64,000 bases of DNA from Flavobacteriaceae bacterium (GTDB taxonomy: Bacteria > Bacteroidota > Bacteroidia > Flavobacteriales > Flavobacteriaceae), in assembly GCA_029243165.1 (NCBI GenBank), contig JAQWSN010000027.1, positions 1 to 64,000 on the forward strand, in the 5' to 3' direction. The notes below the pieces were generated by a model that made no database searches, was not told the origin of the DNA, and was given only the letters and a program-made list of their open reading frames with translations. The position numbers were made by a program, and so were the translations under genes. Shown here one piece after another: positions 1 through 64,000 of this stretch (positions within the stretch are counted from its first letter, which is position 1; the number at the start of each line of letters is the position of its first letter).

Positions 1-2
1 TC

Positions 3-296
3 AAGGCATCTAATAAGGTAGAACAGGCATTCTATGTATCAGAAAGAGACAAGGGAGATTACAATAACCTGCATGTACATATGCTTATAGGCACTAATAC
101 AGACATGACCTATAAGGAAGTTAAGTATGGAATGGGGAATGGATCTATTGATTATACTAAAATGTTGCCTGATCCTCTGGCTTCAGGGCTGGAGTATTTA
201 TATATCGAACAGGGTGGTAATTTTGCACAATCATCTATGCAAAGCGCTGCGAGCAGTGCAGCTTATTATAAAGAAAACCTACAACGGTTTTTATAA
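3..296 (+). CDS. Sugar phosphate isomerase/epimerase-like protein, C-terminal part (5' end outside window)
   Basis: The frame is open from the first bases of the window and ends at a TAA, so this is the tail of a gene that starts to the left. The last 70 residues carry the pattern of xylose-isomerase-like TIM-barrel proteins: a glycine-rich GMGNGSIDY stretch, then a barrel strand ending in EYLYIEQ and a final helix (SAAYYKENLQRFL). In that family these residues close the barrel and the Glu helps bind metal and sugar. The segment before it (HVHMLIGTNTDM) departs from the usual H-x-K-D form, so the gene may be somewhat degenerate. Such proteins commonly sit beside SusCD loci in marine Bacteroidota. 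The family is inferred from memory of its C-terminal pattern. Confidence 0.5.
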   Translation, partial: KASNKVEQAFYVSERDKGDYNNLHVHMLIGTNTDMTYKEVKYGMGNGSIDYTKMLPDPLASGLEYLYIEQGGNFAQSSMQSAASSAAYYKENLQRFL

Positions 297-1249
297 TTGT
301 GCAAAGTATATTAAGCTTTTATAATATACCTATATAGCGACTGTAGCTTAATAACCATCACTAACAAACCCGTCTGTAAAACGTGTCCAGATTAGGCATA
401 TCATCTTCTGTAAGCTCTACAATACACTTTACCAAAAATGTAACAAGTTATAAATGAAGTAAGTGAAGACTTGCCTTTGTTTGTGTGATAAGGGTTACTA
501 ATTAACTTTAGGGGCGTTTTCTATTTATTGATGTTTTTGGTGTTATTTCTTGAAAATAAAGGGGAAAATCTTGATTCATAATATAGTGCTAAAATACCTC
601 TACAGGTATACCTTTTGCCTGCGTGTCTATTAATTATATTTCTTGTAAAAACCATGATTTTGCTTTATGATTTTTCCTTGCTCTACTAGTATTTTAAGGT
701 AGCTATCGGCACTTCTCTGAGGAATTCTGATTTCCTTAGCTGTTACTATAGCTTGCTTTCTTTTAAGGAGAGTTTATTCAACATGATTGGTTATTAATTT
801 TAAAGGTATAGGCTATTGACAAGAATTAAAGAAACAGGTTTAATGCGAATGCTTGAACTATTTTAAATTGGTTAAACGAAGAGCTCAACGAGCGAAGTAA
901 CTCTTGAATTTCTGAAAACTGGATTCCCTTATCTGTCTTGTTTAATCACAACACGATAAATGTTAAACATCATTATCTGTTGTTACATTTTATTTATAAT
1001 TAAGATAGATCATAAAATTTATAGTAGTATTTTTATAGTTTAATAGATTTAAAAAACTAATTATTAGTCTATTATGTAAAAAAATAAATTGCTTTTTATA
1101 AAAATATTTTTCATAATCTTAGGTTAGAGAAGTTATAATTCACATAAATGTTAAATATTTATTTAACATTTTTTTAATTTTATTTAACCGAGATTTAACA
1201 AACATTTATATTGTAGTACATTTTTTTAACTTACTAACTAAAAACAATA
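297..1249. other. Long AT-rich intergenic region upstream of the susC-like gene
   Basis: About 950 bases without a convincing reading frame on either strand. The left half shows nothing recognisable. From about 950 onward it is very AT-rich and holds repeated ATGTTAAA/TTTAAC elements, listed separately, and is probably the promoter and regulatory region of the SusCD operon. No sigma/anti-sigma pair or hybrid two-component regulator gene is present nearby. Confidence 0.5.
1146..1171. promoter_or_regulatory. Inverted repeat upstream of susC-like gene, possible operator
   Basis: Two 10-base arms, AAATGTTAAA and TTTAACATTT, are exact reverse complements separated by six bases. The left arm occurs again at 958-967, and ATTTAAC recurs at 1182-1188 and 1193-1199, within 65 bases of the SusC start. 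The spacing and repetition suggest a regulator binding region rather than a terminator, since no gene ends here. In such AT-rich DNA some of this could be chance. Confidence 0.35.
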
Positions 1250-4200
1250 ATGAAAAAACTTGAAATCAAATTTATTGTAGGACTGCTAGTGATGTTCACA
1301 TCTGTAGCTTTTGCACAAACAGAGGTGTCGGGGACCATTTTCGACACAGACGGGAATCCAATTCCTGGTGCAACAGTTATCGTTAATGGAACAACGCAAG
1401 GAACTACAACAGACTTCGATGGAAATTATTCAATTTCCGTCAGTTCAGATCAATCGTTACAATTTTCCAGTCTTGGTTTTTCGACACAAATTGTTAGAGT
1501 GGGAAGCCAGTCTTCAATTGACGTCACATTACAAACATCTGCCGAAGCATTAGATGAGATAGTTGTTACTGGATATGGAACTCAAACTAAACGAGAAACA
1601 ACTGGAGCTATATCCACAGTTTCTGCTGAAGATCTTAACATAATTCCATCTGGAAATATAGAACAGCAATTCCAAGGACGTATTCCTGGGGTAACTGTTA
1701 TTTCCAATGGTAGTCCAGGTTCTACGAGTCAAATTCGTGTACGCGGATTTGGAGCCTTTGGAGGAAACGAACCACTTTATGTAGTAGATGGTGTTCCAAC
1801 AACCAATATTGATTTTTTAAACCCTGGTGATATTGAATCAACTACGGTATTAAAAGATGCTGCTGCTGCTTCTATTTATGGGGCAAGAGCTGCTAACGGG
1901 GTTATTGTAATGACTACTAAATCTGGTTCAAGGACTCAAGAGTCAGGAATTACACTCGATTATACTTTAGGACTAACTGATCCAAATGTAGCTGGATCTC
2001 CAGAAATGTTAACTCCATTGCAAATGGCACAATATACTCATATAGGTTATGAAAATAATGCTGCAGCAAATGGTACTCCAGTAGCGTATACTCACCCACA
2101 ATATGGTACTAATGCTACACCGGTTTTACCTGATTATTTACATGCTAATGGTGCTAATGGAATTGTAGGCTCAGTTGATTTAGCTGCTATACAAGCTGCT
2201 TATGATGCAGATCCGTTAAATACATTCTTAATCAAAGCAAATAAAGAAGGGTCAGGAACAAACTGGTATGATGCAATTACAAACACCGCTCCACTTCATC
2301 GTTTTTCGTTAGGTGCTAACGGTGGTAATGAAAAAGGACGTTATTACATCGGTATGGGTTCTCAATTCCAAGATGGTATTTTAATAAATAACATCCTTAG
2401 AAGACATACTTTAAGAGCTAATTCAAAATACGATATAACAGATTTTTTAAGTGTTGGGGAAAATATCCAAGCAACTTATAGAGAAACCAAAACAACTGGT
2501 GGTGGAGGCTCTATTACTTCAGCTGACGATGAATCTGAAATATTAGCAGCATATCGTATGCCTTCAATTATTCCAGTTTATGATGAATTTGGAAGTTATG
2601 CAAGTACAAAAGCAACAGGTTTTAATAACCCGCGGAATCCAGTTCGACGATTAACTGAAAATGGTAAAGATGATACATCTTATAGTTTAAGTGTTTTTGG
2701 AAATATTTATGCTGATCTTAAAATTATAGATGGATTGACCGTCCGCTCAAGTCTTGGTGGATCTGTTTCAAATTATTACTATCAAAATTATAATTATCCA
2801 TATTTAGGAGATTCTGAAACTGAAGCAGCATATACTTTTGCAGAAGGTGCTGGAAAAAATATCTCATGGGTATTTGCTAATACAGTAACTTTTGATCAAA
2901 AATTTGGATTACATGGTGTCAAAGTACTTGCCGGTGTTGAATCATTAAATACTGGTTTTGGAAGACAGATTAACGGGAACGGTATTAATCCTTTTTCACA
3001 AGATTTAAACTTTGTTAACATGTCTACAGTCGCTAATCCACAGGTAAATAGTGGATTATACAACGGAGTAAACTTCTTTTCAACTTTCGGAAAACTAGAT
3101 TATAATTTTAATGAAAAGTATTATGTCTCAGGTACAATCCGTCGTGATGGTGCATCAAGATTTGGTATCAACAGTAGATATGGTGTTTTCCCTGCTTTTT
3201 CAGGGGCTTGGAGGGTTACCTCTGAATCATTCATGCAAGGCCTTACTTGGATTGATGATTTAAAAGTCCGAGGTGGATGGGGTGAAATGGGTAACTCTAA
3301 TAATGTTGATCCAGCCAATCAGTATAGCTTGTTTGCTTCAAACAGAGGTAGAACTTTTTATCCTATCAGTGGCCAAAATAACGGCGTAGACCAAGGTTTT
3401 GCTGTATCAAGAATTGGAAACCCAAATGCACAGTGGGAAACTTCGGTAACAACCAATATTGGTTTTGATGTTACCTTATTCAACAATAAAGTTGACATTA
3501 TATTAGATTGGTGGAAAAAAGACACAAGGGATCTATTATATCAAATCCCGTTAGCAGGTGTTACTGGAAATTATGCTAGTGCTCCAGCTGTCAATATAGC
3601 AAGCATGTTAAACCAAGGTTTAGATCTTTCTATATCAAACAGAGGTAGTCTTGGTGAAGGAATTGCTTATGAAGTTACTTTGAATAGTTCCTTCTTGAAA
3701 AACGAAATCGTTTCTTTAGCTGAAGGTATTGAATATTTTGATGGGGGAACATATAGAGGTATTGCTCCTGTAAGAAATGCAGTAGGCCAATCCTTATCAA
3801 CATTCTTTGGATATCAGGTTGAGGGATACTTCAACTCTCAAGCTGAGGCAGACGCCTCTGACCAACAAGGTGCTGGTCTTGGACGTTTCAAATATGCTGA
3901 TGTTAATGGTGATGGTTCCATAACTCCAGATGATAGGACTTACATTGGAAGTCCTGTACCAGATTGGACAGGTGGTTTGAATTTAAATATTCAGTATCAA
4001 AATTTTTCACTTAACACATATTTTTACGCTTCCGTTGGTGCTGAAATCTTTAATCAGTCTAAATGGTTTACTGACTTTTTCGGAAGTTTTGAGGGATCAA
4101 ATAAAGGTGTTAGAGCGCTTGAATCGTGGACTCCTGCTTTAGGAAATAATGCTGCTGCTCCAATTTGGGAAAGTGCTTCGAACCTAAGTACAAATGGAGT

Positions 4201-4462
4201 TGCAAATTCTTGGTATGTTGAACCGGGTGATTTCTTAAGATTACAAAGTCTTGCCCTCAGTTATGATTTTGAAGGAGCTGTGCTAGAAACTTTAGGACTA
4301 AGTGACTTATCAATAGGTATTTCTGGAAATAACCTATTAACAATAACCAATTATTCCGGATTAGATCCAATGATTGGTGGAGCAGACACAAATTTTGGTA
4401 TTGATGTAGGTAATTATCCTGTAACACCAAGTTATTTGTTAAACATAAAAATAAATAAGTAA
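1250..4462 (+). CDS. SusC/RagA-like TonB-dependent outer-membrane receptor
   Basis: A 1070-residue TonB-dependent transporter of the SusC type, which imports oligosaccharides or other large nutrients across the outer membrane with a SusD lipoprotein lid. Visible parts in order: a signal peptide (residues 1-22, ending SVAFAQ); a carboxypeptidase-regulatory-like domain (about 24-105) with the DTDGNPIPGATV strand; the SusC signature DEIVVTGYGTQ; a plug domain (about 112-225) containing LKDAAAASIYGARAANGVI; then a long beta-barrel. Near residue 885 is the family motif NGDGSITPDDRTYIGSP. Length is normal. The start is the ATG beginning MKKLEIK. The stop is directly followed by the SusD start, so the two are cotranscribed. 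The substrate cannot be deduced from the sequence. Confidence 0.95.
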   Translation: MKKLEIKFIVGLLVMFTSVAFAQTEVSGTIFDTDGNPIPGATVIVNGTTQGTTTDFDGNYSISVSSDQSLQFSSLGFSTQIVRVGSQSSIDVTLQTSAEALDEIVVTGYGTQTKRETTGAISTVSAEDLNIIPSGNIEQQFQGRIPGVTVISNGSPGSTSQIRVRGFGAFGGNEPLYVVDGVPTTNIDFLNPGDIESTTVLKDAAAASIYGARAANGVIVMTTKSGSRTQESGITLDYTLGLTDPNVAGSPEMLTPLQMAQYTHIGYENNAAANGTPVAYTHPQYGTNATPVLPDYLHANGANGIVGSVDLAAIQAAYDADPLNTFLIKANKEGSGTNWYDAITNTAPLHRFSLGANGGNEKGRYYIGMGSQFQDGILINNILRRHTLRANSKYDITDFLSVGENIQATYRETKTTGGGGSITSADDESEILAAYRMPSIIPVYDEFGSYASTKATGFNNPRNPVRRLTENGKDDTSYSLSVFGNIYADLKIIDGLTVRSSLGGSVSNYYYQNYNYPYLGDSETEAAYTFAEGAGKNISWVFANTVTFDQKFGLHGVKVLAGVESLNTGFGRQINGNGINPFSQDLNFVNMSTVANPQVNSGLYNGVNFFSTFGKLDYNFNEKYYVSGTIRRDGASRFGINSRYGVFPAFSGAWRVTSESFMQGLTWIDDLKVRGGWGEMGNSNNVDPANQYSLFASNRGRTFYPISGQNNGVDQGFAVSRIGNPNAQWETSVTTNIGFDVTLFNNKVDIILDWWKKDTRDLLYQIPLAGVTGNYASAPAVNIASMLNQGLDLSISNRGSLGEGIAYEVTLNSSFLKNEIVSLAEGIEYFDGGTYRGIAPVRNAVGQSLSTFFGYQVEGYFNSQAEADASDQQGAGLGRFKYADVNGDGSITPDDRTYIGSPVPDWTGGLNLNIQYQNFSLNTYFYASVGAEIFNQSKWFTDFFGSFEGSNKGVRALESWTPALGNNAAAPIWESASNLSTNGVANSWYVEPGDFLRLQSLALSYDFEGAVLETLGLSDLSIGISGNNLLTITNYSGLDPMIGGADTNFGIDVGNYPVTPSYLLNIKINK

Positions 4463-4498
4463 ATGAAAATGATGAAAATGATGAAAATGATGAAAATG
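4463..4498 (+). repeat. Four tandem copies of a 9-bp ATGAAAATG unit at the susD start
   Basis: The unit ATGAAAATG is repeated four times without mismatch, encoding M-K-M four times and offering eight in-frame start codons. The unit length is a multiple of three, so gain or loss of copies would keep the frame and only change the N-terminus and spacing of start sites. Confidence 0.9.
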
Positions 4499-6217
4499 AC
4501 AAAAGTGGTATTTATGCTTGTAGCATTATCTACCTTAATTGTAAGCTGTGAAGAAGATTTCCTAGATGTCGGTGCTACCGGATCTTTAGGAGAGGCACAG
4601 TTAACCACTGCTAGTGGTATAGACGGAACCTTAATTGGTGCTTATTCAGCCTTAAATGGTGTTTTTGGTAATCGTTTTGAGGGACCAAGCCACTGGGTTA
4701 CTGGTTCAATAACGGGGGGTGAAGCCAACAAAGGAACAGATCCTGGGGATTATAGTACTATAAATCCAATACAACGCTATGAAACTGATCCTACTTCTGG
4801 TGATTTGAATTCATTTTGGAACGGTCGATTTGAAGGTATCTCAAGAGCTAACAAAGTACTGCAATTAGTTGCTATGTCTGAAACTATTTCAGCGGCTGAT
4901 GCCACAAGAGTTCAAGGTGAGGCAAGACTTTTAAGAGGACATTTTTATTTTGACCTTAAAAAGCATTTCAATAGTGTTCCTTACATTGATGAGACTATTG
5001 AAGCTGCCGATATTTCTGCCGTACCAAATTCACCAGGCGTAAGCTGGGAAAATATTATGGCAGACTTCCAATTTGCATTTGACAACTTGCCTGAAGTACA
5101 ATCTCAAGCAGGACGAGTAAATAAATGGGCAGCTGCAGCCTACATGGGAAAAGCAAAGTTATATGCTAAAGACTATGCCGGAGCTAAGCAGTGGTTCGAT
5201 CAAGTTATTGCAAATGGAAAAAATCCTTCAGGAGAAAAATATGGTTTATTAGATAATTATCCAGATATTTTTAATGCAGAGTTTGATAATCATAAAGAAG
5301 CTGTTATGGATGTAGAGTCAGCAAACAATTCTGGTGATGTTTCAAACGCCAACTATTTTGACGACTTAAATTATCCCTACAATACAGGTTCAGACGGTCC
5401 TGGTAACTGTTGTGGATTTTTTCAGCCATCGATATCATTAGGTAATGCATTTAGAACTGTTAATGGTTTACCAAGGTTAGGTGGAGAAGAGTTTACCAGT
5501 CAATTAGAGCTAAAACATGACTATAATCTTGATTCTACTGATCCGTTTACTGCAGATGCTGGTGAACTAGATCCTCGTATAGATCACTCCATTGGTAGAA
5601 GAGATATTCCATATTTAGATTGGATAGCACACCCTGGGAAAAATTGGATACGTGCGCAAGCTTATGCTGGACCATATTCACCTAAGAAGTATATTTATTA
5701 CAAATCTCAAGAAGGAAGTTTAACGGATGCAAGTTCTTGGACTAGAGGTTATGCATTAATGAATTATACTATTATCCGTTTTGCTGATGTACTATTAATG
5801 GCTGCTGAAGCTGAAATTGAAGCTGGTACTCTAGCAAAAGCTACAGATTATGTTAATCAAGTCAGAACTAGAGCTGCTGATTCAGCTCACTGGGTTAAAA
5901 ATCCAGATGGATCTAATTCTGCGAACTACGTGATTAGTAATTATGATACTTTCCCTTCTAAAGACTTTGCAAATAAAGCAGTACGAATGGAACGTAAATT
6001 AGAGTTATCTGGTGAAGGACATCGTTTCTTCGACTTAGTTAGATGGGGAACTGCTTCTGATGAATTAAATGCATATCTTTCGTACGAATCACAAGTATTA
6101 ACTGCTAAATTCGGTGGTGCAAGATTTACCTCTGGGAAAAACGAATATTACCCTATCCCACAGACGCAAATTGATATTCAAGGTTCTGACGTTTTATCTC
6201 AAAATCCAGGATACTAA
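4463..6217 (+). CDS. SusD/RagB-family nutrient-binding outer-membrane lipoprotein
   Basis: Partner lipoprotein of the preceding SusC, 584 residues. It is exported by a lipoprotein signal peptide (LIVSC, Cys29 from the first ATG) and folds as a TPR-like helical protein that caps the SusC barrel and binds substrate. Family features: the N-terminal EEDFLDVG, the ARLLRGHFYFDL helix, and the C-terminal segment RMERKLELSGEGHRFFDLVRWG followed by YPIPQTQID. The ATG follows the SusC stop with no gap. The start is ambiguous because the first 36 bases are four copies of ATGAAAATG, giving eight in-frame ATGs. The ATG at 4496 would also give a normal signal peptide. Confidence 0.93.
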   Translation: MKMMKMMKMMKMTKVVFMLVALSTLIVSCEEDFLDVGATGSLGEAQLTTASGIDGTLIGAYSALNGVFGNRFEGPSHWVTGSITGGEANKGTDPGDYSTINPIQRYETDPTSGDLNSFWNGRFEGISRANKVLQLVAMSETISAADATRVQGEARLLRGHFYFDLKKHFNSVPYIDETIEAADISAVPNSPGVSWENIMADFQFAFDNLPEVQSQAGRVNKWAAAAYMGKAKLYAKDYAGAKQWFDQVIANGKNPSGEKYGLLDNYPDIFNAEFDNHKEAVMDVESANNSGDVSNANYFDDLNYPYNTGSDGPGNCCGFFQPSISLGNAFRTVNGLPRLGGEEFTSQLELKHDYNLDSTDPFTADAGELDPRIDHSIGRRDIPYLDWIAHPGKNWIRAQAYAGPYSPKKYIYYKSQEGSLTDASSWTRGYALMNYTIIRFADVLLMAAEAEIEAGTLAKATDYVNQVRTRAADSAHWVKNPDGSNSANYVISNYDTFPSKDFANKAVRMERKLELSGEGHRFFDLVRWGTASDELNAYLSYESQVLTAKFGGARFTSGKNEYYPIPQTQIDIQGSDVLSQNPGY

Positions 6218-6235
6218 ATTTAATACCATTATTAT

Positions 6236-6263
6236 TAAAGGAGGGCTTTGCCCTCCTTTTTTT
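6236..6263 (+). terminator. Rho-independent terminator after susD-like gene
   Basis: A ten-base-pair hairpin AAAGGAGGGC-TTT-GCCCTCCTTT followed by more T residues, 19 bases after the SusD stop. It should end or attenuate the SusCD transcript before the FG-GAP/ASPIC gene 47 bases further on. Confidence 0.85.
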
Positions 6264-6309
6264 GTAATTCAAATTCCTCTTGCTATTTTTGAAATATCAA
6301 ATTACATGT

Positions 6310-9300
6310 ATGCGTTATTTTATTATTAGTTTATCCCTCTGTTTGTGTTTAAATTCCTGTTCTAAAGAGCAAAAGTTATTTAAAATTATAGACCCAAATT
6401 CCTCTCAGATAACTTTTAATAATGAGATAATTGAAAATGATTCACTCAGTATTTTAGACAATGAATTTTTTTACAATGGTGCTGGTGTTGCATTGGGAGA
6501 TCTTAATAATGACGGCTTATTGGACGTTTTTTTTGCAGGAAATCAGGTTGACAATCAATTGTACCTCAATCAAGGAAATCTTGAATTTTCAAATGAGAGT
6601 GCAGCAGCAGGGATTTTAAAGAGTGACCCCCTTATATGGACTTCAGGAGTCAATCTTATAGATATCAATCAAGACGGCTTGTTGGATATCTACCTTTGTA
6701 ATACGCTTCGTAGGGATGAAGTGTTGAGAAAAAACTTACTCTATATCAATCAAGGTCATGACAATAATGGTATTCTAGTTTTTAAAGAACAGGCCTCAGA
6801 TTACGGATTGGACGATACCACTTATTCTTCTCATGCTCAGTTTTTTGATTTTGATAAAGACGGTGATTTAGACGTGTTTATTGGTGTCAATCGAATTGAA
6901 AATATTGATCCTAATGTATTTCAAAATCTTCAAAGTGAAACTGCAATCCTTAGTGTCGATAAACTTTATGAAAATAAAGGGATAGGTGCTGCAGGCCATC
7001 CATTATTTGAAGATATCTCTAAAAAAGCTAACATCAAGCTTCACGGTTTTAGCCATAGTACACTTGTATACGACATTAATCATGATGGATGGCTAGATCT
7101 TTATGTGTCAAATGATTATTTGAGTAACGATATTGCTTATCTCAATCAGGGAGATAAGACATTTAAAAATGAAGCTAGGGCAATGTTTAAGCATTTTAGT
7201 CTAAGTTCAATGGGTAGCGACTTAGGTGATGTGAACAATGATGGTAAATTAGATTTATTTATTTCTGAAATGCAGCCTTATTACAACAAGAGAAAGAAAT
7301 TATTTCAAAAGGGTACGAGCTATACAAAAGAAATTCTTACTCGGCGTTATGATTATGAGTATCAATATCCTAGAAATGTATTACAACTCAATCAGGGAAT
7401 AGACCCCAATTCTAAACTGCCTATTTTTAGTGAAATTGGAATGAGCACAGGATTAGCCGAAACTGACTGGAGTTGGGCTAGCTTATTTGCTGATTTCGAT
7501 AACGATGGTAAAAGTGACTTGTTCATTGCCAATGGTTTTCCCAAAGACGTTATTGATAAAGATTTTGGAGATTTTAGAGTAACGGCCAACCGTCTTGTAA
7601 GCCGAGAAAAACTACTCGCTGCTATCCCTCAAATTAAGGTGCCTAATTTTATTTTTAAAAATAAAGGTGATTTGAAGTTTGAAGACATTTCAGCATCATG
7701 GGGGATTGATTTTGCATCATACACTAATGGTGCGGTGTACGGTGATTTAGACAACGACGGGGACTTGGATCTTATACTCAATAATATAAACGACCCTGCT
7801 ACACTTTTAGAAAATACCCTATCCAATGAAAATGGATTGCATAATTACATTCGATTTGATTTGAAAGGTGATACCTATAATCAGCTTCCTTATGGAAGTG
7901 AATTAAGAGTGTTTTCAAGGGGTGAAACTCAGACACAAATTCTAGAGTCTGGTAGAGGCTATTTATCTCAAACAGAACAAATTTTGCATTTTGGTTTAGG
8001 TGATCTAGAAGAAGTAGATTCTATTGAAGTTCGATGGTATGATGGGAACATTCAGAAATGGAAATCACTCCAAGCGAATACTACCCATGAATTAATCTAT
8101 CAACCAGAATCTCTAATCGAATCATTTCAAGAAGAAAAAGACTTATTATTCAATCAGGTAAATGAGGATTTAATGTTGACATATAAGGATGATGATGATG
8201 ATTTTATTGATTTTAACGTCCAAATAACCATTCCTTACAAGCTTTCACAAAGTGGACCTGCTATTGCTGTGGGAGACTTAAATAGTGATGGTCTAGAAGA
8301 CTTATTGATTGGGGGGAGTAGAGGAAAAAAAGAGACTATTTTTTATCAAAAAAGCGACGGGACATTTACCAAAAAAACACAATCCTTTAAAAGCCAACCA
8401 CGAGATTTAGAAGAAGATGTTGGCATAGCATTATTTGATGTAGAAAATGATGGAGATTTAGACATCTATTTTGCACATGGATCAGCACAGTTTTCACCAG
8501 GTTCAAAAGCTTATGATGATGGGCTATGGCTAAATCAAGGAAATGGAAATTTTATTCAAGCAAAGATTAGCCTTCCAAATCTAGGAGAGAATAGTTCTTG
8601 TGTCAAACCTGGTGATTTTGACAATGATGGCGATATGGATTTATTTGTGGGTAATAGAGTGGTTCCTGGACAATATCCAGTAGCAAGTCGTTCGTACCTT
8701 TTGGAAAATAAAAGTAAAGGAGATAAAATAAGTTTTGTTGACGCTTCAGAAAAAATTAGTACGGGTCAAACACCCTTAGGACTCGTTACGGACGCCCAAT
8801 GGACAGACTTTAATAACGACGGTTGGAAAGATTTAATTGTCACTGGGGAATGGATGTCACCCCTTTTCTTTGAAAACAATCAGGGCAGGTTAGTCAAATT
8901 AGATGATACAGGTGTGGAGTGGGCTAAAGGGTGGTGGAAGAGTATAGCATCTAGCGATTTAGACAACGATGGAGATCTTGATTATATCTTAGGGAATTTT
9001 GGTAAAAACACCTTTTTTAAAGCTTCTCCAGAAATGCCCCTAAATATAATTGCAAAAGATTTTGACAAAAATGGCAGTGTTGATCCTTTTATTTCCTTTT
9101 ATGTCCGAGATAGTCTTGGAACCAAACGAGATTATCTGTATCATCCTTGGGAAGATATGATCAAGCAGTTTAGAAAATTGAGAAAAGAATTCAACTCATA
9201 TACTGCCTATGGAAGCGCAACAAAAGATCAGATTTTTTTCAATCAAGACCTAACAGCATCTTTGATGAAAAGTGTAAATTGGATGGAGACCTCTTGGGTT

Positions 9301-9858
9301 GAAAATTTGGGCGAAGGAGAATTCAAACTTCATTCTTTGCCGCTTCAGGCGCAATGGGCTCCAGTTTACGGAATCAATGCATTTGATGTTAATCAAGATG
9401 GGTATGACGACCTTCTTATGGTAGGTAATGATTATGGAATTGAAGTAAATCAAGGTAGAATGGATGCTCTTCAGGGCTTGGTTTTGATTAATGATCAATC
9501 AAAGAATTTTATAGCTCAAACAATTGAACAAACAAATTTTATTGTTCCTAGAGATGGAAAGAGTATAGCACAAATTAAAGTAGGGTCAACCCCTTATTTT
9601 CTAGCTACTCAAAACAATGACAGCCTTAAAGCTTTCAAGCCAATATTCAAAGAAACTCCCTTAATGATGTCTTGGAGTGCGGAAGAAACGAGCTGTTTGA
9701 TTTATTATAATTCAGAAACTACCCACCGTAAATTCAAAGGAAACTTTAGTTTTAAGTCCCAGGGTACACCTACTTTTTGGATTTCAAAAAAAGCAAAAAG
9801 GGTTGAATTTTTTAATGCTAAAGGACAAAAACTGAGAACTGAAATTCTAAATGAATAA
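6310..9858 (+). CDS. FG-GAP/VCBS repeat lipoprotein with ASPIC/UnbV domain (CRTAC1-like)
   Basis: A very large exported lipoprotein (1182 residues from this start). The ATG at 6310 is chosen because it begins a clean lipoprotein signal (MRYFIISLSLCLCLNSC); an in-frame earlier start would put polar residues ahead of it. Repeated calcium-binding blades follow, each with a D-x-N-x-D-G-x-x-D-L/I core, for example DLNNDGLLDVF, DINQDGLLDIY, DFDKDGDLDVF and DLDNDGDLDLI. A central ASPIC/UnbV-like domain (roughly residues 520-600, with ESGRGYLSQTEQILHFGLG) separates two propeller sets. Proteins of this type often accompany SusCD in marine Bacteroidota and probably bind or process glycans at the surface; their activity is not settled. 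A terminator lies between it and susD, so it may have its own promoter. Confidence 0.88.
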   Translation: MRYFIISLSLCLCLNSCSKEQKLFKIIDPNSSQITFNNEIIENDSLSILDNEFFYNGAGVALGDLNNDGLLDVFFAGNQVDNQLYLNQGNLEFSNESAAAGILKSDPLIWTSGVNLIDINQDGLLDIYLCNTLRRDEVLRKNLLYINQGHDNNGILVFKEQASDYGLDDTTYSSHAQFFDFDKDGDLDVFIGVNRIENIDPNVFQNLQSETAILSVDKLYENKGIGAAGHPLFEDISKKANIKLHGFSHSTLVYDINHDGWLDLYVSNDYLSNDIAYLNQGDKTFKNEARAMFKHFSLSSMGSDLGDVNNDGKLDLFISEMQPYYNKRKKLFQKGTSYTKEILTRRYDYEYQYPRNVLQLNQGIDPNSKLPIFSEIGMSTGLAETDWSWASLFADFDNDGKSDLFIANGFPKDVIDKDFGDFRVTANRLVSREKLLAAIPQIKVPNFIFKNKGDLKFEDISASWGIDFASYTNGAVYGDLDNDGDLDLILNNINDPATLLENTLSNENGLHNYIRFDLKGDTYNQLPYGSELRVFSRGETQTQILESGRGYLSQTEQILHFGLGDLEEVDSIEVRWYDGNIQKWKSLQANTTHELIYQPESLIESFQEEKDLLFNQVNEDLMLTYKDDDDDFIDFNVQITIPYKLSQSGPAIAVGDLNSDGLEDLLIGGSRGKKETIFYQKSDGTFTKKTQSFKSQPRDLEEDVGIALFDVENDGDLDIYFAHGSAQFSPGSKAYDDGLWLNQGNGNFIQAKISLPNLGENSSCVKPGDFDNDGDMDLFVGNRVVPGQYPVASRSYLLENKSKGDKISFVDASEKISTGQTPLGLVTDAQWTDFNNDGWKDLIVTGEWMSPLFFENNQGRLVKLDDTGVEWAKGWWKSIASSDLDNDGDLDYILGNFGKNTFFKASPEMPLNIIAKDFDKNGSVDPFISFYVRDSLGTKRDYLYHPWEDMIKQFRKLRKEFNSYTAYGSATKDQIFFNQDLTASLMKSVNWMETSWVENLGEGEFKLHSLPLQAQWAPVYGINAFDVNQDGYDDLLMVGNDYGIEVNQGRMDALQGLVLINDQSKNFIAQTIEQTNFIVPRDGKSIAQIKVGSTPYFLATQNNDSLKAFKPIFKETPLMMSWSAEETSCLIYYNSETTHRKFKGNFSFKSQGTPTFWISKKAKRVEFFNAKGQKLRTEILNE

Positions 9859-10146
9859 ACCATTGAAGATCAAATTAGTTTTACTTACAGCTCTTGCCTG
9901 CTTTTTTATCCTATGAATTTTTACAGAACGAAATCAAATTTTGAATAGAGCCGAGTAGCAAGATCGTCTTCAAGGATTTTGGATGACAAAATGCATTGCG
10001 AATTGGACAGGTTTGATCACCGAATTGCATAAAATTGGAATCTCAGTAGATGGGAAGGGGGGAAGAATTTTATACCCATGATAATTGGATGAAGCACAAT
10101 CAGCCCAATTTGTAAGGATCCAATAACTATACCGACACCCTAACCC
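9851..10146 (+). pseudogene. Decayed 5' fragment of an ADP-ribosylglycohydrolase-family gene
   Basis: An ATG overlaps the end of the preceding gene and starts a signal-peptide-like stretch (MNKPLKIKLVLLTALACFFIL) that stops at a TGA (9914). Read on in the same frame it gives RAE-stop-QDRLQGFW and then CIANWTGLITELHKIGI, which matches the intact protein at 23.1 kb (RAAYLDQLEGFW, CIANWTGLITEMDKIGI). After a frameshift near 10063 the match continues as FYTHDNW and NQPNL-stop-GSNNYTDT, where the intact copy has FYTREDW and NQPNLWGSNNYSDT-like residues. So at least three stops (9914, 9956 and the TAA replacing Trp) and a frameshift inactivate it, and the rest of the gene is missing. It was probably the last gene of this operon. 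Confidence 0.88.
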
Positions 10147-10220
10147 AAACTCAGGGGTGTGGGTTTTAGAAAACGGGTTTTTCTATTGTAACAGGGGGAA
10201 GGGTTTTGATACGTAATCCA

Positions 10221-10682
10221 TTAGATTATTTCAAGAATTTTACTTTCCATATTATTGAAAATAATAAAATCATTTATTTTTTTTCCAATTAGCAATTTAC
10301 CAATAGGGCTTTGGGATGAAATACAATGAAATACTTTAGAATTGATCTCACATGAATCAGCAGCTATGGCAATGTAATAGTTTGCTTTATCAGTAAAAAT
10401 TAGAGAACCTAGACTAATCCTATTTGAAGTTTTGAAATCTTTAATAGTCTTGAGTTTCTGATAATTTAACTCAATTTCACGAATTTGATTACCTAACTTT
10501 TCTCGTTCTAGCTGAATCATGGCCCTACCAGTTTCATGTTTATCACCTGCTGAGCTTTTTGCCTCAGAAGTTAAGTCCTTTTGTAAGTTTTCTTTCTGCT
10601 GTTCTAATACCCCCATTTTTTTCTCGAGTAGAGACCTACAATGATTAAAGAGTGCTTTTTTTAAAACAGAAACTTCAATCAT
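10221..10682 (-). CDS. GreA/GreB C-terminal-domain-like protein
   Basis: A 153-residue cytoplasmic protein. The N-terminal half is a charged coiled-coil helix (about residues 15-85) with SSAGDKHETGRAMIQLERE; the C-terminal half resembles the FKBP-like domain of Gre transcript-cleavage factors, with LGSLIFT early and SPIGKLLIGKKIND near the end (SPIG-x-x-L-x-G-K is the Gre motif). Flavobacterial homologues are often mislabelled 3-oxoacyl-ACP synthase. The ATG at 10682 overlaps the TGA of the next upstream small gene as ATGA, so the two are translationally coupled; a TTG two codons earlier is possible but less likely. It may act on RNA polymerase, but the acidic tip residues of true Gre factors were not verified. 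Confidence 0.72.
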   Translation of the reverse strand: MIEVSVLKKALFNHCRSLLEKKMGVLEQQKENLQKDLTSEAKSSAGDKHETGRAMIQLEREKLGNQIREIELNYQKLKTIKDFKTSNRISLGSLIFTDKANYYIAIAADSCEINSKVFHCISSQSPIGKLLIGKKINDFIIFNNMESKILEII

Positions 10683-10810
10683 CCCCAATTACCTATTAAA
10701 TAACCTAATAAAAAAGCAATAAGAACAAGTACTCTCATTTCAACTCCTAAACTTTTTGCAATTGAATCAACTGCAGCTAAAACCCATTCTTTAATCTTAT
10801 CTAAATCCAT
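10679..10810 (-). CDS. Small single-span membrane protein
   Basis: A 43-residue protein starting at the ATG at 10810 (MDLDKIKEWVLAAVDSIAKS) with one C-terminal hydrophobic helix (VLVLIAFLLGYLIGNWG). An amphipathic helix precedes the membrane segment. Its stop overlaps the start of the Gre-like gene by four bases, a strong sign that it is real. An upstream in-frame extension exists but adds an unlikely aromatic-rich stretch. Function unknown. Confidence 0.6.
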   Translation of the reverse strand: MDLDKIKEWVLAAVDSIAKSLGVEMRVLVLIAFLLGYLIGNWG

Positions 10811-10970
10811 AACATAAACATAAAACATATGAAAAAAATACAGGGGCAAAAGAGTGAGAAACCATTCTACCTTCAAACATAGTGGCTTTCCAAATAGCAA
10901 GATACGTTTGAAATGATAGCATACCCAAACACTTCAGTATTTTTTTAGTAGAATTGATTAAATTGTGTGT

Positions 10971-11075
10971 ATGAAAAAAAAATGGAGTACACCTAGTCAG
11001 ATCCTTTTTCAATTGGTTCTAATCATTATCATTTTATTTCTATTCAGACTTTACACGGGTAATATTAAATTTTAG
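10971..11075 (+). CDS. Possible 34-residue membrane peptide
   Basis: ATG AAA AAA AAA start, then WSTPSQILFQ followed by a strongly hydrophobic helix (LVLIIIILFLF) and a short basic tail ending in TAG. Lys-rich N-terminus plus one transmembrane helix is the usual form of real small membrane proteins, but a sequence this short could be chance. It lies between genes on the opposite strand. No function can be assigned. Confidence 0.4.
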   Translation: MKKKWSTPSQILFQLVLIIIILFLFRLYTGNIKF

Positions 11076-11115
11076 TAGCAATGGAAGCAAAAAAATTGCT
11101 TCTAATCTATTGATA

Positions 11116-12207
11116 TCATTGCCCTATCCTAAAATTCTCTTCTAAACCTTCTCGAAAACCCCAATAAGCTTTTTTAGGCTCCAATTGTTCATCAAATAGG
11201 GTGGGCCAGTCTTTTATTTTAAAGAAAGATTTAATCCATGTATCACGATCATTAAACCCCCAAAAAGTTATTCCATAACGTTGTGCTTTTGGAACAGCTT
11301 CGTGATAGAGAGTCACTAAACGTTTGAATTTATTTGCTTGGGCTTGAGCCATTTCAGCTGAATAGTTTTCATACTCTTGTATCCCTCCTGATATGCTATC
11401 ATTGTGTTTATTAAAAATTAGATCTACTTCTGATAGGTGAATTTTTAATCCAGTAGAAGCTGCTTTTTTAAGACATTTTAGAATAAGACTATCCGGAATA
11501 TCCATTCTGTAGTGCATTTGAAATCCAATTCCCGTTAAAGGGGTATTCTGACTTTTTAACTTTTCAACTAATGCCAGAAGGCCGTTTAGTTTGAGGGTGT
11601 CACGTTCTAAATTGAAATCATTGATAAACAAATCAACATTTGGATCTGCTGCATGTGCAGCTTCCAGTGCCTGTGCGACATAGCTAGGTCCAATGGCTTT
11701 AAGCCACTCTGTTTTTCGTAATTCCCCTCCTCGAGTTTCTAGGGGCTCATTAATAACATCCCAGCCACTCACCTTACCTTTGTATTTTGAAACTACTGTT
11801 GTGATGTACTCTTTTAAAAACTTTTTACCCCAAAGGGAATCCTTAACCAATTTATCTTTTACCCATTGAGGTGTCCCACTGTGCCAAATCAGAGCATGAC
11901 CAAAGAGTCGCATATTGTTTTTTTGAGAGAAGTTTACTAAGGCATCTGTCTCCTTCCAAGTAAAGTCATTTTCCGTAGGCAGCAGACGAAACATTTTCAT
12001 GCTGTTTTCTGAGGTGAGACTATTAAATTCTTTTTTAGTAATCTCTAACTTTTTTTGGTCTGCTAGCGTAGATTTTAAATTTATGGCTGTACCAATAGGA
12101 TAATCACTCACATTTTTTAGTCCCTTTTGGCTGAAGTTGGTGTTACAATTTGTAAAACCCATAAAAAGTAGCCCTATTAAAAATTGTATTTTTCTAGATT
12201 GTGTCAT
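11116..12207 (-). CDS. GH10 endo-1,4-beta-xylanase, lipoprotein
   Basis: Glycoside hydrolase family 10 enzyme, 363 residues, retaining endo-beta-1,4-xylanase. The ATG at 12207 gives a lipoprotein signal (IGLLFMGFTNC, Cys21), so it is likely surface- or periplasm-anchored. Visible GH10 landmarks: SENSMKMF near residue 66, GHALIWHSGTPQW near 103, acid/base Glu154 in WDVINEPL, and nucleophile Glu260 in HLSEVDL, which replaces the common TELD form. WGFNDRDTW near the C-terminus is the usual substrate-binding Trp loop. No accessory binding module is present and length fits a single catalytic domain. It would cut xylan or mixed-linkage xylans into oligosaccharides; it is not in an obvious operon with the SusCD pair. 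Confidence 0.92.
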   Translation of the reverse strand: MTQSRKIQFLIGLLFMGFTNCNTNFSQKGLKNVSDYPIGTAINLKSTLADQKKLEITKKEFNSLTSENSMKMFRLLPTENDFTWKETDALVNFSQKNNMRLFGHALIWHSGTPQWVKDKLVKDSLWGKKFLKEYITTVVSKYKGKVSGWDVINEPLETRGGELRKTEWLKAIGPSYVAQALEAAHAADPNVDLFINDFNLERDTLKLNGLLALVEKLKSQNTPLTGIGFQMHYRMDIPDSLILKCLKKAASTGLKIHLSEVDLIFNKHNDSISGGIQEYENYSAEMAQAQANKFKRLVTLYHEAVPKAQRYGITFWGFNDRDTWIKSFFKIKDWPTLFDEQLEPKKAYWGFREGLEENFRIGQ

Positions 12208-12263
12208 CAAATTTAAAATTGATCATAAATTTACAAGATTTCTTTAATCACAATAACGAATCT

Positions 12264-12581
12264 GATAAGTTCTATGGAAAAGTAAAGTATGGAATGAGTC
12301 ATCTATCAGTAAGAGAATGTCAACTAATCTACGATAGTGAAGCAGTGTGTAAGTAGGTAACCAAGCATTTAGATAAAGATGTAGACTATGGCGTTTTTGA
12401 TATTGAGGATTAAGGAAACGGAGATATTAATGATCAAGAAATGTGGGGGGTATTATGCAAAAAATACACCTGTCTGCTTACCTATGAGATGTGGGAGCTA
12501 AGTGAGTTTTGGGAAACATCTTTCAAGATAATGACAAGGGCAATTCCAGCTACTCACCCAATTAAAAAAAAGCATCGGTAA
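12264..12581 (+). pseudogene. Decayed reading frame with EF-hand-like segment
   Basis: One frame stays readable for 106 codons with only two internal stops (TAG at 12354 and TAA at 12411) and a final TAA at 12579. It reads like protein: KYGMSHLSVRECQLIYDSE before the first stop, VTKHLDKDVDYGVFDIED, then GNGDINDQEMWGVLCKKYTC and EMWELSEFWETSF. The DIED-x-GNGDINDQEMW stretch resembles a calcium-binding EF-hand loop. The frame is also open for some codons upstream to about 12219. I do not recognise the family. Stop codons inside otherwise protein-like sequence suggest a dead gene, but a non-coding region cannot be excluded. Confidence 0.42.
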
Positions 12582-12668
12582 ATACGCTCCATCCTGTTTA
12601 TCAATAATTCATTTTAAAATTTTTGAGAAATTCTTTAACTTGGGCTTATTAACCATAAATCAATTAAA

Positions 12669-13340
12669 ATGAATTACGATCGTAGAAAATTTTTTACTTC
12701 AATCGCATTAGGTGTAGGTGCTACTGCATTCCCTAATTTTATTGAAGATTTTGACCAGCTTGATCCTGTCAAAACAAGTACTGACATCAATCAAGAGGAC
12801 GTCTCGCTTTGGTTTAAAAAAATTAAGGGTGAACACCGTGTTGCCTATGACGGAAGTCAACCACACAACACCCTCCCCATTGTTTGGAACTGGGCTTTTT
12901 TGGAATCCAATAATTCTTTAGGAGTAAAAGATTCAAACATGACTGCAATGACGGTTCTAAGACACGCAGGGATCGTGTTTGCATTTAATTCTTCTGTATG
13001 GGAGAAGTTCAAGCTAGGAGAGTTGGTTTCTTTTAACGATAACCAAACCGGGAAACCCTCGCTGAGAAATACCGTTTATGAACCTATGGAAGGGGATATG
13101 CCACTACCTCCAATACAAGGAATTAAGGACCTGCAAAATCGAGGATCGATGTTTTGTGTTTGTGATTTGGCAACAAAAGTTTACGGATCAGCTGTTGCAA
13201 GCAAAATGAACTTAAATCCTGATGAAGTGTACAAGGAAATGATTGAAGGGATCTTACCAGGCATTAAACTGGTTCCTTCTGGTGTCATGGCATTAGGACG
13301 TGCTCAAAACGAAAATTGCGCATACATATTTGCAGGCTAA
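12669..13340 (+). CDS. Tat-exported DsrE-like protein
   Basis: A 223-residue protein with a twin-arginine signal (YDRRKFFTSIALGVGATAF), so it is likely exported folded. The body looks like the DsrE/DsrF sulfur-relay fold: AMTVLRHAGIVFAFNSSVWEKFKLGE, then FCVCDLATKVYG, and the C-terminal GILPGIKLVPSGVMALGRAQNENCAYIF that in this family forms the last strands. CVCD carries the cysteines that could act in sulfur chemistry, but that is inference. Family members are often annotated only as Tat-pathway signal proteins. It stands alone; the neighbouring genes give no functional clue. Confidence 0.68.
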   Translation: MNYDRRKFFTSIALGVGATAFPNFIEDFDQLDPVKTSTDINQEDVSLWFKKIKGEHRVAYDGSQPHNTLPIVWNWAFLESNNSLGVKDSNMTAMTVLRHAGIVFAFNSSVWEKFKLGELVSFNDNQTGKPSLRNTVYEPMEGDMPLPPIQGIKDLQNRGSMFCVCDLATKVYGSAVASKMNLNPDEVYKEMIEGILPGIKLVPSGVMALGRAQNENCAYIFAG

Positions 13341-13504
13341 CAGAATAAATTCCAAAACTCAAAATAGAGTTTTCGAATAGGTTGGTATTCTGTAATCAAA
13401 TCAGAACTTCCCAGTTTAGATAGTTGACCGCTTTTTTTAAAAAAAAAGTAGTGCCAAACAAAAAGGGCTTCTATTTTTACTGGCTCGTTTATTATGTGTA
13501 TCAT
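13337..13504 (-). CDS. Doubtful 55-residue hypothetical protein
   Basis: An ATG at 13504 on the minus strand starts INEPVKIEALFVWHYFFF and ends after EFWNLFC at a TAG that overlaps the end of the DsrE-like gene. The first dozen residues look protein-like; the rest, including a run from a poly-A tract, does not. It lies in the only gap between two plus-strand genes. It may be a fragment or chance. Confidence 0.22.
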   Translation of the reverse strand: MIHIINEPVKIEALFVWHYFFFKKSGQLSKLGSSDLITEYQPIRKLYFEFWNLFC

Positions 13505-13534
13505 TAGGGATTCACCTAAAATAAAAAATCTGAC

Positions 13535-15283
13535 TTGAAAAAAAATCAAAGTAAACCCAAAGTATCCCTACTAGAAGCCTTTACCTCAATAATATGGCCC
13601 AGAAGAAAAATGGTTTTTATCGGGTTAGTACTCATTGTAATTAGTAAAATAGCAAGTTTTGTAGCCCCCCTTTCTCTGAAAATATTAATGGATGAAATCA
13701 TTCCAAACAAAGAGTTAGACCGATTAAAAATTCTAATAGCTGTTGTAATTACTGCCATCATAATACAGTCAATCACCTCTTTTTTATTGACAAAAATTCT
13801 TTCGGTTCAAGCCCAATTCCTAATTGCAGAGTTAAGGACACAGGTACAAAAAAAAATACTTGGATTACCCATCACGTTTTTTGACAATACCAAATCTGGG
13901 GCTTTAGTCTCTAGGATCATGACAGATGTCGAAGGGGTTAGAAATTTGATAGGAACCGGTTTGGTACAATTGGTAGGTGGAGCCATTACCGCTGTAGTCT
14001 CTTTAATACTATTACTGCAAATAAGTGTTTCCATGACTTTATTTACACTCATACCCTTAGCCATTTTCGCAGTAATTGCCTTAAAAGCTTTTAAGATAAT
14101 TAGACCCATCTTTAGGGCAAGAGGAAAAATCAATGCAGAAGTAAAGGGAAGACTCACCGAAACCCTAGGTGGTATTCGGGTGATCAAAGGATTCAACGCA
14201 GCTGAACAAGAGGCTCAGGTATTTGAAAAAGGAGTAAATGAACTATTTGTCAATGTAGAGAAAAGTCTGACTGCAACCGCATTTATGACCTCTTCTGCTA
14301 CATTTTTATTAGGACTTGCCACCACCGGAATCATGGGCATAAGTGGATTTAAAATCATGACAGAAACTTTGACCTTGGGAGAATTCCTAAGCTTTACCTT
14401 TTTATTAGGACTCATGATAGCTCCAATAGTTCAAATGAGTAATATCGGAAGCCAGCTCACTGAAGCTTTAGCCGGTCTTGACCGAACGCAGGAACTCATG
14501 AACGAAACCAGTGAAACAGATGACCCTCAGCGAAATATCGCTTTAAAAAAGATACAAGGAGCCATAACCTTTAAAGAGGTTTCTTTTGCCTATGAAGAAG
14601 AAAAAGAGGTATTGCACAGCATAAATTTTTCTGCTAAAGCTGGAGAAACCATCGCACTGGTTGGTAGTTCAGGATCTGGAAAATCTACCATTGCTGGATT
14701 AGTGGCCACTTTTATCAATCCCGATCAAGGAGACATAACCGTTGATGGGTTTCCACTCAGAGAAGTAACCTTAGAGAGCTACAGAAAACAATTGGGGGTA
14801 GTCTTACAAGACGAATTTCTATTCGAGGGTACCATCAAGGAAAATATTTTGTACGCCAGACCCAATGCCTCAGATGAAAGTCTTTTAGAAGCAGTAAACG
14901 CAGCTTATGTCAATGAATTTACCGATCGTTTTGACGCTGGATTAGATACTTTAATTGGAGAAAGGGGAGTAAAATTATCGGGGGGACAAAGACAGAGAAT
15001 TGCCATAGCAAGAGCTATTTTAGCCGATCCTTCTATCTTAATACTTGACGAAGCTACCTCTAATTTAGACACAGAAAGTGAAGCGCTAATTCAAAAAAGT
15101 TTGGCTACCCTTACCCAAGGAAGAACCACTTTTGTTATTGCTCATAGACTAAGTACAATTAGAAAAGCACACAAAATACTTGTCATTGAAGGAGGTAGAA
15201 TTGCAGAGCAAGGAACGCATGACCAACTCATTGAAGCAAAGGGTAGGTATTTTGATTTATTTACTTATCAGGCTAAAATTTAG
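13535..15283 (+). CDS. ABC exporter, MsbA-type fused membrane/ATPase half-transporter
   Basis: A 582-residue half-transporter that would homodimerise in the inner membrane and export lipids, lipid A precursors or drugs. The first 320 residues are the ABC transmembrane domain with six helices and the IMTDVEGVRNLIGTG coupling segment. The ATPase domain follows: Walker A GSSGSGKST near residue 378, Q-loop VLQDEFLFEGTIKENI, signature LSGGQRQRIAIARA near 482, Walker B ILILDEATS near 503, and the switch His in VIAHRLS. The start is a TTG (MKKNQSK); the next Met lies inside the first membrane helix. MsbA-type is preferred, but the sequence alone does not fix the substrate. Confidence 0.9.
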   Translation: MKKNQSKPKVSLLEAFTSIIWPRRKMVFIGLVLIVISKIASFVAPLSLKILMDEIIPNKELDRLKILIAVVITAIIIQSITSFLLTKILSVQAQFLIAELRTQVQKKILGLPITFFDNTKSGALVSRIMTDVEGVRNLIGTGLVQLVGGAITAVVSLILLLQISVSMTLFTLIPLAIFAVIALKAFKIIRPIFRARGKINAEVKGRLTETLGGIRVIKGFNAAEQEAQVFEKGVNELFVNVEKSLTATAFMTSSATFLLGLATTGIMGISGFKIMTETLTLGEFLSFTFLLGLMIAPIVQMSNIGSQLTEALAGLDRTQELMNETSETDDPQRNIALKKIQGAITFKEVSFAYEEEKEVLHSINFSAKAGETIALVGSSGSGKSTIAGLVATFINPDQGDITVDGFPLREVTLESYRKQLGVVLQDEFLFEGTIKENILYARPNASDESLLEAVNAAYVNEFTDRFDAGLDTLIGERGVKLSGGQRQRIAIARAILADPSILILDEATSNLDTESEALIQKSLATLTQGRTTFVIAHRLSTIRKAHKILVIEGGRIAEQGTHDQLIEAKGRYFDLFTYQAKI

Positions 15284-15407
15284 ACTCCCACACCATTTAA
15301 CCTCAAGAAATTAAAAAATTTCAAATTCGCTTACTTCAAAATCAATACCCAAATGCTTGAGCTGCATTAGTTTTTATCTGTATATTGTTTTTTAACTAAT
15401 TTTTTTT

Positions 15408-16298
15408 ATGAAAAAATCATCTTTATTACTACTCAGTTTGTTTATCACTTTTAGCTGCACACAAAAAAAACAAAAAAGTGAACCCGCTTCTAAACCAAGT
15501 GCTGAAACCCTTATGGCAGAATCAATGCAACGATTTTCATCTGCATGGAATCAAGGAAATGCGGAAGAAATCTCAAAAGAATTTACAGCCGATGCAATTC
15601 GAATTGTTTCCAATCCTCTAAGTCCAATTGTAGGACAAGAGTCCATTTTAAAGTCTTTTGATGCCGTCTTTTCAGAAGGAAGCGATTTGGAAAACAGCCA
15701 CATCGAAATAACCGTAACCGAAACTCGTTCCGTATCAGAGGATATTTATTTAGGAGCAGGAAGTTTTGCCATATTAAGCCCAGAAAATGAAATTTTAGAA
15801 CAAGGAAAATGGGGAAATGTTTTTAAATATGACAACGGACAAATTAAATTTCTAATGGAGTCTGCTCACAGACAACCCAAAGAAGCAAACGGATCAGAGA
15901 CAGAAACTGTTTTAGAAAACTCCATTGCTTCTGATGAACCGCATTTTGACAAAATAGTACTTTCGGTAAAAAATTACATCGAGAATAGCAACAGTAAAAA
16001 TAGTGAAGGAATTTCAATGTTATTTACAGAAGAGGGGATTCAAAGCGTAGATGGAAAGGACGGAATTATTATGGGACGTCAACAAATAAAAGATACCGAA
16101 ATTTATGCTGACGGAAATGAATTAAATGCTAACGTAATGGGCTATCGCTATTTAGGAAATAATATTGCCATTGCCTATGGAAATTGGTCTTCTACCTCTG
16201 ATGATAACGCAAAAGTCACAGGTCAATGGGGAAACCTTTTCAAAATTGAAGGGGATGAAGCCTTACTCATCATGGAGTCTGCTGGGATGATCCAATAG
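15408..16298 (+). CDS. Lipoprotein with two tandem NTF2-like (SnoaL/DUF4440) domains
   Basis: A 296-residue lipoprotein (signal ending ITFSC, Cys17). After a Lys/Ser-rich linker come two related domains. Domain 1 (about 35-150) has RFSSAWNQGNAEEISKEFT, IVGQESILKSF and GKWGNVFKYDNGQIKFLMES; domain 2 (about 180-296) repeats the plan with ISMLFTEEGIQ, MGRQQIKDTE and GQWGNLFKIEGDEALLIMES. The shared G-x-WGN-x-FK ending shows an internal duplication. This cone-shaped fold can be a ketosteroid-isomerase-like enzyme or just a binding domain; no catalytic residues could be assigned. A terminator follows directly. Confidence 0.75.
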   Translation: MKKSSLLLLSLFITFSCTQKKQKSEPASKPSAETLMAESMQRFSSAWNQGNAEEISKEFTADAIRIVSNPLSPIVGQESILKSFDAVFSEGSDLENSHIEITVTETRSVSEDIYLGAGSFAILSPENEILEQGKWGNVFKYDNGQIKFLMESAHRQPKEANGSETETVLENSIASDEPHFDKIVLSVKNYIENSNSKNSEGISMLFTEEGIQSVDGKDGIIMGRQQIKDTEIYADGNELNANVMGYRYLGNNIAIAYGNWSSTSDDNAKVTGQWGNLFKIEGDEALLIMESAGMIQ

Positions 16299-16310
16299 TC
16301 TTTGCAAAAT

Positions 16311-16345
16311 AAAAAAAACCTCCCAAGTGGAGGGTTTTTTTATGC
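16311..16345 (+). terminator. Terminator between convergent genes
   Basis: A-tract, CCTCC, a five-base loop, GGAGG, one bulged G and a T-tract. The stem is short but is flanked by A and T runs on both sides, so it could serve the lipoprotein gene on the plus strand and the zinc enzyme on the minus strand. Confidence 0.6.
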
Positions 16346-16385
16346 AATACCTCCAGTAAAGTGTAATACCACGCACCTGGCTTTC

Positions 16386-17447
16386 CTAATTTTCCAAAAA
16401 GCTGACGCACATCAAAGAATCATTACTATTAGTTGGAGGAGTCCCTTTCATGTACAATATGGTTCCTGACCGTGGAGTCACTATTTCTTCCAGTTGCTCT
16501 CCAAATTCGTCAGTAATGTAACCTACTACTTCTCCTTTTACAACTTCATCACCCGCTTTAAATGCACTGTAAAAAATACCTTGTACGGTTGATCGGACAT
16601 AAATCTGATTGTTTAGTTTTTTAATTTTAGGAGAAACAAAAGCAACCTTTGAGTCGTACATTTCAAGTTTTTGGAGCAACCTGTAAAGTCCCGTTTTGAT
16701 TCTCTTTACCGCTTCAGGCTGAACATTACCCAATTTTCCGCTTTCAAAACTTAAGGCAATTTTACCCACCTGGCAGGCTTGCTTAAAAGCATACTTTGCC
16801 GGTTCGTCTTCTTTTATGGTGTAAGGATAAGAGACTACGTATTCAAATCCGCTGAATTCACTAAGTTCTTTGGTCTTCTGGGTTATTTCTGGGTAGTTTT
16901 TATTATCATAGTAGCACACAAAAGGGAGTAAATCTTCCGAGGCATCACCGCCGTGAATGTCGAGAAAAATATCACTCACCGGAATGATTTTCGTACTGAT
17001 AAAATCAACTATTTGTTCTGAAACTGTTCCCTCATCATCCCCAGGAAAAATTCTATTTATGTTCTTTTTATCCAAAGGATTAATGTACGGGGTTCTTGTG
17101 TAAAACGATCCCATATTAGTAATGGGCAAAACAATCAAAGTTCCTGACAACTCCTCAGGATTCAATTCTTGAATCATGTCTTGGATGGCAATGATCGGAG
17201 GATATTCAAATCCATGAACACCCGCTAGAAGGGTAAAAACCTTACCCGTTTGTTTCCCTTTGATGATCAGCACAGGAAGAGAAGTCTCGTTCCCACTCGT
17301 GTCTGTAAATTCCAATTTGAATTTATGTGTCGTGGCCCTTTTGGAGTCCGCAAAAGCACGATCAAATTGACTTTGTGAAAAGGAAAAAACACTTGTTAGT
17401 ATCAGAAAAAAAATAAAGTAACGATCAGAAATTGTTTTAGAAATCAT
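16386..17447 (-). CDS. Succinylglutamate desuccinylase/aspartoacylase-family zinc hydrolase, exported
   Basis: A 353-residue member of the AstE/AspA branch of M14-like zinc hydrolases, which remove acyl groups from amino acids. Zinc-binding and catalytic features: GVHGFEYP (His and Glu ligands), the RIFPGD segment, LDIHGGD (third zinc ligand), and ALSFESGKLG, whose Glu should be catalytic. A C-terminal barrel-like domain ends with TPRSGTILYMKGTPP. The ATG at 17447 gives a signal peptide (MISKTISDRYFIFFLILTSV), so I prefer it over the earlier ATG at 17528, which would add 27 mostly basic and aromatic residues. The protein is therefore periplasmic or secreted. The substrate is unknown. Confidence 0.8.
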   Translation of the reverse strand: MISKTISDRYFIFFLILTSVFSFSQSQFDRAFADSKRATTHKFKLEFTDTSGNETSLPVLIIKGKQTGKVFTLLAGVHGFEYPPIIAIQDMIQELNPEELSGTLIVLPITNMGSFYTRTPYINPLDKKNINRIFPGDDEGTVSEQIVDFISTKIIPVSDIFLDIHGGDASEDLLPFVCYYDNKNYPEITQKTKELSEFSGFEYVVSYPYTIKEDEPAKYAFKQACQVGKIALSFESGKLGNVQPEAVKRIKTGLYRLLQKLEMYDSKVAFVSPKIKKLNNQIYVRSTVQGIFYSAFKAGDEVVKGEVVGYITDEFGEQLEEIVTPRSGTILYMKGTPPTNSNDSLMCVSFLEN

Positions 17448-17726
17448 TCGTGTGAGTTTAAAAAAAAATTTCTCAAAGTTACTTAAAATTAATGGGGGGA
17501 TACAATTCCTTTTTTTACAAAACCGCATAGGTGTAAACCACTTTAACGAGGAGCAACTTGACCCTTAAAAGAAAAATAGCTCAGTAAAATAAGAGACTGT
17601 TTAGAAAAAATATTTTCAAATTTTATTTACTATTTGGGGTTTAAAAGCAACTCATTTTTCGGCTCATTTTAACATTTCTGAGAGTCTTTTTTACCTACAT
17701 TTAAATTAAATTTTAATTCGATTCTT

Positions 17727-19106
17727 GTGAAAAATTTTTCAGATGGCTTTTTTTCAGTAGATGCAAACAGTGGTTTTTTACCCATAGAGGAACCCTTGCG
17801 AAAGTTGCCCGATACCTATGCTGAATTACAATCTCTTTTAGACGAAATGCCCGTGGTTAAAGACGATGGAAGCCCAGGCTTATTGGCTACAGAAAGGGCA
17901 TTAGAGCAAGCTACTGAAAGATTGCCAAATTTTTTAAATCAAGTAAAAAAGGAAAAAGATCCAAGGGTCAAAGCTGCCTTATTTAGGGGCTACAGCTTTT
18001 TGGCATCCGCCTACACCCTATCCCCTGCCCATCATACCTATTTAAAAACAGGGAAATACGGACTGGCAAACAAAAAAATTCCCCCAACCCTTGCCCAACC
18101 TTTTGTGGTCATTGCAGAGGCTTTGGAAGTATTCCCCTGGTTGGATTATCATTATGCCTACTCCCTAGGAAACTTTTACAAAAAAGAAGAAACCAAAGGC
18201 TGGGACTGGTCCAATTTATCCATGGCGGTCAAATTTTCAGGAATGCCTGATGAACAAGGGTTTATCATGCTTCATGTAGACATCAATCAGTACTCCCCCA
18301 ACCTAGTAAAAGCTGCTTTGGGACTAGCAGACTACCCTACCGATGAAATAAACGCAAATCTTGAGCTGTTCGGAACGACTTTACAAAAAATGAACGAAAG
18401 ACGCAGACTGATGTGGGAAGCCTCTCGATGGAAACACTACAATGATTTCCGAGTGTTTATTATGGGAACTAAAGGAAATGTAGATATTTTCCCCGAAGGA
18501 CTCATTTACGAAGGGGTTTGGGATACTCCGCATACGTACCGCGGTCAAACTGGAGCGCAAGACAATATCATTCCTACAGCAGATATTATTTCTGGAGTAA
18601 TCAATTACTACCCAAAAAATCAATTGACAAATTATCTTCTTGACCTTAGAACCTACCGCCCAAAATGCGTTCAATCCTTTTTTCATTTTATTTCCAAAAA
18701 AATGGATCAACACCCCCTATTAAAAAGACTGGTCGATTCTAACAACTTGGAGGGAATGGTTCACTTAATGAAGGTTTTTGAAGAAATTTATCTCTTCCGA
18801 AACGGCCACTGGCAGTTTGTCCAAAAATACATCATGCAAAATACCGCCTATCCAAAAGCAACTGGAGGCACCCCCATTACCTCTTGGATTCCCAATCAAA
18901 TTAAAGCTGTGCTAAGAGCAATGAAGGTTTTGTTCGACAAAATGAAAGATCACCAAAACCCCAACTGGAATCAATCCGAATGGTTGGAATCCTACAACAA
19001 AAAAGTTCAACTACTCAATAAGCAACTTAAAATTGTTTCAATAGAGGCCTTTGATCCTGAAGCGGTTTTTGACTTAAATGAAAAAATGGGATATCAAGAT
19101 TTCTAA
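17727..19106 (+). CDS. Indoleamine 2,3-dioxygenase-family heme enzyme
   Basis: A 459-residue all-helical heme dioxygenase of the indoleamine 2,3-dioxygenase (IDO) family, which opens the indole ring of tryptophan or related compounds with oxygen. Family landmarks: RGYSFLASAYTLSPAHH near residue 90, FRVFIMGTKGN and FPEGLIYEGV in the middle, TGAQDNIIPTAD, and the proximal heme-ligand region RNGHWQFVQKYI with His361. The gene starts with GTG (MKNFSDGFF); no suitable ATG lies nearby. Nine bases after its stop begins the single-domain asparaginase, so the two probably form an operon. True tryptophan activity is not certain, because bacterial IDO-like proteins vary in substrate. Confidence 0.82.
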   Translation: MKNFSDGFFSVDANSGFLPIEEPLRKLPDTYAELQSLLDEMPVVKDDGSPGLLATERALEQATERLPNFLNQVKKEKDPRVKAALFRGYSFLASAYTLSPAHHTYLKTGKYGLANKKIPPTLAQPFVVIAEALEVFPWLDYHYAYSLGNFYKKEETKGWDWSNLSMAVKFSGMPDEQGFIMLHVDINQYSPNLVKAALGLADYPTDEINANLELFGTTLQKMNERRRLMWEASRWKHYNDFRVFIMGTKGNVDIFPEGLIYEGVWDTPHTYRGQTGAQDNIIPTADIISGVINYYPKNQLTNYLLDLRTYRPKCVQSFFHFISKKMDQHPLLKRLVDSNNLEGMVHLMKVFEEIYLFRNGHWQFVQKYIMQNTAYPKATGGTPITSWIPNQIKAVLRAMKVLFDKMKDHQNPNWNQSEWLESYNKKVQLLNKQLKIVSIEAFDPEAVFDLNEKMGYQDF

Positions 19107-19115
19107 TACGAACCA

Positions 19116-19610
19116 ATGAAAGTAAAAATTCTAGTTACAGGTGGAACTTTTGACAAAGAGTACAACGAAATCAACGGCAAGCTTTATTTTAACAAAACCC
19201 ATGTCCATGAAATTTTAGCTTTGGGCAGATCGGATGTTGCGGTCGAAATAAAAACCTTGATGATGGTGGATAGTTTAGACATGACAGATCAAGATCGGGA
19301 AGTCTTGGTAAAAAACATTTCGTCATCCAAAGAAAAAAACATTGTAATAACCCACGGAACCGATACTATGGTAGAAACCGCAAAATACATAAACAAGAGG
19401 GCTATTGACAAAACCGTTGTAATCACTGGTGCCTTGATTCCCTACAAATTTGGAAGTTCAGACGGCCTTTTCAATTTGGGTGCTGCACTCGCTTTTGCTC
19501 AAGTATTAAAATCCGGTGTTTATGTTGCAATGAATGGAAAATGGTTCCCCTGTGATGGGGTAGAAAAAAATAAAGAAACAGGAAAATTTGTCAAGCTAGG
19601 GGCTTCCTAA
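19116..19610 (+). CDS. Single-domain asparaginase-like protein
   Basis: A 164-residue protein equal to the N-terminal catalytic domain of bacterial L-asparaginases. It keeps the nucleophile region LVTGGTFDK (Thr11) and the second triad strand ITHGTDTM (Thr82, Asp83), followed by VVITGALIPY. The usual C-terminal domain of about 130 residues, which completes the active site of the partner subunit, is absent, and the stop is clean with no coding remnant behind it. Such short forms occur as natural proteins, so this need not be a truncation. It could hydrolyse asparagine or another amide. It follows the IDO-like gene by nine bases. Confidence 0.78.
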   Translation: MKVKILVTGGTFDKEYNEINGKLYFNKTHVHEILALGRSDVAVEIKTLMMVDSLDMTDQDREVLVKNISSSKEKNIVITHGTDTMVETAKYINKRAIDKTVVITGALIPYKFGSSDGLFNLGAALAFAQVLKSGVYVAMNGKWFPCDGVEKNKETGKFVKLGAS

Positions 19611-19722
19611 ATAATCCTCTCCAAAATTCAATCCCCAGTTCCCTTAGGGTCAAAAGGAGAAACTCCACATGCGTTCCTTTCCTAGACTCTTCGTCTTGAG
19701 CCTAATCAGAACCCGTTTGATT

Positions 19723-20406
19723 TTAAATTGAGAGCGATTCGCCAACATTTAAGAGCACCAACTCTTTGCCTTTGTCTTTGAAATATTTAACCGCTTTGGG
19801 CTTGTCAATTTCAATGGGGGGAAATGTATCAAAATGATACCCAATTATTGTATCACAACGAATTAGATCGCTGGCAATCAGAGCATCCTCATACCCCATT
19901 GTAAAATTATCTCCAACAGGTAATAGTGCAACATCAAGTTTTGGACAAAGTAACGGAATCAGTTCCATGTCTTTGGTCAAGGCGGTATCTCCAGCAACAT
20001 AAAGAGATTTGGAGTCATCGTACAGTACAAACCCCCCGGGGTTTCCTCCATAGGTGCCGTCTGGTAAAATACTGGAATGGACCGCGTTTACGTACTTGGC
20101 CGTCCCAAAATCAAATTCGTATTTCCCCCCGTGATTCATCGCATGGCCAGAGATGTTTTTTTTACCAAACCAAGAAACAATTTCAAAATTTGATACCAAA
20201 AGAGCATCCGGATTGTTTTTCATAACGGCTTCCACATCTAAAACATGATCTTCATGACCGTGGGTTACAAACACATAATCCACAGCCAAATGCGAAATAT
20301 CAATATGCTGGGACAGCGAATTCCCTGTGATAAACGGATCGAATAGAATTTTTTTTGAATTCATTTCAACAAGAACGGTTGCGTGACCTAAAAAAGTAAT
20401 TTTCAT
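19723..20406 (-). CDS. UPF0173-family metal-dependent hydrolase
   Basis: A 227-residue metallo-beta-lactamase-fold protein of the UPF0173 family. The metal motif is VTHGHEDHVLD (H-x-H-x-D-H). Further ligands are expected in AMNHGG, the aspartate of YVAGDTAL and the His of IGYHFDTFP. The opening MKITFLGHATVLVE and strand ILFDPFITGN are typical of the family, and length is standard. No signal peptide, so it is cytoplasmic. Substrate is unknown for this family. It converges with the asparaginase-like gene. Confidence 0.88.
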   Translation of the reverse strand: MKITFLGHATVLVEMNSKKILFDPFITGNSLSQHIDISHLAVDYVFVTHGHEDHVLDVEAVMKNNPDALLVSNFEIVSWFGKKNISGHAMNHGGKYEFDFGTAKYVNAVHSSILPDGTYGGNPGGFVLYDDSKSLYVAGDTALTKDMELIPLLCPKLDVALLPVGDNFTMGYEDALIASDLIRCDTIIGYHFDTFPPIEIDKPKAVKYFKDKGKELVLLNVGESLSI

Positions 20407-20738
20407 ATTTGTTTGATTTAAAGAGTTTCTATCCCCAATGGGCTCCTCAAGTTTTCGTCATTCTTTTTGTTTTTAATAGCATTGGGGTTCCTCCTGTTTC
20501 GGATCTTCTAAAAAGATACAAAAGATTTCTTTTGTTTTGTAAAGTCGCTACCAAGCAATAGAAACAAAAAATTAGATAATTCATTTTTGCTTCGCGTTTG
20601 TTTGGGCTAACAAATTGTTATTTCTATCTTGAGGATCAAATCTCAGGGCACTGATATTTTTAAAAAAAAAATTGAACTAGAAAATCATTGGTACGCTTGT
20701 ATGCAAAAGTGAACTAAAAGGGTTTAAAACCATCCTAT
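20407..20738. other. Intergenic region between divergent genes
   Basis: About 330 bases with no convincing reading frame or RNA. It must hold the promoters of the metallo-hydrolase (minus) and the unknown exported protein (plus). No clear Bacteroidota -33/-7 pair was found. Confidence 0.4.
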
Positions 20739-21770
20739 TTGATAAAACATCTCACGTTTTTATTCTTCTTTTTCCCCTTGCTTTCTATGGCTCAAGTGGG
20801 CTTAAACAACGCTTTTGATTTTAGGAGCATTGACAATTTGTATTTTGACGAATCAACAAAAGTAGAGGAAGAGACCTTGGGATCTCCCTTTTTAACACCT
20901 CTTATTGACGGTTACAGATACAACTCATTTTTAGACATTATTGTAAACTCCCAAAATGAAATCGTAACTATTTCTGAGCTCCAATTGGGTAAATACAACT
21001 TTGTCAAAAAAGATTATTTCGTCCGTTGGAAGAAAAAAGCAACAACGGGTTACTTAATCAAAATTGACGAAACCAGTTTTTTGAGGGTTCAAAAAGTAAT
21101 CCGCGAAGACTACAACCCAAAACTGAAAAACAATTCCAACAAGAGGTACGAAGAAAAAATCAGTTACTTCAAAAAAGAGGATGGAAAAATAAAACAGGTC
21201 AAAAAAAATGAAAACGCCAAAGGCAACTTCTTTGTGCATCTAAACTACATCCAATCCAAATTGAATAATTATTTGGGAGGCTCTCTAAGTAACAGAAATT
21301 CAGTTTATTACGCTTTTGGCAGATCCTTTCGTTTAACTCCTTCAAACGCCCTAAAAAGCAAATTCTTTTTTTCTAAAAATGGGGGATTCGATTGGTACAC
21401 CGAGGACAACTACAACGGTAAAAAGATCATTACACTGAACACCGTAGGACTTGAACTGCTTTATGAAAAAAGCTACAAACGATTCAGTTTTTTTTCAGGA
21501 ATCAAATCCCATTATGCCCTCAAAAGAGAGGAACGAAGAGCGAGCATCCGCTACTACGGCTTCCGTTTGAGAGACAAATACCAATCGCTAAACGACGAAC
21601 TCAAAAAATTTATCCCCATCTCCTTACCCCTGGGATTCTCCTTTGATCTAATTGAGGACATTGATTTTGAACTGATTTACAATATTGGAGTTTCAAAACT
21701 CAATGCAGCCCCTGCAGAAATTAATTTAACCCTAAATACCTTTCAGGCAGGGCTGGTTTACAAAATCTAA
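20739..21770 (+). CDS. Exported protein of unknown function, possible outer-membrane barrel
   Basis: A 343-residue protein I do not recognise. It begins with TTG and a clear signal peptide (KHLTFLFFFFPLLSMAQ). The first half (to about residue 165) is rich in Lys and charged residues, with strands such as ISELQLGKYNFVKKDYF. The second half alternates aromatic and polar residues and ends in TLNTFQAGLVYKI, the pattern of a transmembrane beta-barrel with a terminal hydrophobic strand. An outer-membrane location is therefore inferred. Confidence 0.55.
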   Translation: MIKHLTFLFFFFPLLSMAQVGLNNAFDFRSIDNLYFDESTKVEEETLGSPFLTPLIDGYRYNSFLDIIVNSQNEIVTISELQLGKYNFVKKDYFVRWKKKATTGYLIKIDETSFLRVQKVIREDYNPKLKNNSNKRYEEKISYFKKEDGKIKQVKKNENAKGNFFVHLNYIQSKLNNYLGGSLSNRNSVYYAFGRSFRLTPSNALKSKFFFSKNGGFDWYTEDNYNGKKIITLNTVGLELLYEKSYKRFSFFSGIKSHYALKREERRASIRYYGFRLRDKYQSLNDELKKFIPISLPLGFSFDLIEDIDFELIYNIGVSKLNAAPAEINLTLNTFQAGLVYKI

Positions 21771-21871
21771 AAAGAGCATTGAGCCTCCTCCTAAAAACAA
21801 TACTTTACCGTTTGAGCTGCAGACCAAACTTTAACCGCATCCGTTTTGTTTTTTTGTTTCATTGTGGCTAA

Positions 21872-21907
21872 AAAATTAAATACTTATTTAAATAAGTATT
21901 TAATTTT
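21872..21907. repeat. Perfect 36-bp AT-only-rich palindrome
   Basis: Every base from 21872 to 21907 pairs with its mirror partner, with no spacer; the core is TACTTATTTAAATAAGTA, containing the only G/C pairs. It lies between two convergent genes, at the left border of the GC-richer island. It could work as a bidirectional terminator (flanked by A and T runs), a protein binding site or a cruciform. A short hairpin AAAACGCTTT-like segment follows at about 21914-21935. Confidence 0.85.
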
Positions 21908-21975
21908 AACTCCCAAAAAACGCTTTGGGGTGGCGGGTTTTTCGCTACTTTTTCAAAACCGACTAAGGGGACTCC

Positions 21976-22173
21976 TCACTTAAAAAAAGAAGACGTACCG
22001 ATCCTTTCCAAAATCAACTGTTTGCGTCTTTTTCTCATTTTGATCCGAACCTCTTCCCCCTTTTTCGAACCCAGTTCTTCCAGGTACTCCACCGGTAGGG
22101 TAATACACAAGCTGCTTTGACCTACTTCAATAATCTTGAGATTAAACCGTTCTTTTAATGATTTTCTTGCCAT
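21976..22173 (-). CDS. AbrB/MazE-like (SpoVT/AbrB) DNA-binding protein
   Basis: A 65-residue protein with the swapped-hairpin AbrB pattern: LKIIEVGQSSLCITLPVEYLEELG, then KKGEEVRIKMRKRRKQLILER. This fold binds DNA as a dimer in transition-state regulators and in antitoxins. No toxin gene lies next to it; the neighbour is divergent. A basic, Lys/Arg-rich tail follows. Its start lies 72 bases from the divergent nuclease gene, so it may regulate that gene as well as itself. Confidence 0.75.
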   Translation of the reverse strand: MARKSLKERFNLKIIEVGQSSLCITLPVEYLEELGSKKGEEVRIKMRKRRKQLILERIGTSSFFK

Positions 22174-22245
22174 GGCTAACGATTTGAATGAACATTAAAG
22201 TTACTACCAAAACGCTTATCTTGTAAAAACAAAACTCAAATTATC

Positions 22246-22569
22246 ATGTACACCTACAAAGCCAAAGTACTGCGTTGGGTAGATGGCGATACCCTGCTGT
22301 GTCTGATCGATCTGGGCTTTTACACCCACAAAGAAGAACGCATTCGCCTGGCCCGTATTGACGCCCCCGAACTCAGAGGCCCTGAAAAAGAAGAGGGCAA
22401 ACGGATTCAGCAACTGCTTAGCCAGCGCTATCCGCAAGGAACCTTTCTTACCTTGGAAAGTAAAAAAAGAGACAACTACGGCCGTTTTATCGGCGAACTC
22501 TATTACCATGAGCAAAGCATCAACCAATGGATGATTGACCAAAAGCTGGCCAAAGAAGTCGATTACTAA
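22246..22569 (+). CDS. Staphylococcal nuclease-like (thermonuclease) protein
   Basis: A 107-residue OB-fold nuclease of the SNase family, which cleaves DNA and RNA with calcium. Active-site features: VDGDTL (metal-binding Asp), ERIRLARIDAPELRGPEK (catalytic Arg and the Asp-Ala-Pro-Glu signature) and the second Arg in NYGRFIGELY. There is no signal peptide, so unless exported otherwise it acts in the cytoplasm; it is also shorter than typical secreted nucleases. Base composition is clearly GC-richer than the flanks. It probably forms an operon with the next gene, 17 bases on. Confidence 0.85.
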   Translation: MYTYKAKVLRWVDGDTLLCLIDLGFYTHKEERIRLARIDAPELRGPEKEEGKRIQQLLSQRYPQGTFLTLESKKRDNYGRFIGELYYHEQSINQWMIDQKLAKEVDY

Positions 22570-22586
22570 CTCCAAAACAACTCCTC

Positions 22587-22985
22587 ATGAAACTCCAAAA
22601 AACAAACCTCCGAGGTTTTGTACTTTTCCCCATCTCGGTCATTCTGCTTTTGACCACCGTTTGGCTCGGACTTGCCTATGCCGCCATTACCCTGCCCTTT
22701 AAACTGTCTTTCCGTACCCTGATCCAGCGATGGAATCAGTATTTTTTTGTCTTGGCAGTGTCCCTAGACCAGTTTGGCAATGTAGCCATGCAAGACCTTT
22801 TTAACGATTGGCTGCTACGCCCCAACGCCCCACACCGCTTTGGCAACGAAGACGAAACCATCTCCAGCGTATTGGGCAAAAACAAAACCACCCACAGCCT
22901 GAGCAAAACGGGTACCCTCCTTGCGGATTTCCTCGATTGGCTCGACCCCAACCACGTCCTCAACTCCATTGAACCCTTACCTTAA
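22587..22985 (+). CDS. Small membrane protein with DETISS motif, possibly phage-related
   Basis: A 132-residue protein with one strong N-terminal membrane helix (FVLFPISVILLLTTVWLGLA) and a second weaker hydrophobic stretch. Its C-terminal half has DQFGN, GNEDETISSVLGKNK and LDWLDPNHVLNSIE. From memory the combination DQ-GN, DETISS-x-x-GK and D-x-x-H-x-x-SI recurs in small proteins of tailed-phage genomes, but I could not check this. Codon use and GC content match the preceding nuclease gene and not the surroundings. Function unknown. Confidence 0.62.
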   Translation: MKLQKTNLRGFVLFPISVILLLTTVWLGLAYAAITLPFKLSFRTLIQRWNQYFFVLAVSLDQFGNVAMQDLFNDWLLRPNAPHRFGNEDETISSVLGKNKTTHSLSKTGTLLADFLDWLDPNHVLNSIEPLP

Positions 22986-23061
22986 AACCCTCAGCCAATT
23001 TATCAAGCTGAATGCATCTAAAAAAAAATCTTAAATTTAAATGACTAAAAACCCTAGTAAA

Positions 23062-24348
23062 ATGAAAAAACAATTCGCATTCGTAGCATTACTAGCCCTA
23101 TGCATTCAGTGCAGCACTACAAACGACCGTTATGTTACAATTGACAGAGCAGCCTATTTAGATCAATTGGAGGGGTTTTGGCTGGCGCAATGCATCGCAA
23201 ATTGGACGGGACTCATTACCGAGATGGATAAAATTGGAATTCCGGTAAACGGCAAAGGGGGCGGTTTTTACACCCGAGAAGATTGGGGAAAACCCGACCA
23301 ACCCAACCTGTGGGGATCCAATAACTATTCGGATACAATCACCTTTATTTTCGCTGAAAAAGACAGCATTTGGGGCGCCGATGACGATACCGATATCGAA
23401 TACATTTATCAAGAGTTGCTCTACAAAAGTCCCTCGTTGGATCTCAGCGGAGAACAAATACGAAAGGCTTGGATGGATCACATTCACAAAGAGGAGGAAA
23501 ATTATTTATGGGTATCCAATCAGCAAGCTTTCGACCTGATGCATGAAGGAATTGTTCCTCCTGCTACCAGTGACCCCAAGCGGAACCCTCACTATGAAAT
23601 GATTGATGCCCAACTGACTACTGAAATTTTTGGTTTGTTTGCTCCTACAAAACCTCAAATTGCACTCAAATTGGGAGCACTGCCCATAAGAACCACCGCC
23701 CGCGAAAATGCTGCGTGGATTTCTGAATTCAATATCATTATGTATTCTCTGGCCTCCCAAACCACCGCTCACAATTCAATAAAAGAAAAGATTTTGTGGA
23801 TGGCAAAACAAGCGCGTTTGCAGCTTCCTAATGATGCCTATTCCGCCAAAATGTTTGATTTTGTTTTAGAGCAATACAATCAAAACCTACCCTGGGAAAA
23901 AACGCGTGATGCATTGCACGAGAAATATCAAATTCGTCAAGAAGATGGCTACCATTGGGCCACAACAGATCAAAGTTGTAACGGTTGTTTTGCCGCTGGG
24001 ATCAATTTTGGAGCCAGTATTGTCAGTTTACTTTACGGAGAAGGAGATTTGAAAAAAACAATCCAAATCGGAGCTTTAGCAGGATGGGATTCGGACAATC
24101 CTACGGCTACTTGGGGAGGAATGTTAGGGTTTATGCTAGGTAAAAAAGGGGTTGAAAAAACCTTTGGAAGGGAATTTTCTTCTTCCTTCAACATCCATCG
24201 TACCCGAAAGGGCTTCCCTAATGGAGGCATCGATACGTTTGAAAATATGGCACTCAAAGGGCAGTCCATTGTAGATCGGGTAATCCAAGAAAAAATGGGA
24301 GGTAAAATTGATGCTGAAAAGGACATTTGGCTGATCCCAAAAGAGTAA
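23062..24348 (+). CDS. ADP-ribosylglycohydrolase-family exported protein
   Basis: A 428-residue protein of the DraG-like ADP-ribosylglycohydrolase fold. The ATG at 23062 starts a signal peptide (MKKQFAFVALLALCIQC) that may be a lipobox, though Gln before the Cys is unusual; an in-frame ATG at 23041 is also possible. Family features: LEGFWLAQCIANWTGL near the start, metal-binding ADDDTDIEYIY, TTARENAAWI, and the C-terminal ALAGWDSDNPTATWGG, which corresponds to the metal-binding D-x-D-N/T loop. Being exported, it is unlikely to act on ADP-ribosylated cytoplasmic proteins and may cleave another N- or O-glycoside; that is inference. The decayed copy at 9.85 kb is a paralogue. Confidence 0.85.
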   Translation: MKKQFAFVALLALCIQCSTTNDRYVTIDRAAYLDQLEGFWLAQCIANWTGLITEMDKIGIPVNGKGGGFYTREDWGKPDQPNLWGSNNYSDTITFIFAEKDSIWGADDDTDIEYIYQELLYKSPSLDLSGEQIRKAWMDHIHKEEENYLWVSNQQAFDLMHEGIVPPATSDPKRNPHYEMIDAQLTTEIFGLFAPTKPQIALKLGALPIRTTARENAAWISEFNIIMYSLASQTTAHNSIKEKILWMAKQARLQLPNDAYSAKMFDFVLEQYNQNLPWEKTRDALHEKYQIRQEDGYHWATTDQSCNGCFAAGINFGASIVSLLYGEGDLKKTIQIGALAGWDSDNPTATWGGMLGFMLGKKGVEKTFGREFSSSFNIHRTRKGFPNGGIDTFENMALKGQSIVDRVIQEKMGGKIDAEKDIWLIPKE

Positions 24349-24366
24349 AAAAAGTTGCCTTGAAAA

Positions 24367-24897
24367 TCAATTGTAAGGCTTTAATCGTATTTGAGAAATC
24401 CCCCCTAGAAATCGGTTGACACACATAGGTGCCGGATGAAACGGATTGCCGGATTGGGTGATCCCGATACTGTAGCAAGATACCTTAGCTTCTTTAAAAA
24501 GTTTTAAAATTTTTAGGGCTTGTTGTTCAAGATACAGATGATCGTCGATGTGGTTGCCCCAGCAACAAACTACCTTTTTAATTTTGTATTCAGGATTTTG
24601 GATCAAGGCTTCTATGAATCGGAAATTCTGTTCGATCAGTTTGAGGTTGGGGGTTTTAGGCAAATCCTTTGGCTTGGGTGTCCGCTTGGGATAGAGGTTG
24701 ACCAACCACCAGCCGTCGCAACCGTTGTTTTTTGCAATGCGTTCAATGTTTCTTGAGGTAGGATCTAATTTGGTTTCGTTGGCCCTACTGGGGTTGAGAC
24801 CAATCGCCAACATTTCAGCCGTTCCTTTCTTTCCTAATAAAAATCTTTTCTCAGGATCGTTAAGGGGTAAACACACAATATTACTAGAACCCATCAT
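24367..24897 (-). CDS. DUF1643 family protein
   Basis: A 176-residue cytoplasmic protein of the DUF1643 family. Typical features are IGLNPSRANETKLDPTSRNIERIA, then GWWLVNLYPKRTPKPKDL and VVCCWGNHIDDH, and a late ITQSGNPFHPAP, where His residues and Trp-Gly recur across the family. Biochemical role is unknown; members have been linked loosely to DNA or nucleotide metabolism and are often found on mobile elements. It converges on the preceding gene with only 18 bases between. Confidence 0.8.
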   Translation of the reverse strand: MMGSSNIVCLPLNDPEKRFLLGKKGTAEMLAIGLNPSRANETKLDPTSRNIERIAKNNGCDGWWLVNLYPKRTPKPKDLPKTPNLKLIEQNFRFIEALIQNPEYKIKKVVCCWGNHIDDHLYLEQQALKILKLFKEAKVSCYSIGITQSGNPFHPAPMCVNRFLGGISQIRLKPYN

Positions 24898-24976
24898 GCT
24901 ATTTCTAAAACTCTATTTACATTTGATTTTGTATTCGAACCAATTGAAATACAAATCAAGATAAAAGATTCTGAAA

Positions 24977-25165
24977 ATGGAATTATTGGCCTATTTTTTA
25001 GCATTGTTTGGTTTTTTTGTACTGGTTAAAGGAGCGAAACCCGCCCTGGATTGGATTGGGCGGCATACAGCTAAAGATCTTGCAAAGGGCATCGGATTCA
25101 TTGCGGTGGTACTCAGCCTTTTCTTTTATGTATGGGTCATGTTCGGCTATTTGAAAAGTTTTTAA
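24977..25165 (+). CDS. Small two-helix membrane protein
   Basis: A 62-residue protein with two hydrophobic helices (LLAYFLALFGFFVLV and GIGFIAVVLSLFFYVWVMFGY) separated by a basic loop (RHTAKDLAKG). ATG start; divergent from DUF1643. No recognised family. The regular helix-loop-helix plan and typical codon use support a real gene. Confidence 0.6.
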   Translation: MELLAYFLALFGFFVLVKGAKPALDWIGRHTAKDLAKGIGFIAVVLSLFFYVWVMFGYLKSF

Positions 25166-25230
25166 AAAAACAGTCAAAACATCAAAAAAAGACCCAAAAA
25201 AGTGAAAAATAGGGCAAAAAACAGTCAAAA
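25165..25230. repeat. Two short direct repeats in an A-rich spacer
   Basis: The 15-base AAAAAACAGTCAAAA occurs at 25165-25179 and 25216-25230, between two convergent genes. The surrounding bases are A-rich with short G islands. No stem typical of a terminator was seen. Probably low-complexity sequence. Confidence 0.6.
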
Positions 25231-25261
25231 ATGGTAAAAATGGCGTGTTTTAATAAAGTCG

Positions 25262-25930
25262 CTAAGTGAGAAGTTGTTCAAAAAACCCTCCAATCTCTTT
25301 TTCCTTATCCACAAAGTGAATTTCCAATATCCAATCCCTTTTATTCCCATTTTTATCCAATTCAAAAACATTGACATGGTTTTCCGGATGGATGTAATTG
25401 GTTTTATCGGTGTCTTCTAATTTTTCATGAGGAAAGTGACCGATCAAATGGCCTGCTATTTCTCCGCCAAATGTCCAGCCATAGGCTTCAGCCAAAGCTA
25501 CGGTATGCGCATACAGCTCGGCTCCTGTAATGGCTTTTTTTGAGTCAAAAAACTTTTTGCAATCGTACCAAGCTGCTGCCACATCGTCCTTGAGCTTGAT
25601 TTTGTAGGGGTCATTTCCCAGTACATACGTTCTGCCAAAATCAGCCTCCCACTCTTCAAACACAGGTCCAAAATCTATGAACAGTATGTCATCTTCACTG
25701 AGTGTTACGTTTTCAGGATTGGAATTGTAGGGTTCTAAGGTGTTTTTCCCGGCTCTTACAATTCGTTTGTGCCAATATTTTTTGATTCCAAAGAGTTCGT
25801 AAGCCAAATCAAAAATCTCTGAATTAAGTTCTTTTTCTGTCTTAGCTGCAACGATTAAATTTTGGTTTTCAATTTCTTGAAATAAAAAAGCTGCTTTTTT
25901 TTCTGCTTCAATCAATGCGGCTTTACTCAT
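25262..25930 (-). CDS. M24-family (Xaa-Pro aminopeptidase/pita-bread) protein
   Basis: A 222-residue single-domain protein with the pita-bread fold of metallopeptidase family M24. Candidate metal ligands are in FIDFGP (Asp), EADFGRTY (Asp), AGHLIGHFPHE (His) and LEIHFVD (Glu). It lacks the N-terminal domain of full Xaa-Pro aminopeptidases and any signal peptide, so it is cytoplasmic. It could be a dipeptidase or a creatinase-like enzyme on another amide; the sequence does not settle which. Confidence 0.8.
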   Translation of the reverse strand: MSKAALIEAEKKAAFLFQEIENQNLIVAAKTEKELNSEIFDLAYELFGIKKYWHKRIVRAGKNTLEPYNSNPENVTLSEDDILFIDFGPVFEEWEADFGRTYVLGNDPYKIKLKDDVAAAWYDCKKFFDSKKAITGAELYAHTVALAEAYGWTFGGEIAGHLIGHFPHEKLEDTDKTNYIHPENHVNVFELDKNGNKRDWILEIHFVDKEKEIGGFFEQLLT

Positions 25931-26197
25931 GTCTCTTATTTTTTATTGCGGTAACAAAATACCGATAATTTAATTAGAACCCTCCAACTTTAAACAAAGA
26001 GTTTAAGGTTTTGCTTTAATGCTAAGACGTTAATTAGGAATCGGTTACAAAATGCTAAATAAGTGACTAACGAATAGCTGTTTTTTGGTTTTTTATCGAA
26101 AAAACATTAAACAAAACGCTTAAAACATACAGTTGTACCTACAAACTTAGAGGATTTCAAAAAATGAAGCAGATATTTGTAATGAAACCAAAACCCA
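25931..26197. other. Intergenic region, nothing recognised
   Basis: About 270 bases upstream of the M24 gene (minus) and of a small transcribed-looking unit at 26198-26328. No reading frame or structured RNA was recognised. Confidence 0.4.
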
Positions 26198-26314
26198 ATG
26201 AATCAAACAAAAAAAAGAAATCTCCTGGCTTATCCCTACATCCAGATGATCGGTTGTGAATGGCTTATTAAGTCCTTCAACTGGGAAGTAGATTCTAAAC
26301 CCGATATCCTTTGA
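26198..26314 (+). CDS. Possible 38-residue peptide or leader/small RNA unit
   Basis: ATG to TGA encoding NQTKKRNLLAYPYIQMIG, then CEWLIKSFNWEVDSKPDIL. Its last codons run into a strong terminator hairpin, so if transcribed this is a self-contained small unit. The sequence has a basic start and Trp/aromatic centre but no known family. It may equally be a short regulatory RNA ended by that hairpin; an overlapping 31-codon frame in another register weakens the protein reading. Confidence 0.35.
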   Translation: MNQTKKRNLLAYPYIQMIGCEWLIKSFNWEVDSKPDIL

Positions 26315-26334
26315 TATTGGACGGGTTTTTTGTT
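26297..26334 (+). terminator. Rho-independent terminator
   Basis: Hairpin CCGATATC-CTTT-GATATTGG (one G-T wobble), with the outer bases AAACCCG and CGGGTTT also able to pair, followed by TTTTTTG. It lies just upstream of the next lipoprotein-like gene and so would end a short transcript from the left. Confidence 0.65.
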
Positions 26335-26397
26335 TGATTTTTCGACCTTTCCCTCTTTAAAAATTTGATGAAATTATTATTTTTGAAAAAAAGTAGT

Positions 26398-26760
26398 ATG
26401 AGATTTCGTTTGTTTCTGTTGGGATTATTTCTTTTTGCATGCTTCCAACCACAGCCCAAGATAGATCTGAATTCTTTTTTAATCGGAGGATCGTGGTGCG
26501 GAAAGTCCCAAATGGCAGGTACGGATGTTTGTTTGCAATTTTTCGAAGATAAAGTACTTGTAAAAATTGAGGGACAAGAGGGAGCTGGTGATTATTTTCA
26601 ATATGCTGTTTTGGAAATTAATGAAGATGAACAAAAGATTTTATGGGAAATGAAAGGGGAAGGATTGGTCAATATTTTTAAAGTAATAGACCAAAACACT
26701 GTTGCTTTAACACTAGAAGACATTCGTATGGAACCTTCACGATTTGTTCGGATAAATTAA
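26398..26760 (+). CDS. Small lipoprotein of unknown function
   Basis: A 120-residue protein from the ATG at 26398, chosen because it gives a lipoprotein signal (FRLFLLGLFLFAC, then FQPQPK). Upstream in-frame starts (26365 TTG, 26368 ATG) would add a Lys-rich stretch before it. The mature part has two cysteines (GSWCGKSQMAGTDVCLQF) and alternating strands, suggesting a small beta-sandwich or lipocalin-like domain. I do not recognise it. Confidence 0.6.
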   Translation: MRFRLFLLGLFLFACFQPQPKIDLNSFLIGGSWCGKSQMAGTDVCLQFFEDKVLVKIEGQEGAGDYFQYAVLEINEDEQKILWEMKGEGLVNIFKVIDQNTVALTLEDIRMEPSRFVRIN

Positions 26761-26881
26761 CACGCCTGCTGTCCCGCATTTAATAAATTTATTGAGGACT
26801 TTCCCTTTTTAATAAACCTAGGATTTAGATCGTTTAATACGTATCTTGTCCGCGTTATTAAGAACTATTTTTATTTCGTAA

Positions 26882-28405
26882 ATGAGACTGCGTTATCGAC
26901 TTTCCATAACATTAGCCCATTTCTTTACTCTCGTTTTCTCTTGGCTCTTCCTCATTTTGGTTAGTTGTCAGGCAGAAGTTATCGAAGATACGTCGCCTTA
27001 TTCTTCTGAAAATCGGTTTGACAATACTATTGTTTTTGACGGCGAGTTGGAGGTCAGTGATTTTGTCTGGAAAAGCTTGAACTACTATTACTATTGGCAA
27101 GAAGAAGTCCCACTGCTTGCAGACTCTAAAGCAGAAAATGAAGAAGCCTATTACCAGTTTATTCTTCAGAATAAAGATCCTGAAAAACTTTTCGAAAGCT
27201 TGACCCATGAAGACGATCGCTTCAGCTGGATCCAAGACGATTACAGGGAATTGGAAAATTCAATTCAGGGGATCATTGCTTCCAATGGTGTTGAATTTGG
27301 ACTGCTTTATGCTTGTCAAAGTTGCAGGCAATTGATTGGTTTTGTGAAATACATTATTGAGGGGTCTGATGCAAGTACTAAAGACATCCGAAGAGGGGAT
27401 CTGTTTTCTGGGGTAAACGGCACTCAACTGACTGTTGAAAACTATCGAGAGTTACTGTTTAGTGATAATCTTAATTACACACTCAACATGATATCCATTA
27501 GAAATGGAGTCATTACAAGTAATGGAAAAGAAGTAGCGCTTCAAAAAGAGGAAAACTTTGCGGTGAATCCGATCCAGATGAGCAAGGTTATGGAGACCTC
27601 CAGTGGCAAGGTAGGCTATCTGATGTACAATCAGTTTGTGGCAGATAAAAGTAGCCTGTTAAATCAAATCTTTGTAGATTTTAAAAACGAAGGGATTTCG
27701 GATTTAATTATTGATTTACGTTACAATGGAGGGGGGTCAATACAAAATTGCGTTGACCTTGTCAGCATGATTACAGGCCAATTTCCCGGTCAGATTTTTG
27801 TAAAAGAAGAATGGAATTTAAAAATGTCTAATTACCTGTCTTCAGAGTTTGGAAAAGAATCCTTTGTTGAACGCTTTATTTCTAAATTACCTAGTGGTGA
27901 ATCATTGAACTCGCTTTCTTTGGATCGTGTCTATGTCCTTACCTCTTCAGAAACTGCTTCTGCCAGTGAATTGCTTATCAACGGACTTAGATCGTTTATT
28001 GAAGTTATCCAAATTGGTGAAAAAACGGTTGGGAAAAATGTGGGTTCCATTACGGTTTATGACTACATAAACAAATCACAAACCAAAAACCCCAACCATA
28101 CCTATGCCTTACAACCCATTGTATTAAAAATCGCAAATAATGATGGTTTTGCGGACTATTCTGATGGACTAGAACCCAACTTCACTATTCAAGAACGTAT
28201 TGATGATTTTGGAACCTTAGGAGATCCCGAAGAATTATTGTTGTCAACTGCACTTTCCATTATCAGAGGAGATACGATTGTCTCACCTCAGAAAAAATCT
28301 TTTTTATTCCAAAGAAGAGTTCAGGATCCTTTATTATTGAATAGACAAAGGATGCATGTGGACAAAAAAATAAATCTTGGAAAATTAGATGAATACTTTA
28401 AGTAA
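26882..28405 (+). CDS. S41-family (C-terminal processing) peptidase, lipoprotein
   Basis: A 507-residue exported serine protease of family S41. The signal ends LFLILVSC (lipobox). An N-terminal helical region with YYYYWQEEVPLL and a PDZ-like segment (about 155-225, RRGDLFSGVNGTQL) precede the core. The core shows VGYLMYNQF, DLIIDLRYNGGG, then ETASASELLINGL with the likely nucleophile Ser362, and EKTVGKNVGS with the likely general-base Lys. Substrate-binding PDZ plus Ser/Lys dyad is the family layout. It is anchored outside the cytoplasm and may clip or degrade envelope proteins. No partner gene is adjacent. Confidence 0.88.
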   Translation: MRLRYRLSITLAHFFTLVFSWLFLILVSCQAEVIEDTSPYSSENRFDNTIVFDGELEVSDFVWKSLNYYYYWQEEVPLLADSKAENEEAYYQFILQNKDPEKLFESLTHEDDRFSWIQDDYRELENSIQGIIASNGVEFGLLYACQSCRQLIGFVKYIIEGSDASTKDIRRGDLFSGVNGTQLTVENYRELLFSDNLNYTLNMISIRNGVITSNGKEVALQKEENFAVNPIQMSKVMETSSGKVGYLMYNQFVADKSSLLNQIFVDFKNEGISDLIIDLRYNGGGSIQNCVDLVSMITGQFPGQIFVKEEWNLKMSNYLSSEFGKESFVERFISKLPSGESLNSLSLDRVYVLTSSETASASELLINGLRSFIEVIQIGEKTVGKNVGSITVYDYINKSQTKNPNHTYALQPIVLKIANNDGFADYSDGLEPNFTIQERIDDFGTLGDPEELLLSTALSIIRGDTIVSPQKKSFLFQRRVQDPLLLNRQRMHVDKKINLGKLDEYFK

Positions 28406-28464
28406 TTGGGTTTTCAAAAAGTCATTTCATAAAGCTACTGTTGTTTTAAAACGAAACTTTACTT

Positions 28465-28842
28465 TTACAGATTCTTGGCCATTTCCAAAATATCTTTTTT
28501 TAATGACTCACAAATCTGTATGGCTCTTTTTTTAGCATCCATTGTCCTAGGCATACTTGAGGTAAGGCTGTAAATAGAATTTTCTAAAAACTCTTTGTGT
28601 TCTTCCTTTTCAATTCTTCCAATTTTTAAAATAAGGTTGATTCCGTTCAATTTTCCTTCTACCTGATTTACATAGTTTTTTTCAGGATTGTCGTGATTGA
28701 TGAATTCATTGTAGGATTCAAACCAATCTTGAATACGGATAAAATCCTCAAGAATACCACAAATAATTTCAGAATTTGTTTTGATTTCCTCGTCCGAAAA
28801 ATTCGGCCAATTGTAAAAAGAGTTGTCATGCATGCTTTCCAT
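28465..28842 (-). CDS. Hypothetical helical protein
   Basis: A 125-residue soluble, acidic protein, mostly predicted helix, with no signal peptide: NWPNFSDEEIKTNSEIICGI at the start and MDAKKRAIQICESLKKDIL near the end. No family recognised. ATG at 28842; an in-frame ATG at 28833 is also possible. It converges on the S41 gene. Confidence 0.6.
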   Translation of the reverse strand: MESMHDNSFYNWPNFSDEEIKTNSEIICGILEDFIRIQDWFESYNEFINHDNPEKNYVNQVEGKLNGINLILKIGRIEKEEHKEFLENSIYSLTSSMPRTMDAKKRAIQICESLKKDILEMAKNL

Positions 28843-29235
28843 TTTGGTCTAATTTCTTTTTATAGTAACTAGATTTTTAACAATCTGGCGTAATTGAAAT
28901 GGAATTCAACAATACAAATATACTAATTTTAAAAATATAATAGATTTTTATTATTTCATTATTAGTAAATAATTAAAAAAAAAGAAACAAGTCAATCCAT
29001 TCTTTTTAAAAAATTGTAGGTTAGTTCATGATATGATCTGGAAAGGTCGAAGTGTAGGCAAGTTCAGATTCTAAATATTAACTGAATTATTTTAATTTAT
29101 AAAAGTTTGATTTTTTTGTGAGACAATGGTATATTTATGATATAAGTTTTTTCTCTTATTAATGTAAAAGTAATACATTTTTAATAAAAACGAATTTTTT
29201 TACACATTTTTTATATTTCTATATTTTTTTTGAAG
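28843..29235. other. AT-rich intergenic region before the HTH gene
   Basis: About 390 bases, strongly AT-rich, without genes. It contains the inverted repeat AATGTA-N7-TACATT at 29161-29179, a possible operator for the following regulator, but in such DNA this may be chance. Confidence 0.35.
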
Positions 29236-29595
29236 ATGAATGAAAGAACTAGACTAAAAAAAATACTCGAGTACACTGGCATGAGAAGAAACACGCTAGC
29301 TAAAATTTTAGGATACACAAACAGTGCTATTTTTTACCAAATAGAAACAGGTAGGAACGGTATTTCTTCCAATCTTGCTGTCCGAATAACAGACAGATTC
29401 CCCGAGATTGATCAAAACTGGATTCTAACTGGAAACGGTGAAATGCTTAAATTAACTGAAATAAAAAATGATGGTAAAACAATTGAAAAAATTGAATTTT
29501 TAGAAAATCACATCAAAGGACAAGATGCTCGTATTGAAAAACTGGAGCATACAGTCCAAGAGTTACAGTCTTTAATCCCAAAAAAAACAATCTAA
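29236..29595 (+). CDS. XRE/CI-type helix-turn-helix regulator
   Basis: A 119-residue DNA-binding protein. The ATG at 29236 is preferred over a TTG two codons earlier. The helix-turn-helix is RRNTLAKILGYTNSAIFYQIE (residues about 17-37), followed by the phrase DQNWILTGNGEML, common in phage-repressor-like regulators. The C-terminus is a short coiled coil (FLENHIKGQDARIEKLEHTV). Its stop is immediately followed by the P-II gene start, so the two are cotranscribed, which suggests it controls or responds to that gene. Confidence 0.82.
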   Translation: MNERTRLKKILEYTGMRRNTLAKILGYTNSAIFYQIETGRNGISSNLAVRITDRFPEIDQNWILTGNGEMLKLTEIKNDGKTIEKIEFLENHIKGQDARIEKLEHTVQELQSLIPKKTI

Positions 29596-29934
29596 GTGAA
29601 AAAAATAGAAGCCATTATTCGGAAGTCAAAATTCAAAGATGTAAAAGAAGCTTTGCACAATGTTGAAGTTAATTTTTTCAGCTATTGGGATGTAACGGGT
29701 ATCGGCAATGAGAAAGAGGGACATGTTTACAGAGGAATCAGTTACAGCACTTCTGAAATCCAACGCAGATACCTTTCTATTGTGGTTAACGATGATTTTG
29801 TTGAGACCACGATCAATGCAATCTTAAAAGCGGCCGCTACCGACCGGGTAGGAGATGGTAAAATATTTGTTATGCCTGTAGAAGAAGCCTACCGCATAAG
29901 AACAGGAGAAAAAGGAGGGAAATCATTAAATTAG
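29596..29934 (+). CDS. P-II family signal-transduction protein (GlnB/GlnK-like)
   Basis: A 112-residue P-II protein, a trimer that binds ATP/ADP and 2-oxoglutarate and reports carbon/nitrogen status. It starts with GTG directly after the HTH stop codon. Conserved parts: KKIEAIIRKSKFKDVKEAL, the T-loop with YRGISY (Tyr50 aligns with the uridylylated Tyr51 of E. coli GlnB), GDGKIFVMPVEEAYRIRTGEKG with the nucleotide-binding Gly, Lys and Arg residues. No amtB or glnA lies beside it, unlike the common glnK-amtB pair. The T-loop around Tyr50 is otherwise divergent, so its target may differ. Confidence 0.88.
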   Translation: MKKIEAIIRKSKFKDVKEALHNVEVNFFSYWDVTGIGNEKEGHVYRGISYSTSEIQRRYLSIVVNDDFVETTINAILKAAATDRVGDGKIFVMPVEEAYRIRTGEKGGKSLN

Positions 29935-29984
29935 TTTTCCAACACAAAAACTTTATTTTCCAAACTGTTATTGAATTAATTTAA

Positions 29985-30008
29985 AGTAAAAATGTATTAT
30001 TTTTTACT
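29985..30008. terminator. Weak hairpin between convergent genes
   Basis: AGTAAAAA and TTTTTACT are eight-base complementary arms around an eight-base loop, placed between the P-II gene and the end of the trehalose gene. AT-only stem, so a weak terminator at best. Confidence 0.35.
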
Positions 30009-32208
30009 AGGGGACCAATTTCTTTAAAAAAGAAAGGAAGTTGGCGTAGTTTCTAATGTAATATTCTGCTGCCGTTTTTTTCTTTCCGATTTTGATTTTG
30101 TGAACCTCTGATGGGAGATTTAAAAACATGTTTTCATCAGTTACGTCATCTCCAGCTACAAGGATAAAATCATATCGTTTTGAGTTAAATAAATCCAAAG
30201 CCACTACCCCTTTATTGATATTTGCTGGTACCAATTCCAAAACCTTATTTCCGTCTAGCAATGCCAAATCATTCGGCAATAAACTAGCGAGTACTGTTTT
30301 TAATTCTACGGACTTAGCAATTCCCAATTCCGGGTCGGCTTTCCGATAATGCCATACCAATGAATTTTTTTTGTGCTCGATAAACGTTCCAGGTGTATTA
30401 TCCGTAAAGGTGTCCAACACGGGTAACAAATGCTCTTTCCATTCACTGCTTGCTCCTTTTTTCTCTTCCCATGGAGCATTTGGATATTTGATAAAAAGGC
30501 CGTGTTCAGCAACCAAAATTAAATTTAAATGGGCAAAATGTTGTTCTAAAAACTCGTGTGGTCGTCCACTGATGATTACTAGATCCGTATCCTTTTGCTG
30601 GCTTAAATTTTCGAGTAATTCCAACAGCGTTTCTGAAGGAATGGCTTTATTCGGATTTTCATGAAAGCCTACTAAAGTTCCATCGTAATCCAACAGCAAT
30701 AGTCTTTTGTTTGATTTTTTGTAAGAATCCGATAGTTTTTTAGCCACCAAAGTATTAACCCATTTAACTTGAGAAGCCGATTCTTTATTCGCAGATTCAT
30801 TTAAGGCTTGCATAAAATTGGATGACCATTTGTTAATATCGTAACGTCGAATTCGTTTTCTAGAGATAGAGTTTCGTTCTTTTTGCTCTTTTATTGGCAT
30901 TTCAATAGCCGTTTTGATTGACTGAGCCAATTGTTCAATATCAAATGGATTGACCAATAAAGCTTGGGGAAGTTCCTTTGAAGAACCTGCAAGTTCACTC
31001 AGAATAAGAACTCCGTCATCATCCACTCGAGTAGCTAGGTATTCTTTGGCAACTAAATTCATTCCGTCCCGTAAAGGAGTAATCATAGCAACATCAGAAG
31101 AGACATAAAGATCAATTAAGTTTTCGAACTCCATGGAACGATAATAATACCAGACCGGAGTCCAATTGACCGTAGCAAACTTTCCGTTGATTCTCCCTAC
31201 AACCTCATCCGTTTGACGTTTGAGCTGTTTGTATTGGGCCACTTTTGATCTGGAAGGAACCGCCAACATGACTAGGCGAATTTTATCATGATAGTCTGGA
31301 TAAATATCTAAAAAACGCTCGAAGGCTAACAGTCGATTGACCACTCCTTTGGTGTAATCTAATCGATCTATTGATAAAATTAACTTTCCGTCGTTTTCTA
31401 ATTTGTGCGCATTGATTTGCTTTTTTAACTCAGAACTCTCCAAAGAATTATTTCTTGCATTTTCAAGAGCCGCGAACTCAAACTTTTTAAAGTCGATCCC
31501 CATAGGAAATGTGTTGACTACGATTTCTCGCCCGTGGTGAAGGATGATATTAAAATTGACATCGAAGTTTAAAATACGTTTTACTGAACTTAAAAAATGG
31601 CGTTCGTAATCATAGGTGTGAAAGCCAATAACATCGGCTCCTAAAAGTCCGTTTAACAAACACTCCCTTTCTGGAAAAATTCTAAAAATCTCGAAAGAAG
31701 GAAAAGGAATGTGGAGGAAAAACCCAATGGTTACCTCGGGTTTTACATCTTTTATCATTTGTGGACACAGCATCAGCTGATAATCGTGAATCCATACAAT
31801 ATCTCCATCCTCTATGACTTGTAAAACTTCATCAGCAAATTTTTGATTTACTTCAATGTAGTATTCCCATTGTTGGGTATCAAACTGGTGGTATTCAATA
31901 AAATAATGGAATAATGGCCACAAACATTTGTTTGAAAAACCAAAATAAAAATTATCCAGCTCAGCATCATTTAAAAAAACGGGGCGATACTGATTCTTTT
32001 CTAAGTTTTTGGAAATTTGATTCTTATTTTTCTCATCCAAGCCATCCGAACTTACTCCTGGCCATCCAACCCAAAGAGAGTCTCCTTCTTGATGAACTGA
32101 TTTCATTCCTGTAGCCAACCCACCACTGGTGGGAGTAAATGACCACGTTTCATCAGTTTTTTGAGCCTGTACAGGTAAGCGGTTAGAAACAATTATATTT
32201 TTTGGCAT
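30007..32208 (-). CDS. Fused trehalose-6-phosphate synthase/phosphatase
   Basis: A 733-residue bifunctional enzyme: GT20 trehalose-6-phosphate synthase (OtsA, residues about 1-470) joined to a HAD-type trehalose-6-phosphate phosphatase (OtsB, about 495-733). The synthase shows VSNRLPVQ, GGLATGM, VWIHDYQLMLCPQ and LRDGMNLVAKEY. The phosphatase shows the nucleophile LLDYDGTLVGF near residue 507, VIISGRP and AGDDVTDENMF. UDP-glucose and glucose-6-phosphate would give trehalose-6-phosphate and then trehalose, an osmoprotectant. It is divergent from the GH15 gene with 250 bases between, so both may be controlled from the same region. Confidence 0.93.
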   Translation of the reverse strand: MPKNIIVSNRLPVQAQKTDETWSFTPTSGGLATGMKSVHQEGDSLWVGWPGVSSDGLDEKNKNQISKNLEKNQYRPVFLNDAELDNFYFGFSNKCLWPLFHYFIEYHQFDTQQWEYYIEVNQKFADEVLQVIEDGDIVWIHDYQLMLCPQMIKDVKPEVTIGFFLHIPFPSFEIFRIFPERECLLNGLLGADVIGFHTYDYERHFLSSVKRILNFDVNFNIILHHGREIVVNTFPMGIDFKKFEFAALENARNNSLESSELKKQINAHKLENDGKLILSIDRLDYTKGVVNRLLAFERFLDIYPDYHDKIRLVMLAVPSRSKVAQYKQLKRQTDEVVGRINGKFATVNWTPVWYYYRSMEFENLIDLYVSSDVAMITPLRDGMNLVAKEYLATRVDDDGVLILSELAGSSKELPQALLVNPFDIEQLAQSIKTAIEMPIKEQKERNSISRKRIRRYDINKWSSNFMQALNESANKESASQVKWVNTLVAKKLSDSYKKSNKRLLLLDYDGTLVGFHENPNKAIPSETLLELLENLSQQKDTDLVIISGRPHEFLEQHFAHLNLILVAEHGLFIKYPNAPWEEKKGASSEWKEHLLPVLDTFTDNTPGTFIEHKKNSLVWHYRKADPELGIAKSVELKTVLASLLPNDLALLDGNKVLELVPANINKGVVALDLFNSKRYDFILVAGDDVTDENMFLNLPSEVHKIKIGKKKTAAEYYIRNYANFLSFLKKLVP

Positions 32209-32459
32209 ATTTGGAATCTTGATCTCAATTTAAGAGAAAAAACCCTTAACCACCAAACTACAAAGCTGAAGAAATTGAAATAATTACAAATTGTAAATCT
32301 TCAAACCTTTAAAATGAGAATTCTTCAATAGAGTCCTAGCTAAAAACAAAAATTGATGATCCTAATTTTTTGGTAAAATCCTAAACCGTTTGGTTTAAAA
32401 AAAAATAGCATATTTGAAATCTTGAACAAGCCAACACTAATTAAAAAAACAATTAAACC

Positions 32460-34244
32460 ATGGCGGTTGAAAAAAATTTAAATTTTGGAATCATTGGAAA
32501 CTGTAGGTCTGCTGCGCTAATCAATGAAAAGGGATCAATCGACTGGTGTTGCCTCCCTAAATTTGACTCCCCTTCAATTTTTGCAAAAATTCTAGATCAA
32601 GAAAAAGGAGGTGGATTTTGGATTGAGACCAAAAATAAATTTAACATCACGCAAGAATATCTCGGTGATTCTTGCATTCTAAAAACAATCTTTGAAAATG
32701 AAGAGCAAGCCTTTGAGCTAATTGATTTTATGCCTCGATTTCAAACGGAGGATGGGCAGTACTATGCCCCGCCAGAATTGATTCGTTTTGTAAATCCGAT
32801 TAAAGGTAATCCTCAAATTCAATTGCAGTATGACCCCCGATTGGAATACGCACAAGGAAAAACCACACATAAAATCAAACAAAATGCCATAGTAAGTGAA
32901 GTGGAAACTCCTACACATGACAGTTTGTTTCTTTACACCAATACAGAAAAGAAGTCTGTACTAAATAAAGAATACTTCAGCTTAAATAGTCCGCTCTTTT
33001 TTAACCTCTCTTACAACGAAAAACTTAAACTCCCAACGCTCTCAAATTGTCTTTTGGATTTCGAACGAACTAAGGTTTACTGGATGAACTGGTGTTCAAA
33101 AACTCCTGTTTTTGATCAATACAACGGCCTAATTCAGCGAAGTGCAATGACATTAAAACTTATGTCTTATGACAAAACTGGAGCTGTTTTAGCGGCGGTA
33201 ACTACCTCGCTTCCTGAAACGATTGGTGAAGTTCGTAATTGGGACTACCGCTTCTGCTGGATTCGAGATGCCTCCATGGTAATTCGAGTGATTTCAAAAT
33301 TAGGACACAAACGTATTGTAAAAAACTTTATTAATTACATCGTTGAACTGATTCCCGATAAAGATCAAAAGCTTCAAATCATGTACGGGATTAATGGTGA
33401 AACTCTTTTGACTGAAGAATTCCTCGATCATTTTTCAGGTTATGAAAACTCAAAACCTGTTCGTATTGGAAATGCCGCCTACTCTCAAAAACAAAATGAT
33501 ATTTACGGAATCCTGATGGATGCCATCCACGCAGAAATGAAGGAATTTCCTACAGATTTTGAGCGTTCTGAAGAAATCTGGTCCATTGTCAAAGGTATTG
33601 TTTGGGTAGTCAAAAATAACTGGCAAAAAGCAGACAAAGGAATTTGGGAATTTCGATCAGAAGATCAGCATTTTACCTTCTCAAAAGTATTGTGTTGGGT
33701 CGCTATTGATCGAGCGATCAAAATAGCTGAGTTGGTTGGAAAACAGGAAATGGCATTGAAATGGACTCCCATTAAAGAAGCCATTAAAAACGACATAGAA
33801 ACCCATGCCTGGAATGAGGAGGTACAAGCCTACACCCAGTCCTATGGATCCCAATTTCTAGATGCATCTGTGCTACTTATTGAGCAATACGGTTTTGTTT
33901 CTGCCCACGAGGAGCGTTTCAAAAAAACAGTGAAAGCCATCGAAAAAGAACTCGCCTTTAATGGGTTGCTTTACCGTTACAAAAACCAAGACGATTTTGG
34001 CTTACCCTCCTCTTCTTTTACCGTGTGTACTTTTTGGTTTATTAACAGTTTAATTAAAATTGGAGAAGTTGAAAAAGCTAGAAAATACTTTGAAGACCTA
34101 ATAAGCTACAGCAACCATTTAGATCTTTTTAGTGAAGATATTGATTTTGATTCCAAACGCTTGCTCGGAAATTTCCCACAAGCGTATTCCCATCTGGCAC
34201 TTATTGACACTGCGCTTTCATTTAACTCCGTAAATAAGGCTTAG
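32460..34244 (+). CDS. GH15-family glucoamylase-like or trehalase-like enzyme
   Basis: A 594-residue cytoplasmic (no signal) member of glycoside hydrolase family 15. The first 230 residues form the beta-sandwich domain (NFGIIGNCRSAALIN, SIDWCCLPKFDSPSIFAK); the rest is the alpha/alpha barrel. Catalytic-site features are RNWDYRFCWIRDASM (substrate binding), GIWEFRSEDQHFTFSKV near residue 395 (likely general acid) and TVCTFWFINSLIKIGE late. Family members act as glucoamylases or as trehalases. The divergent trehalose synthase makes trehalase activity attractive, but this is inference. Confidence 0.87.
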   Translation: MAVEKNLNFGIIGNCRSAALINEKGSIDWCCLPKFDSPSIFAKILDQEKGGGFWIETKNKFNITQEYLGDSCILKTIFENEEQAFELIDFMPRFQTEDGQYYAPPELIRFVNPIKGNPQIQLQYDPRLEYAQGKTTHKIKQNAIVSEVETPTHDSLFLYTNTEKKSVLNKEYFSLNSPLFFNLSYNEKLKLPTLSNCLLDFERTKVYWMNWCSKTPVFDQYNGLIQRSAMTLKLMSYDKTGAVLAAVTTSLPETIGEVRNWDYRFCWIRDASMVIRVISKLGHKRIVKNFINYIVELIPDKDQKLQIMYGINGETLLTEEFLDHFSGYENSKPVRIGNAAYSQKQNDIYGILMDAIHAEMKEFPTDFERSEEIWSIVKGIVWVVKNNWQKADKGIWEFRSEDQHFTFSKVLCWVAIDRAIKIAELVGKQEMALKWTPIKEAIKNDIETHAWNEEVQAYTQSYGSQFLDASVLLIEQYGFVSAHEERFKKTVKAIEKELAFNGLLYRYKNQDDFGLPSSSFTVCTFWFINSLIKIGEVEKARKYFEDLISYSNHLDLFSEDIDFDSKRLLGNFPQAYSHLALIDTALSFNSVNKA

Positions 34245-34333
34245 ATCAAGCTCCTTTTTGAAAATTAAACCCGTACTTTTTTTCCAAATAAAAGGGTGTT
34301 TTCCTATCTTGGATAAACTTTAAAAGACATAAA

Positions 34334-35581
34334 ATGCGTTTTTCAACTGTAACATCACTTCTTTTTCTCCTTCTTATCTCATGCTCGCAGCCTGTAAGCA
34401 ATCCAAACATCAAAGAAGGAATGGCCTTGGATCGCCTTTCTAGAATTGACAGCATGCTTAATGAGGCAGTACAAACGAAAGAAATTCCTGGTGCTGTGGC
34501 TCTGGTTGTACGAAATGGTAAACCCGTTTATCAAAAAGCATTTGGCAGCGCAAATCCAGAAAGCCAACGCCTTTTTAATGATCAAGATATTTTTAGAATT
34601 GCTTCTATGACAAAAGCCATAACCTCTTTAGCCGTATTAATGCTTTGGGAAGAAGGAATGTTTTTTCTTGACGACCCCATAGCTAAATACATTCCCTCCT
34701 TTTCAGGTGTGGGGATTTTAAAAGATTATGATGCTAAAGACACTACCTACACCACAACAGTACCCAAAAATAAAATAACCATCCGACATTTACTTACCCA
34801 TACCTCAGGGATTGGCTATGGAGAAATTGATGGGAATCCCGCAATTCGATCAATTTATTGGAAAGAAGAATTACGCGATATTTTTTCACCAGAGCAAAAT
34901 ATGGCAACGCTAACCAATGCTATTGCAAAGCAACCTTTACACCACGAACCCGGGGAACGCTTCACTTACAGCCTAGGGTTGGATGTTCTAGGACATTTTG
35001 TAGAGGTCATGTCTGGGATGACGTTTCCCGAATTTCTTAGAAAACGTGTTTTTGATCCTCTGCAAATGAACGACACCTATTTTACATTACCAGAAGACAA
35101 GCACCAAAGACTGGTGCCTGTGATTACCCGTGATGGAGACGATTGGGCGATTTACGAGTCTTCGTTTTACGATGTTAACTACCCGCTTCAATCAAAAAAC
35201 TTTTTTTCAGGGGGTGCGGGACTTTCAAGTACAGTCCAAGATTATGCTAAGTTTTTAACCCTCTTTTTAACTCAGGGCAAAAGCAACGGACAGCAGATTA
35301 TTGGCAAAAAAACCTGTGAATTGATTTATCAAAATCAACTCTCAGAAAGTATGGGCTTTTCCCACGGATTAGCTTTTGGAATTCTGGCTGAGGCGGATCT
35401 CAAAAAAGGGATGGGTGGAAGTAAAGGAACGCTGACTTGGGGAGGATATTTCAATACAAGCTACTTTGCAGATCCTGAGGAGAATCTTATCGGGATCATT
35501 TACAAACAAACTTTTGATATTGGAAACGATAGCACTTCTCAAAGATTTAGAGAACTCGTATTTCAGGCTGTAGTGGAATGA
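34334..35581 (+). CDS. Beta-lactamase-related serine hydrolase (S12-like), lipoprotein
   Basis: A 415-residue exported lipoprotein (FLLLISC). It has the serine-hydrolase core of class C beta-lactamases and esterases: IASMTKAITSLAVL with the S-x-x-K nucleophile, then ERFTYSLGLDVLGHFVE, which occupies the Y-x-N position but has Leu instead of Asn, and late GLAFGI and TWGGYFNTSYFADPE. Sequence and lipoprotein signal point to an envelope esterase or D-amino-acid peptidase rather than an antibiotic-degrading enzyme. No regulator sits nearby. Confidence 0.85.
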   Translation: MRFSTVTSLLFLLLISCSQPVSNPNIKEGMALDRLSRIDSMLNEAVQTKEIPGAVALVVRNGKPVYQKAFGSANPESQRLFNDQDIFRIASMTKAITSLAVLMLWEEGMFFLDDPIAKYIPSFSGVGILKDYDAKDTTYTTTVPKNKITIRHLLTHTSGIGYGEIDGNPAIRSIYWKEELRDIFSPEQNMATLTNAIAKQPLHHEPGERFTYSLGLDVLGHFVEVMSGMTFPEFLRKRVFDPLQMNDTYFTLPEDKHQRLVPVITRDGDDWAIYESSFYDVNYPLQSKNFFSGGAGLSSTVQDYAKFLTLFLTQGKSNGQQIIGKKTCELIYQNQLSESMGFSHGLAFGILAEADLKKGMGGSKGTLTWGGYFNTSYFADPEENLIGIIYKQTFDIGNDSTSQRFRELVFQAVVE

Positions 35582-35589
35582 ATTTGAAC

Positions 35590-35745
35590 TTAAGAAAGTT
35601 CTGCTTTGGTGAAACGCCCGTTTTTAAGTCTTCTTTTTTCTCTATTTCGAGCGGATTCAAACTCGGTACGCGTGTACCTTTTACCTTGTAAGTAAATGGT
35701 ATCAACTCCGTCTGGAAAATCATAAAAAAGGATCCTATTTTTCAT
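35590..35745 (-). CDS. Small basic protein
   Basis: A 51-residue protein from ATG (35745) to TAA, rich in Arg and Lys: NRILFYDFPDGVDTIYLQGK, then YTRTEFESARNREKRRL. It is strongly charged and soluble, with no known family. It fills the gap between two other genes, and its composition is more protein-like than random. Function unknown. Confidence 0.5.
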   Translation of the reverse strand: MKNRILFYDFPDGVDTIYLQGKRYTRTEFESARNREKRRLKNGRFTKAELS

Positions 35746-35816
35746 GGGACCTCTAATTTAGATTGTTTTCCTAAATTTTCAAAACTTTTGTCTAAAATTC
35801 TAAAAATCAGACGGTT

Positions 35817-36260
35817 TTACTTCGAATCTGCTAAATACATGATTTTCCATTGAGTCCCATTCCAAAACAATTGAAATAGATTGAATCCCGAGTGGGAAAA
35901 CTGCCCGTCAAGGTAAAATTCAAAAGGAATCCACATACTGGCTAAATTCTTAAAAACATGTATTTCAGGTGAACCGATTCTTTCTTCCCAAACGGGACTG
36001 TCAGCTCGATTACTTACCCTACGAACAAAGTCGGGAATACTCAATCGTTTTACAACAGGCGTTCCTTCTTTAGTGTTTGAAGTGAAGTTAATTTTTGCTT
36101 CATCATCAAAAAAATCATAAAGAGCTAGGCTGTCTTTTTTGTGGAAGGCCTCAAAAAAAGAAGTCACAGTTTCAAAAGGAGGGGTTTGTTGTCCTTTTAC
36201 ATAAAAAAATGAAACTAAAAAAAATAAGACTGGTGCAAGGTGCTTTTTGGTGTAATTCAT
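35817..36260 (-). CDS. Exported NTF2-like (SnoaL) protein
   Basis: A 147-residue protein with a signal peptide (LAPVLFFLVSFFYVKGQ) and one NTF2-like domain: TVTSFFEAFHKKDSLALYDFFDDEAKINF, LSIPDFVRRV and the closing strands WIPFEFYLDGQF, FNLFQLFWNGTQWKIMYLADS. Such domains act as small isomerases or non-enzymatic binders. It is exported but not a lipoprotein. Confidence 0.75.
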   Translation of the reverse strand: MNYTKKHLAPVLFFLVSFFYVKGQQTPPFETVTSFFEAFHKKDSLALYDFFDDEAKINFTSNTKEGTPVVKRLSIPDFVRRVSNRADSPVWEERIGSPEIHVFKNLASMWIPFEFYLDGQFSHSGFNLFQLFWNGTQWKIMYLADSK

Positions 36261-36594
36261 ATTTAAAATTATTTAGAGTTAATTGGAAGCTTAATGTGGG
36301 AAGGGTAACGCTTTAAATCATGAATTTTATTCTGTGCAATTATTCCATTTGATTCATTGTAATTCGCTCCTCTAGTGATTGAATTTCTAGAAAATCTAGG
36401 AAAATTACTAAAGGATACTTCAATTCTAATTTTATGTTCTTTTTTAGATTAAGGAAATAAGTTACAATAAAAATTTATTTCACCCTTCCAAAATAATGAC
36501 GCTAAATCCGTCAAAAATTCAAAGACAGTCCATTTGATCCATTGAATTTAAATTGTAGCTTTAGCTTGATTAAAAAAATGTAAAACTATTTTCT
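36261..36594. other. Intergenic region between divergent genes
   Basis: About 330 bases separating the NTF2-like gene from the M28 peptidase gene. AT-rich, with no reading frame or structured element recognised; promoters for both genes must be here. Confidence 0.4.
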
Positions 36595-38691
36595 ATGAAG
36601 CTTAAAGTCTTGTGTCTCCTCTTTTTAATATTCCAATTTTCATTTGCTCAATACGAAGGATATTCGCCAACCAATTGGAACAACCAACTTACGATTGAAG
36701 ATGTGTTTTTAAAACAATTGGATACTACTACTTTTAAAAAGCACTTAATTAAATTAACTGAACGTCCCCATGTGGTTGGAAGCAAAGCGAATACAGAGGT
36801 TCAACGATACATGACACAAGTAATGCAAAATGCAGGCTTTAAAGTCACTCAATATCCTTATGATGTTTATCTACCTAAAAGTCCAGGCAACTCTCTCATC
36901 GAAATTGTTACTCCTTCACGAACTGTATTGAATCAAAAGGAAGACATTATCGAAAGTGATCGCTTTTCCAGTGACCCTTTGCTTTGGAAAGGGTGGAATG
37001 CCTTTTCAGGAACAGGAGATGTTACGGCTGAGATAGTCTATGCAAACTACGGAAGAAAAGAGGATTTTGAACTTCTAAAGGAACTTGGAGTTGAAGTGAA
37101 AGGCAAGATTGTAATGGCCAGATACGGTGGTAATTTTAGAGGATTTAAAGCCAAATTTGCTGAAGCAAATGGTGCCGCGGGACTTATCATTTTCACTGAT
37201 CCTAAAGACAGCGGCTTCACTAAAGGCCTCGTTTATCCAGAAGGGCCTTATTACAACGAAACAACCATACAAAGAGGATCCTTATTAACGACTGATTTTA
37301 CGGGAGACCCGCTCACTCCTTTCGAGCCTGCATTGCCTCTAGATGGCAAGCAAAAAATCAAACGCCTAAAGCCCTCTGAAGCTCAATTACATTCCATTCC
37401 TGTAACACCAATTGCCTACGGTGAAGCCCAAAAAATACTGGGTCAAATGAAAGGAAAAGCAGTCCCTCAATCGTGGCAAGGAGGACTGCCATTTACCTAC
37501 AGGCTTGAAGGTGGAAAAACTCTTACGGTACGACTTAAGGTTAATCAAAAAATTGATTTTGTCCGAGCAACAAATGTAATCGGGATGCTTCAAGGCAGTG
37601 AAGCTCCAGATGAATGGATCATCCTAGGATGTCATTACGACGCATGGGCATTTGGAGCCACAGATCCCAATAGTGGTACAGCCATGCTTTTAAGTTTAAG
37701 TGAAACTTTGGGTAAACTCAAAGCCCAAGGATATGCCCCCAAAAGATCCATTTTAATAGGTCATTGGGACGCTGAAGAACACGGAGTCATTGGATCCAGT
37801 GAATGGGTCGAGCAAATGCGGGAACAACTCAATGTTAAAGGTGTTGCCTACATGAATTTTGACGGTGGTGTTTCGGGTAAAAAGTTTGGTGCTTCAGCAG
37901 CACCTACTTTGAAAAAACTATTGATTGAGGCGTCAAAAAAAGTTCAATACCCCTACACCAATCAAAGTTTATTTGAATTTTGGAAAGGGGAAAATCAAGA
38001 TGAACCGCAAATTGGAAATTTAGGGGGTGGCTCTGACCATATTGGTTTTTACATGCACGTAGGGGTTCCTTCTCTTAGCGGAGGTGCTGGAGGTCCTAAC
38101 CTTTATCATTCCAATTATGACAGTTTTCAGTTTTATGAACAATTTGTAGATCCTGAATTCAAAATGGGTCCTATGGTAGAGCACATGGCCGGTTTGATGG
38201 CCCTTCGAATGGCCAATGCAGACCTGATCCCCTACAACCTCAACCGATATGCCGCGGATTTAAAACTCCACATCGAAAATGCAACAACAAAAATCAAAAA
38301 ATTTAATGCTGATTTTAAAGGATTTCAAAAAACCTTAGATGCTATTCAAATACTCGAACAGACCAGTACTTTACTGAGTACTGAAATTAGCACTTATTTA
38401 AATCAATCGGATTTTTCAAAAAAAAGAATCAAAGGAATCAATCGTCAACTTATCGGATTGGAAAAAAGTTTTATCTCCGAACAAGGAATGTACTTTGGCT
38501 CATGGTACAAATCACTTTACGCTTCCTCAGACCCTTTTAGTGGCTATGCTGCATGGATTCTTCCAGGAATTGAATATGAAATTGCGCTAGAATCCTCTGA
38601 TCGATTTGAAGCTTGGGATAAGCGTTATGCGGATGCCATACTATCCTTAAAGAACAAGATGGAACAGCTTAGTCAAGAAGTTTCTCAATAA
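36595..38691 (+). CDS. M28-family metallopeptidase (glutamate carboxypeptidase II-like), exported
   Basis: A 698-residue secreted peptidase resembling prostate-specific membrane antigen/glutamate carboxypeptidase II. It has a signal peptide (CLLFLIFQFSFAQ), a protease-associated domain (about 130-300, KGKIVMARYGGNFRGFKAKFAEANGAAGLIIF), the zinc-peptidase core and a C-terminal helical dimerisation domain (about 530-690). Zinc-site motifs are GCHYDAWAFGATDPNSGTA, HWDAEEHGVIGSSEW (catalytic Glu and Glu ligand) and GGGSDHIGFYMHVGVPSLS. It should remove C-terminal Glu or Asp from peptides outside the cell. Confidence 0.88.
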   Translation: MKLKVLCLLFLIFQFSFAQYEGYSPTNWNNQLTIEDVFLKQLDTTTFKKHLIKLTERPHVVGSKANTEVQRYMTQVMQNAGFKVTQYPYDVYLPKSPGNSLIEIVTPSRTVLNQKEDIIESDRFSSDPLLWKGWNAFSGTGDVTAEIVYANYGRKEDFELLKELGVEVKGKIVMARYGGNFRGFKAKFAEANGAAGLIIFTDPKDSGFTKGLVYPEGPYYNETTIQRGSLLTTDFTGDPLTPFEPALPLDGKQKIKRLKPSEAQLHSIPVTPIAYGEAQKILGQMKGKAVPQSWQGGLPFTYRLEGGKTLTVRLKVNQKIDFVRATNVIGMLQGSEAPDEWIILGCHYDAWAFGATDPNSGTAMLLSLSETLGKLKAQGYAPKRSILIGHWDAEEHGVIGSSEWVEQMREQLNVKGVAYMNFDGGVSGKKFGASAAPTLKKLLIEASKKVQYPYTNQSLFEFWKGENQDEPQIGNLGGGSDHIGFYMHVGVPSLSGGAGGPNLYHSNYDSFQFYEQFVDPEFKMGPMVEHMAGLMALRMANADLIPYNLNRYAADLKLHIENATTKIKKFNADFKGFQKTLDAIQILEQTSTLLSTEISTYLNQSDFSKKRIKGINRQLIGLEKSFISEQGMYFGSWYKSLYASSDPFSGYAAWILPGIEYEIALESSDRFEAWDKRYADAILSLKNKMEQLSQEVSQ

Positions 38692-38752
38692 GGAGATTCT
38701 TTGAGGAATTCTTTGCAATGCCTTTTCGATTCTTCTAGGAATTTTGTTAGTA

Positions 38753-38830
38753 ATGACACTAAAAACTAGACAAGCGTTAAGTTCCGCAGCTTTGGTTTTG
38801 ATGATTTTCCCTATTGGTGTTTATTGCTAG
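38753..38830 (+). CDS. Possible 25-residue hydrophobic peptide or gene remnant
   Basis: ATG to TAG reading TLKTRQALSSAALVLMIFPI with a short tail. It has the form of one membrane helix after a basic start but is very short and could be chance or a fragment. It sits between the M28 gene and the end of the minus-strand esterase gene. Confidence 0.2.
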   Translation: MTLKTRQALSSAALVLMIFPIGVYC

Positions 38831-38896
38831 ATTGGATCAATCTGATATCCCTTGGAATTTTAGGTTAGGGTTGAAAAAATGCAACTGTTTAAAACC

Positions 38897-40954
38897 CTAA
38901 GGGGTTTGAAATGAAGATGCGGGAAGACCCTCTTTATTAAAAAGGGTAGCTTCAAAGTAATTTTTCCATCCATACCTTACCCGAACAGGATTTTTAACCT
39001 TGGGAGACGAGACGCGAATTTGACTTCCTTTGACAATCGCTTTAGCAGGAAAAAATGGGCCCTCTGAAGCAGCTATTTCAAATCCAGATAAATTGTTTTT
39101 ACCCATTAATCCCGAACCTACATAATCAAAGCTTAGGTCAATAAAACCTTCAGCTATTTTTTGACTTTGGTAGAGTGGTCCTGAGGGTACAATTTCATTT
39201 TGTCCGTAATCATTGTGTAAAGCCAAACGTGCCAGGCGTAGCCCTACATCTTGTTTATTTGCTGGATGGATGTCTTTTTCTTCACCAATGTCCATTGTAA
39301 TGGCCATCCCAGTTTTATCCAGTTCTAAGGTTTTTCGTTGAGCCTCTCTAAGGGATTGAGAAGAGGCTTTGGGAGTGTATTCATAAGGAGCAATTTGAAC
39401 AAAGTAAAACGGAAAATCTACTCCCCACTTTGCTCTCCAATCCGTAATCATACCCGAAAATAATGTTTTGTAATCTTGGTAATTTCCCACGTTACTTTCC
39501 CCTTGATACCACAAAGCTCCTTTAATTTTAAAAGGAATTACAGGTTTTAACATGGTCTCAAATAAAATACTGTACTGATTGGGATCGCTGAGGGATCGTC
39601 CGCTTTTGACTTGAGTTTTAATTTCTTCATCCTTCTGGGTCAAAGTCTCAAAATTTAATTTGTGCGCTTGGATGGAGGCCCCCAAGAAAAAAGCATGATG
39701 TTTTAAACGCCAACTGCCTTGATCCAAAGGTATTTTATCATTTTCACTCTCAATAAAAGCAGATCCTCTAAATCCGCCTTCACCGCCAGTATCTATTATT
39801 CGAATCGCAAGTACGTTACCTTCTTTTTTTAAAAGTCCTTTTGGGATGGTGTACGAACGTGTGGTGCAACATGAAAATCCCTTTCCAATTTCAACTCCAT
39901 TAAGATAGGTGTAGTCAAAATCATCAATTCCTCCATTTACAATAAATTTAAAATCAAGAGATGGGTTTTCAACATCAAATGTTTTGCGTAACCAAACGAC
40001 TCCGTCTTCTGCTAAACTTCCCATATCAAAAAAGTTTTCAAAAGCAATAACATCGTCTGAGTCACTACCGGCATCAAAAACTGTCCAAGTAGAATCGTCA
40101 AAATTTGGATTCTGGTAATCCGAATCGTTTAAATCTAGAGCTTCCCATTCAGCAATACTTTCTGGCAAAGAATAAGCAGTAGCTCCAAGGTATTTTTCAT
40201 TTGCCTTATTGATCTCAGTATTAAACTGTTCCTCGTTTTCCCTTAAAGCATCAAGTCCGCCTTGGCTTTGAATTTTCAATGCTTCTTCTTTACTTGGGGT
40301 CATTTGGGTTAACTTTTCGAGGCTTGTCCAAGCTTCAACACGAGTTCCCCCCCAAGAGGTATTGACAATCCCTATGGGTATGTTGAGCGTCTGATTCATT
40401 TTTCTTGCAAAGAAATACCCCACAGCACTAAATTGCTTTGCATTGTCTGGAGTAGTTACTTTCCATGCTGCATCATTAATATTGGTCTCGTTCAAATTTC
40501 TAGGAACGGTAAACATCCTGATTTCAGGATAATTTGCGTTTTTAATTTCCTCTTTTTGATTTTTGATTCTTGCATACATTGGCCACTCCATATTAGATTG
40601 ACCCGAAGTAAGCCAAACTTCTCCTAACATGACATCTTCAAATACAAACTCATGATTTGAATCGTAAACTTTGAGTTGATGAGGTCCTCCGAATTTAGGA
40701 GTTTGAATCACAGCTTCCCACTTTCCTTCTGGGTTCACCTGAGTGGTTACTTTAGCGTTCCAACTTGCAGAAATATTAATTTTAGTTCCCGGTTCGCCCT
40801 GACCCCAAACGGGTACTTCCGTTTGTTGCTGTAACACCATATGATTTGAAAAAAGTGGTGCTACGGAAAGAGGGCTTACCTCCTTTTGGCAAGCTGAAAA
40901 AGAAAAGACTGAGAGGACTAAGCCTGTAAGGATTTTCATAAAGTGTGCCTTCAT
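38897..40954 (-). CDS. Sialate O-acetylesterase-family lipoprotein
   Basis: A 685-residue exported carbohydrate esterase. The lipobox is VLSVFSFSAC (either ATG at 40954 or 40939 gives a normal signal). An N-terminal Ig-like domain (about 30-110, with FSNHMVLQQ and VPVWGQG) precedes the SGNH catalytic domain: TSGQSNMEWPM holds the nucleophile, WYQGESNV a second block and IHPANKQDVGLRLA the catalytic His. A beta-sandwich insert (about 290-430, SEDGVVWLRKTFDV-like) fits a galactose-binding-type domain. It should remove O-acetyl groups from sialic acid or other acetylated glycans such as xylan. The stop overlaps a short hairpin. It is preceded by two DoxX genes 12 bases away. Confidence 0.85.
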   Translation of the reverse strand: MKAHFMKILTGLVLSVFSFSACQKEVSPLSVAPLFSNHMVLQQQTEVPVWGQGEPGTKINISASWNAKVTTQVNPEGKWEAVIQTPKFGGPHQLKVYDSNHEFVFEDVMLGEVWLTSGQSNMEWPMYARIKNQKEEIKNANYPEIRMFTVPRNLNETNINDAAWKVTTPDNAKQFSAVGYFFARKMNQTLNIPIGIVNTSWGGTRVEAWTSLEKLTQMTPSKEEALKIQSQGGLDALRENEEQFNTEINKANEKYLGATAYSLPESIAEWEALDLNDSDYQNPNFDDSTWTVFDAGSDSDDVIAFENFFDMGSLAEDGVVWLRKTFDVENPSLDFKFIVNGGIDDFDYTYLNGVEIGKGFSCCTTRSYTIPKGLLKKEGNVLAIRIIDTGGEGGFRGSAFIESENDKIPLDQGSWRLKHHAFFLGASIQAHKLNFETLTQKDEEIKTQVKSGRSLSDPNQYSILFETMLKPVIPFKIKGALWYQGESNVGNYQDYKTLFSGMITDWRAKWGVDFPFYFVQIAPYEYTPKASSQSLREAQRKTLELDKTGMAITMDIGEEKDIHPANKQDVGLRLARLALHNDYGQNEIVPSGPLYQSQKIAEGFIDLSFDYVGSGLMGKNNLSGFEIAASEGPFFPAKAIVKGSQIRVSSPKVKNPVRVRYGWKNYFEATLFNKEGLPASSFQTP

Positions 40955-40966
40955 AATTGAAAAAAA

Positions 40967-41356
40967 CTATTTTTTTGATGCGTTTAAGTTCGACTGAAGG
41001 AAAAAGATCCCGAGACTAAATACGAACATCAACCCCGCTGGGAGATATTTAATGGCTTCATCAGCAACACGGTAATGCATTATCATGGCACCAAACATTA
41101 GAACCGTCATCAATCCAGCTGAAGGTATGATTGTTTTTTCTTTAAAAAATCCAATCAAAAGCCCTAGTGCTGCGAGCACTTTCAATCCTCCGATTACATA
41201 AACCATGGTTTCGCTTAGTCCATAAACTGCAAATTCTTCGATCATATTAGACGCATTGCCTCCTCTGTAAATCGTAGATTGATTAAACCGAAAAAACCAT
41301 ACGTTGAGAACTACTAATGAAACTGCCACTGTGAGTAAATACTTTAAAATCTTCAT
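40967..41356 (-). CDS. DoxX-like membrane protein
   Basis: A 129-residue four-helix inner-membrane protein of the DoxX/DUF417-like group: ILKYLLTVAVSLVVLNVWFF, ETMVYVIGGLKVLAALGLLIGF, IIPSAGLMTVLMFGAMIMHYR and PAGLMFVFSLGIFF. DoxX proteins occur with redox or sulfur enzymes, but the role here is unknown. Its start overlaps the stop of the upstream paralogue by four bases. Confidence 0.75.
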   Translation of the reverse strand: MKILKYLLTVAVSLVVLNVWFFRFNQSTIYRGGNASNMIEEFAVYGLSETMVYVIGGLKVLAALGLLIGFFKEKTIIPSAGLMTVLMFGAMIMHYRVADEAIKYLPAGLMFVFSLGIFFLQSNLNASKK

Positions 41357-41697
41357 TTTCTTGCTTTTATGCTTTTCATAAAGATAAAAGAATTTATAAA
41401 CATATACGCAAAGGCAGGTAAAGACGAGACCAAATCGTCTTGAATAAAAATTCGAGTTCCCAATGCACCGGTCATCATAAGTGCTAGAACGGCAGCACTT
41501 GGAAGTGTTGCTTTACTTTTATAAAAGCCCAAAAGCATCCCCAATCCGGCTGTAAGCTGTAGGGTTGCAATTAAAACTCTTTGCTTTGAAAAACCATAAC
41601 GAGTAAATTCTTCTATGTAATAGGGGTGGATCAAAGCTAGGGTTCCGTAGATAATGTGAGAAATTGCTGAAAATCCTCTTGACAGATTGTAAATCAT
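41353..41697 (-). CDS. DoxX-like membrane protein, paralogue
   Basis: A 114-residue membrane protein related to the following gene: ISHIIYGTLALIHPYYIEEF, LIATLQLTAGLGMLLGFYKS, LPSAAVLALMMTGALGTRIF and a last helix with AYMFINSFIF. The two share the GLGMLLGF/ALGLLIGF turn, so they are tandem duplicates in one operon and could form a heteromeric complex. ATGA overlap with the next gene. Confidence 0.75.
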   Translation of the reverse strand: MIYNLSRGFSAISHIIYGTLALIHPYYIEEFTRYGFSKQRVLIATLQLTAGLGMLLGFYKSKATLPSAAVLALMMTGALGTRIFIQDDLVSSLPAFAYMFINSFIFMKSIKARK

Positions 41698-41832
41698 ACT
41701 GCGAAACTAGACTTTCCTATTGAATTTTGCCTTGTTTTTATTTACAATTCAATACGTTTCTTCTGCCCTAAAGTTTTTTTTAAATTTACATCGAAATCAA
41801 TTCCATTTTTAAACTTCTAAAAGTTAGTACCC

Positions 41833-42630
41833 ATGCATAAAATTATTCCTTTCCTCTTTGTATCTCTCTTTATCTCATGTGACCAACAACAATCTCAACA
41901 AACTGAATATTCTTTGGTCTGGAGTGATGAATTTGATCAAAGTGACAGCACTGTAAACTCCTCCAAATGGTTTATGGAAACCGTGGCACCTAACAACGGT
42001 AGCTGGTTTAATGACGAACTTCAACATTACACAAACCGACTGGATAATGCGTCGGTTCATGAAGGGGTTCTAAAAATTACAGCAAAAAAAGAAGAATACA
42101 CGCATTCTGGAACTACACAAGCGTACACTTCTGCACGATTAAACTCGAAGTTTTCATTTACTTATGGCAAGGTGGTTGTTCGTGCTAAATTGCCACGTGC
42201 TCAAGGAACTTGGCCTGCCATATGGACTTTGGGGAGTAATCTTGAAACTGTAGGATGGCCTGCCTGTGGGGAAATTGACATCATGGAACAACTTTTTGAA
42301 GACTTTGAAATGATCCAATGCGCTGTTCATACACCTGCCACACACGGAGACAACACCATCGTCAAACAAGTTGATATCACAGACGTTACCAAAAATTTTC
42401 ACGACTACGGCATGGAGTGGACGGAAAATGAAATCAATTTTACGGTAGATGATCAACTGTATTTTACCTACAAACCTGAAAACAAAACCCCAGAAAATTG
42501 GCCTTATTTTAATGACCAATACATCTTGTTAAATATTGCCATGGGGGGTAATTTAGGAGGTCCTGTAGATCCAAATTTTGTTGAGGATGTTATGGAGGTC
42601 GATTATGTGAGGGTGTACCAAAAAAAATAA
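41833..42630 (+). CDS. GH16 beta-glucanase (laminarinase-like) lipoprotein
   Basis: A 265-residue glycoside hydrolase family 16 enzyme. The signal is a lipobox (FVSLFISC, Cys16). The fold is a jelly roll: WSDEFDQSDSTVNSSKW, a strand KVVVRAKLPRAQGTWPAIWTLG and catalytic GEIDIMEQ with nucleophile Glu147, Asp149 and acid/base Glu152. Late landmarks are CAVHTPATHGD and YDQLYFTYK-like strands. It would cut beta-1,3-glucan (laminarin) or related glucans; beta-porphyranase or agarase substrates are less likely without their extra loops, but the sequence does not exclude them. No SusCD is adjacent. Confidence 0.9.
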   Translation: MHKIIPFLFVSLFISCDQQQSQQTEYSLVWSDEFDQSDSTVNSSKWFMETVAPNNGSWFNDELQHYTNRLDNASVHEGVLKITAKKEEYTHSGTTQAYTSARLNSKFSFTYGKVVVRAKLPRAQGTWPAIWTLGSNLETVGWPACGEIDIMEQLFEDFEMIQCAVHTPATHGDNTIVKQVDITDVTKNFHDYGMEWTENEINFTVDDQLYFTYKPENKTPENWPYFNDQYILLNIAMGGNLGGPVDPNFVEDVMEVDYVRVYQKK

Positions 42631-42645
42631 ATCCTTTTATTTTTT
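42622..42645. terminator. Bidirectional terminator between convergent genes
   Basis: AAAAAATAAA and TTTATTTTTT are ten-base complementary arms with a TCCT loop, spanning the last codons of both convergent genes (GH16 and the amidohydrolase). Both strands would give a T-run. Confidence 0.5.
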
Positions 42646-44211
42646 GAGCAACACTTGACCGGATTTAATGGGTTTAAACACTCTTTGGTCTACCGCCAAC
42701 TTGCCGTTAATGATTACATATTCAATTCCATCCGAATACTGATGTGGATTTTCAAAAGTTGATTTATCAATAACCGTTTTAGGGTCAAAGATTGTGATGT
42801 CTGCTTTTTTTCCTACTTCAATTGTACCACGGTCTTCCAAACCCATTACTTTTGCTGGAAAGGAAGTCATTTTAAATAATGCCTCTTTAAGTGATAGTAC
42901 GCCCTGTTCTCTAACATACCTTCCTAATACTCTTGGAAAAGTGCCGTACCATCTTGGATGCGGATGCCCGTCACCTAATTTGACTAATCTACCATCTGAT
43001 GCTATCATGGTTTGGGGATGTTTCATAATGTTTACTACATCCTTTTCATCCATTGCGTGAAAAATACAGCTTGCACCTCCCTTTAGTTGAGCTTCAATGA
43101 CCAACTCAGCTCCGTTTTCTGTAGACGACTCTAACCCTCTTAGCTCACACCAGAATTTTAATGTTTTTCCTTCCAACTCAGGCATCCATGCTACTTTGGC
43201 AAACTGAATCCGATCCAAATCATCTCCCCCTCTATCGTTCAAAATATTAAATACAATTCCTTTTTTAATACTATCCTGTAGCTTGGGATTTTTCAGTCGC
43301 TCTTCAAACATTTTATTTCCTCCTGCCTGAGCCCAAGCCGGAATCAATACTGAAATTCCCGTATGACTTGCATTGTAAGGATATTGATCCATCACAATAT
43401 TCAAGCCCCTTTCTCGAGCCTGATCTACAAGAGCCAAGGTTTGATTGCTTGAGCCCCACATTGGTTTTCCTATTACTTTATGGTGTGTTAATACCGCAGG
43501 AATCTCTGCCTTTTCTGAAATAGTAATGGCCTCTTGTACTGATGCTAAAACTTCCAAACCCTCATCTCTTAAATGAGAAGTGTAAATCCCTCCTTTTTTA
43601 GATACTTCTTTGGAAAGTTCAATGACTTCTTCGACTTCTGAAAAACTCCCCGGGAGGTATTTCAATCCTGTGGAAATCCCAAAAGCACCCTCATCCATTG
43701 CCTGTTCTACTAAAGCTTTCATTTGACTTAATTCTTTCGAAGTCGGTTTTCTATTTTCTAGATTCATGACTTCACGTCTTACAGAATTATGTCCTACCAA
43801 AAAGCCCACATTCATTCCGACACCAAGTTGTCTCAAACTATCTACATATGCTCCAAAGGGTGTCGGACCCGAACCGTCCGGGCCTCCCAAACTCGTTGTT
43901 ACGCCTTGACGGATATGACTCTCACAATCTGACAGCGAAAAAATAGGCTCTAAATGGACATGAAGATCAATAAATCCTGGTGCAACACTCAATCCTCTGG
44001 CATCAACAATTTGAGTAGCTTTATGCTTCTCCAAATCACCTAATTGTACGATCCGATCTCCTACAATCCCCAAATCTGTTTCTACGGGGTCATTAAGACT
44101 CCCATCGTAAACTGTCCCATTGAGAATAAGAAGGTCGTAATGTGTCTCAGAAGAGCACCCAGCCAAAAAAAGAATCCAAAGTAAAACGCTTATTTTTTTA
44201 ATAGAGAGCAT
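42637..44211 (-). CDS. N-acyl-D-amino-acid deacylase-like amidohydrolase, lipoprotein
   Basis: A 524-residue exported zinc amidohydrolase of the D-aminoacylase group, which hydrolyses N-acyl-D-amino acids and related N-acyl compounds. The ATG at 44211 gives a lipoprotein signal (KISVLLWILFLAGC); an earlier ATG would add nine residues. Metal-site landmarks: APGFIDLHVHLEP (H-x-H) near residue 78, YTSHLRDEGLEV, VLTHHKVIG and the late DGRLVKLGDGHPHPR. The C-terminus has the small beta-domain typical of the family. The substrate is not fixed by sequence; peptidoglycan-derived D-amino acids are plausible. Confidence 0.85.
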   Translation of the reverse strand: MLSIKKISVLLWILFLAGCSSETHYDLLILNGTVYDGSLNDPVETDLGIVGDRIVQLGDLEKHKATQIVDARGLSVAPGFIDLHVHLEPIFSLSDCESHIRQGVTTSLGGPDGSGPTPFGAYVDSLRQLGVGMNVGFLVGHNSVRREVMNLENRKPTSKELSQMKALVEQAMDEGAFGISTGLKYLPGSFSEVEEVIELSKEVSKKGGIYTSHLRDEGLEVLASVQEAITISEKAEIPAVLTHHKVIGKPMWGSSNQTLALVDQARERGLNIVMDQYPYNASHTGISVLIPAWAQAGGNKMFEERLKNPKLQDSIKKGIVFNILNDRGGDDLDRIQFAKVAWMPELEGKTLKFWCELRGLESSTENGAELVIEAQLKGGASCIFHAMDEKDVVNIMKHPQTMIASDGRLVKLGDGHPHPRWYGTFPRVLGRYVREQGVLSLKEALFKMTSFPAKVMGLEDRGTIEVGKKADITIFDPKTVIDKSTFENPHQYSDGIEYVIINGKLAVDQRVFKPIKSGQVLLKK

Positions 44212-44512
44212 AGAAAAGTATTTAAAACCAAGATACAAAAAATGAACCTTTTGGATTTTAGAAATCTGTCATTGACAACTCCTACAAACTAATTTGAATG
44301 AGCAGACCCAAACTCAAAATATCAGAATCCATGAAGCACTCACTTCTCTTTCATTTCTGAAATCTTTTAGAAAGAATTTCATTTATGGAACGGAGTCAAG
44401 TAGGCGGGAATGAAAATTAAGCTGAACTATTTATGAATAAAATGTGTTAAATATTTTTTTGAACGCATTTAAAATAAAATTGAAGCTGTATCTTGGCACA
44501 AAATTATTCTCC
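44212..44512. other. Intergenic region, nothing recognised
   Basis: About 300 bases between the amidohydrolase start and a small membrane peptide. AT-rich; no reading frame, RNA or repeat was recognised. Confidence 0.4.
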
Positions 44513-44602
44513 ATGACAATCAAAGGTGTTGCAATAATCGTCATAATCACTATGATTCTTGTATTGGCTTTTATCCTTACGGATATGGCAAAATCTAAGT
44601 AA
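44513..44602 (+). CDS. Possible 29-residue single-span membrane peptide
   Basis: ATG to TAA encoding TIKGVAIIVIITMILVLAF, then ILTDMAKSK. One hydrophobic helix between short polar ends, the usual plan of small real membrane peptides. It precedes the ArsR gene by 73 bases and is on the same strand. Function unknown. Confidence 0.45.
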   Translation: MTIKGVAIIVIITMILVLAFILTDMAKSK

Positions 44603-44675
44603 GAATTTTCACGTATTTTTCATTTAACATTAAAAAAGTTAGGCAAGCTTTTTTTTGAATATTTTATATTGTAAT

Positions 44676-45014
44676 ATGGGAATAACAAAAACAGAAGGAT
44701 TCCGTGCTAAAATTACAGATACAGCACGGGTATTTAAAGCATTAGGGCATCCCGCTCGATTTGCTATTATTGAATTTCTTGTCCAAAACCCTTCTTGTAT
44801 TTGCAATGAGATCGTGGATCAAATTCCACTTGCGCAACCCACCGTTTCAAGACATCTTGCTGAACTGAAGAATGCTGGTTTGATCAAGGGAACCATAGAA
44901 GGTAAAAATATTTGCTACTGTATTAATGAAAAAAGATGGGCAGCGCTAAAGAATGTACTAGATCAATTGAAAATTCCCAAAACGAATAAAACCCAATCTT
45001 GCTTAAAACAATAA
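44676..45014 (+). CDS. arsR: ArsR-family metalloregulator
   Basis: A 112-residue winged helix-turn-helix repressor of the ArsR/SmtB family. The ATG at 44676 is preferred; the open frame upstream starts only with TTG. It shows RVFKALGHPARFAIIEFL, the metal-site Cys pair CICNEI, and recognition helix PLAQPTVSRHLAELKNAGLI, then GTIEGKNICYCINE. Such proteins leave DNA when arsenite or antimonite binds. It starts the cluster with the DUF6428 and arsenate-reductase genes, and its C-terminus carries another Cys. The gene name is chosen on family and context. Confidence 0.82.
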   Translation: MGITKTEGFRAKITDTARVFKALGHPARFAIIEFLVQNPSCICNEIVDQIPLAQPTVSRHLAELKNAGLIKGTIEGKNICYCINEKRWAALKNVLDQLKIPKTNKTQSCLKQ

Positions 45015-45025
45015 AATTAAATCCT

Positions 45026-45484
45026 ATGAAACTTTCAGATTTTAAATCAATCCTCAACCAAATTGAAACTATTGAATTTACCCTTCCGGATGGAAGTCTG
45101 ATTCCTCAACATTTTCACATCACCGAAGTTGGACAACTTGACAAACGTTTTATTGATTGTGGAAGCGTACTGAGGAAAGTCTCCGTAATCAATTTTCAAC
45201 TCTACACTGCTGATGATTTTGACCATAGATTAAGTGTTCAAAAAATGAAATCTCTGTTAGACAAATCCGAAAAAGCTCTGCTACTTGACGATTTAGAGAT
45301 TGAAATAGAATACCAATCGGACACTATTGGGAAGTATGCTTTGGGTTTTGAGCAATCAAGATTCACATTGGTTGCTACCCAAACAGACTGTCTTGCAAAA
45401 GATGAATGCGTTGTTCCTAACATATCGAAATCGAAAACAGCTGCACCAACAACTTCGTGCACTTCCGATTCGTGCTGTTGTTGA
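45026..45484 (+). CDS. DUF6428 protein of arsenic-linked cluster
   Basis: A 152-residue protein I match to DUF6428, commonly found between arsR and arsenate-reductase genes in Bacteroidota. ATG at 45026 preferred over an in-frame TTG at 44999 that would overlap arsR. It begins LSDFKSILNQIETIEFTLPD and ends with a Cys-rich tail (TSCTSDSCCC) that could bind arsenite or metal. Its reaction is unknown. It overlaps neither neighbour and lies 11 bases after the ArsR stop. Confidence 0.72.
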   Translation: MKLSDFKSILNQIETIEFTLPDGSLIPQHFHITEVGQLDKRFIDCGSVLRKVSVINFQLYTADDFDHRLSVQKMKSLLDKSEKALLLDDLEIEIEYQSDTIGKYALGFEQSRFTLVATQTDCLAKDECVVPNISKSKTAAPTTSCTSDSCCC

Positions 45485-45501
45485 ATCAAAATTTACAAAA
45501 C

Positions 45502-46107
45502 ATGCTCGTAAAACTGGATTCAAGTATTGAAAAAGCGCTAAAAAAACCCATCTCAAAAGACCGTAAAAAGTTACTTCAAAAAGTAATTGAATACGTCCAA
45601 GAGAAAGTAGATTTACACCAAACACCTCTGCTCAATTTTATCTGTACTCACAATTCAAGAAGGAGTCAATTTTCCCAGATATGGGCTCAAACTGCCGCAG
45701 CCTATTACGGAATCGATGCACAAGCATATTCTGGTGGGATCGAGATAACTGCATTCAATGAACGTGCAATTGCCTCTTTAAAACGAAATGGATTCGAAAT
45801 TGATACCCAAGGGGAGTTGAATCCGAAATATCGTATCCACTTTTCATCTAAAACAGCTCCTGTTATTGCTTTTTCAAAACTTTTTGATGATAAAATCAAT
45901 CCCATAAAACCTTTTGCTGCCATTATGACCTGTGACCATGCTGACGAAAACTGCCCTTTGATACCCTCATCTGAAAAAAGGATTTCATTACAATATGAAG
46001 ATCCTAAGAGATTCGATGCCACTCCTCAAGAAGCAGAAAAATACGATGAACGGTCATTACAAATTGCCTCAGAAATGTTTTACATTTTCAAAAACATATC
46101 GCGCTAA
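45502..46107 (+). CDS. arsC: Arsenate reductase-like low-molecular-weight protein-tyrosine-phosphatase fold
   Basis: A 201-residue protein with the LMW-phosphatase active-site loop NFICTHNSRRSQ (C48-X5-R54), then SGGIEITAFNERAI and the second-half IMTCDHADENCP, typical of thioredoxin-linked arsenate reductases of the ArsC/Bacillus type and of related phosphatases. The ATG at 45502 is chosen over an upstream TTG. In this cluster it should reduce arsenate to arsenite. The N-terminal 40 residues are longer than the minimal fold. Gene name by family and context. Confidence 0.8.
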   Translation: MLVKLDSSIEKALKKPISKDRKKLLQKVIEYVQEKVDLHQTPLLNFICTHNSRRSQFSQIWAQTAAAYYGIDAQAYSGGIEITAFNERAIASLKRNGFEIDTQGELNPKYRIHFSSKTAPVIAFSKLFDDKINPIKPFAAIMTCDHADENCPLIPSSEKRISLQYEDPKRFDATPQEAEKYDERSLQIASEMFYIFKNISR

Positions 46108-46161
46108 TCTTCCCATCAAGATTGGAATATTTTTGTTAAATTTAGGTTTAAATAAGTAATT

Positions 46162-46443
46162 GTGTTTAAGAACCTGCCCTACACTTCTTTCTATTCTTTA
46201 ATTCTCTTAATCATCCCTTTTATTGGAACACTTGTTTCAAATAAAGTAAACTGGTCTCTTTTTGATTTTGTCGTCATGGGAGTATTGCTATTTTCAACAA
46301 GTGTTGGAGTTCATCATATTTTAAAAAGAACAAAAACATTGGTCCAAAGGAATTTTTTAATTGCATCAATCCTGCTGGTGTTTTTATTTATTTGGGTAGA
46401 ATTGGCAGTAGGTATTGTTGGAAGTCCATTTGCTGGTGACTAG
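46162..46443 (+). CDS. Small three-helix membrane protein
   Basis: A 93-residue protein, GTG start, with hydrophobic segments SLILLIIPFIGTLV, LFDFVVMGVLLFST and FLIASILLVFLFIWVELAVGI. No family recognised. It follows the arsenate-reductase gene by 54 bases and precedes a small lipoprotein; it is not an Acr3 or ArsB efflux pump, which would be far larger. Confidence 0.55.
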   Translation: MFKNLPYTSFYSLILLIIPFIGTLVSNKVNWSLFDFVVMGVLLFSTSVGVHHILKRTKTLVQRNFLIASILLVFLFIWVELAVGIVGSPFAGD

Positions 46444-46474
46444 ACTTATTGCTTCTAATTCAATTTTTGTGCTT

Positions 46475-46639
46475 ATGAAACGATTTTTACTATTGACTAC
46501 CCCCCTTCTGATGATTTTTTTGATTTTCTATTCTTGTGGTTCGTTAAAAGAACAAACCTCCAAGAAAAAAAGCCCCAAAGTAGAACTCCCCCCCGATGTA
46601 GCTTCAAACAAATATTCCAAAAAAAGAGGAGGGCTTTAA
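46475..46639 (+). CDS. Small lipoprotein
   Basis: A 54-residue protein from the ATG at 46475: signal with lipobox (LLMIFLIFYSC), then a short Lys- and Ser-rich tail GSLKEQTSKKKSPKVELPPD. Too short to place. An upstream ATG at 46415 overlaps the preceding gene and would not give a signal peptide. Confidence 0.5.
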   Translation: MKRFLLLTTPLLMIFLIFYSCGSLKEQTSKKKSPKVELPPDVASNKYSKKRGGL

Positions 46640-46729
46640 AAGGTTTTTTCCTAAATCAAATACAACAAAAAAGTGATTTAAAACAAAGAAGATATCTTTA
46701 TGTAATAAAACAAAAAAACCACGAGGGTA

Positions 46730-47518
46730 ATGAAACTAAAATTTTATCAAATTGATGCGTTTACCAATCGGTTATTTGAAGGAAATCCAGCTTGTGTAGT
46801 TCCTTTAAAAGAATGGCTTGATGACGCTTTACTCTTAAAGATTGCCAAGGAAAATGCGGTTCCAGAAACTGCGTTTTTTGTAGAGAAAGAAGCCGGCATT
46901 CACTTGAGGTGGTTTACTCCTGATCTTGAGATGGATTTGTGTGGACATGCTACTTTGGCAACAGCTCATTGCCTAAAAAAACACTTGAACCACACTTCTG
47001 ACATCCTCAACTTTGAAACCCTCAGCGGAACATTAAAAGTACGTTTAAAAGGGAGTCGCTATTTTTTAGATTTTCCTTCCAGACCTCCCAAAAAAGCAGA
47101 ACTTCCAGATTCGATAAAAAATGCATTGAACATTTTGCCTGCTGAAGTGTATCAATCTCGAGATTACTTTTTGGTGTACCCAACTGAAAAAGAGATCCGT
47201 GAGCTCAAAATTAATCGAGTAATCTTTGATCAGATCAATTTAGGTACAGGGGGTGTAATTGTGACTTCCAAAGGAAAAGAAGTCGATTTTGTTTCTCGAT
47301 TTTTCACTCCTCAAGCCACTCTACTAGAAGACCCCGTTACTGGTTCTGCCCATTGCTCCCTCATTCCCTTTTGGGCTAAACGTCTGGACAAGAATAAAAT
47401 GAATGCCTTACAACTTTCAGAAAGAGGAGGAGAATTGAAATGTGAGGCTCTTGGCGAAAGAGTTCTTATTGGCGGTGAAGCCCGTACCTATTCTGAAGGG
47501 CATTTGTTTACCGAGTAA
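46730..47518 (+). CDS. PhzF-family isomerase-like protein
   Basis: A 262-residue protein with the double-hotdog PhzF/diaminopimelate-epimerase-like fold. Landmarks are FYQIDAFTNRLFEGNPACVV, catalytic Glu46 in VPETAFFVE, LDLCGHATLATAH-like MDLCGHATLATAHCL, and LLEDPVTGSAHCSLIPFW. In phenazine synthesis PhzF isomerises an early intermediate, but most family members are uncharacterised and no phenazine genes are near. Cytoplasmic. Confidence 0.85.
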   Translation: MKLKFYQIDAFTNRLFEGNPACVVPLKEWLDDALLLKIAKENAVPETAFFVEKEAGIHLRWFTPDLEMDLCGHATLATAHCLKKHLNHTSDILNFETLSGTLKVRLKGSRYFLDFPSRPPKKAELPDSIKNALNILPAEVYQSRDYFLVYPTEKEIRELKINRVIFDQINLGTGGVIVTSKGKEVDFVSRFFTPQATLLEDPVTGSAHCSLIPFWAKRLDKNKMNALQLSERGGELKCEALGERVLIGGEARTYSEGHLFTE

Positions 47519-47541
47519 AGAAGTACTATTCTACTCAAAAA

Positions 47542-48177
47542 TTAGAGTCTGTAGCGGATACCCGCTGTCCAAATAAATTGATTAGAGGAAATCGTCTGAT
47601 TGATAAATCCTCTCAAGTCAAAACGCGAGCTTAAACGATAGTTTATTGTCTCCGCAAATCCATAAGTAGTGTCCAGATCCAAATAGTAGATCTGGGTAGC
47701 AAATGAAAATTTATTTTGCTGTAGGATTCCGGTTAGGGTAATTAAATTGATTTCTAAATCATTATTCGTTCCTTTTCCGTGAATGTAATCACTTTTGAGG
47801 ATCCATTTTTTTGAAATGGGATAAGTAGCTCCTAATCGCTGTGAAAAATAAGTATTTACGGTGTAGTCCTCTTCAATTTGGATCAGAGGAAAAATAATCC
47901 CTCCAGATAATTTTAGTTTTTTATCCTTTCTATCCAATAATTTAATTTGGGTAACAAATATGAAGCTTCTGGGGGTTAACGTATTCATTCGGATATTTCC
48001 AATCATGTAAGCTGAAATACGTTTTTTAGTACCTGTGCCCGCATTGAGGATAACATTTGGAGAAGAATCTGTAAAAGCAGGAACAAAAGAAAAACCACCT
48101 GAACTAAGCTCTACACTACCGTATTGAGAGAAAGTGTAGAATGGAACTAAAATTAACGTTAGTAAAAGTAATCTCAT
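47542..48177 (-). CDS. Outer-membrane beta-barrel protein of unknown function
   Basis: A 211-residue protein. The ATG at 48177 is chosen because it gives a signal peptide (LLLTLILVPFYTFSQ); 26 residues upstream of it are not signal-like. The mature part alternates polar and hydrophobic residues with Gly/Tyr, ending SNQFIWTAGIRYRL, the pattern of an outer-membrane barrel with a terminal aromatic strand. No specific family recognised. Confidence 0.6.
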   Translation of the reverse strand: MRLLLLTLILVPFYTFSQYGSVELSSGGFSFVPAFTDSSPNVILNAGTGTKKRISAYMIGNIRMNTLTPRSFIFVTQIKLLDRKDKKLKLSGGIIFPLIQIEEDYTVNTYFSQRLGATYPISKKWILKSDYIHGKGTNNDLEINLITLTGILQQNKFSFATQIYYLDLDTTYGFAETINYRLSSRFDLRGFINQTISSNQFIWTAGIRYRL

Positions 48178-48415
48178 TGTCTGAATTTTAATATTGAAAT
48201 ACAAAGTGCTTGAATTGATTCTTTTGGTATTATTTAAAAGTACTTCTGTAACCATGCAAAAGTAAACTAATGACTTAGCTTTTCTGTCTTGAGTCTATTT
48301 AATTGTACTTTTTAAGCAATTTAATTTTAATTGCGAAAAAGAAGTAGTCTTAAGAAACCTTTACTATGTCAGAGAAGTTGCTTAATTTTAACCTTTACTT
48401 ACAACATGTCACGCT

Positions 48416-48877
48416 ATGATAGAGGTTCAAAATAATAGATCTACTTGTCCCATAAGTACGGCCCTAGAAATTTTGGGAGATCATTGGAGCCTTATTGTGA
48501 TAAGAGATTTATTCCTTGAGCGGACTACTTTTTCAGATTTTCGAAATGCGCCTGAGAAAATCTCTACCAACATTCTTACAGATCGCCTTAACAAATTACT
48601 GAGTTTTGATTTGATAGGTTATGTATTCAACCCGAAAAATAAAAAAATAAAAGTCTACTATTTAAAGGACTCTGGAATTGATTTGTATCCTTTGCTTTAT
48701 GAGTTATCAATGTGGAGTAAAAAACACTTAGACATGAATTTTCATCCACTTTCAATAGACTGGTATAAGGCTGCAGAAGGAAAAAATTGTGAGGAGTTTA
48801 TTAACGAGGCTTCTAATAAATACAAACATTTTAGAGAAAAGACCTTAGAAGAAATGACTCATTCAGATGTCCGTTAG
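48416..48877 (+). CDS. HxlR-type winged-helix regulator
   Basis: A 153-residue MarR/HxlR-like regulator: NRSTCPISTALEILGDHWSLIVIRDLF with the conserved Cys, then STNILTDRLNKLLSFDLIGY as recognition helix and wing. The conserved Cys near the N-terminus suggests redox or electrophile sensing. It precedes the DUF5916 gene on the same strand. A close paralogue lies at 53825. Confidence 0.85.
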   Translation: MIEVQNNRSTCPISTALEILGDHWSLIVIRDLFLERTTFSDFRNAPEKISTNILTDRLNKLLSFDLIGYVFNPKNKKIKVYYLKDSGIDLYPLLYELSMWSKKHLDMNFHPLSIDWYKAAEGKNCEEFINEASNKYKHFREKTLEEMTHSDVR

Positions 48878-49049
48878 TTTTTTAAAACTCCATTAATCCC
48901 TGCTAAATTATTCAACTAAAAAATAATGTTCACACTAGAAATAGTTCGAACATCCACTGTTATGAATTTTATTTTTTTTATTTCAATTTTAATCCAAAAA
49001 CAAATAAGGAGATTTTTAATCACTATTAATTTTCCTGCCATCATGCTAA

Positions 49050-51272
49050 ATGAAAATTAATAAGATATTAAAAACACTATTGTTTCTGACAATACTGTTT
49101 CACTTAATTCCTCAGCTAAATTTTGCTCAACAATCGGATAAGCGGTCCATTTTTGTAAAAAAAATAACGGATCCGATTCAACTTGATGGAAAGCTTAACG
49201 AGTCCATATGGAGCCAAGCCGAAACAGCTACCGACTTTTGGCAAACGTTTCCCACTGATTCTCTTCGATCAACCAATGAAACTACATTAAAATTACTTTA
49301 CGATGACACCCATATTTACATTGGGGCTTATGCAAAAGGGATTGGACCTGATTTTGTGGTCAGTTCACTTAAAAGAGACTTTAGTGCTCGGTCTAATGAC
49401 AATGTTACCGTTCTTTTTGATACATTTCGGGATGGACAAAATGCCTTTCTTTTTGGCGTTAGTGCATACGGAGTACAACGTGAAGCATTGATTTCTGAAC
49501 GAGGTGTAGCTGTAAGAGGTTTTAATTTGACCTGGGACATTAAATGGAAGGCTACAAGTACCCGTGAAGGAGAAGCATTCACCATTGAAATGGCTATCCC
49601 TTTGAACTCAATAAAATACCCTGAAGGAAGCCAAAAATGGGGATTTCAATCCTATCGTTACGACATGCAAAGTAACGAACGAAGCACCTGGTCTCCAGTT
49701 CCTCAAAATCAAATTCCGATCAACCTTGGGTTTGTAGGTGAACTCGTCTTTGAAGAACCTCTAAAACGAGGCAAAACGCCTGTTTATATTATTCCTTACA
49801 CCAACATACTCGCCTCTAGTGATTTTAGCGATTCACCAACTAATAAATCACTGAGCGTAGGAGGAGACATGAAAATCGCAGTTGGAAACGGTCTTAATTT
49901 AGATGTTACCCTCAATCCAGATTTTTCAAATGTGGAGGTAGATAATTTGATTACCAACTTGACTCGATTTGAAATTTCACTTCCAGAAAAAAGACAATTT
50001 TTTATTGACAATGGAGATCTCTTTAGAAATTTTGGTGGAAGTAGAGAAGCAGTTCCTTTTTTTTCACGTCGCATAGGGATTGCTAGAGATGCAGAGGGAA
50101 ATACCATACAGAACAATATTTTAGCTGGGGTTCGGCTGAGTGGAAAACTCGATGAAAATTGGCGTTTGGGGGTTTTGAGTATTCAAAATCAAGAAGACCT
50201 AAGTAACTCCATTGCTTCCAACAATAACGCCATGTTTGCCTTACAACGAAAGGTTTTCAATCAGTCTCAAATTGGAGCTTTTTTTGTCAACCGAGAAACG
50301 TTCGGAGATTATGAGTTTATTGAAGAAAAGGATCGATACAACCGAGTCATTGGTTTAGATTACAACTTGAATTCAGCCAACAATAAATGGATTGGGAAAT
50401 TTTACACCCATAAATCCTTTCAGTCGGATGATTCCGAAGGAAATCTTTCAGCTGGGGCTTCCTTAATTTACAATACGCGCATCTGGCGTTTTACCTCAAA
50501 ATGGGTTTATGTAGATCAAGACTTTCGTTCTGATTTGGGCTTTATTCCCCGTACAGGAATTATCAAAACAGGGGTTACAGGGAGTCGTTTTTTCTACCCC
50601 AAAAAGGGGAAAATCAATTCACATAGTATTCGTTTATTGAATTTTACGTGGCAACAAAAGAATTTAGATTACAAGAAAACCGACCATTTGAAGCGATTTG
50701 AATACGCTATGGAGTTTAAAAAATTAGATCGGTTGGAGTTTTCAGTTGGCAACCAATATGTTTACTTATCAAATCCATTTGATCCTACCCGATCTGAAAA
50801 CGGAATCCCACTTCCCTCAGAAATAGGCTACGATTTTAACGAATGGTCTGTAGAGTATCAGTCAAATGTTGCTCGGCTTTTCAGTTTCTCAACGGAGCTT
50901 TCCTATGGAACTTTCTACAATGGTACTCGATTTTCATATCAAGGAAACACTCAATTTCGCATCCAACCCAAAGTGGTTATGAGTTTACTTTGGGATTACA
51001 ACCAAGTTCGTCTTCCTGATCCCTATCCCTCTGCCAATATTATTTTGGTGAGCCCAAAAATACAATTGACCTTGAACAAGAAACTCTTCTGGTCTACCTT
51101 GATTCAGTACAGCAATCAATCTGATAATTTAGGAATCAACTCTAGATTACAGTGGCGATTTGCACCGCTATCCGACCTTTACTTGGTTTACAATGACAAT
51201 TATTACACTCGAGAGTTTGGTCCTGTGTTTCGTTCGATAAATCTTAAGTTAACTTATTGGTTGGGTCTCTAA
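49050..51272 (+). CDS. DUF5916/CBM9-like exported outer-membrane protein
   Basis: A 740-residue exported protein. Signal peptide (LLFLTILFHLIPQLNFAQ), a carbohydrate-binding family 9-like (DOMON-type) domain at about 30-235 with IQLDGKLNESIWSQAET, LKLLYDDTHIYIGAYAK and GFQSYRYDMQ, then a long DUF5916 beta-barrel domain ending in RSINLKLTYWLGL. Flavobacterial proteins of this kind are thought to be outer-membrane, possibly with a role in glycan or cofactor handling, but the activity is unknown. It stands next to an HxlR regulator. Confidence 0.85.
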   Translation: MKINKILKTLLFLTILFHLIPQLNFAQQSDKRSIFVKKITDPIQLDGKLNESIWSQAETATDFWQTFPTDSLRSTNETTLKLLYDDTHIYIGAYAKGIGPDFVVSSLKRDFSARSNDNVTVLFDTFRDGQNAFLFGVSAYGVQREALISERGVAVRGFNLTWDIKWKATSTREGEAFTIEMAIPLNSIKYPEGSQKWGFQSYRYDMQSNERSTWSPVPQNQIPINLGFVGELVFEEPLKRGKTPVYIIPYTNILASSDFSDSPTNKSLSVGGDMKIAVGNGLNLDVTLNPDFSNVEVDNLITNLTRFEISLPEKRQFFIDNGDLFRNFGGSREAVPFFSRRIGIARDAEGNTIQNNILAGVRLSGKLDENWRLGVLSIQNQEDLSNSIASNNNAMFALQRKVFNQSQIGAFFVNRETFGDYEFIEEKDRYNRVIGLDYNLNSANNKWIGKFYTHKSFQSDDSEGNLSAGASLIYNTRIWRFTSKWVYVDQDFRSDLGFIPRTGIIKTGVTGSRFFYPKKGKINSHSIRLLNFTWQQKNLDYKKTDHLKRFEYAMEFKKLDRLEFSVGNQYVYLSNPFDPTRSENGIPLPSEIGYDFNEWSVEYQSNVARLFSFSTELSYGTFYNGTRFSYQGNTQFRIQPKVVMSLLWDYNQVRLPDPYPSANIILVSPKIQLTLNKKLFWSTLIQYSNQSDNLGINSRLQWRFAPLSDLYLVYNDNYYTREFGPVFRSINLKLTYWLGL

Positions 51273-51276
51273 GAAA

Positions 51277-51299
51277 AAGACCCGAATAAATCGGGTCTT
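51277..51299. terminator. Bidirectional terminator
   Basis: Nine-base-pair stem AAGACCCGA / TCGGGTCTT with a five-base loop, just after the DUF5916 stop and before the end of the aconitase gene. A-rich left side serves the minus strand; T-rich sequence on the right is short on the plus strand. Confidence 0.75.
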
Positions 51300-51325
51300 G
51301 AGTGTTATTAAGAAATTAAAAATAC

Positions 51326-53593
51326 TTAGCCAGCGTTTTGCTTCTTAATGAGGTTTAAGGCTGATCCTTCTTTAAACCAATCAATTTGTTGATCGTTGTA
51401 AGTATGGTTAGCTACCACAGTATCCTTTGTTCCATCGGCATGAATAATTTCAATGCTTAACGGTTTTCCTTCAGTAAAATCAGCTAGATCGATAAAGTTG
51501 AAGGTATCGTCTTCTTGAATAAGATCATAGTCTGCTTCATTGGCAAAAGTAATTCCCAGCATCCCTTGTTTTTTGAGATTGGTCTCATGAATTCTAGCAA
51601 AAGATTTTACTAAAACTACTTTTACTCCCAAGTGTCTGGGTTCCATAGCCGCATGCTCTCTAGAAGACCCTTCTCCGTAATTGTGATCTCCAACCACTAC
51701 CGTTTCTATTCCAGCAGCTTTGTAAGCTCTTTGAACATCGGGTACTCCGCCGTATTGCCCGGTCAACTGATTTTTTACAAAGTTTGTTTTTTGGTTGAAG
51801 GCGTTTACTGCTCCAATCAAACAATTATTTGAAATATTGTCTAAATGACCTCTAAAACGCAACCAAGGTCCTGCCATTGAAATATGATCTGTTGTACATT
51901 TACCGTGGGCTTTGATCAGTAATTTTGCTCCAATAAGGTTTTGACCGTTCCATGGTTCAAATGGGGTTAAGAGCTGTAAGCGTTCCGAATCGGGTTTTAC
52001 AATAACTTCTACATTAGAGCTATCTTCTTCAGGCGCCAGATATCCATTATCTTCCACATCAAAACCTTTGGGAGGGAGTTCGATTCCTTGCGGAGGGTCT
52101 AGTTTTACCTCTTCACCTGCTTCGTTAATCAGACTATCCGTTATTGGATTGAAATCAAGGCGTCCAGAAATTGCAACAGCAGCAACCATTTCGGGTGAAG
52201 CTACAAATGCATGGGTATTTGGATTCCCATCCGCTCGTTTTGAAAAATTTCGGTTAAACGAATGGATGATTGAGTTGGCTTCTTGTTTGTCTGCACCTTC
52301 CCTTGCCCACTGTCCAATACATGGTCCACAGGCATTAGTAAAGATTTTTGCATTAAGGTCTTCGAAAATGGAAAGTAATCCGTCTCGTTCTGCTGTAAAG
52401 CGAACTTGTTCTGACCCTGGATTGATTCCAAATTCAGCTTTGGTTTTAAGTTTTTTGTTTACAGCTTGCTTAGCAATTGAAGCTGCTCTTGATAAATCTT
52501 CATATGAAGAGTTGGTACATGAGCCAATAAGTCCCCATTCGACTTGTAAGGGCCATCCGTTTGATTTTGCTACTTCTTTCATTTCAGCGACAGGTGTTGC
52601 TAAATCGGGAGTAAAAGGTCCGTTAACGTGTGGGGTCAAATGATCTAAATCAATTTCAATGACTTGATCAAAATAGGATTCTGGATCTGCATAAACCTCA
52701 GGATCAGCTGTTAAATGATTTTTTACCTCATTGGCAGCATTGGCTACATCGTCTCTTCCTGTAGCTCTTAAGTAACGTTCCATTGAGTCATCGTAACCAA
52801 AAGTAGAGGTAGTTGCTCCAACCTCAGCACCCATATTACAAATGGTACCTTTACCAGTACAAGACATTGACTCTGCTCCTTCGCCAAAATATTCGATAAT
52901 TGCTCCCGTTCCTCCTTTGACAGTAAGTATTCCTGCAACTTTAAGGATAACGTCTTTCGGGGCCGTCCATCCGTTTAATTTTCCTGTAAGTTTTACTCCA
53001 ATCAATTTGGGAAATTTAAGTTCCCAAGCCATGTCGGCCATTACATCTACTGCATCTGCTCCACCCACACCAATGGCAACCATTCCTAGTCCTCCTGCAT
53101 TAACGGTATGAGAGTCCGTTCCAATCATCATTCCACCAGGGAATGCATAATTCTCTAAGACCACCTGATGGATAATCCCTGCTCCAGGTTTCCAAAATCC
53201 AATTCCGTATTTGTTTGAAACGGATTCTAAAAAATTAAAAACCTCAGCTGAGGTATTGTTTGCTGATTTTAAGTCTTTAGCTGCTCCCTCTTTTGCTTGT
53301 ATTAAGTGATCGCAATGCACAGTTGTAGGAACTGCGACTTTGGCTTTTCCTGACTGCATGAATTGAAGTAGTGCCATTTGAGCAGTAGCATCTTGACAAG
53401 CAATTCGATCGGGGGCAAAATTTACATAATCTGTCCCTCGATTAAAAGGCTTTTCCGTCTTTGTTTCCCATAAATGCGAATACAAGATTTTTTCGGTTGC
53501 CGTAAGCGGTTTTCCTGTTAGCTTTCTTGCAGAATTTACGCGTTCTGGGAGGCGGTTGTATACCTGCTTGATCATTTCAATATCAAAGGCCAT
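51326..53593 (-). CDS. acn: Aconitate hydratase (mitochondrial-type)
   Basis: A 755-residue aconitase, which interconverts citrate and isocitrate in the TCA cycle. It has the iron-sulfur Cys residues in [11 protein letters not shown] and [31 protein letters not shown], and the C-terminal [22 protein letters not shown] swivel domain. Length and motifs match the mitochondrial aconitase branch rather than AcnA or AcnB. ATG at 53593. Neighbours are not TCA genes. Confidence 0.95.
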
Positions 53594-53824
53594 AGTTGTG
53601 TATTTAAATTCACCACAAAAATAAAAAATAAACAGTAGTATTTGCCTTTAATTTCAGGGATTTAAACACGGGCTTTGTAAAATAAAAACTTGTACTTCTT
53701 TTACTTTAATTATTATGTTCCTCAAACCAAATTTCATAAATTTGAACAAGCCAGCATTCAAATAATAATTTTGTCTCGAAAGCATGTTTTTTCAGAGTCA
53801 ATCCATTGAGATAAATCAATAATT

Positions 53825-54295
53825 ATGAATGAAACTTTTAGATCTACTTGTCCAATGACCAATTTGTTAGATCTAGTCGGCGACAAATGGTCTCTCATTG
53901 TAATCCGCGATCTACTCCTTAGCAGAAATACTTTTTCTCAGTTGATTCAAGAAGGCGAAGAAAATATTTCAACCAATATCTTGACTAATCGACTTAAAAA
54001 ACTCAAAAATTATGGTTTCATAGATTTCGTTAAAAATAGAAACGATCATAAAGTGAAGCATTATTATTTGACTAATAAAGGAATTGATTTGAATAGGGTT
54101 CTCCATGAAATGTCATTGTGGAGTAGTAAATATCTCACTCATGATTTCAATGAAGTTTCTACCATAAGGTTTGAACAGAATAAAGACTTGTCTAGAGATT
54201 TGATTCTTTCAAATGAAAGGGATGCTTATAAAAAAGAACGTGCGAAACTTTTGGAATTTCATTTGAATCCTGAATCCCACAAAGTTCAATTTTAG
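53825..54295 (+). CDS. HxlR-type winged-helix regulator, paralogue
   Basis: A 156-residue relative of the regulator at 48416: FRSTCPMTNLLDLVGDKWSLIVIRDLL, then STNILTNRLKKLKNYGFIDF. The conserved Cys8/9 and the phrase STNILT-x-RL-x-KL are shared. Upstream is a possible -7 box, TAAATTTG, at 53737-53744, but no good -33 box. Target unknown. Confidence 0.85.
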   Translation: MNETFRSTCPMTNLLDLVGDKWSLIVIRDLLLSRNTFSQLIQEGEENISTNILTNRLKKLKNYGFIDFVKNRNDHKVKHYYLTNKGIDLNRVLHEMSLWSSKYLTHDFNEVSTIRFEQNKDLSRDLILSNERDAYKKERAKLLEFHLNPESHKVQF

Positions 54296-54406
54296 GAGTT
54301 TACAACTCGAAAAACTTCTTTAGAGGAAATCAAAGTGATTCTTTTTTACTAAATTTATATAAAATTAAAAAGGCCTTTTACATTTAAATAATAACATAAA
54401 GTAAAA

Positions 54407-54655
54407 ATGAGAAATTTAACATTTATATTTTTTTTAATATTGTTTATATTCACATCATCTAAGCCAGCTATATCTGAATCATCAAGTCAACGTGATTTAG
54501 TTTACTTGTGTTCCCATCCTAGTGTGAAATGTTATTACAAGGAACCGTGCAGACAATTCTTTAAAGTTTGTACAGATTCTAATTCAAAAATTATAAAAGT
54601 TTCTGAGTCTAGGGCGAGAGCTATGGGAAAAGAAGAATGTGAATGTGAAAAATAA
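54407..54655 (+). CDS. Small exported cysteine-rich protein
   Basis: An 82-residue protein: signal peptide (LTFIFFLILFIFTSSKPA), then VYLCSHPSVKCYYKEPCRQF, CTDSNSKIIKV and MGKEECECEK. The mature part has six Cys residues. The order VY-x-C, K-x-Y-x(3)-PCR, IIKVSESRA and a terminal Cys resembles small flavobacterial proteins with V-Y-I-C and C-R-x-L repeats that bind metal, but the match is from memory. Likely disulfide- or metal-stabilised in the periplasm. Confidence 0.6.
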   Translation: MRNLTFIFFLILFIFTSSKPAISESSSQRDLVYLCSHPSVKCYYKEPCRQFFKVCTDSNSKIIKVSESRARAMGKEECECEK

Positions 54656-54664
54656 AACGTAAAA

Positions 54665-55558
54665 TTATTCTTCCTCTACAACCTCTTTCTGAGCCTTGCT
54701 CAGATTATACTTAATTAAGACTTCGTGTGTTTTCAGACCAAGACTATTAAGATTATTTTTTAAAGACATTTCGTAAGAGTAGCCTAAAGTAAATTGATTT
54801 AAATTCAATAATACTAAAGGGCTTATTGTATTTGATGTACTGTAATTAAATCCAAGTTCAAAATTTTCGTTAAAGTCTAATGAAATATTTGTCATTAACA
54901 AAGACTTACTTTCTCTACTTGATTTTAAAAGGATATTGGTTTTTAGATTTAGACTTTCAGTTACAGATAATTTATATCCAGTACCAATAAACACAGGGTT
55001 TACCTTAGATCCATAGAAAACTAGATCTTTATTTTGGTTAGAAAACATTCTCGGTATAGAGAAAGAGAAGTAAAATCTTGGAAGCTTTAAAAGTAAACCT
55101 ACACCAAGATTGGGAAAAAATCTTACGGAATTATCTAAAGCTGGATCAAAAACTTCTTGATTAGCAATATCGCTTAAATCTGCTTTTGAAAAATCAGATC
55201 CTCCTTTGATTCCTAGAAAAAGATGTTTATCTGAACTAAAATCTAATTTATAAGAAAAATCTATGTATGAAATTGTTCTACTTTCTATAAAATTTTTATT
55301 CGAGTATATCGAAAGTCCTAGACCAACATTATTTTTTCTCGAAGAAGAAATAGTTAAGAACTGACTTTTTGGTGAATTTTCAATTGCAGCCCACTGATTT
55401 CTTGAGACTAATGAGATTTCATTGGAGAAATTTGACCCAGCATAGGCTGGATTAAAAAAGTTCATTTGATTGAAAAAAAAAGATAGATTTGGATCTTGTT
55501 GTGAATAAGTCTCAATAGTAACCAAGAATAATAGTATGAAAAAAAATTTAAAATTCAA
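54665..55558 (-). CDS. PorP/SprF-family T9SS outer-membrane protein
   Basis: A 297-residue outer-membrane barrel of the PorP/SprF family, which helps export or anchor T9SS cargo with a type B sorting domain. It starts with TTG (NFKFFFILLFLVTIETYSQQ), three bases after the giant gene's TAG and in the same frame, with no ATG that would give a signal peptide. Family landmarks: QQDPNLSFFFNQMNFFNPAYAGS, ISYIDFSYKLDF and repeated Gly/aromatic strands to the end. Together with the giant gene it forms an operon, cargo first, transporter accessory second. Confidence 0.85.
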   Translation of the reverse strand: MNFKFFFILLFLVTIETYSQQDPNLSFFFNQMNFFNPAYAGSNFSNEISLVSRNQWAAIENSPKSQFLTISSSRKNNVGLGLSIYSNKNFIESRTISYIDFSYKLDFSSDKHLFLGIKGGSDFSKADLSDIANQEVFDPALDNSVRFFPNLGVGLLLKLPRFYFSFSIPRMFSNQNKDLVFYGSKVNPVFIGTGYKLSVTESLNLKTNILLKSSRESKSLLMTNISLDFNENFELGFNYSTSNTISPLVLLNLNQFTLGYSYEMSLKNNLNSLGLKTHEVLIKYNLSKAQKEVVEEE

Positions 55559-55561
55559 GCT

Positions 55562-58500
55562 CTATCTTGTTATATAAATCCACCCTTGCATGTCCACAGC
55601 TCCATCCATATTGAGATCTATTATAAATAAGTAACTGCCTTCAGGTAGCGGAAAATTATCTTTATTTGTTCCTTGCCAATCATTTTCATAAGGACTGCTA
55701 CTAAAAACTTCATTACCTGAGACGTCATATACCCAAACCTTATTTAAAGGATACCTTATGATTTCTTTGAGGTACCAAGAATCGTTGATACCATCTCCAT
55801 TTGGACTAAAAAACTTAGGTAAATCTGGGAGAATGAAATTTGAGTCATTTTCAATAAATTCTTGGTCAGGATTATATAAAAGTGGTGCATTATCAAATTC
55901 ATTTGGAACATTATCTCCATCAACGTCAGAATCAAAATCATCAGGAACAAAATCATTATCGAGATCTGCTGGAAAACTATTAGAATCTAACGGATCAGTT
56001 CCCAATAATTCCTCATCAAAATTTGAATATCCATCGTTATCTCGATCTTCATCTGAATTGTCACCTATAGAGTCTCCGTCTGAATCTAACCATTCAAATG
56101 GGTTATTAGGGAATTGGTCATTCTCGTCCTCATATCCATCGTTATCATCATCAAGATCGGCATTATCACCAATACCATCTCTATCAAAATCAGAGGATTC
56201 ATTTGGATCATTTGGGAACATATCTTGTATGATATAGTCATCTTCCCAATTTACACTAATATCGTAAAAACCATCATTGTCATCATCAAGATCTGAATTA
56301 TCGGGTATTCCATCATTATCATCATCTTTCCATTCTTCTGGATCAAATGGAAATAAGTCTCTTATATTTAGATAGCCATCATTATCTGAATCATCATCGT
56401 AATAATCTAATATCCCATCATTATCAAAATCTCCAGGGAAGGATCTAAAATCAAATGGATCAGTTCCCATAATTATCTCGTCAGTATCATTGAATCCATC
56501 TCCATCTGTATCAGTCAACTCGTCCCTTTTAATAACACCATTAGATGAAGGAGTAGCCTCTTCAATAGATACATTTCCATTTTCATCAACCAATATTTCG
56601 AAAGTTTCGTCATAATAAAGGCCTTCCCAGTCTGTTGCTCTAATTATAACTGATTTCACCACATTAGCTTTTCCACTAATATTACTGAAGTATAATTTAT
56701 TGTTTTTAATTGAGAAAATATCTCTATTAGGGGAAATTTCTGGTATTGAAGCAGTTAAATTATCTTCTTCATCATTATCAGCCATTTTAATCCAAGAAAT
56801 TAATTCTCCTTGCTTTTTACCTACATCTGGCAAAATAATATCAACTGGAGGTTCATTTACATCGACCAGAACAAAATTCAGGAAATCTGTTTGAGTATCA
56901 TTTGTGTCTAAATGGTTTACAAATGATGCTGTTTTATTTTCTTGAAATTTAGCTTTAGTTTTTTTGACCTTCCACTTACCTACATTAGCTTTTTTTGTTG
57001 GGGAACTATTCCCTTTTCCAGTCAAATTATCTTTTATTTTTGAAGGTTCAGATGATTGAATTGTACCCCCAAAATTTTTAGACGTAGATGGATATTTGGA
57101 AGTAATCGAACCATCAAAATTCAATTTTTCAATATAATTAAATAAAAGTTCACTAACGGTTATGTATTCTCCATCTTCAGATGTTTGAATAATACCATTT
57201 GCATCACCATATTCAGTATTTAATTCAACAGCATTGTTCTTTAAATTTCCAAGAGCCCCTAAATTTCCTAATTTTTGATATCCCCAACCCCATAATACAT
57301 TAGAATTATTATCATTTACTGTTTTTGCAATTTGAAAATTATAACCTCCAACAATTTTATCCCATTGGAAATTCTCAAGATTTCTCAAAGTATTATTCTC
57401 TTCATCATAAAAAACAGGATTCGCAATAGCTGTTGGTATTGGTTTATCTAAATTGTCCCCTGTAGCCAAAGAACCGAGATCATTATCCCCAAAATTATAC
57501 ATCATTCCATCTTGGGTAATCACAAAACTACTTTCAGCGGATGCATTAATTTCCTTAACTGCTTTATCGCTAAAGAAAGTAACTTCAGTTGGGGTGGTTA
57601 TTGTTTCACCAAATTTGTCATAAGTTATTACTGTTGATTCTGAAAAGGTTCCCTCAAAGGTTCCCTGTCCAGAAGATTCAAGTCCTACTAGTTTTTGTTT
57701 TGTCTCAGATTTTGTAAGCCCTAATTGACCTTGACTATTTTCGCCCCATGAATAAAGTGTATTAGAATTGGTAACAGCTAAAGCATGTCTTCCCCCTAGA
57801 GAAATATTTTTAAAAATATTTTCTTCTGGGGTAAATACATTAACTAATGTTCTGAAAGACTGTTGGTCATCAGTACATTCTGGATCGTGAAATCTTTGTT
57901 TAATATTACTCTCTGATGTGTTAGAAGCAGTAATTGATTTTGAAAAGAAAAAGGCAGATTGAAAGTCTTTTGTTTTATTTTTGATTGACAACATGTTGGA
58001 TGTTGCTGTTCCGATATCTTCAAAAACAAAATTTCTATCAATTTGTCCAGATTCTTGTGCATACCTTAGCTTTGAAATTAAATTATCAATTGCCTTTTGG
58101 CTTGCTTGATAATTAGTTTTCAAATCAGCATTATTAATTGTTTCTCTAAAAAATACTTGATCTAAAATTAAGCTATATTCAGTAGAGCCATAATAATTTT
58201 CTCTTAAAACTTCATATGTAATTTTGTCTATTTTCTTTTTGGTTCCAATTGTTGTGGTAACTGTATCATAAAAATCATCATCGTTGGATGGAGATTTTAA
58301 AGTAATTTTTGGATTGAAAGGACCAAACTTTAATTGTGTGAAGATAAATTCTTTTTTACCATTAACATCATTAATATTAATTGCGGTGTAACTTGAAAGA
58401 CCTGAAGTGTTTCTAAATTCAACTAAAAAATCTGTCTCAAATTGATCTAAACTTCCTTTATATTCAACCCCTATTTGATAAGGACCTAAGCCGAGAGAAA

Positions 58501-61500
58501 CTAAACTTGCCGTTCCTGTTATGGGTGGAATAATATATTTCACTATACCAGAAGAGGGATTATCATTTATAGTAACCGTTACTTCTTTAGAAATTAAATC
58601 TCCACACGGATCGTCAGTTAGTTGTTTGTAAATATTTGATCCCGTTCCCCAAATACCTCCATTTATATCTTCAATTAAAATTGTTTGATCAGAACCATCA
58701 AAGTCATGAAGTTTTTTCCATTGTAGGCTTCCTATTTTCTCTGGCATTGTAAGAGGTCTCCAAGAGTTCATGAAAAGGTTTTCCCCGGCTGCCCATAACG
58801 AATTGGATTTATCAATGTAAATAAACCCACCTTTAAAAGCCTTAAACTGGAGCTTACCATCCACTTCTTTGATGTGCTTTAATTCTATATTTTTAAATCC
58901 ATCATTACTAATGTATTTTACTTCTGTAGGTAACATTATAGATTCTTCGTCTACTTTATCTAAACCTAAACCAAGAGAAAATTTTCTATTATCTCCCCAG
59001 GCGTATAATTTATCATCTTCGTTAAAAGCAAATACACTCCCAGAAATTGCAATTATTTTTTTCCATTTATTTTCTACACTAACCTGGCGGCCTCCAAAAG
59101 TTAATTCTGATGGAGCTAAATAATTTTCTGCTTTAATAGATCGATTACCTTGTCCTAACTGACCGTATTCATTATCTCCATAAGAATAAACCTTGCCCTC
59201 ATTTGTTCTTATAAATGTTTCTGTTTTTGTAACTATAACTTCTTCAACTTTACTCACATCAATTTCTTCCCAGTTGATGGTCAGACTCATAGGTTTGTTG
59301 TAAGGTGGTGCTCCTGTTCCTAATTGGCCTTGATCATTTGATCCAAAAAGTTTTAACTGATTATTTGTATTTATCATTCCTGCCTGCTGGTCACCTGCGC
59401 TTATTATATTTAATAGTCCAAATCCTACAGCTGGCTTTATAGGTTTCTTATAGGTTTGATTTTGTCCATTCCCTAGCTGACTACTCAAATTAGTGCCCCA
59501 TGTCACTAATTCTCCCTTATTAGTAATTAAGGCTCCAAATGACTTCCCTAGATCAACATCTTTTACTTTTGTGGTAGTATTTGAGGAAAGAGAATTTCCT
59601 CTCGAAAATCTTGATCGAAAAGATCTATTTCCAAATCTCGATGAAGAAAGAGTATTTGTTTCTTTAAAATCAAGATCAATTTTTATTGGTTCTTTAATAG
59701 TGAAACCAAAAAAGTCTCCATTTTTCCAATATTTATCATATACATTTTCTTCATCACCATTATCATTTGTGAAGGTATAGAGTGGTAAAGCTCCGTAATT
59801 GACTCCCCAACCATACATATCTCCCGACCTACTTACTGCTGCATAAGTAGACCCAATTTGGTTTGAGTTCCATCCGGTTACACTCCTCCATTTTGTTCCT
59901 ACACCTAGAGAAACTAAATTATCGTCACTGATAAAAGATTCATATAATTCTGACTTTGATTTGAGTTCACTTAAACTTGGATAATAGTCCTCAAGGTCAG
60001 ATTTTCCATCATCATCTGTATCCTTTTTATTAGGGTTTGTTCCAAACATAAACTCATCTTCATTTGAAATAAAATCTCCATCAATGTCTGGATCTTGATC
60101 ATCAGCTATAAAATCAAAATCAGTATCTCTCCAATCTTCAGATGGATAAAAAACTGCAACATCTTGACCATCAAGGATTCCATCATCGTCACTGTCATCA
60201 TCTAATATGTTATTTATTCCATCACCGTCAACATCATCAATGTCATAAATAGTAAACCCTACCTGTTCACTGTCATACTGATCTGGATAACCGTTTTGTT
60301 TGTATAGCTCAATCAATTTGGCTTCATAGATATCAGGTAAGTTATCATAATCTTGATCATCAAAATTATTATCCTTAATAAGGGTTGATAAATTTATTTC
60401 AGGAAATAAATCATTAATTTTTGTTTCAATTTGATCAAGTAATCCGTCATTATCATCATCATTATCAAGATCATCTGAAATTCCATCATAATCTGTGTCT
60501 TTCGTCTTGTACGGATTAAGAGGATATGCATCTAGACCATCTATTATACCGTCATCATCGGTGTCATTATCTTCAGGACTCGTGCCAATATAAATTTCAT
60601 ACTTATCAGACATGAAATCATTGTCCTTATCCATCAATGGAAAAATGGTTGAAGAATATGTATCTGTTTGATTCAAAGTTTCATCATTATCTAAATAATG
60701 ATCGTTATCATCATCATTATCGGCATTATTTCCATACCCATCTTGATCATTATCATACCATTCTTTCGGGTCCAATGGGAAAGCATCATCTCCATCATTT
60801 ATTCCATCAAAATCAGTGTCAGCAATTCTTTTAAGGGTTCTGATTGCATCTTCCTCATCATTTGTTAAGCCATCTCCGTCAATATCTGTGTCAATAATTT
60901 TTGGAGAATCAGCACTTGGGTCATAATCAGGATTATCTCCATCATGCCAATACATGTCTATATAACCGTCTTCATTTAAATCTTTCCACCTTTCATCAGG
61001 TATTCCATCCTGATCTGTATCAAGAACTGCATATCTATCTAACGGTGCCTCGTCAAAAAAGTCATCATAATAGTCATTATCAGTATCCCACCAATAAATA
61101 TTTGTGCCTTTTAAAATTTCTTGGTCGTTAGTTAATAAATCCCAATCAGTATTAGTATCAGCATTATCACCAATTCCATCAAAATCCCAATCTTGCCATT
61201 CATTTGAATCAGTAGGAAATTCATCCTTACCATCCCAATAATCCAGTGAAGTGAAGATTTTAATTTTGTGACTCCACCAGTTTAAATTCATCCATGGTTT
61301 GGTGCTACTCGAACCCTTAATTATTAGGGTGGTACCTGAAAGAACAGCTGTTAAAGTCTGTGTAGATGAGGAATGATAGTCAGTAATTTGAAGCCCATTA
61401 ATTTGATTTCTGAAGTCTTCTAAAATCTGGTTAGCTGTTTTAGCGGGATTATCATTTTCAATGCTAAGCCGTTTAAATCCATTCGAATCATCTATCCCAA

Positions 61501-64000
61501 TTTCAAAATTATCCCATAACTCTGAAATGGTACTTGATTGTGTCGCTACAGGATTTAACGTAATACTTTCAATCCAAAATCCATTTTCATCTCTATTTTC
61601 ATAAAATGTAATCGTACTTGTGCCGGTTAATAGATCAAATGAAGGAACTCCTTTTGATAGTGGCCCATCAGAATAAAAATCACTATCAGAGTCAAATAAA
61701 AGTGGGTCTGTATTAAATTCAGTTTTTTCCCATTCGTCATTTAACCCATCATTATCATCATCCCAGTCTCTCTCATTTCCTACTCCATCCCTATCGGTAT
61801 CGAATTGTTCAGTTTTGTCCCAAGGTATTTCATCTATATCATCATTAAAGCCGTCACCATCAGTATCCTTCATAAATGGATTACTTCTTTGAAATCTATC
61901 CTCGTTTATTACAAAAATTCCTTTAGTTTCATCCTTATTTAGGACTCCATCATTATCTGAATCTTGGTCCGTCTCATCTGCTTCACCATCACCATCTATA
62001 TCATAATAAGAACCCTTGATTAGAGGGAACATATCATAAATAAATTGTTTTGCTCCAAGTATTTTATTCATTGGAATATCAAGACCTCTTCTGTTACCAT
62101 CAATATAATAACCATAACCTAAATAATAACTTTTCCATGATTCAAGGGTAAACCCTGAACAACATTTCCAAGGACTTAAAGCAGCCTCTAATCTTATATC
62201 CTGATTTGGAATACTGGGGTCAGTTTTATCAAGATGTAAAAAGTCTTCAAGACCATCTGAAAAAAAATCTCCATCTGAATCTACTGGGAAAATACTTGGG
62301 TTATTTCTGTCTCCCTGAAATTTATCTTCATCATAGTCAGAAAATCCGTCACCATCACTATCATCACCTGATTCGAATTTGCCATTATGATTTAGCCCGT
62401 CAGAGAGACCATCCCGATCAGTGTCCCAAAAGTTTTTATCGGTTCCTATATGTATTTCGTAGGAATCTGATAATCCATCATTATCTGCATCAAATGTCTG
62501 ATTTGACTCAGTCCAAACAAGTGGTTCAGGGTCAACAATATCAATAAAAGTATCATTATCGTCGTTTTTATCAGTCAGATCACCAATAAAATCTAGATCA
62601 TTGTCTTGATCGTCTAATGGATCGTATACAGCAGTATCTAGAAAATTTAAAACCCCGTCTCCGTCAATATCATTGTCAAAAAAGTCATCTATCCCATCGC
62701 CATCTGAATCCCAAAATTTGGAGGGATCATTTGGAAACATATCATACATGTAGTTATCAAAATTATCTGTACCAAATGGTAACCCATATATACTTAACCT
62801 TTTCATAGAACAACATCCCGAACCATCTCCAGTTTCTTCAGGCTGAAATCTCCAGCCATATTCACTCCAAATATTGCTCCGGATAATTCCCGTATTGTAT
62901 GCTGTAAGAGATGATATACTTTTTGTAAGTATAATTGGAGCTATGAGATTTACGGAATCATCTGAATTATTTGCTGACCTTATATGGAGTCTGTTTTGAT
63001 CTATCACAACACTTAATTGAACATTATTTATAGTTCCCTGCTCATCAATTTTTTGTTTTATAAATAGTAGCCAATCTTGTACTTTATATTGTTGATTACT
63101 AACCACATTAAATTCATACTCTTCATAATTGTCCCCACTTCCTATTATAAATTTATATTCTTCTGGTTCTAGCCACAAATCAGGATTAGCAACTATATAG
63201 GTTCTTTGCCACCCTGGTTTGCTAAATCGAAAAGATCTCCCGTCTGGTATACCATCATTATCTGAATCCCAATCTTGATAATTTGAAATTAAATTTCCGT
63301 CTTGATCAACTTTAGTTTGTTCATAATTATCTGACAAACCATCGTGGTCGTAATCTGAAATGGAATTTGAACTAACTAATGGATTTTCTCCGATGAATTC
63401 TTCATCAAAATCCATCATCCAATCATTATCATCATCCAAATCTATATCGTCAGGAATACCATCGGCATCAGAATCAAATACATATTTTTCGATGTAAGGG
63501 AGTTCGTCGTCGAAGTTCACAATTCCGTCACCATCTATATCATTATCAAGATTGTCTCCTAACCCATCACCATCAGTATCACTATATTCGGTTGGATCAT
63601 TTGGGAAAGCATCAATTAAATATTCCCTGTTTGTATTTCCATATATAACTCCATTATATTTAGTTAAAACTTCTCCAACATTTTCTGATGAAATACTACT
63701 TCTATACCAATCCCCCCTGTATCTGGCAATTTCTCTATCAATAGAAAATACTTTTAACCTTTTTTCGTCATTTATATAACCTAAATATGAATTAGTAGAA
63801 TAAAAATTAAATTGTTTTCTAATCTCACCAGTTGATGGGTTTGGTATTCCCCTTACTATCAAAAAATTTCCATCGATAAAAGTTTCAAAGTATGATCTAT
63901 TTTGATTACTTTCTTCTCTATCATAAGGTATATAATTTCTATCGCTTTGAAAACGGTTGTAGAAATAATCAAGAATATCTTTCCCTGTTTGTATGCTATT
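55562..64000 (-). CDS. Giant TSP3/RCC1-repeat adhesin with type B T9SS domain (N-terminus outside window)
   Basis: The frame is open to the right edge, so at least 2812 residues are present and the true start lies beyond 64000. Order along the protein (from 64000 downward): an N-terminal part; thrombospondin type 3 repeats (about 63600-60000) of the form DSDGDGI-x-D-x-x-D, interrupted by inserts near 63230-62740, 62220-62030 and 61650-61250; seven RCC1-like propeller blades (59930-58600, for example YSYGDNEYGQLGQG and YAWGDNRKFSLG); a 260-residue unique insert; three more RCC1 blades (57815-57240, YSWGENSQGQLG); a cadherin-like segment (56880-56560); more TSP3 repeats (56520-55880); and a gliding-motility-associated CHU_C domain (SPNGDGINDSWYL, VWVYDVSGNEVF) at 55850-55565. 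Calcium-rich surface adhesin is inferred; the PorP gene follows. Confidence 0.9.
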   Translation of the reverse strand, partial: NSIQTGKDILDYFYNRFQSDRNYIPYDREESNQNRSYFETFIDGNFLIVRGIPNPSTGEIRKQFNFYSTNSYLGYINDEKRLKVFSIDREIARYRGDWYRSSISSENVGEVLTKYNGVIYGNTNREYLIDAFPNDPTEYSDTDGDGLGDNLDNDIDGDGIVNFDDELPYIEKYVFDSDADGIPDDIDLDDDNDWMMDFDEEFIGENPLVSSNSISDYDHDGLSDNYEQTKVDQDGNLISNYQDWDSDNDGIPDGRSFRFSKPGWQRTYIVANPDLWLEPEEYKFIIGSGDNYEEYEFNVVSNQQYKVQDWLLFIKQKIDEQGTINNVQLSVVIDQNRLHIRSANNSDDSVNLIAPIILTKSISSLTAYNTGIIRSNIWSEYGWRFQPEETGDGSGCCSMKRLSIYGLPFGTDNFDNYMYDMFPNDPSKFWDSDGDGIDDFFDNDIDGDGVLNFLDTAVYDPLDDQDNDLDFIGDLTDKNDDNDTFIDIVDPEPLVWTESNQTFDADNDGLSDSYEIHIGTDKNFWDTDRDGLSDGLNHNGKFESGDDSDGDGFSDYDEDKFQGDRNNPSIFPVDSDGDFFSDGLEDFLHLDKTDPSIPNQDIRLEAALSPWKCCSGFTLESWKSYYLGYGYYIDGNRRGLDIPMNKILGAKQFIYDMFPLIKGSYYDIDGDGEADETDQDSDNDGVLNKDETKGIFVINEDRFQRSNPFMKDTDGDGFNDDIDEIPWDKTEQFDTDRDGVGNERDWDDDNDGLNDEWEKTEFNTDPLLFDSDSDFYSDGPLSKGVPSFDLLTGTSTITFYENRDENGFWIESITLNPVATQSSTISELWDNFEIGIDDSNGFKRLSIENDNPAKTANQILEDFRNQINGLQITDYHSSSTQTLTAVLSGTTLIIKGSSSTKPWMNLNWWSHKIKIFTSLDYWDGKDEFPTDSNEWQDWDFDGIGDNADTNTDWDLLTNDQEILKGTNIYWWDTDNDYYDDFFDEAPLDRYAVLDTDQDGIPDERWKDLNEDGYIDMYWHDGDNPDYDPSADSPKIIDTDIDGDGLTNDEEDAIRTLKRIADTDFDGINDGDDAFPLDPKEWYDNDQDGYGNNADNDDDNDHYLDNDETLNQTDTYSSTIFPLMDKDNDFMSDKYEIYIGTSPEDNDTDDDGIIDGLDAYPLNPYKTKDTDYDGISDDLDNDDDNDGLLDQIETKINDLFPEINLSTLIKDNNFDDQDYDNLPDIYEAKLIELYKQNGYPDQYDSEQVGFTIYDIDDVDGDGINNILDDDSDDDGILDGQDVAVFYPSEDWRDTDFDFIADDQDPDIDGDFISNEDEFMFGTNPNKKDTDDDGKSDLEDYYPSLSELKSKSELYESFISDDNLVSLGVGTKWRSVTGWNSNQIGSTYAAVSRSGDMYGWGVNYGALPLYTFTNDNGDEENVYDKYWKNGDFFGFTIKEPIKIDLDFKETNTLSSSRFGNRSFRSRFSRGNSLSSNTTTKVKDVDLGKSFGALITNKGELVTWGTNLSSQLGNGQNQTYKKPIKPAVGFGLLNIISAGDQQAGMINTNNQLKLFGSNDQGQLGTGAPPYNKPMSLTINWEEIDVSKVEEVIVTKTETFIRTNEGKVYSYGDNEYGQLGQGNRSIKAENYLAPSELTFGGRQVSVENKWKKIIAISGSVFAFNEDDKLYAWGDNRKFSLGLGLDKVDEESIMLPTEVKYISNDGFKNIELKHIKEVDGKLQFKAFKGGFIYIDKSNSLWAAGENLFMNSWRPLTMPEKIGSLQWKKLHDFDGSDQTILIEDINGGIWGTGSNIYKQLTDDPCGDLISKEVTVTINDNPSSGIVKYIIPPITGTASLVSLGLGPYQIGVEYKGSLDQFETDFLVEFRNTSGLSSYTAININDVNGKKEFIFTQLKFGPFNPKITLKSPSNDDDFYDTVTTTIGTKKKIDKITYEVLRENYYGSTEYSLILDQVFFRETINNADLKTNYQASQKAIDNLISKLRYAQESGQIDRNFVFEDIGTATSNMLSIKNKTKDFQSAFFFSKSITASNTSESNIKQRFHDPECTDDQQSFRTLVNVFTPEENIFKNISLGGRHALAVTNSNTLYSWGENSQGQLGLTKSETKQKLVGLESSGQGTFEGTFSESTVITYDKFGETITTPTEVTFFSDKAVKEINASAESSFVITQDGMMYNFGDNDLGSLATGDNLDKPIPTAIANPVFYDEENNTLRNLENFQWDKIVGGYNFQIAKTVNDNNSNVLWGWGYQKLGNLGALGNLKNNAVELNTEYGDANGIIQTSEDGEYITVSELLFNYIEKLNFDGSITSKYPSTSKNFGGTIQSSEPSKIKDNLTGKGNSSPTKKANVGKWKVKKTKAKFQENKTASFVNHLDTNDTQTDFLNFVLVDVNEPPVDIILPDVGKKQGELISWIKMADNDEEDNLTASIPEISPNRDIFSIKNNKLYFSNISGKANVVKSVIIRATDWEGLYYDETFEILVDENGNVSIEEATPSSNGVIKRDELTDTDGDGFNDTDEIIMGTDPFDFRSFPGDFDNDGILDYYDDDSDNDGYLNIRDLFPFDPEEWKDDDNDGIPDNSDLDDDNDGFYDISVNWEDDYIIQDMFPNDPNESSDFDRDGIGDNADLDDDNDGYEDENDQFPNNPFEWLDSDGDSIGDNSDEDRDNDGYSNFDEELLGTDPLDSNSFPADLDNDFVPDDFDSDVDGDNVPNEFDNAPLLYNPDQEFIENDSNFILPDLPKFFSPNGDGINDSWYLKEIIRYPLNKVWVYDVSGNEVFSSSPYENDWQGTNKDNFPLPEGSYLFIIDLNMDGAVDMQGWIYITR

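Follow-up and report, generated by a model that had tools for sequence, protein, structure and literature searches.

A staphylococcal-nuclease gene, a DETISS gene and a divergent AbrB-like gene in a Flavobacteriaceae genome: probably an accessory patch and not a dedicated system

Introduction

Each part of the locus described here has a counterpart elsewhere. Staphylococcal nuclease (thermonuclease) is the counterpart of a small homologue (SNase) that carries a PF00565 domain scoring over the cut-off and retains the aligned catalytic residues. The AbrB/MazE DNA-binding proteins are approached by a 65-aa protein, through a partial profile match over residues 12–59. The third protein, DETISS, has two sets of relatives. 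One is the phage proteins of unknown function in PHROG 3342, whose profile it matches. The other is a group of chromosomal Flavobacteriaceae proteins encoded beside ftsE, ppgK, and typA, which belong to the same family at about 40–49% identity. Finally, a palindrome near these genes resembles the REP-type dispersed palindromes in being a short intergenic palindromic repeat present in several copies.

The genes lie in the window, by which we mean the whole 64,000-nucleotide stretch analysed (positions 1–64000 of one contig of G000, a 2.09-Mb draft genome in 34 contigs). The original prediction was that they could be a small acquired defence or mobile module in a GC-richer micro-island. The explanation that fits best, and that we consider on balance the probable one, is an accessory patch peculiar to this species, at a rearranged locus, that forms no dedicated system. 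SNase and DETISS would be orphans of different descent, joined in a probable operon and accompanied by a divergent orphan AbrB-like gene. As a module, such a patch of accessory genes is of little importance. The DETISS family is more worth following, since it combines strictly kept residues and a confident structure model with no PDB match and no Pfam entry.

Layout of the Locus

The three predicted open reading frames are all present. The AbrB-like gene (21976–22173, minus strand; 65 aa, with sub-cut-off Pfam and TIGR matches) is divergent to the SNase gene (22246–22569, plus strand; 107 aa, identified by PF00565, PHROG 452, and alignment with thermonuclease). The DETISS gene follows (22587–22985, plus strand; 132 aa, identified by PHROG 3342), and its product has a hydrophobic N-terminal helix and a conserved polar C-terminal part. 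The end of SNase and the start of DETISS are 17 bp apart. This spacing suggests a single operon, which the two genes probably form. The 72-bp divergent intergenic region (22174–22245) is presumed from its layout to be a promoter/operator, and the divergent position of the AbrB-like gene suggests that it controls this region. A sigma-70 scan found no promoter in it. On the other side of the AbrB-like gene, two short hairpins (21910–21955; two plus-strand stems, z -2.0) lie between convergent genes and might be a terminator region. However, a consensus terminator scan found nothing there, which makes that reading weak. To the right the patch is flanked by a gene for an ADP-ribosylglycohydrolase (ARH; 23041–24348, plus strand), with DUF1643, a small protein, and M24 next in order.

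Composition

The genome-wide GC and codon scan proposed with the original prediction was run on a 464-kb sample (22%) of the same genome, taken from contigs picked by hand and therefore non-random, with a mean GC of 37.4%. The three local GC values behind the prediction were reproduced (56.7% at 22801–22860, 53.3% at 22261–22320, and 38.3% at 21481–21540). The stretch from SNase to DETISS (22246–22985) has a GC content of 48.9%, which none of the 2442 windows of 740 bp in the sample reaches. The GC3 values of SNase (0.546) and DETISS (0.609) exceed those of all 322 sampled ORFs of at least 150 aa, and the highest other value among 367 ORFs of at least 100 aa is 0.458. Synonymous codon use is also deviant relative to the 322 ORFs (z -5.5 for SNase and -7.25 for DETISS), with the caveat that short genes are noisier. 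The SNase reading frame itself rests on homology, because the longest-ORF rule by which the ORF list was made chooses an antisense ORF instead.

It is clear that SNase and DETISS are outliers, but the AbrB-like gene is not GC-rich. Its GC content is 39.4%, its GC3 is reached by three of the 322 ORFs, and its codon use has a z of -3.9. The adjoining 21872–21975 has a GC content of 33.7%. The anomaly is therefore that of the SNase-DETISS pair. Its edges are gradual as well. GC3 is elevated as a gradient across 17.7–25.2 kb, at about 0.37 to 0.45 around the peak, and declines gradually away from the pair (ARH 0.413, DUF1643 0.452). There is therefore no sharp 1.1-kb island. In other words, GC3 climbs to a peak at the patch, with no island edge on either side. 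The five-gene mean GC3 of 17727–25228, graded on either side of the pair, is the highest of the sample. At the far end of the window (54407–64000) GC3 is low, at about 0.21, and a 2812-aa ORF continues past the window end.

What if the slope has nothing to do with import? In three same-genus genomes ARH and DUF1643 have GC3 values of 0.22–0.26, in loci of 31–33% GC. A regional effect may contribute to the raised GC3, and the gradient over shared neighbours may reflect regional mutation or recombination rather than acquisition.

Distribution and Flanking Synteny

Neither SNase nor DETISS has a match in any of the 36 other same-genus genomes searched. These are drafts, 54–98% complete, so a single absence means little, but absence from 36 of 36 is still telling. 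Together with their outlying composition, this supports acquisition of SNase and DETISS, and separate acquisition would be the best account. This is the part of the original prediction that survives. Among 60 relatives, DETISS occurs in its own genome only and SNase in its own and one other, a distant member of the order.

The opposite possibility is that the genus ancestor already had the patch and that every other sampled species has lost it, in which case its composition would reflect a regional GC bias. Small SNases do occur in 24 other genomes of 397 from the family (an in-frame stop interrupts two of them), many Flavobacteriaceae have DETISS on the chromosome, and the neighbouring genes share the raised GC3. 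By the PHROG model, 17 of 395 genomes of the order, G000 included, have a DETISS homologue, which leaves room for an old presence followed by many losses. We nevertheless hold ancestral genes to be quite unlikely, given the 36 same-genus absences of each gene, GC3 values above every sampled ORF, and an SNase that stands apart from the chromosomal SNases of the family (see below).

Among the ARH loci fetched from 20 relatives, three from the same genus share the order ARH, DUF1643, small protein, and M24. Upstream of ARH, G026, G002, and G006, which have the downstream order in common with the window, carry genes other than those found there; these genes are the same in G002 and G006. In four relatives the left neighbour, MBL, is found in different surroundings, and one of these loci is cut by a contig end. 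No clean empty site for the patch was found, and the differing genes on both sides therefore indicate a variable junction instead. A foreign fragment joined during assembly or binning is an extremely improbable source of the patch. It would account for a composition outlier within a 34-contig draft, but the patch sits well inside a contig at least 64 kb long, its downstream genes are syntenic with the three same-genus genomes, and composition grades away on both sides.

Two other observations concern the flanks. A degenerate ARH fragment (9875–10145) lies directly after an FG-GAP/ASPIC gene (6280–9858), and in G033, G032, G012, and G005 an intact ARH sits after the FG-GAP/ASPIC gene; the intact ARH of the window is at 23041. 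No viral relative was found for the gene at 20739.

The Nuclease Gene

The 107-aa protein scores 37.4 bits against PF00565 (cut-off 21) and matches PHROG 452 with E=1e-27. The Ca-binding and catalytic residues of staphylococcal nuclease are D21, D40, R35, E43, and R87 (staphylococcal numbering). In the alignment with thermonuclease these positions are filled by D15, D39, R34, E42, and R80, and the position of T41 by Ala. The original prediction described a nuclease without a signal peptide, and the N-terminus is not strongly hydrophobic. Kept catalytic residues and such an N-terminus make a cytoplasmic nuclease likely.

In a tree of 78 rows the SNase of the window groups with six phage rows (98/85), and its sister is the row of Arthrobacter phage Abba (97/75), although its branch is long (1.43) and its placement unsure. 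Another set (100/98) unites eight small chromosomal SNases of the family with five phage rows, and one more genome row, L076, lies among phage rows. In Abba the SNase homologue is encoded between holin and lysin genes (L338, 1193–2799). The neighbours of the phage kin are mixed. By eye, the same lipoprotein-like neighbour is present in 18 of 25 small-SNase loci. SNases were matched in 615 named phage records, more than 500 viral contig stretches, and 708 plasmid records (37.8% identity among the 15 plasmid matches listed). A literature search on SNase with AbrB in flavobacteria found no paper.

The DETISS Family

The best family match of DETISS is PHROG 3342 (E=2.2e-6). Two other PHROGs of unknown function match more weakly, and 67 of 69 aligned family members match the PHROG 3342 model. 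No Pfam family was matched at E 0.001. The alignment of the 69 sequences has twelve invariant columns. Invariance of the six ETIS..G.N columns is partly by construction, because the motif belonged to the search pattern; nine sequences obtained without that pattern likewise show no variation at the six. In the distant PHROG 3342 matches L060 and L061, N replaces the E of ETIS. The window protein has one strongly hydrophobic stretch, at about residues 11–36, and its structure model (mean pLDDT 93.7, pTM 0.81) consists of a long N-terminal helix and a helical C-terminal part. Foldseek found no match to this fold in the PDB at E up to 0.001, and VIA-align returned a single row (Z 2.4). Three viral models without a function match the fold at E up to 1e-3. 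Among the titles listed by a literature search on the family labels, none concerned the family, and a search on domesticated lysis genes with ftsE found no paper. DETISS is an unstudied family common to phages and bacterial chromosomes, with a predicted membrane topology.

In phages, DETISS was found in 48 named records (44 of them Flavobacterium phages) and in 289 viral contig stretches. In a Muminvirus, DETISS immediately precedes holin and amidase genes. However, a general lysis-cassette rule is too strong and was rejected. Among 55 scanned neighbours (52 picked by hand from 256, representing 23 of 80 viral loci, and three from Muminvirus) a few are holins, amidases, or peptidoglycan hydrolases, and others are tail, methylase, or nucleotide-metabolism genes.

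The relation between the phage and chromosomal members was examined in a tree of 101 rows. Near-copies had been removed, and 12 of 172 rows had been left out because the matched stretch contained stops, which in most cases probably lie ahead of the true start. Rows were labelled chromosomal or phage by collection, except that the genome loci L066, L073, and L074 were put with the phages on account of their neighbours. A branch supported at 88/72 splits chromosomal from phage rows, in an unrooted tree of few columns, and the chromosomal members look like one clade. The window row is sister to L100 (UBA4439) and L102 (100/97), followed by L097 and L098 (98/93). The DETISS genes of L100 and L102 have GC3 values of 0.57 and 0.61. 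The phage-like motif of the original prediction is right as regards the PHROG 3342 match, but the nearest relatives of the window protein are chromosomal. A recent transfer of DETISS from a phage was rejected on this placement, albeit on a fork of only 88/72. By their trees, then, the ancestries of the two genes differ, DETISS falling in a chromosomal Flavobacteriaceae clade and SNase among phage SNases.

Could both genes nonetheless be the remains of a phage late region, left by a decayed prophage and now kept or drifting? Both families occur in phages, and the Muminvirus and Abba arrangements place each of them next to lysis genes. On the other hand, the window DETISS does not fall with the phages, nothing beside the patch matched a structural, integrase, or lysis family, no examined phage locus has both genes, and the neighbours of phage DETISS are mixed. 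We therefore regard a prophage remnant as unlikely.

Among the best 80 of 156 DETISS genome loci, 63 have at least one of ftsE, ppgK, typA, and a TPR gene nearby, and in 44 of these 80 ftsE lies upstream on the same strand. The computed gap between ftsE and DETISS is zero in 13 of the 80, which are L121, L123, L126, L127, L132, L135, L139, L148, L158, L159, L163, L168, and L174 (abutting or overlapping by a few bases). The two ORFs also overlap by a few bases in L072. The DETISS ORF exceeds 200 aa in 43 of the same 80 loci, and a long DETISS ORF fetched separately (L067) has a NUDIX domain. Because of the ftsE-adjacent genes, a connection of the cell-division machinery with a functionally uncharacterised phage protein can be tested directly.

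The AbrB-like Gene

The 65-aa protein matches Pfam MazE_antitoxin (PF04014) with E=1e-4 and TIGR02609 with E=1.5e-4, and both scores are below the curated cut-offs (22.5 against 24.7 bits and 22.0 against 55.9). A single-sequence structure model (pLDDT 62.6), inspected for the swapped-hairpin fold of AbrB/MazE proteins, is mostly helical where structured. A toxin-antitoxin system would have an adjacent toxin, but no toxin family was matched among the three genes or the scanned flanks. At E up to 0.01, the gene has a match in one of 397 family genomes, its own (a draw from the family that holds part of the 36 same-genus genomes). None of 34 viral pattern stretches gave a confirmed homologue, and phage matches were partial only (E at least 0.06).

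The Palindrome

The original prediction had the island start at a 36-bp palindrome. The palindrome (21872–21907) is real, perfect, and AT-only, and folds as a 16-bp hairpin (-15.5 kcal/mol, z -6.5). However, it is a dispersed repeat. Its 24-bp core has five exact sites in G000, each at the centre of a near-identical perfect palindrome of 34–38 bp, with unrelated flanks. The other four copies are in L004, L005, L006, and L007, at about 1494–1531. With ORFs read by eye, none of the five lies within a gene; four separate convergent genes and the fifth separates divergent ones. Because it occurs at five unrelated places, the palindrome marks no island edge, and a role as boundary or attachment site was ruled out. 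The repeat may perhaps serve as a terminator in both directions or as a binding site for a protein.

Two more near copies fall within ORFs, and one of these copies also occurs in G021. At up to two mismatches, 60 genomes yielded only the own genome and that coding near copy in G021, with no exact copy in the relatives, and a 28-bp core had no exact match among viral contigs. The longest palindrome in a 2-Mb Markov control was 24 bp. However, two other perfect palindromes, 30 and 34 bp long and different in sequence, are present in the 464-kb sample, which means that this repeat is not the only long palindrome without a loop.

No Sign of a Recurrent Defence or Mobile Module

The defence and mobile parts of the original prediction fared less well than acquisition. 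PADLOC (library 2023) gave no match at E up to 0.001; the best was SNase against part of the SNc+LTD model (E=0.0032), followed by the AbrB-like protein at E 0.03, with no match for DETISS. Pfam scanning of 14 window ORFs matched no integrase, transposase, relaxase, or defence family. The window has no tRNA, and its repeats besides the palindrome are short and two-copy only. An origin from a plasmid was rejected, with no plasmid match for DETISS (E up to 0.1) or the AbrB-like protein (E up to 1).

The same trio was also sought elsewhere, and no second instance was found. Searches of 160 DETISS loci of 3–12 kb each (the best 80 of 156 genome matches and the best 80 of 289 viral matches) gave no SNase or AbrB match at E up to 0.01. 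Likewise, neither DETISS nor AbrB was matched in any of 120 SNase loci at E up to 0.05. Two 12-residue DETISS matches in SNase loci (E 0.42–0.46) were taken as chance. SNase was matched in one of eight genomes searched for a common donor, that of L101 (E 7e-7). Such a donor of both SNase and DETISS was rejected, as the genomes of L097–L100, L102, and L136 are without an SNase match.

It is thus very improbable that the patch is a small anti-phage or anti-plasmid module in which AbrB controls a nuclease and a membrane protein. With no stronger defence match than that of SNase, no defence family among the scanned neighbours, no recurrence as a unit, and ancestries that differ, this reading was set aside. 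It does draw on the layout of regulator, nuclease, and membrane protein, on a patchy distribution, on the phage kin of two of the genes, and on the weak PADLOC match itself.

Possible Function and Comparison with Known Systems

How might an accessory patch of this kind work? A dimer of the AbrB-like protein would bind the 72-bp divergent region, probably repressing a shared promoter region. The SNase, with its catalytic residues intact, would cleave nucleic acid in a Ca2+-dependent manner. The N-terminal helix of DETISS may anchor in the inner membrane, and its conserved polar C-terminal part might then act at the envelope. Several points argue for caution about an acquired patch, namely the draft state of the same-genus genomes, the unsure SNase placement, the 88/72 fork in the DETISS tree, an AbrB-like protein below its cut-offs, and a junction where no clean empty site was found.

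A bolder idea, which we offer as a long shot, is that the DETISS family represents a hitherto undescribed envelope protein and that it crossed a single time between phages and the chromosomes of Flavobacteriaceae. On the chromosomes it would work with FtsE (FtsEX) in the control of peptidoglycan hydrolysis, whereas phages would use it to tune lysis. The species of the window would then have brought a relocated copy together with a nuclease of phage type in a new operon under AbrB control, so that opening of the envelope is tied to DNA degradation.

Returning to the accessory patch and its described counterparts, the differences are as follows. Unlike REP-type palindromes, the repeat is AT-only and loopless, has five copies, and is without an exact copy in the searched relatives. 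The 65-aa protein stays under both curated AbrB/MazE cut-offs, with no toxin-family neighbour matched. Compared with staphylococcal nuclease, the window SNase is a 107-aa protein without a strongly hydrophobic N-terminus, and it clusters with phage SNases. The PHROG 3342 phage proteins differ from the window DETISS in that the latter is of the chromosomal clade and has no recognised lysis or tail gene beside it. Finally, in contrast to the ftsE-linked DETISS proteins, the window copy is without a NUDIX extension and, together with its nearest rows L097, L098, L100, and L102 (50–57% identity), lies away from the ftsE locus.
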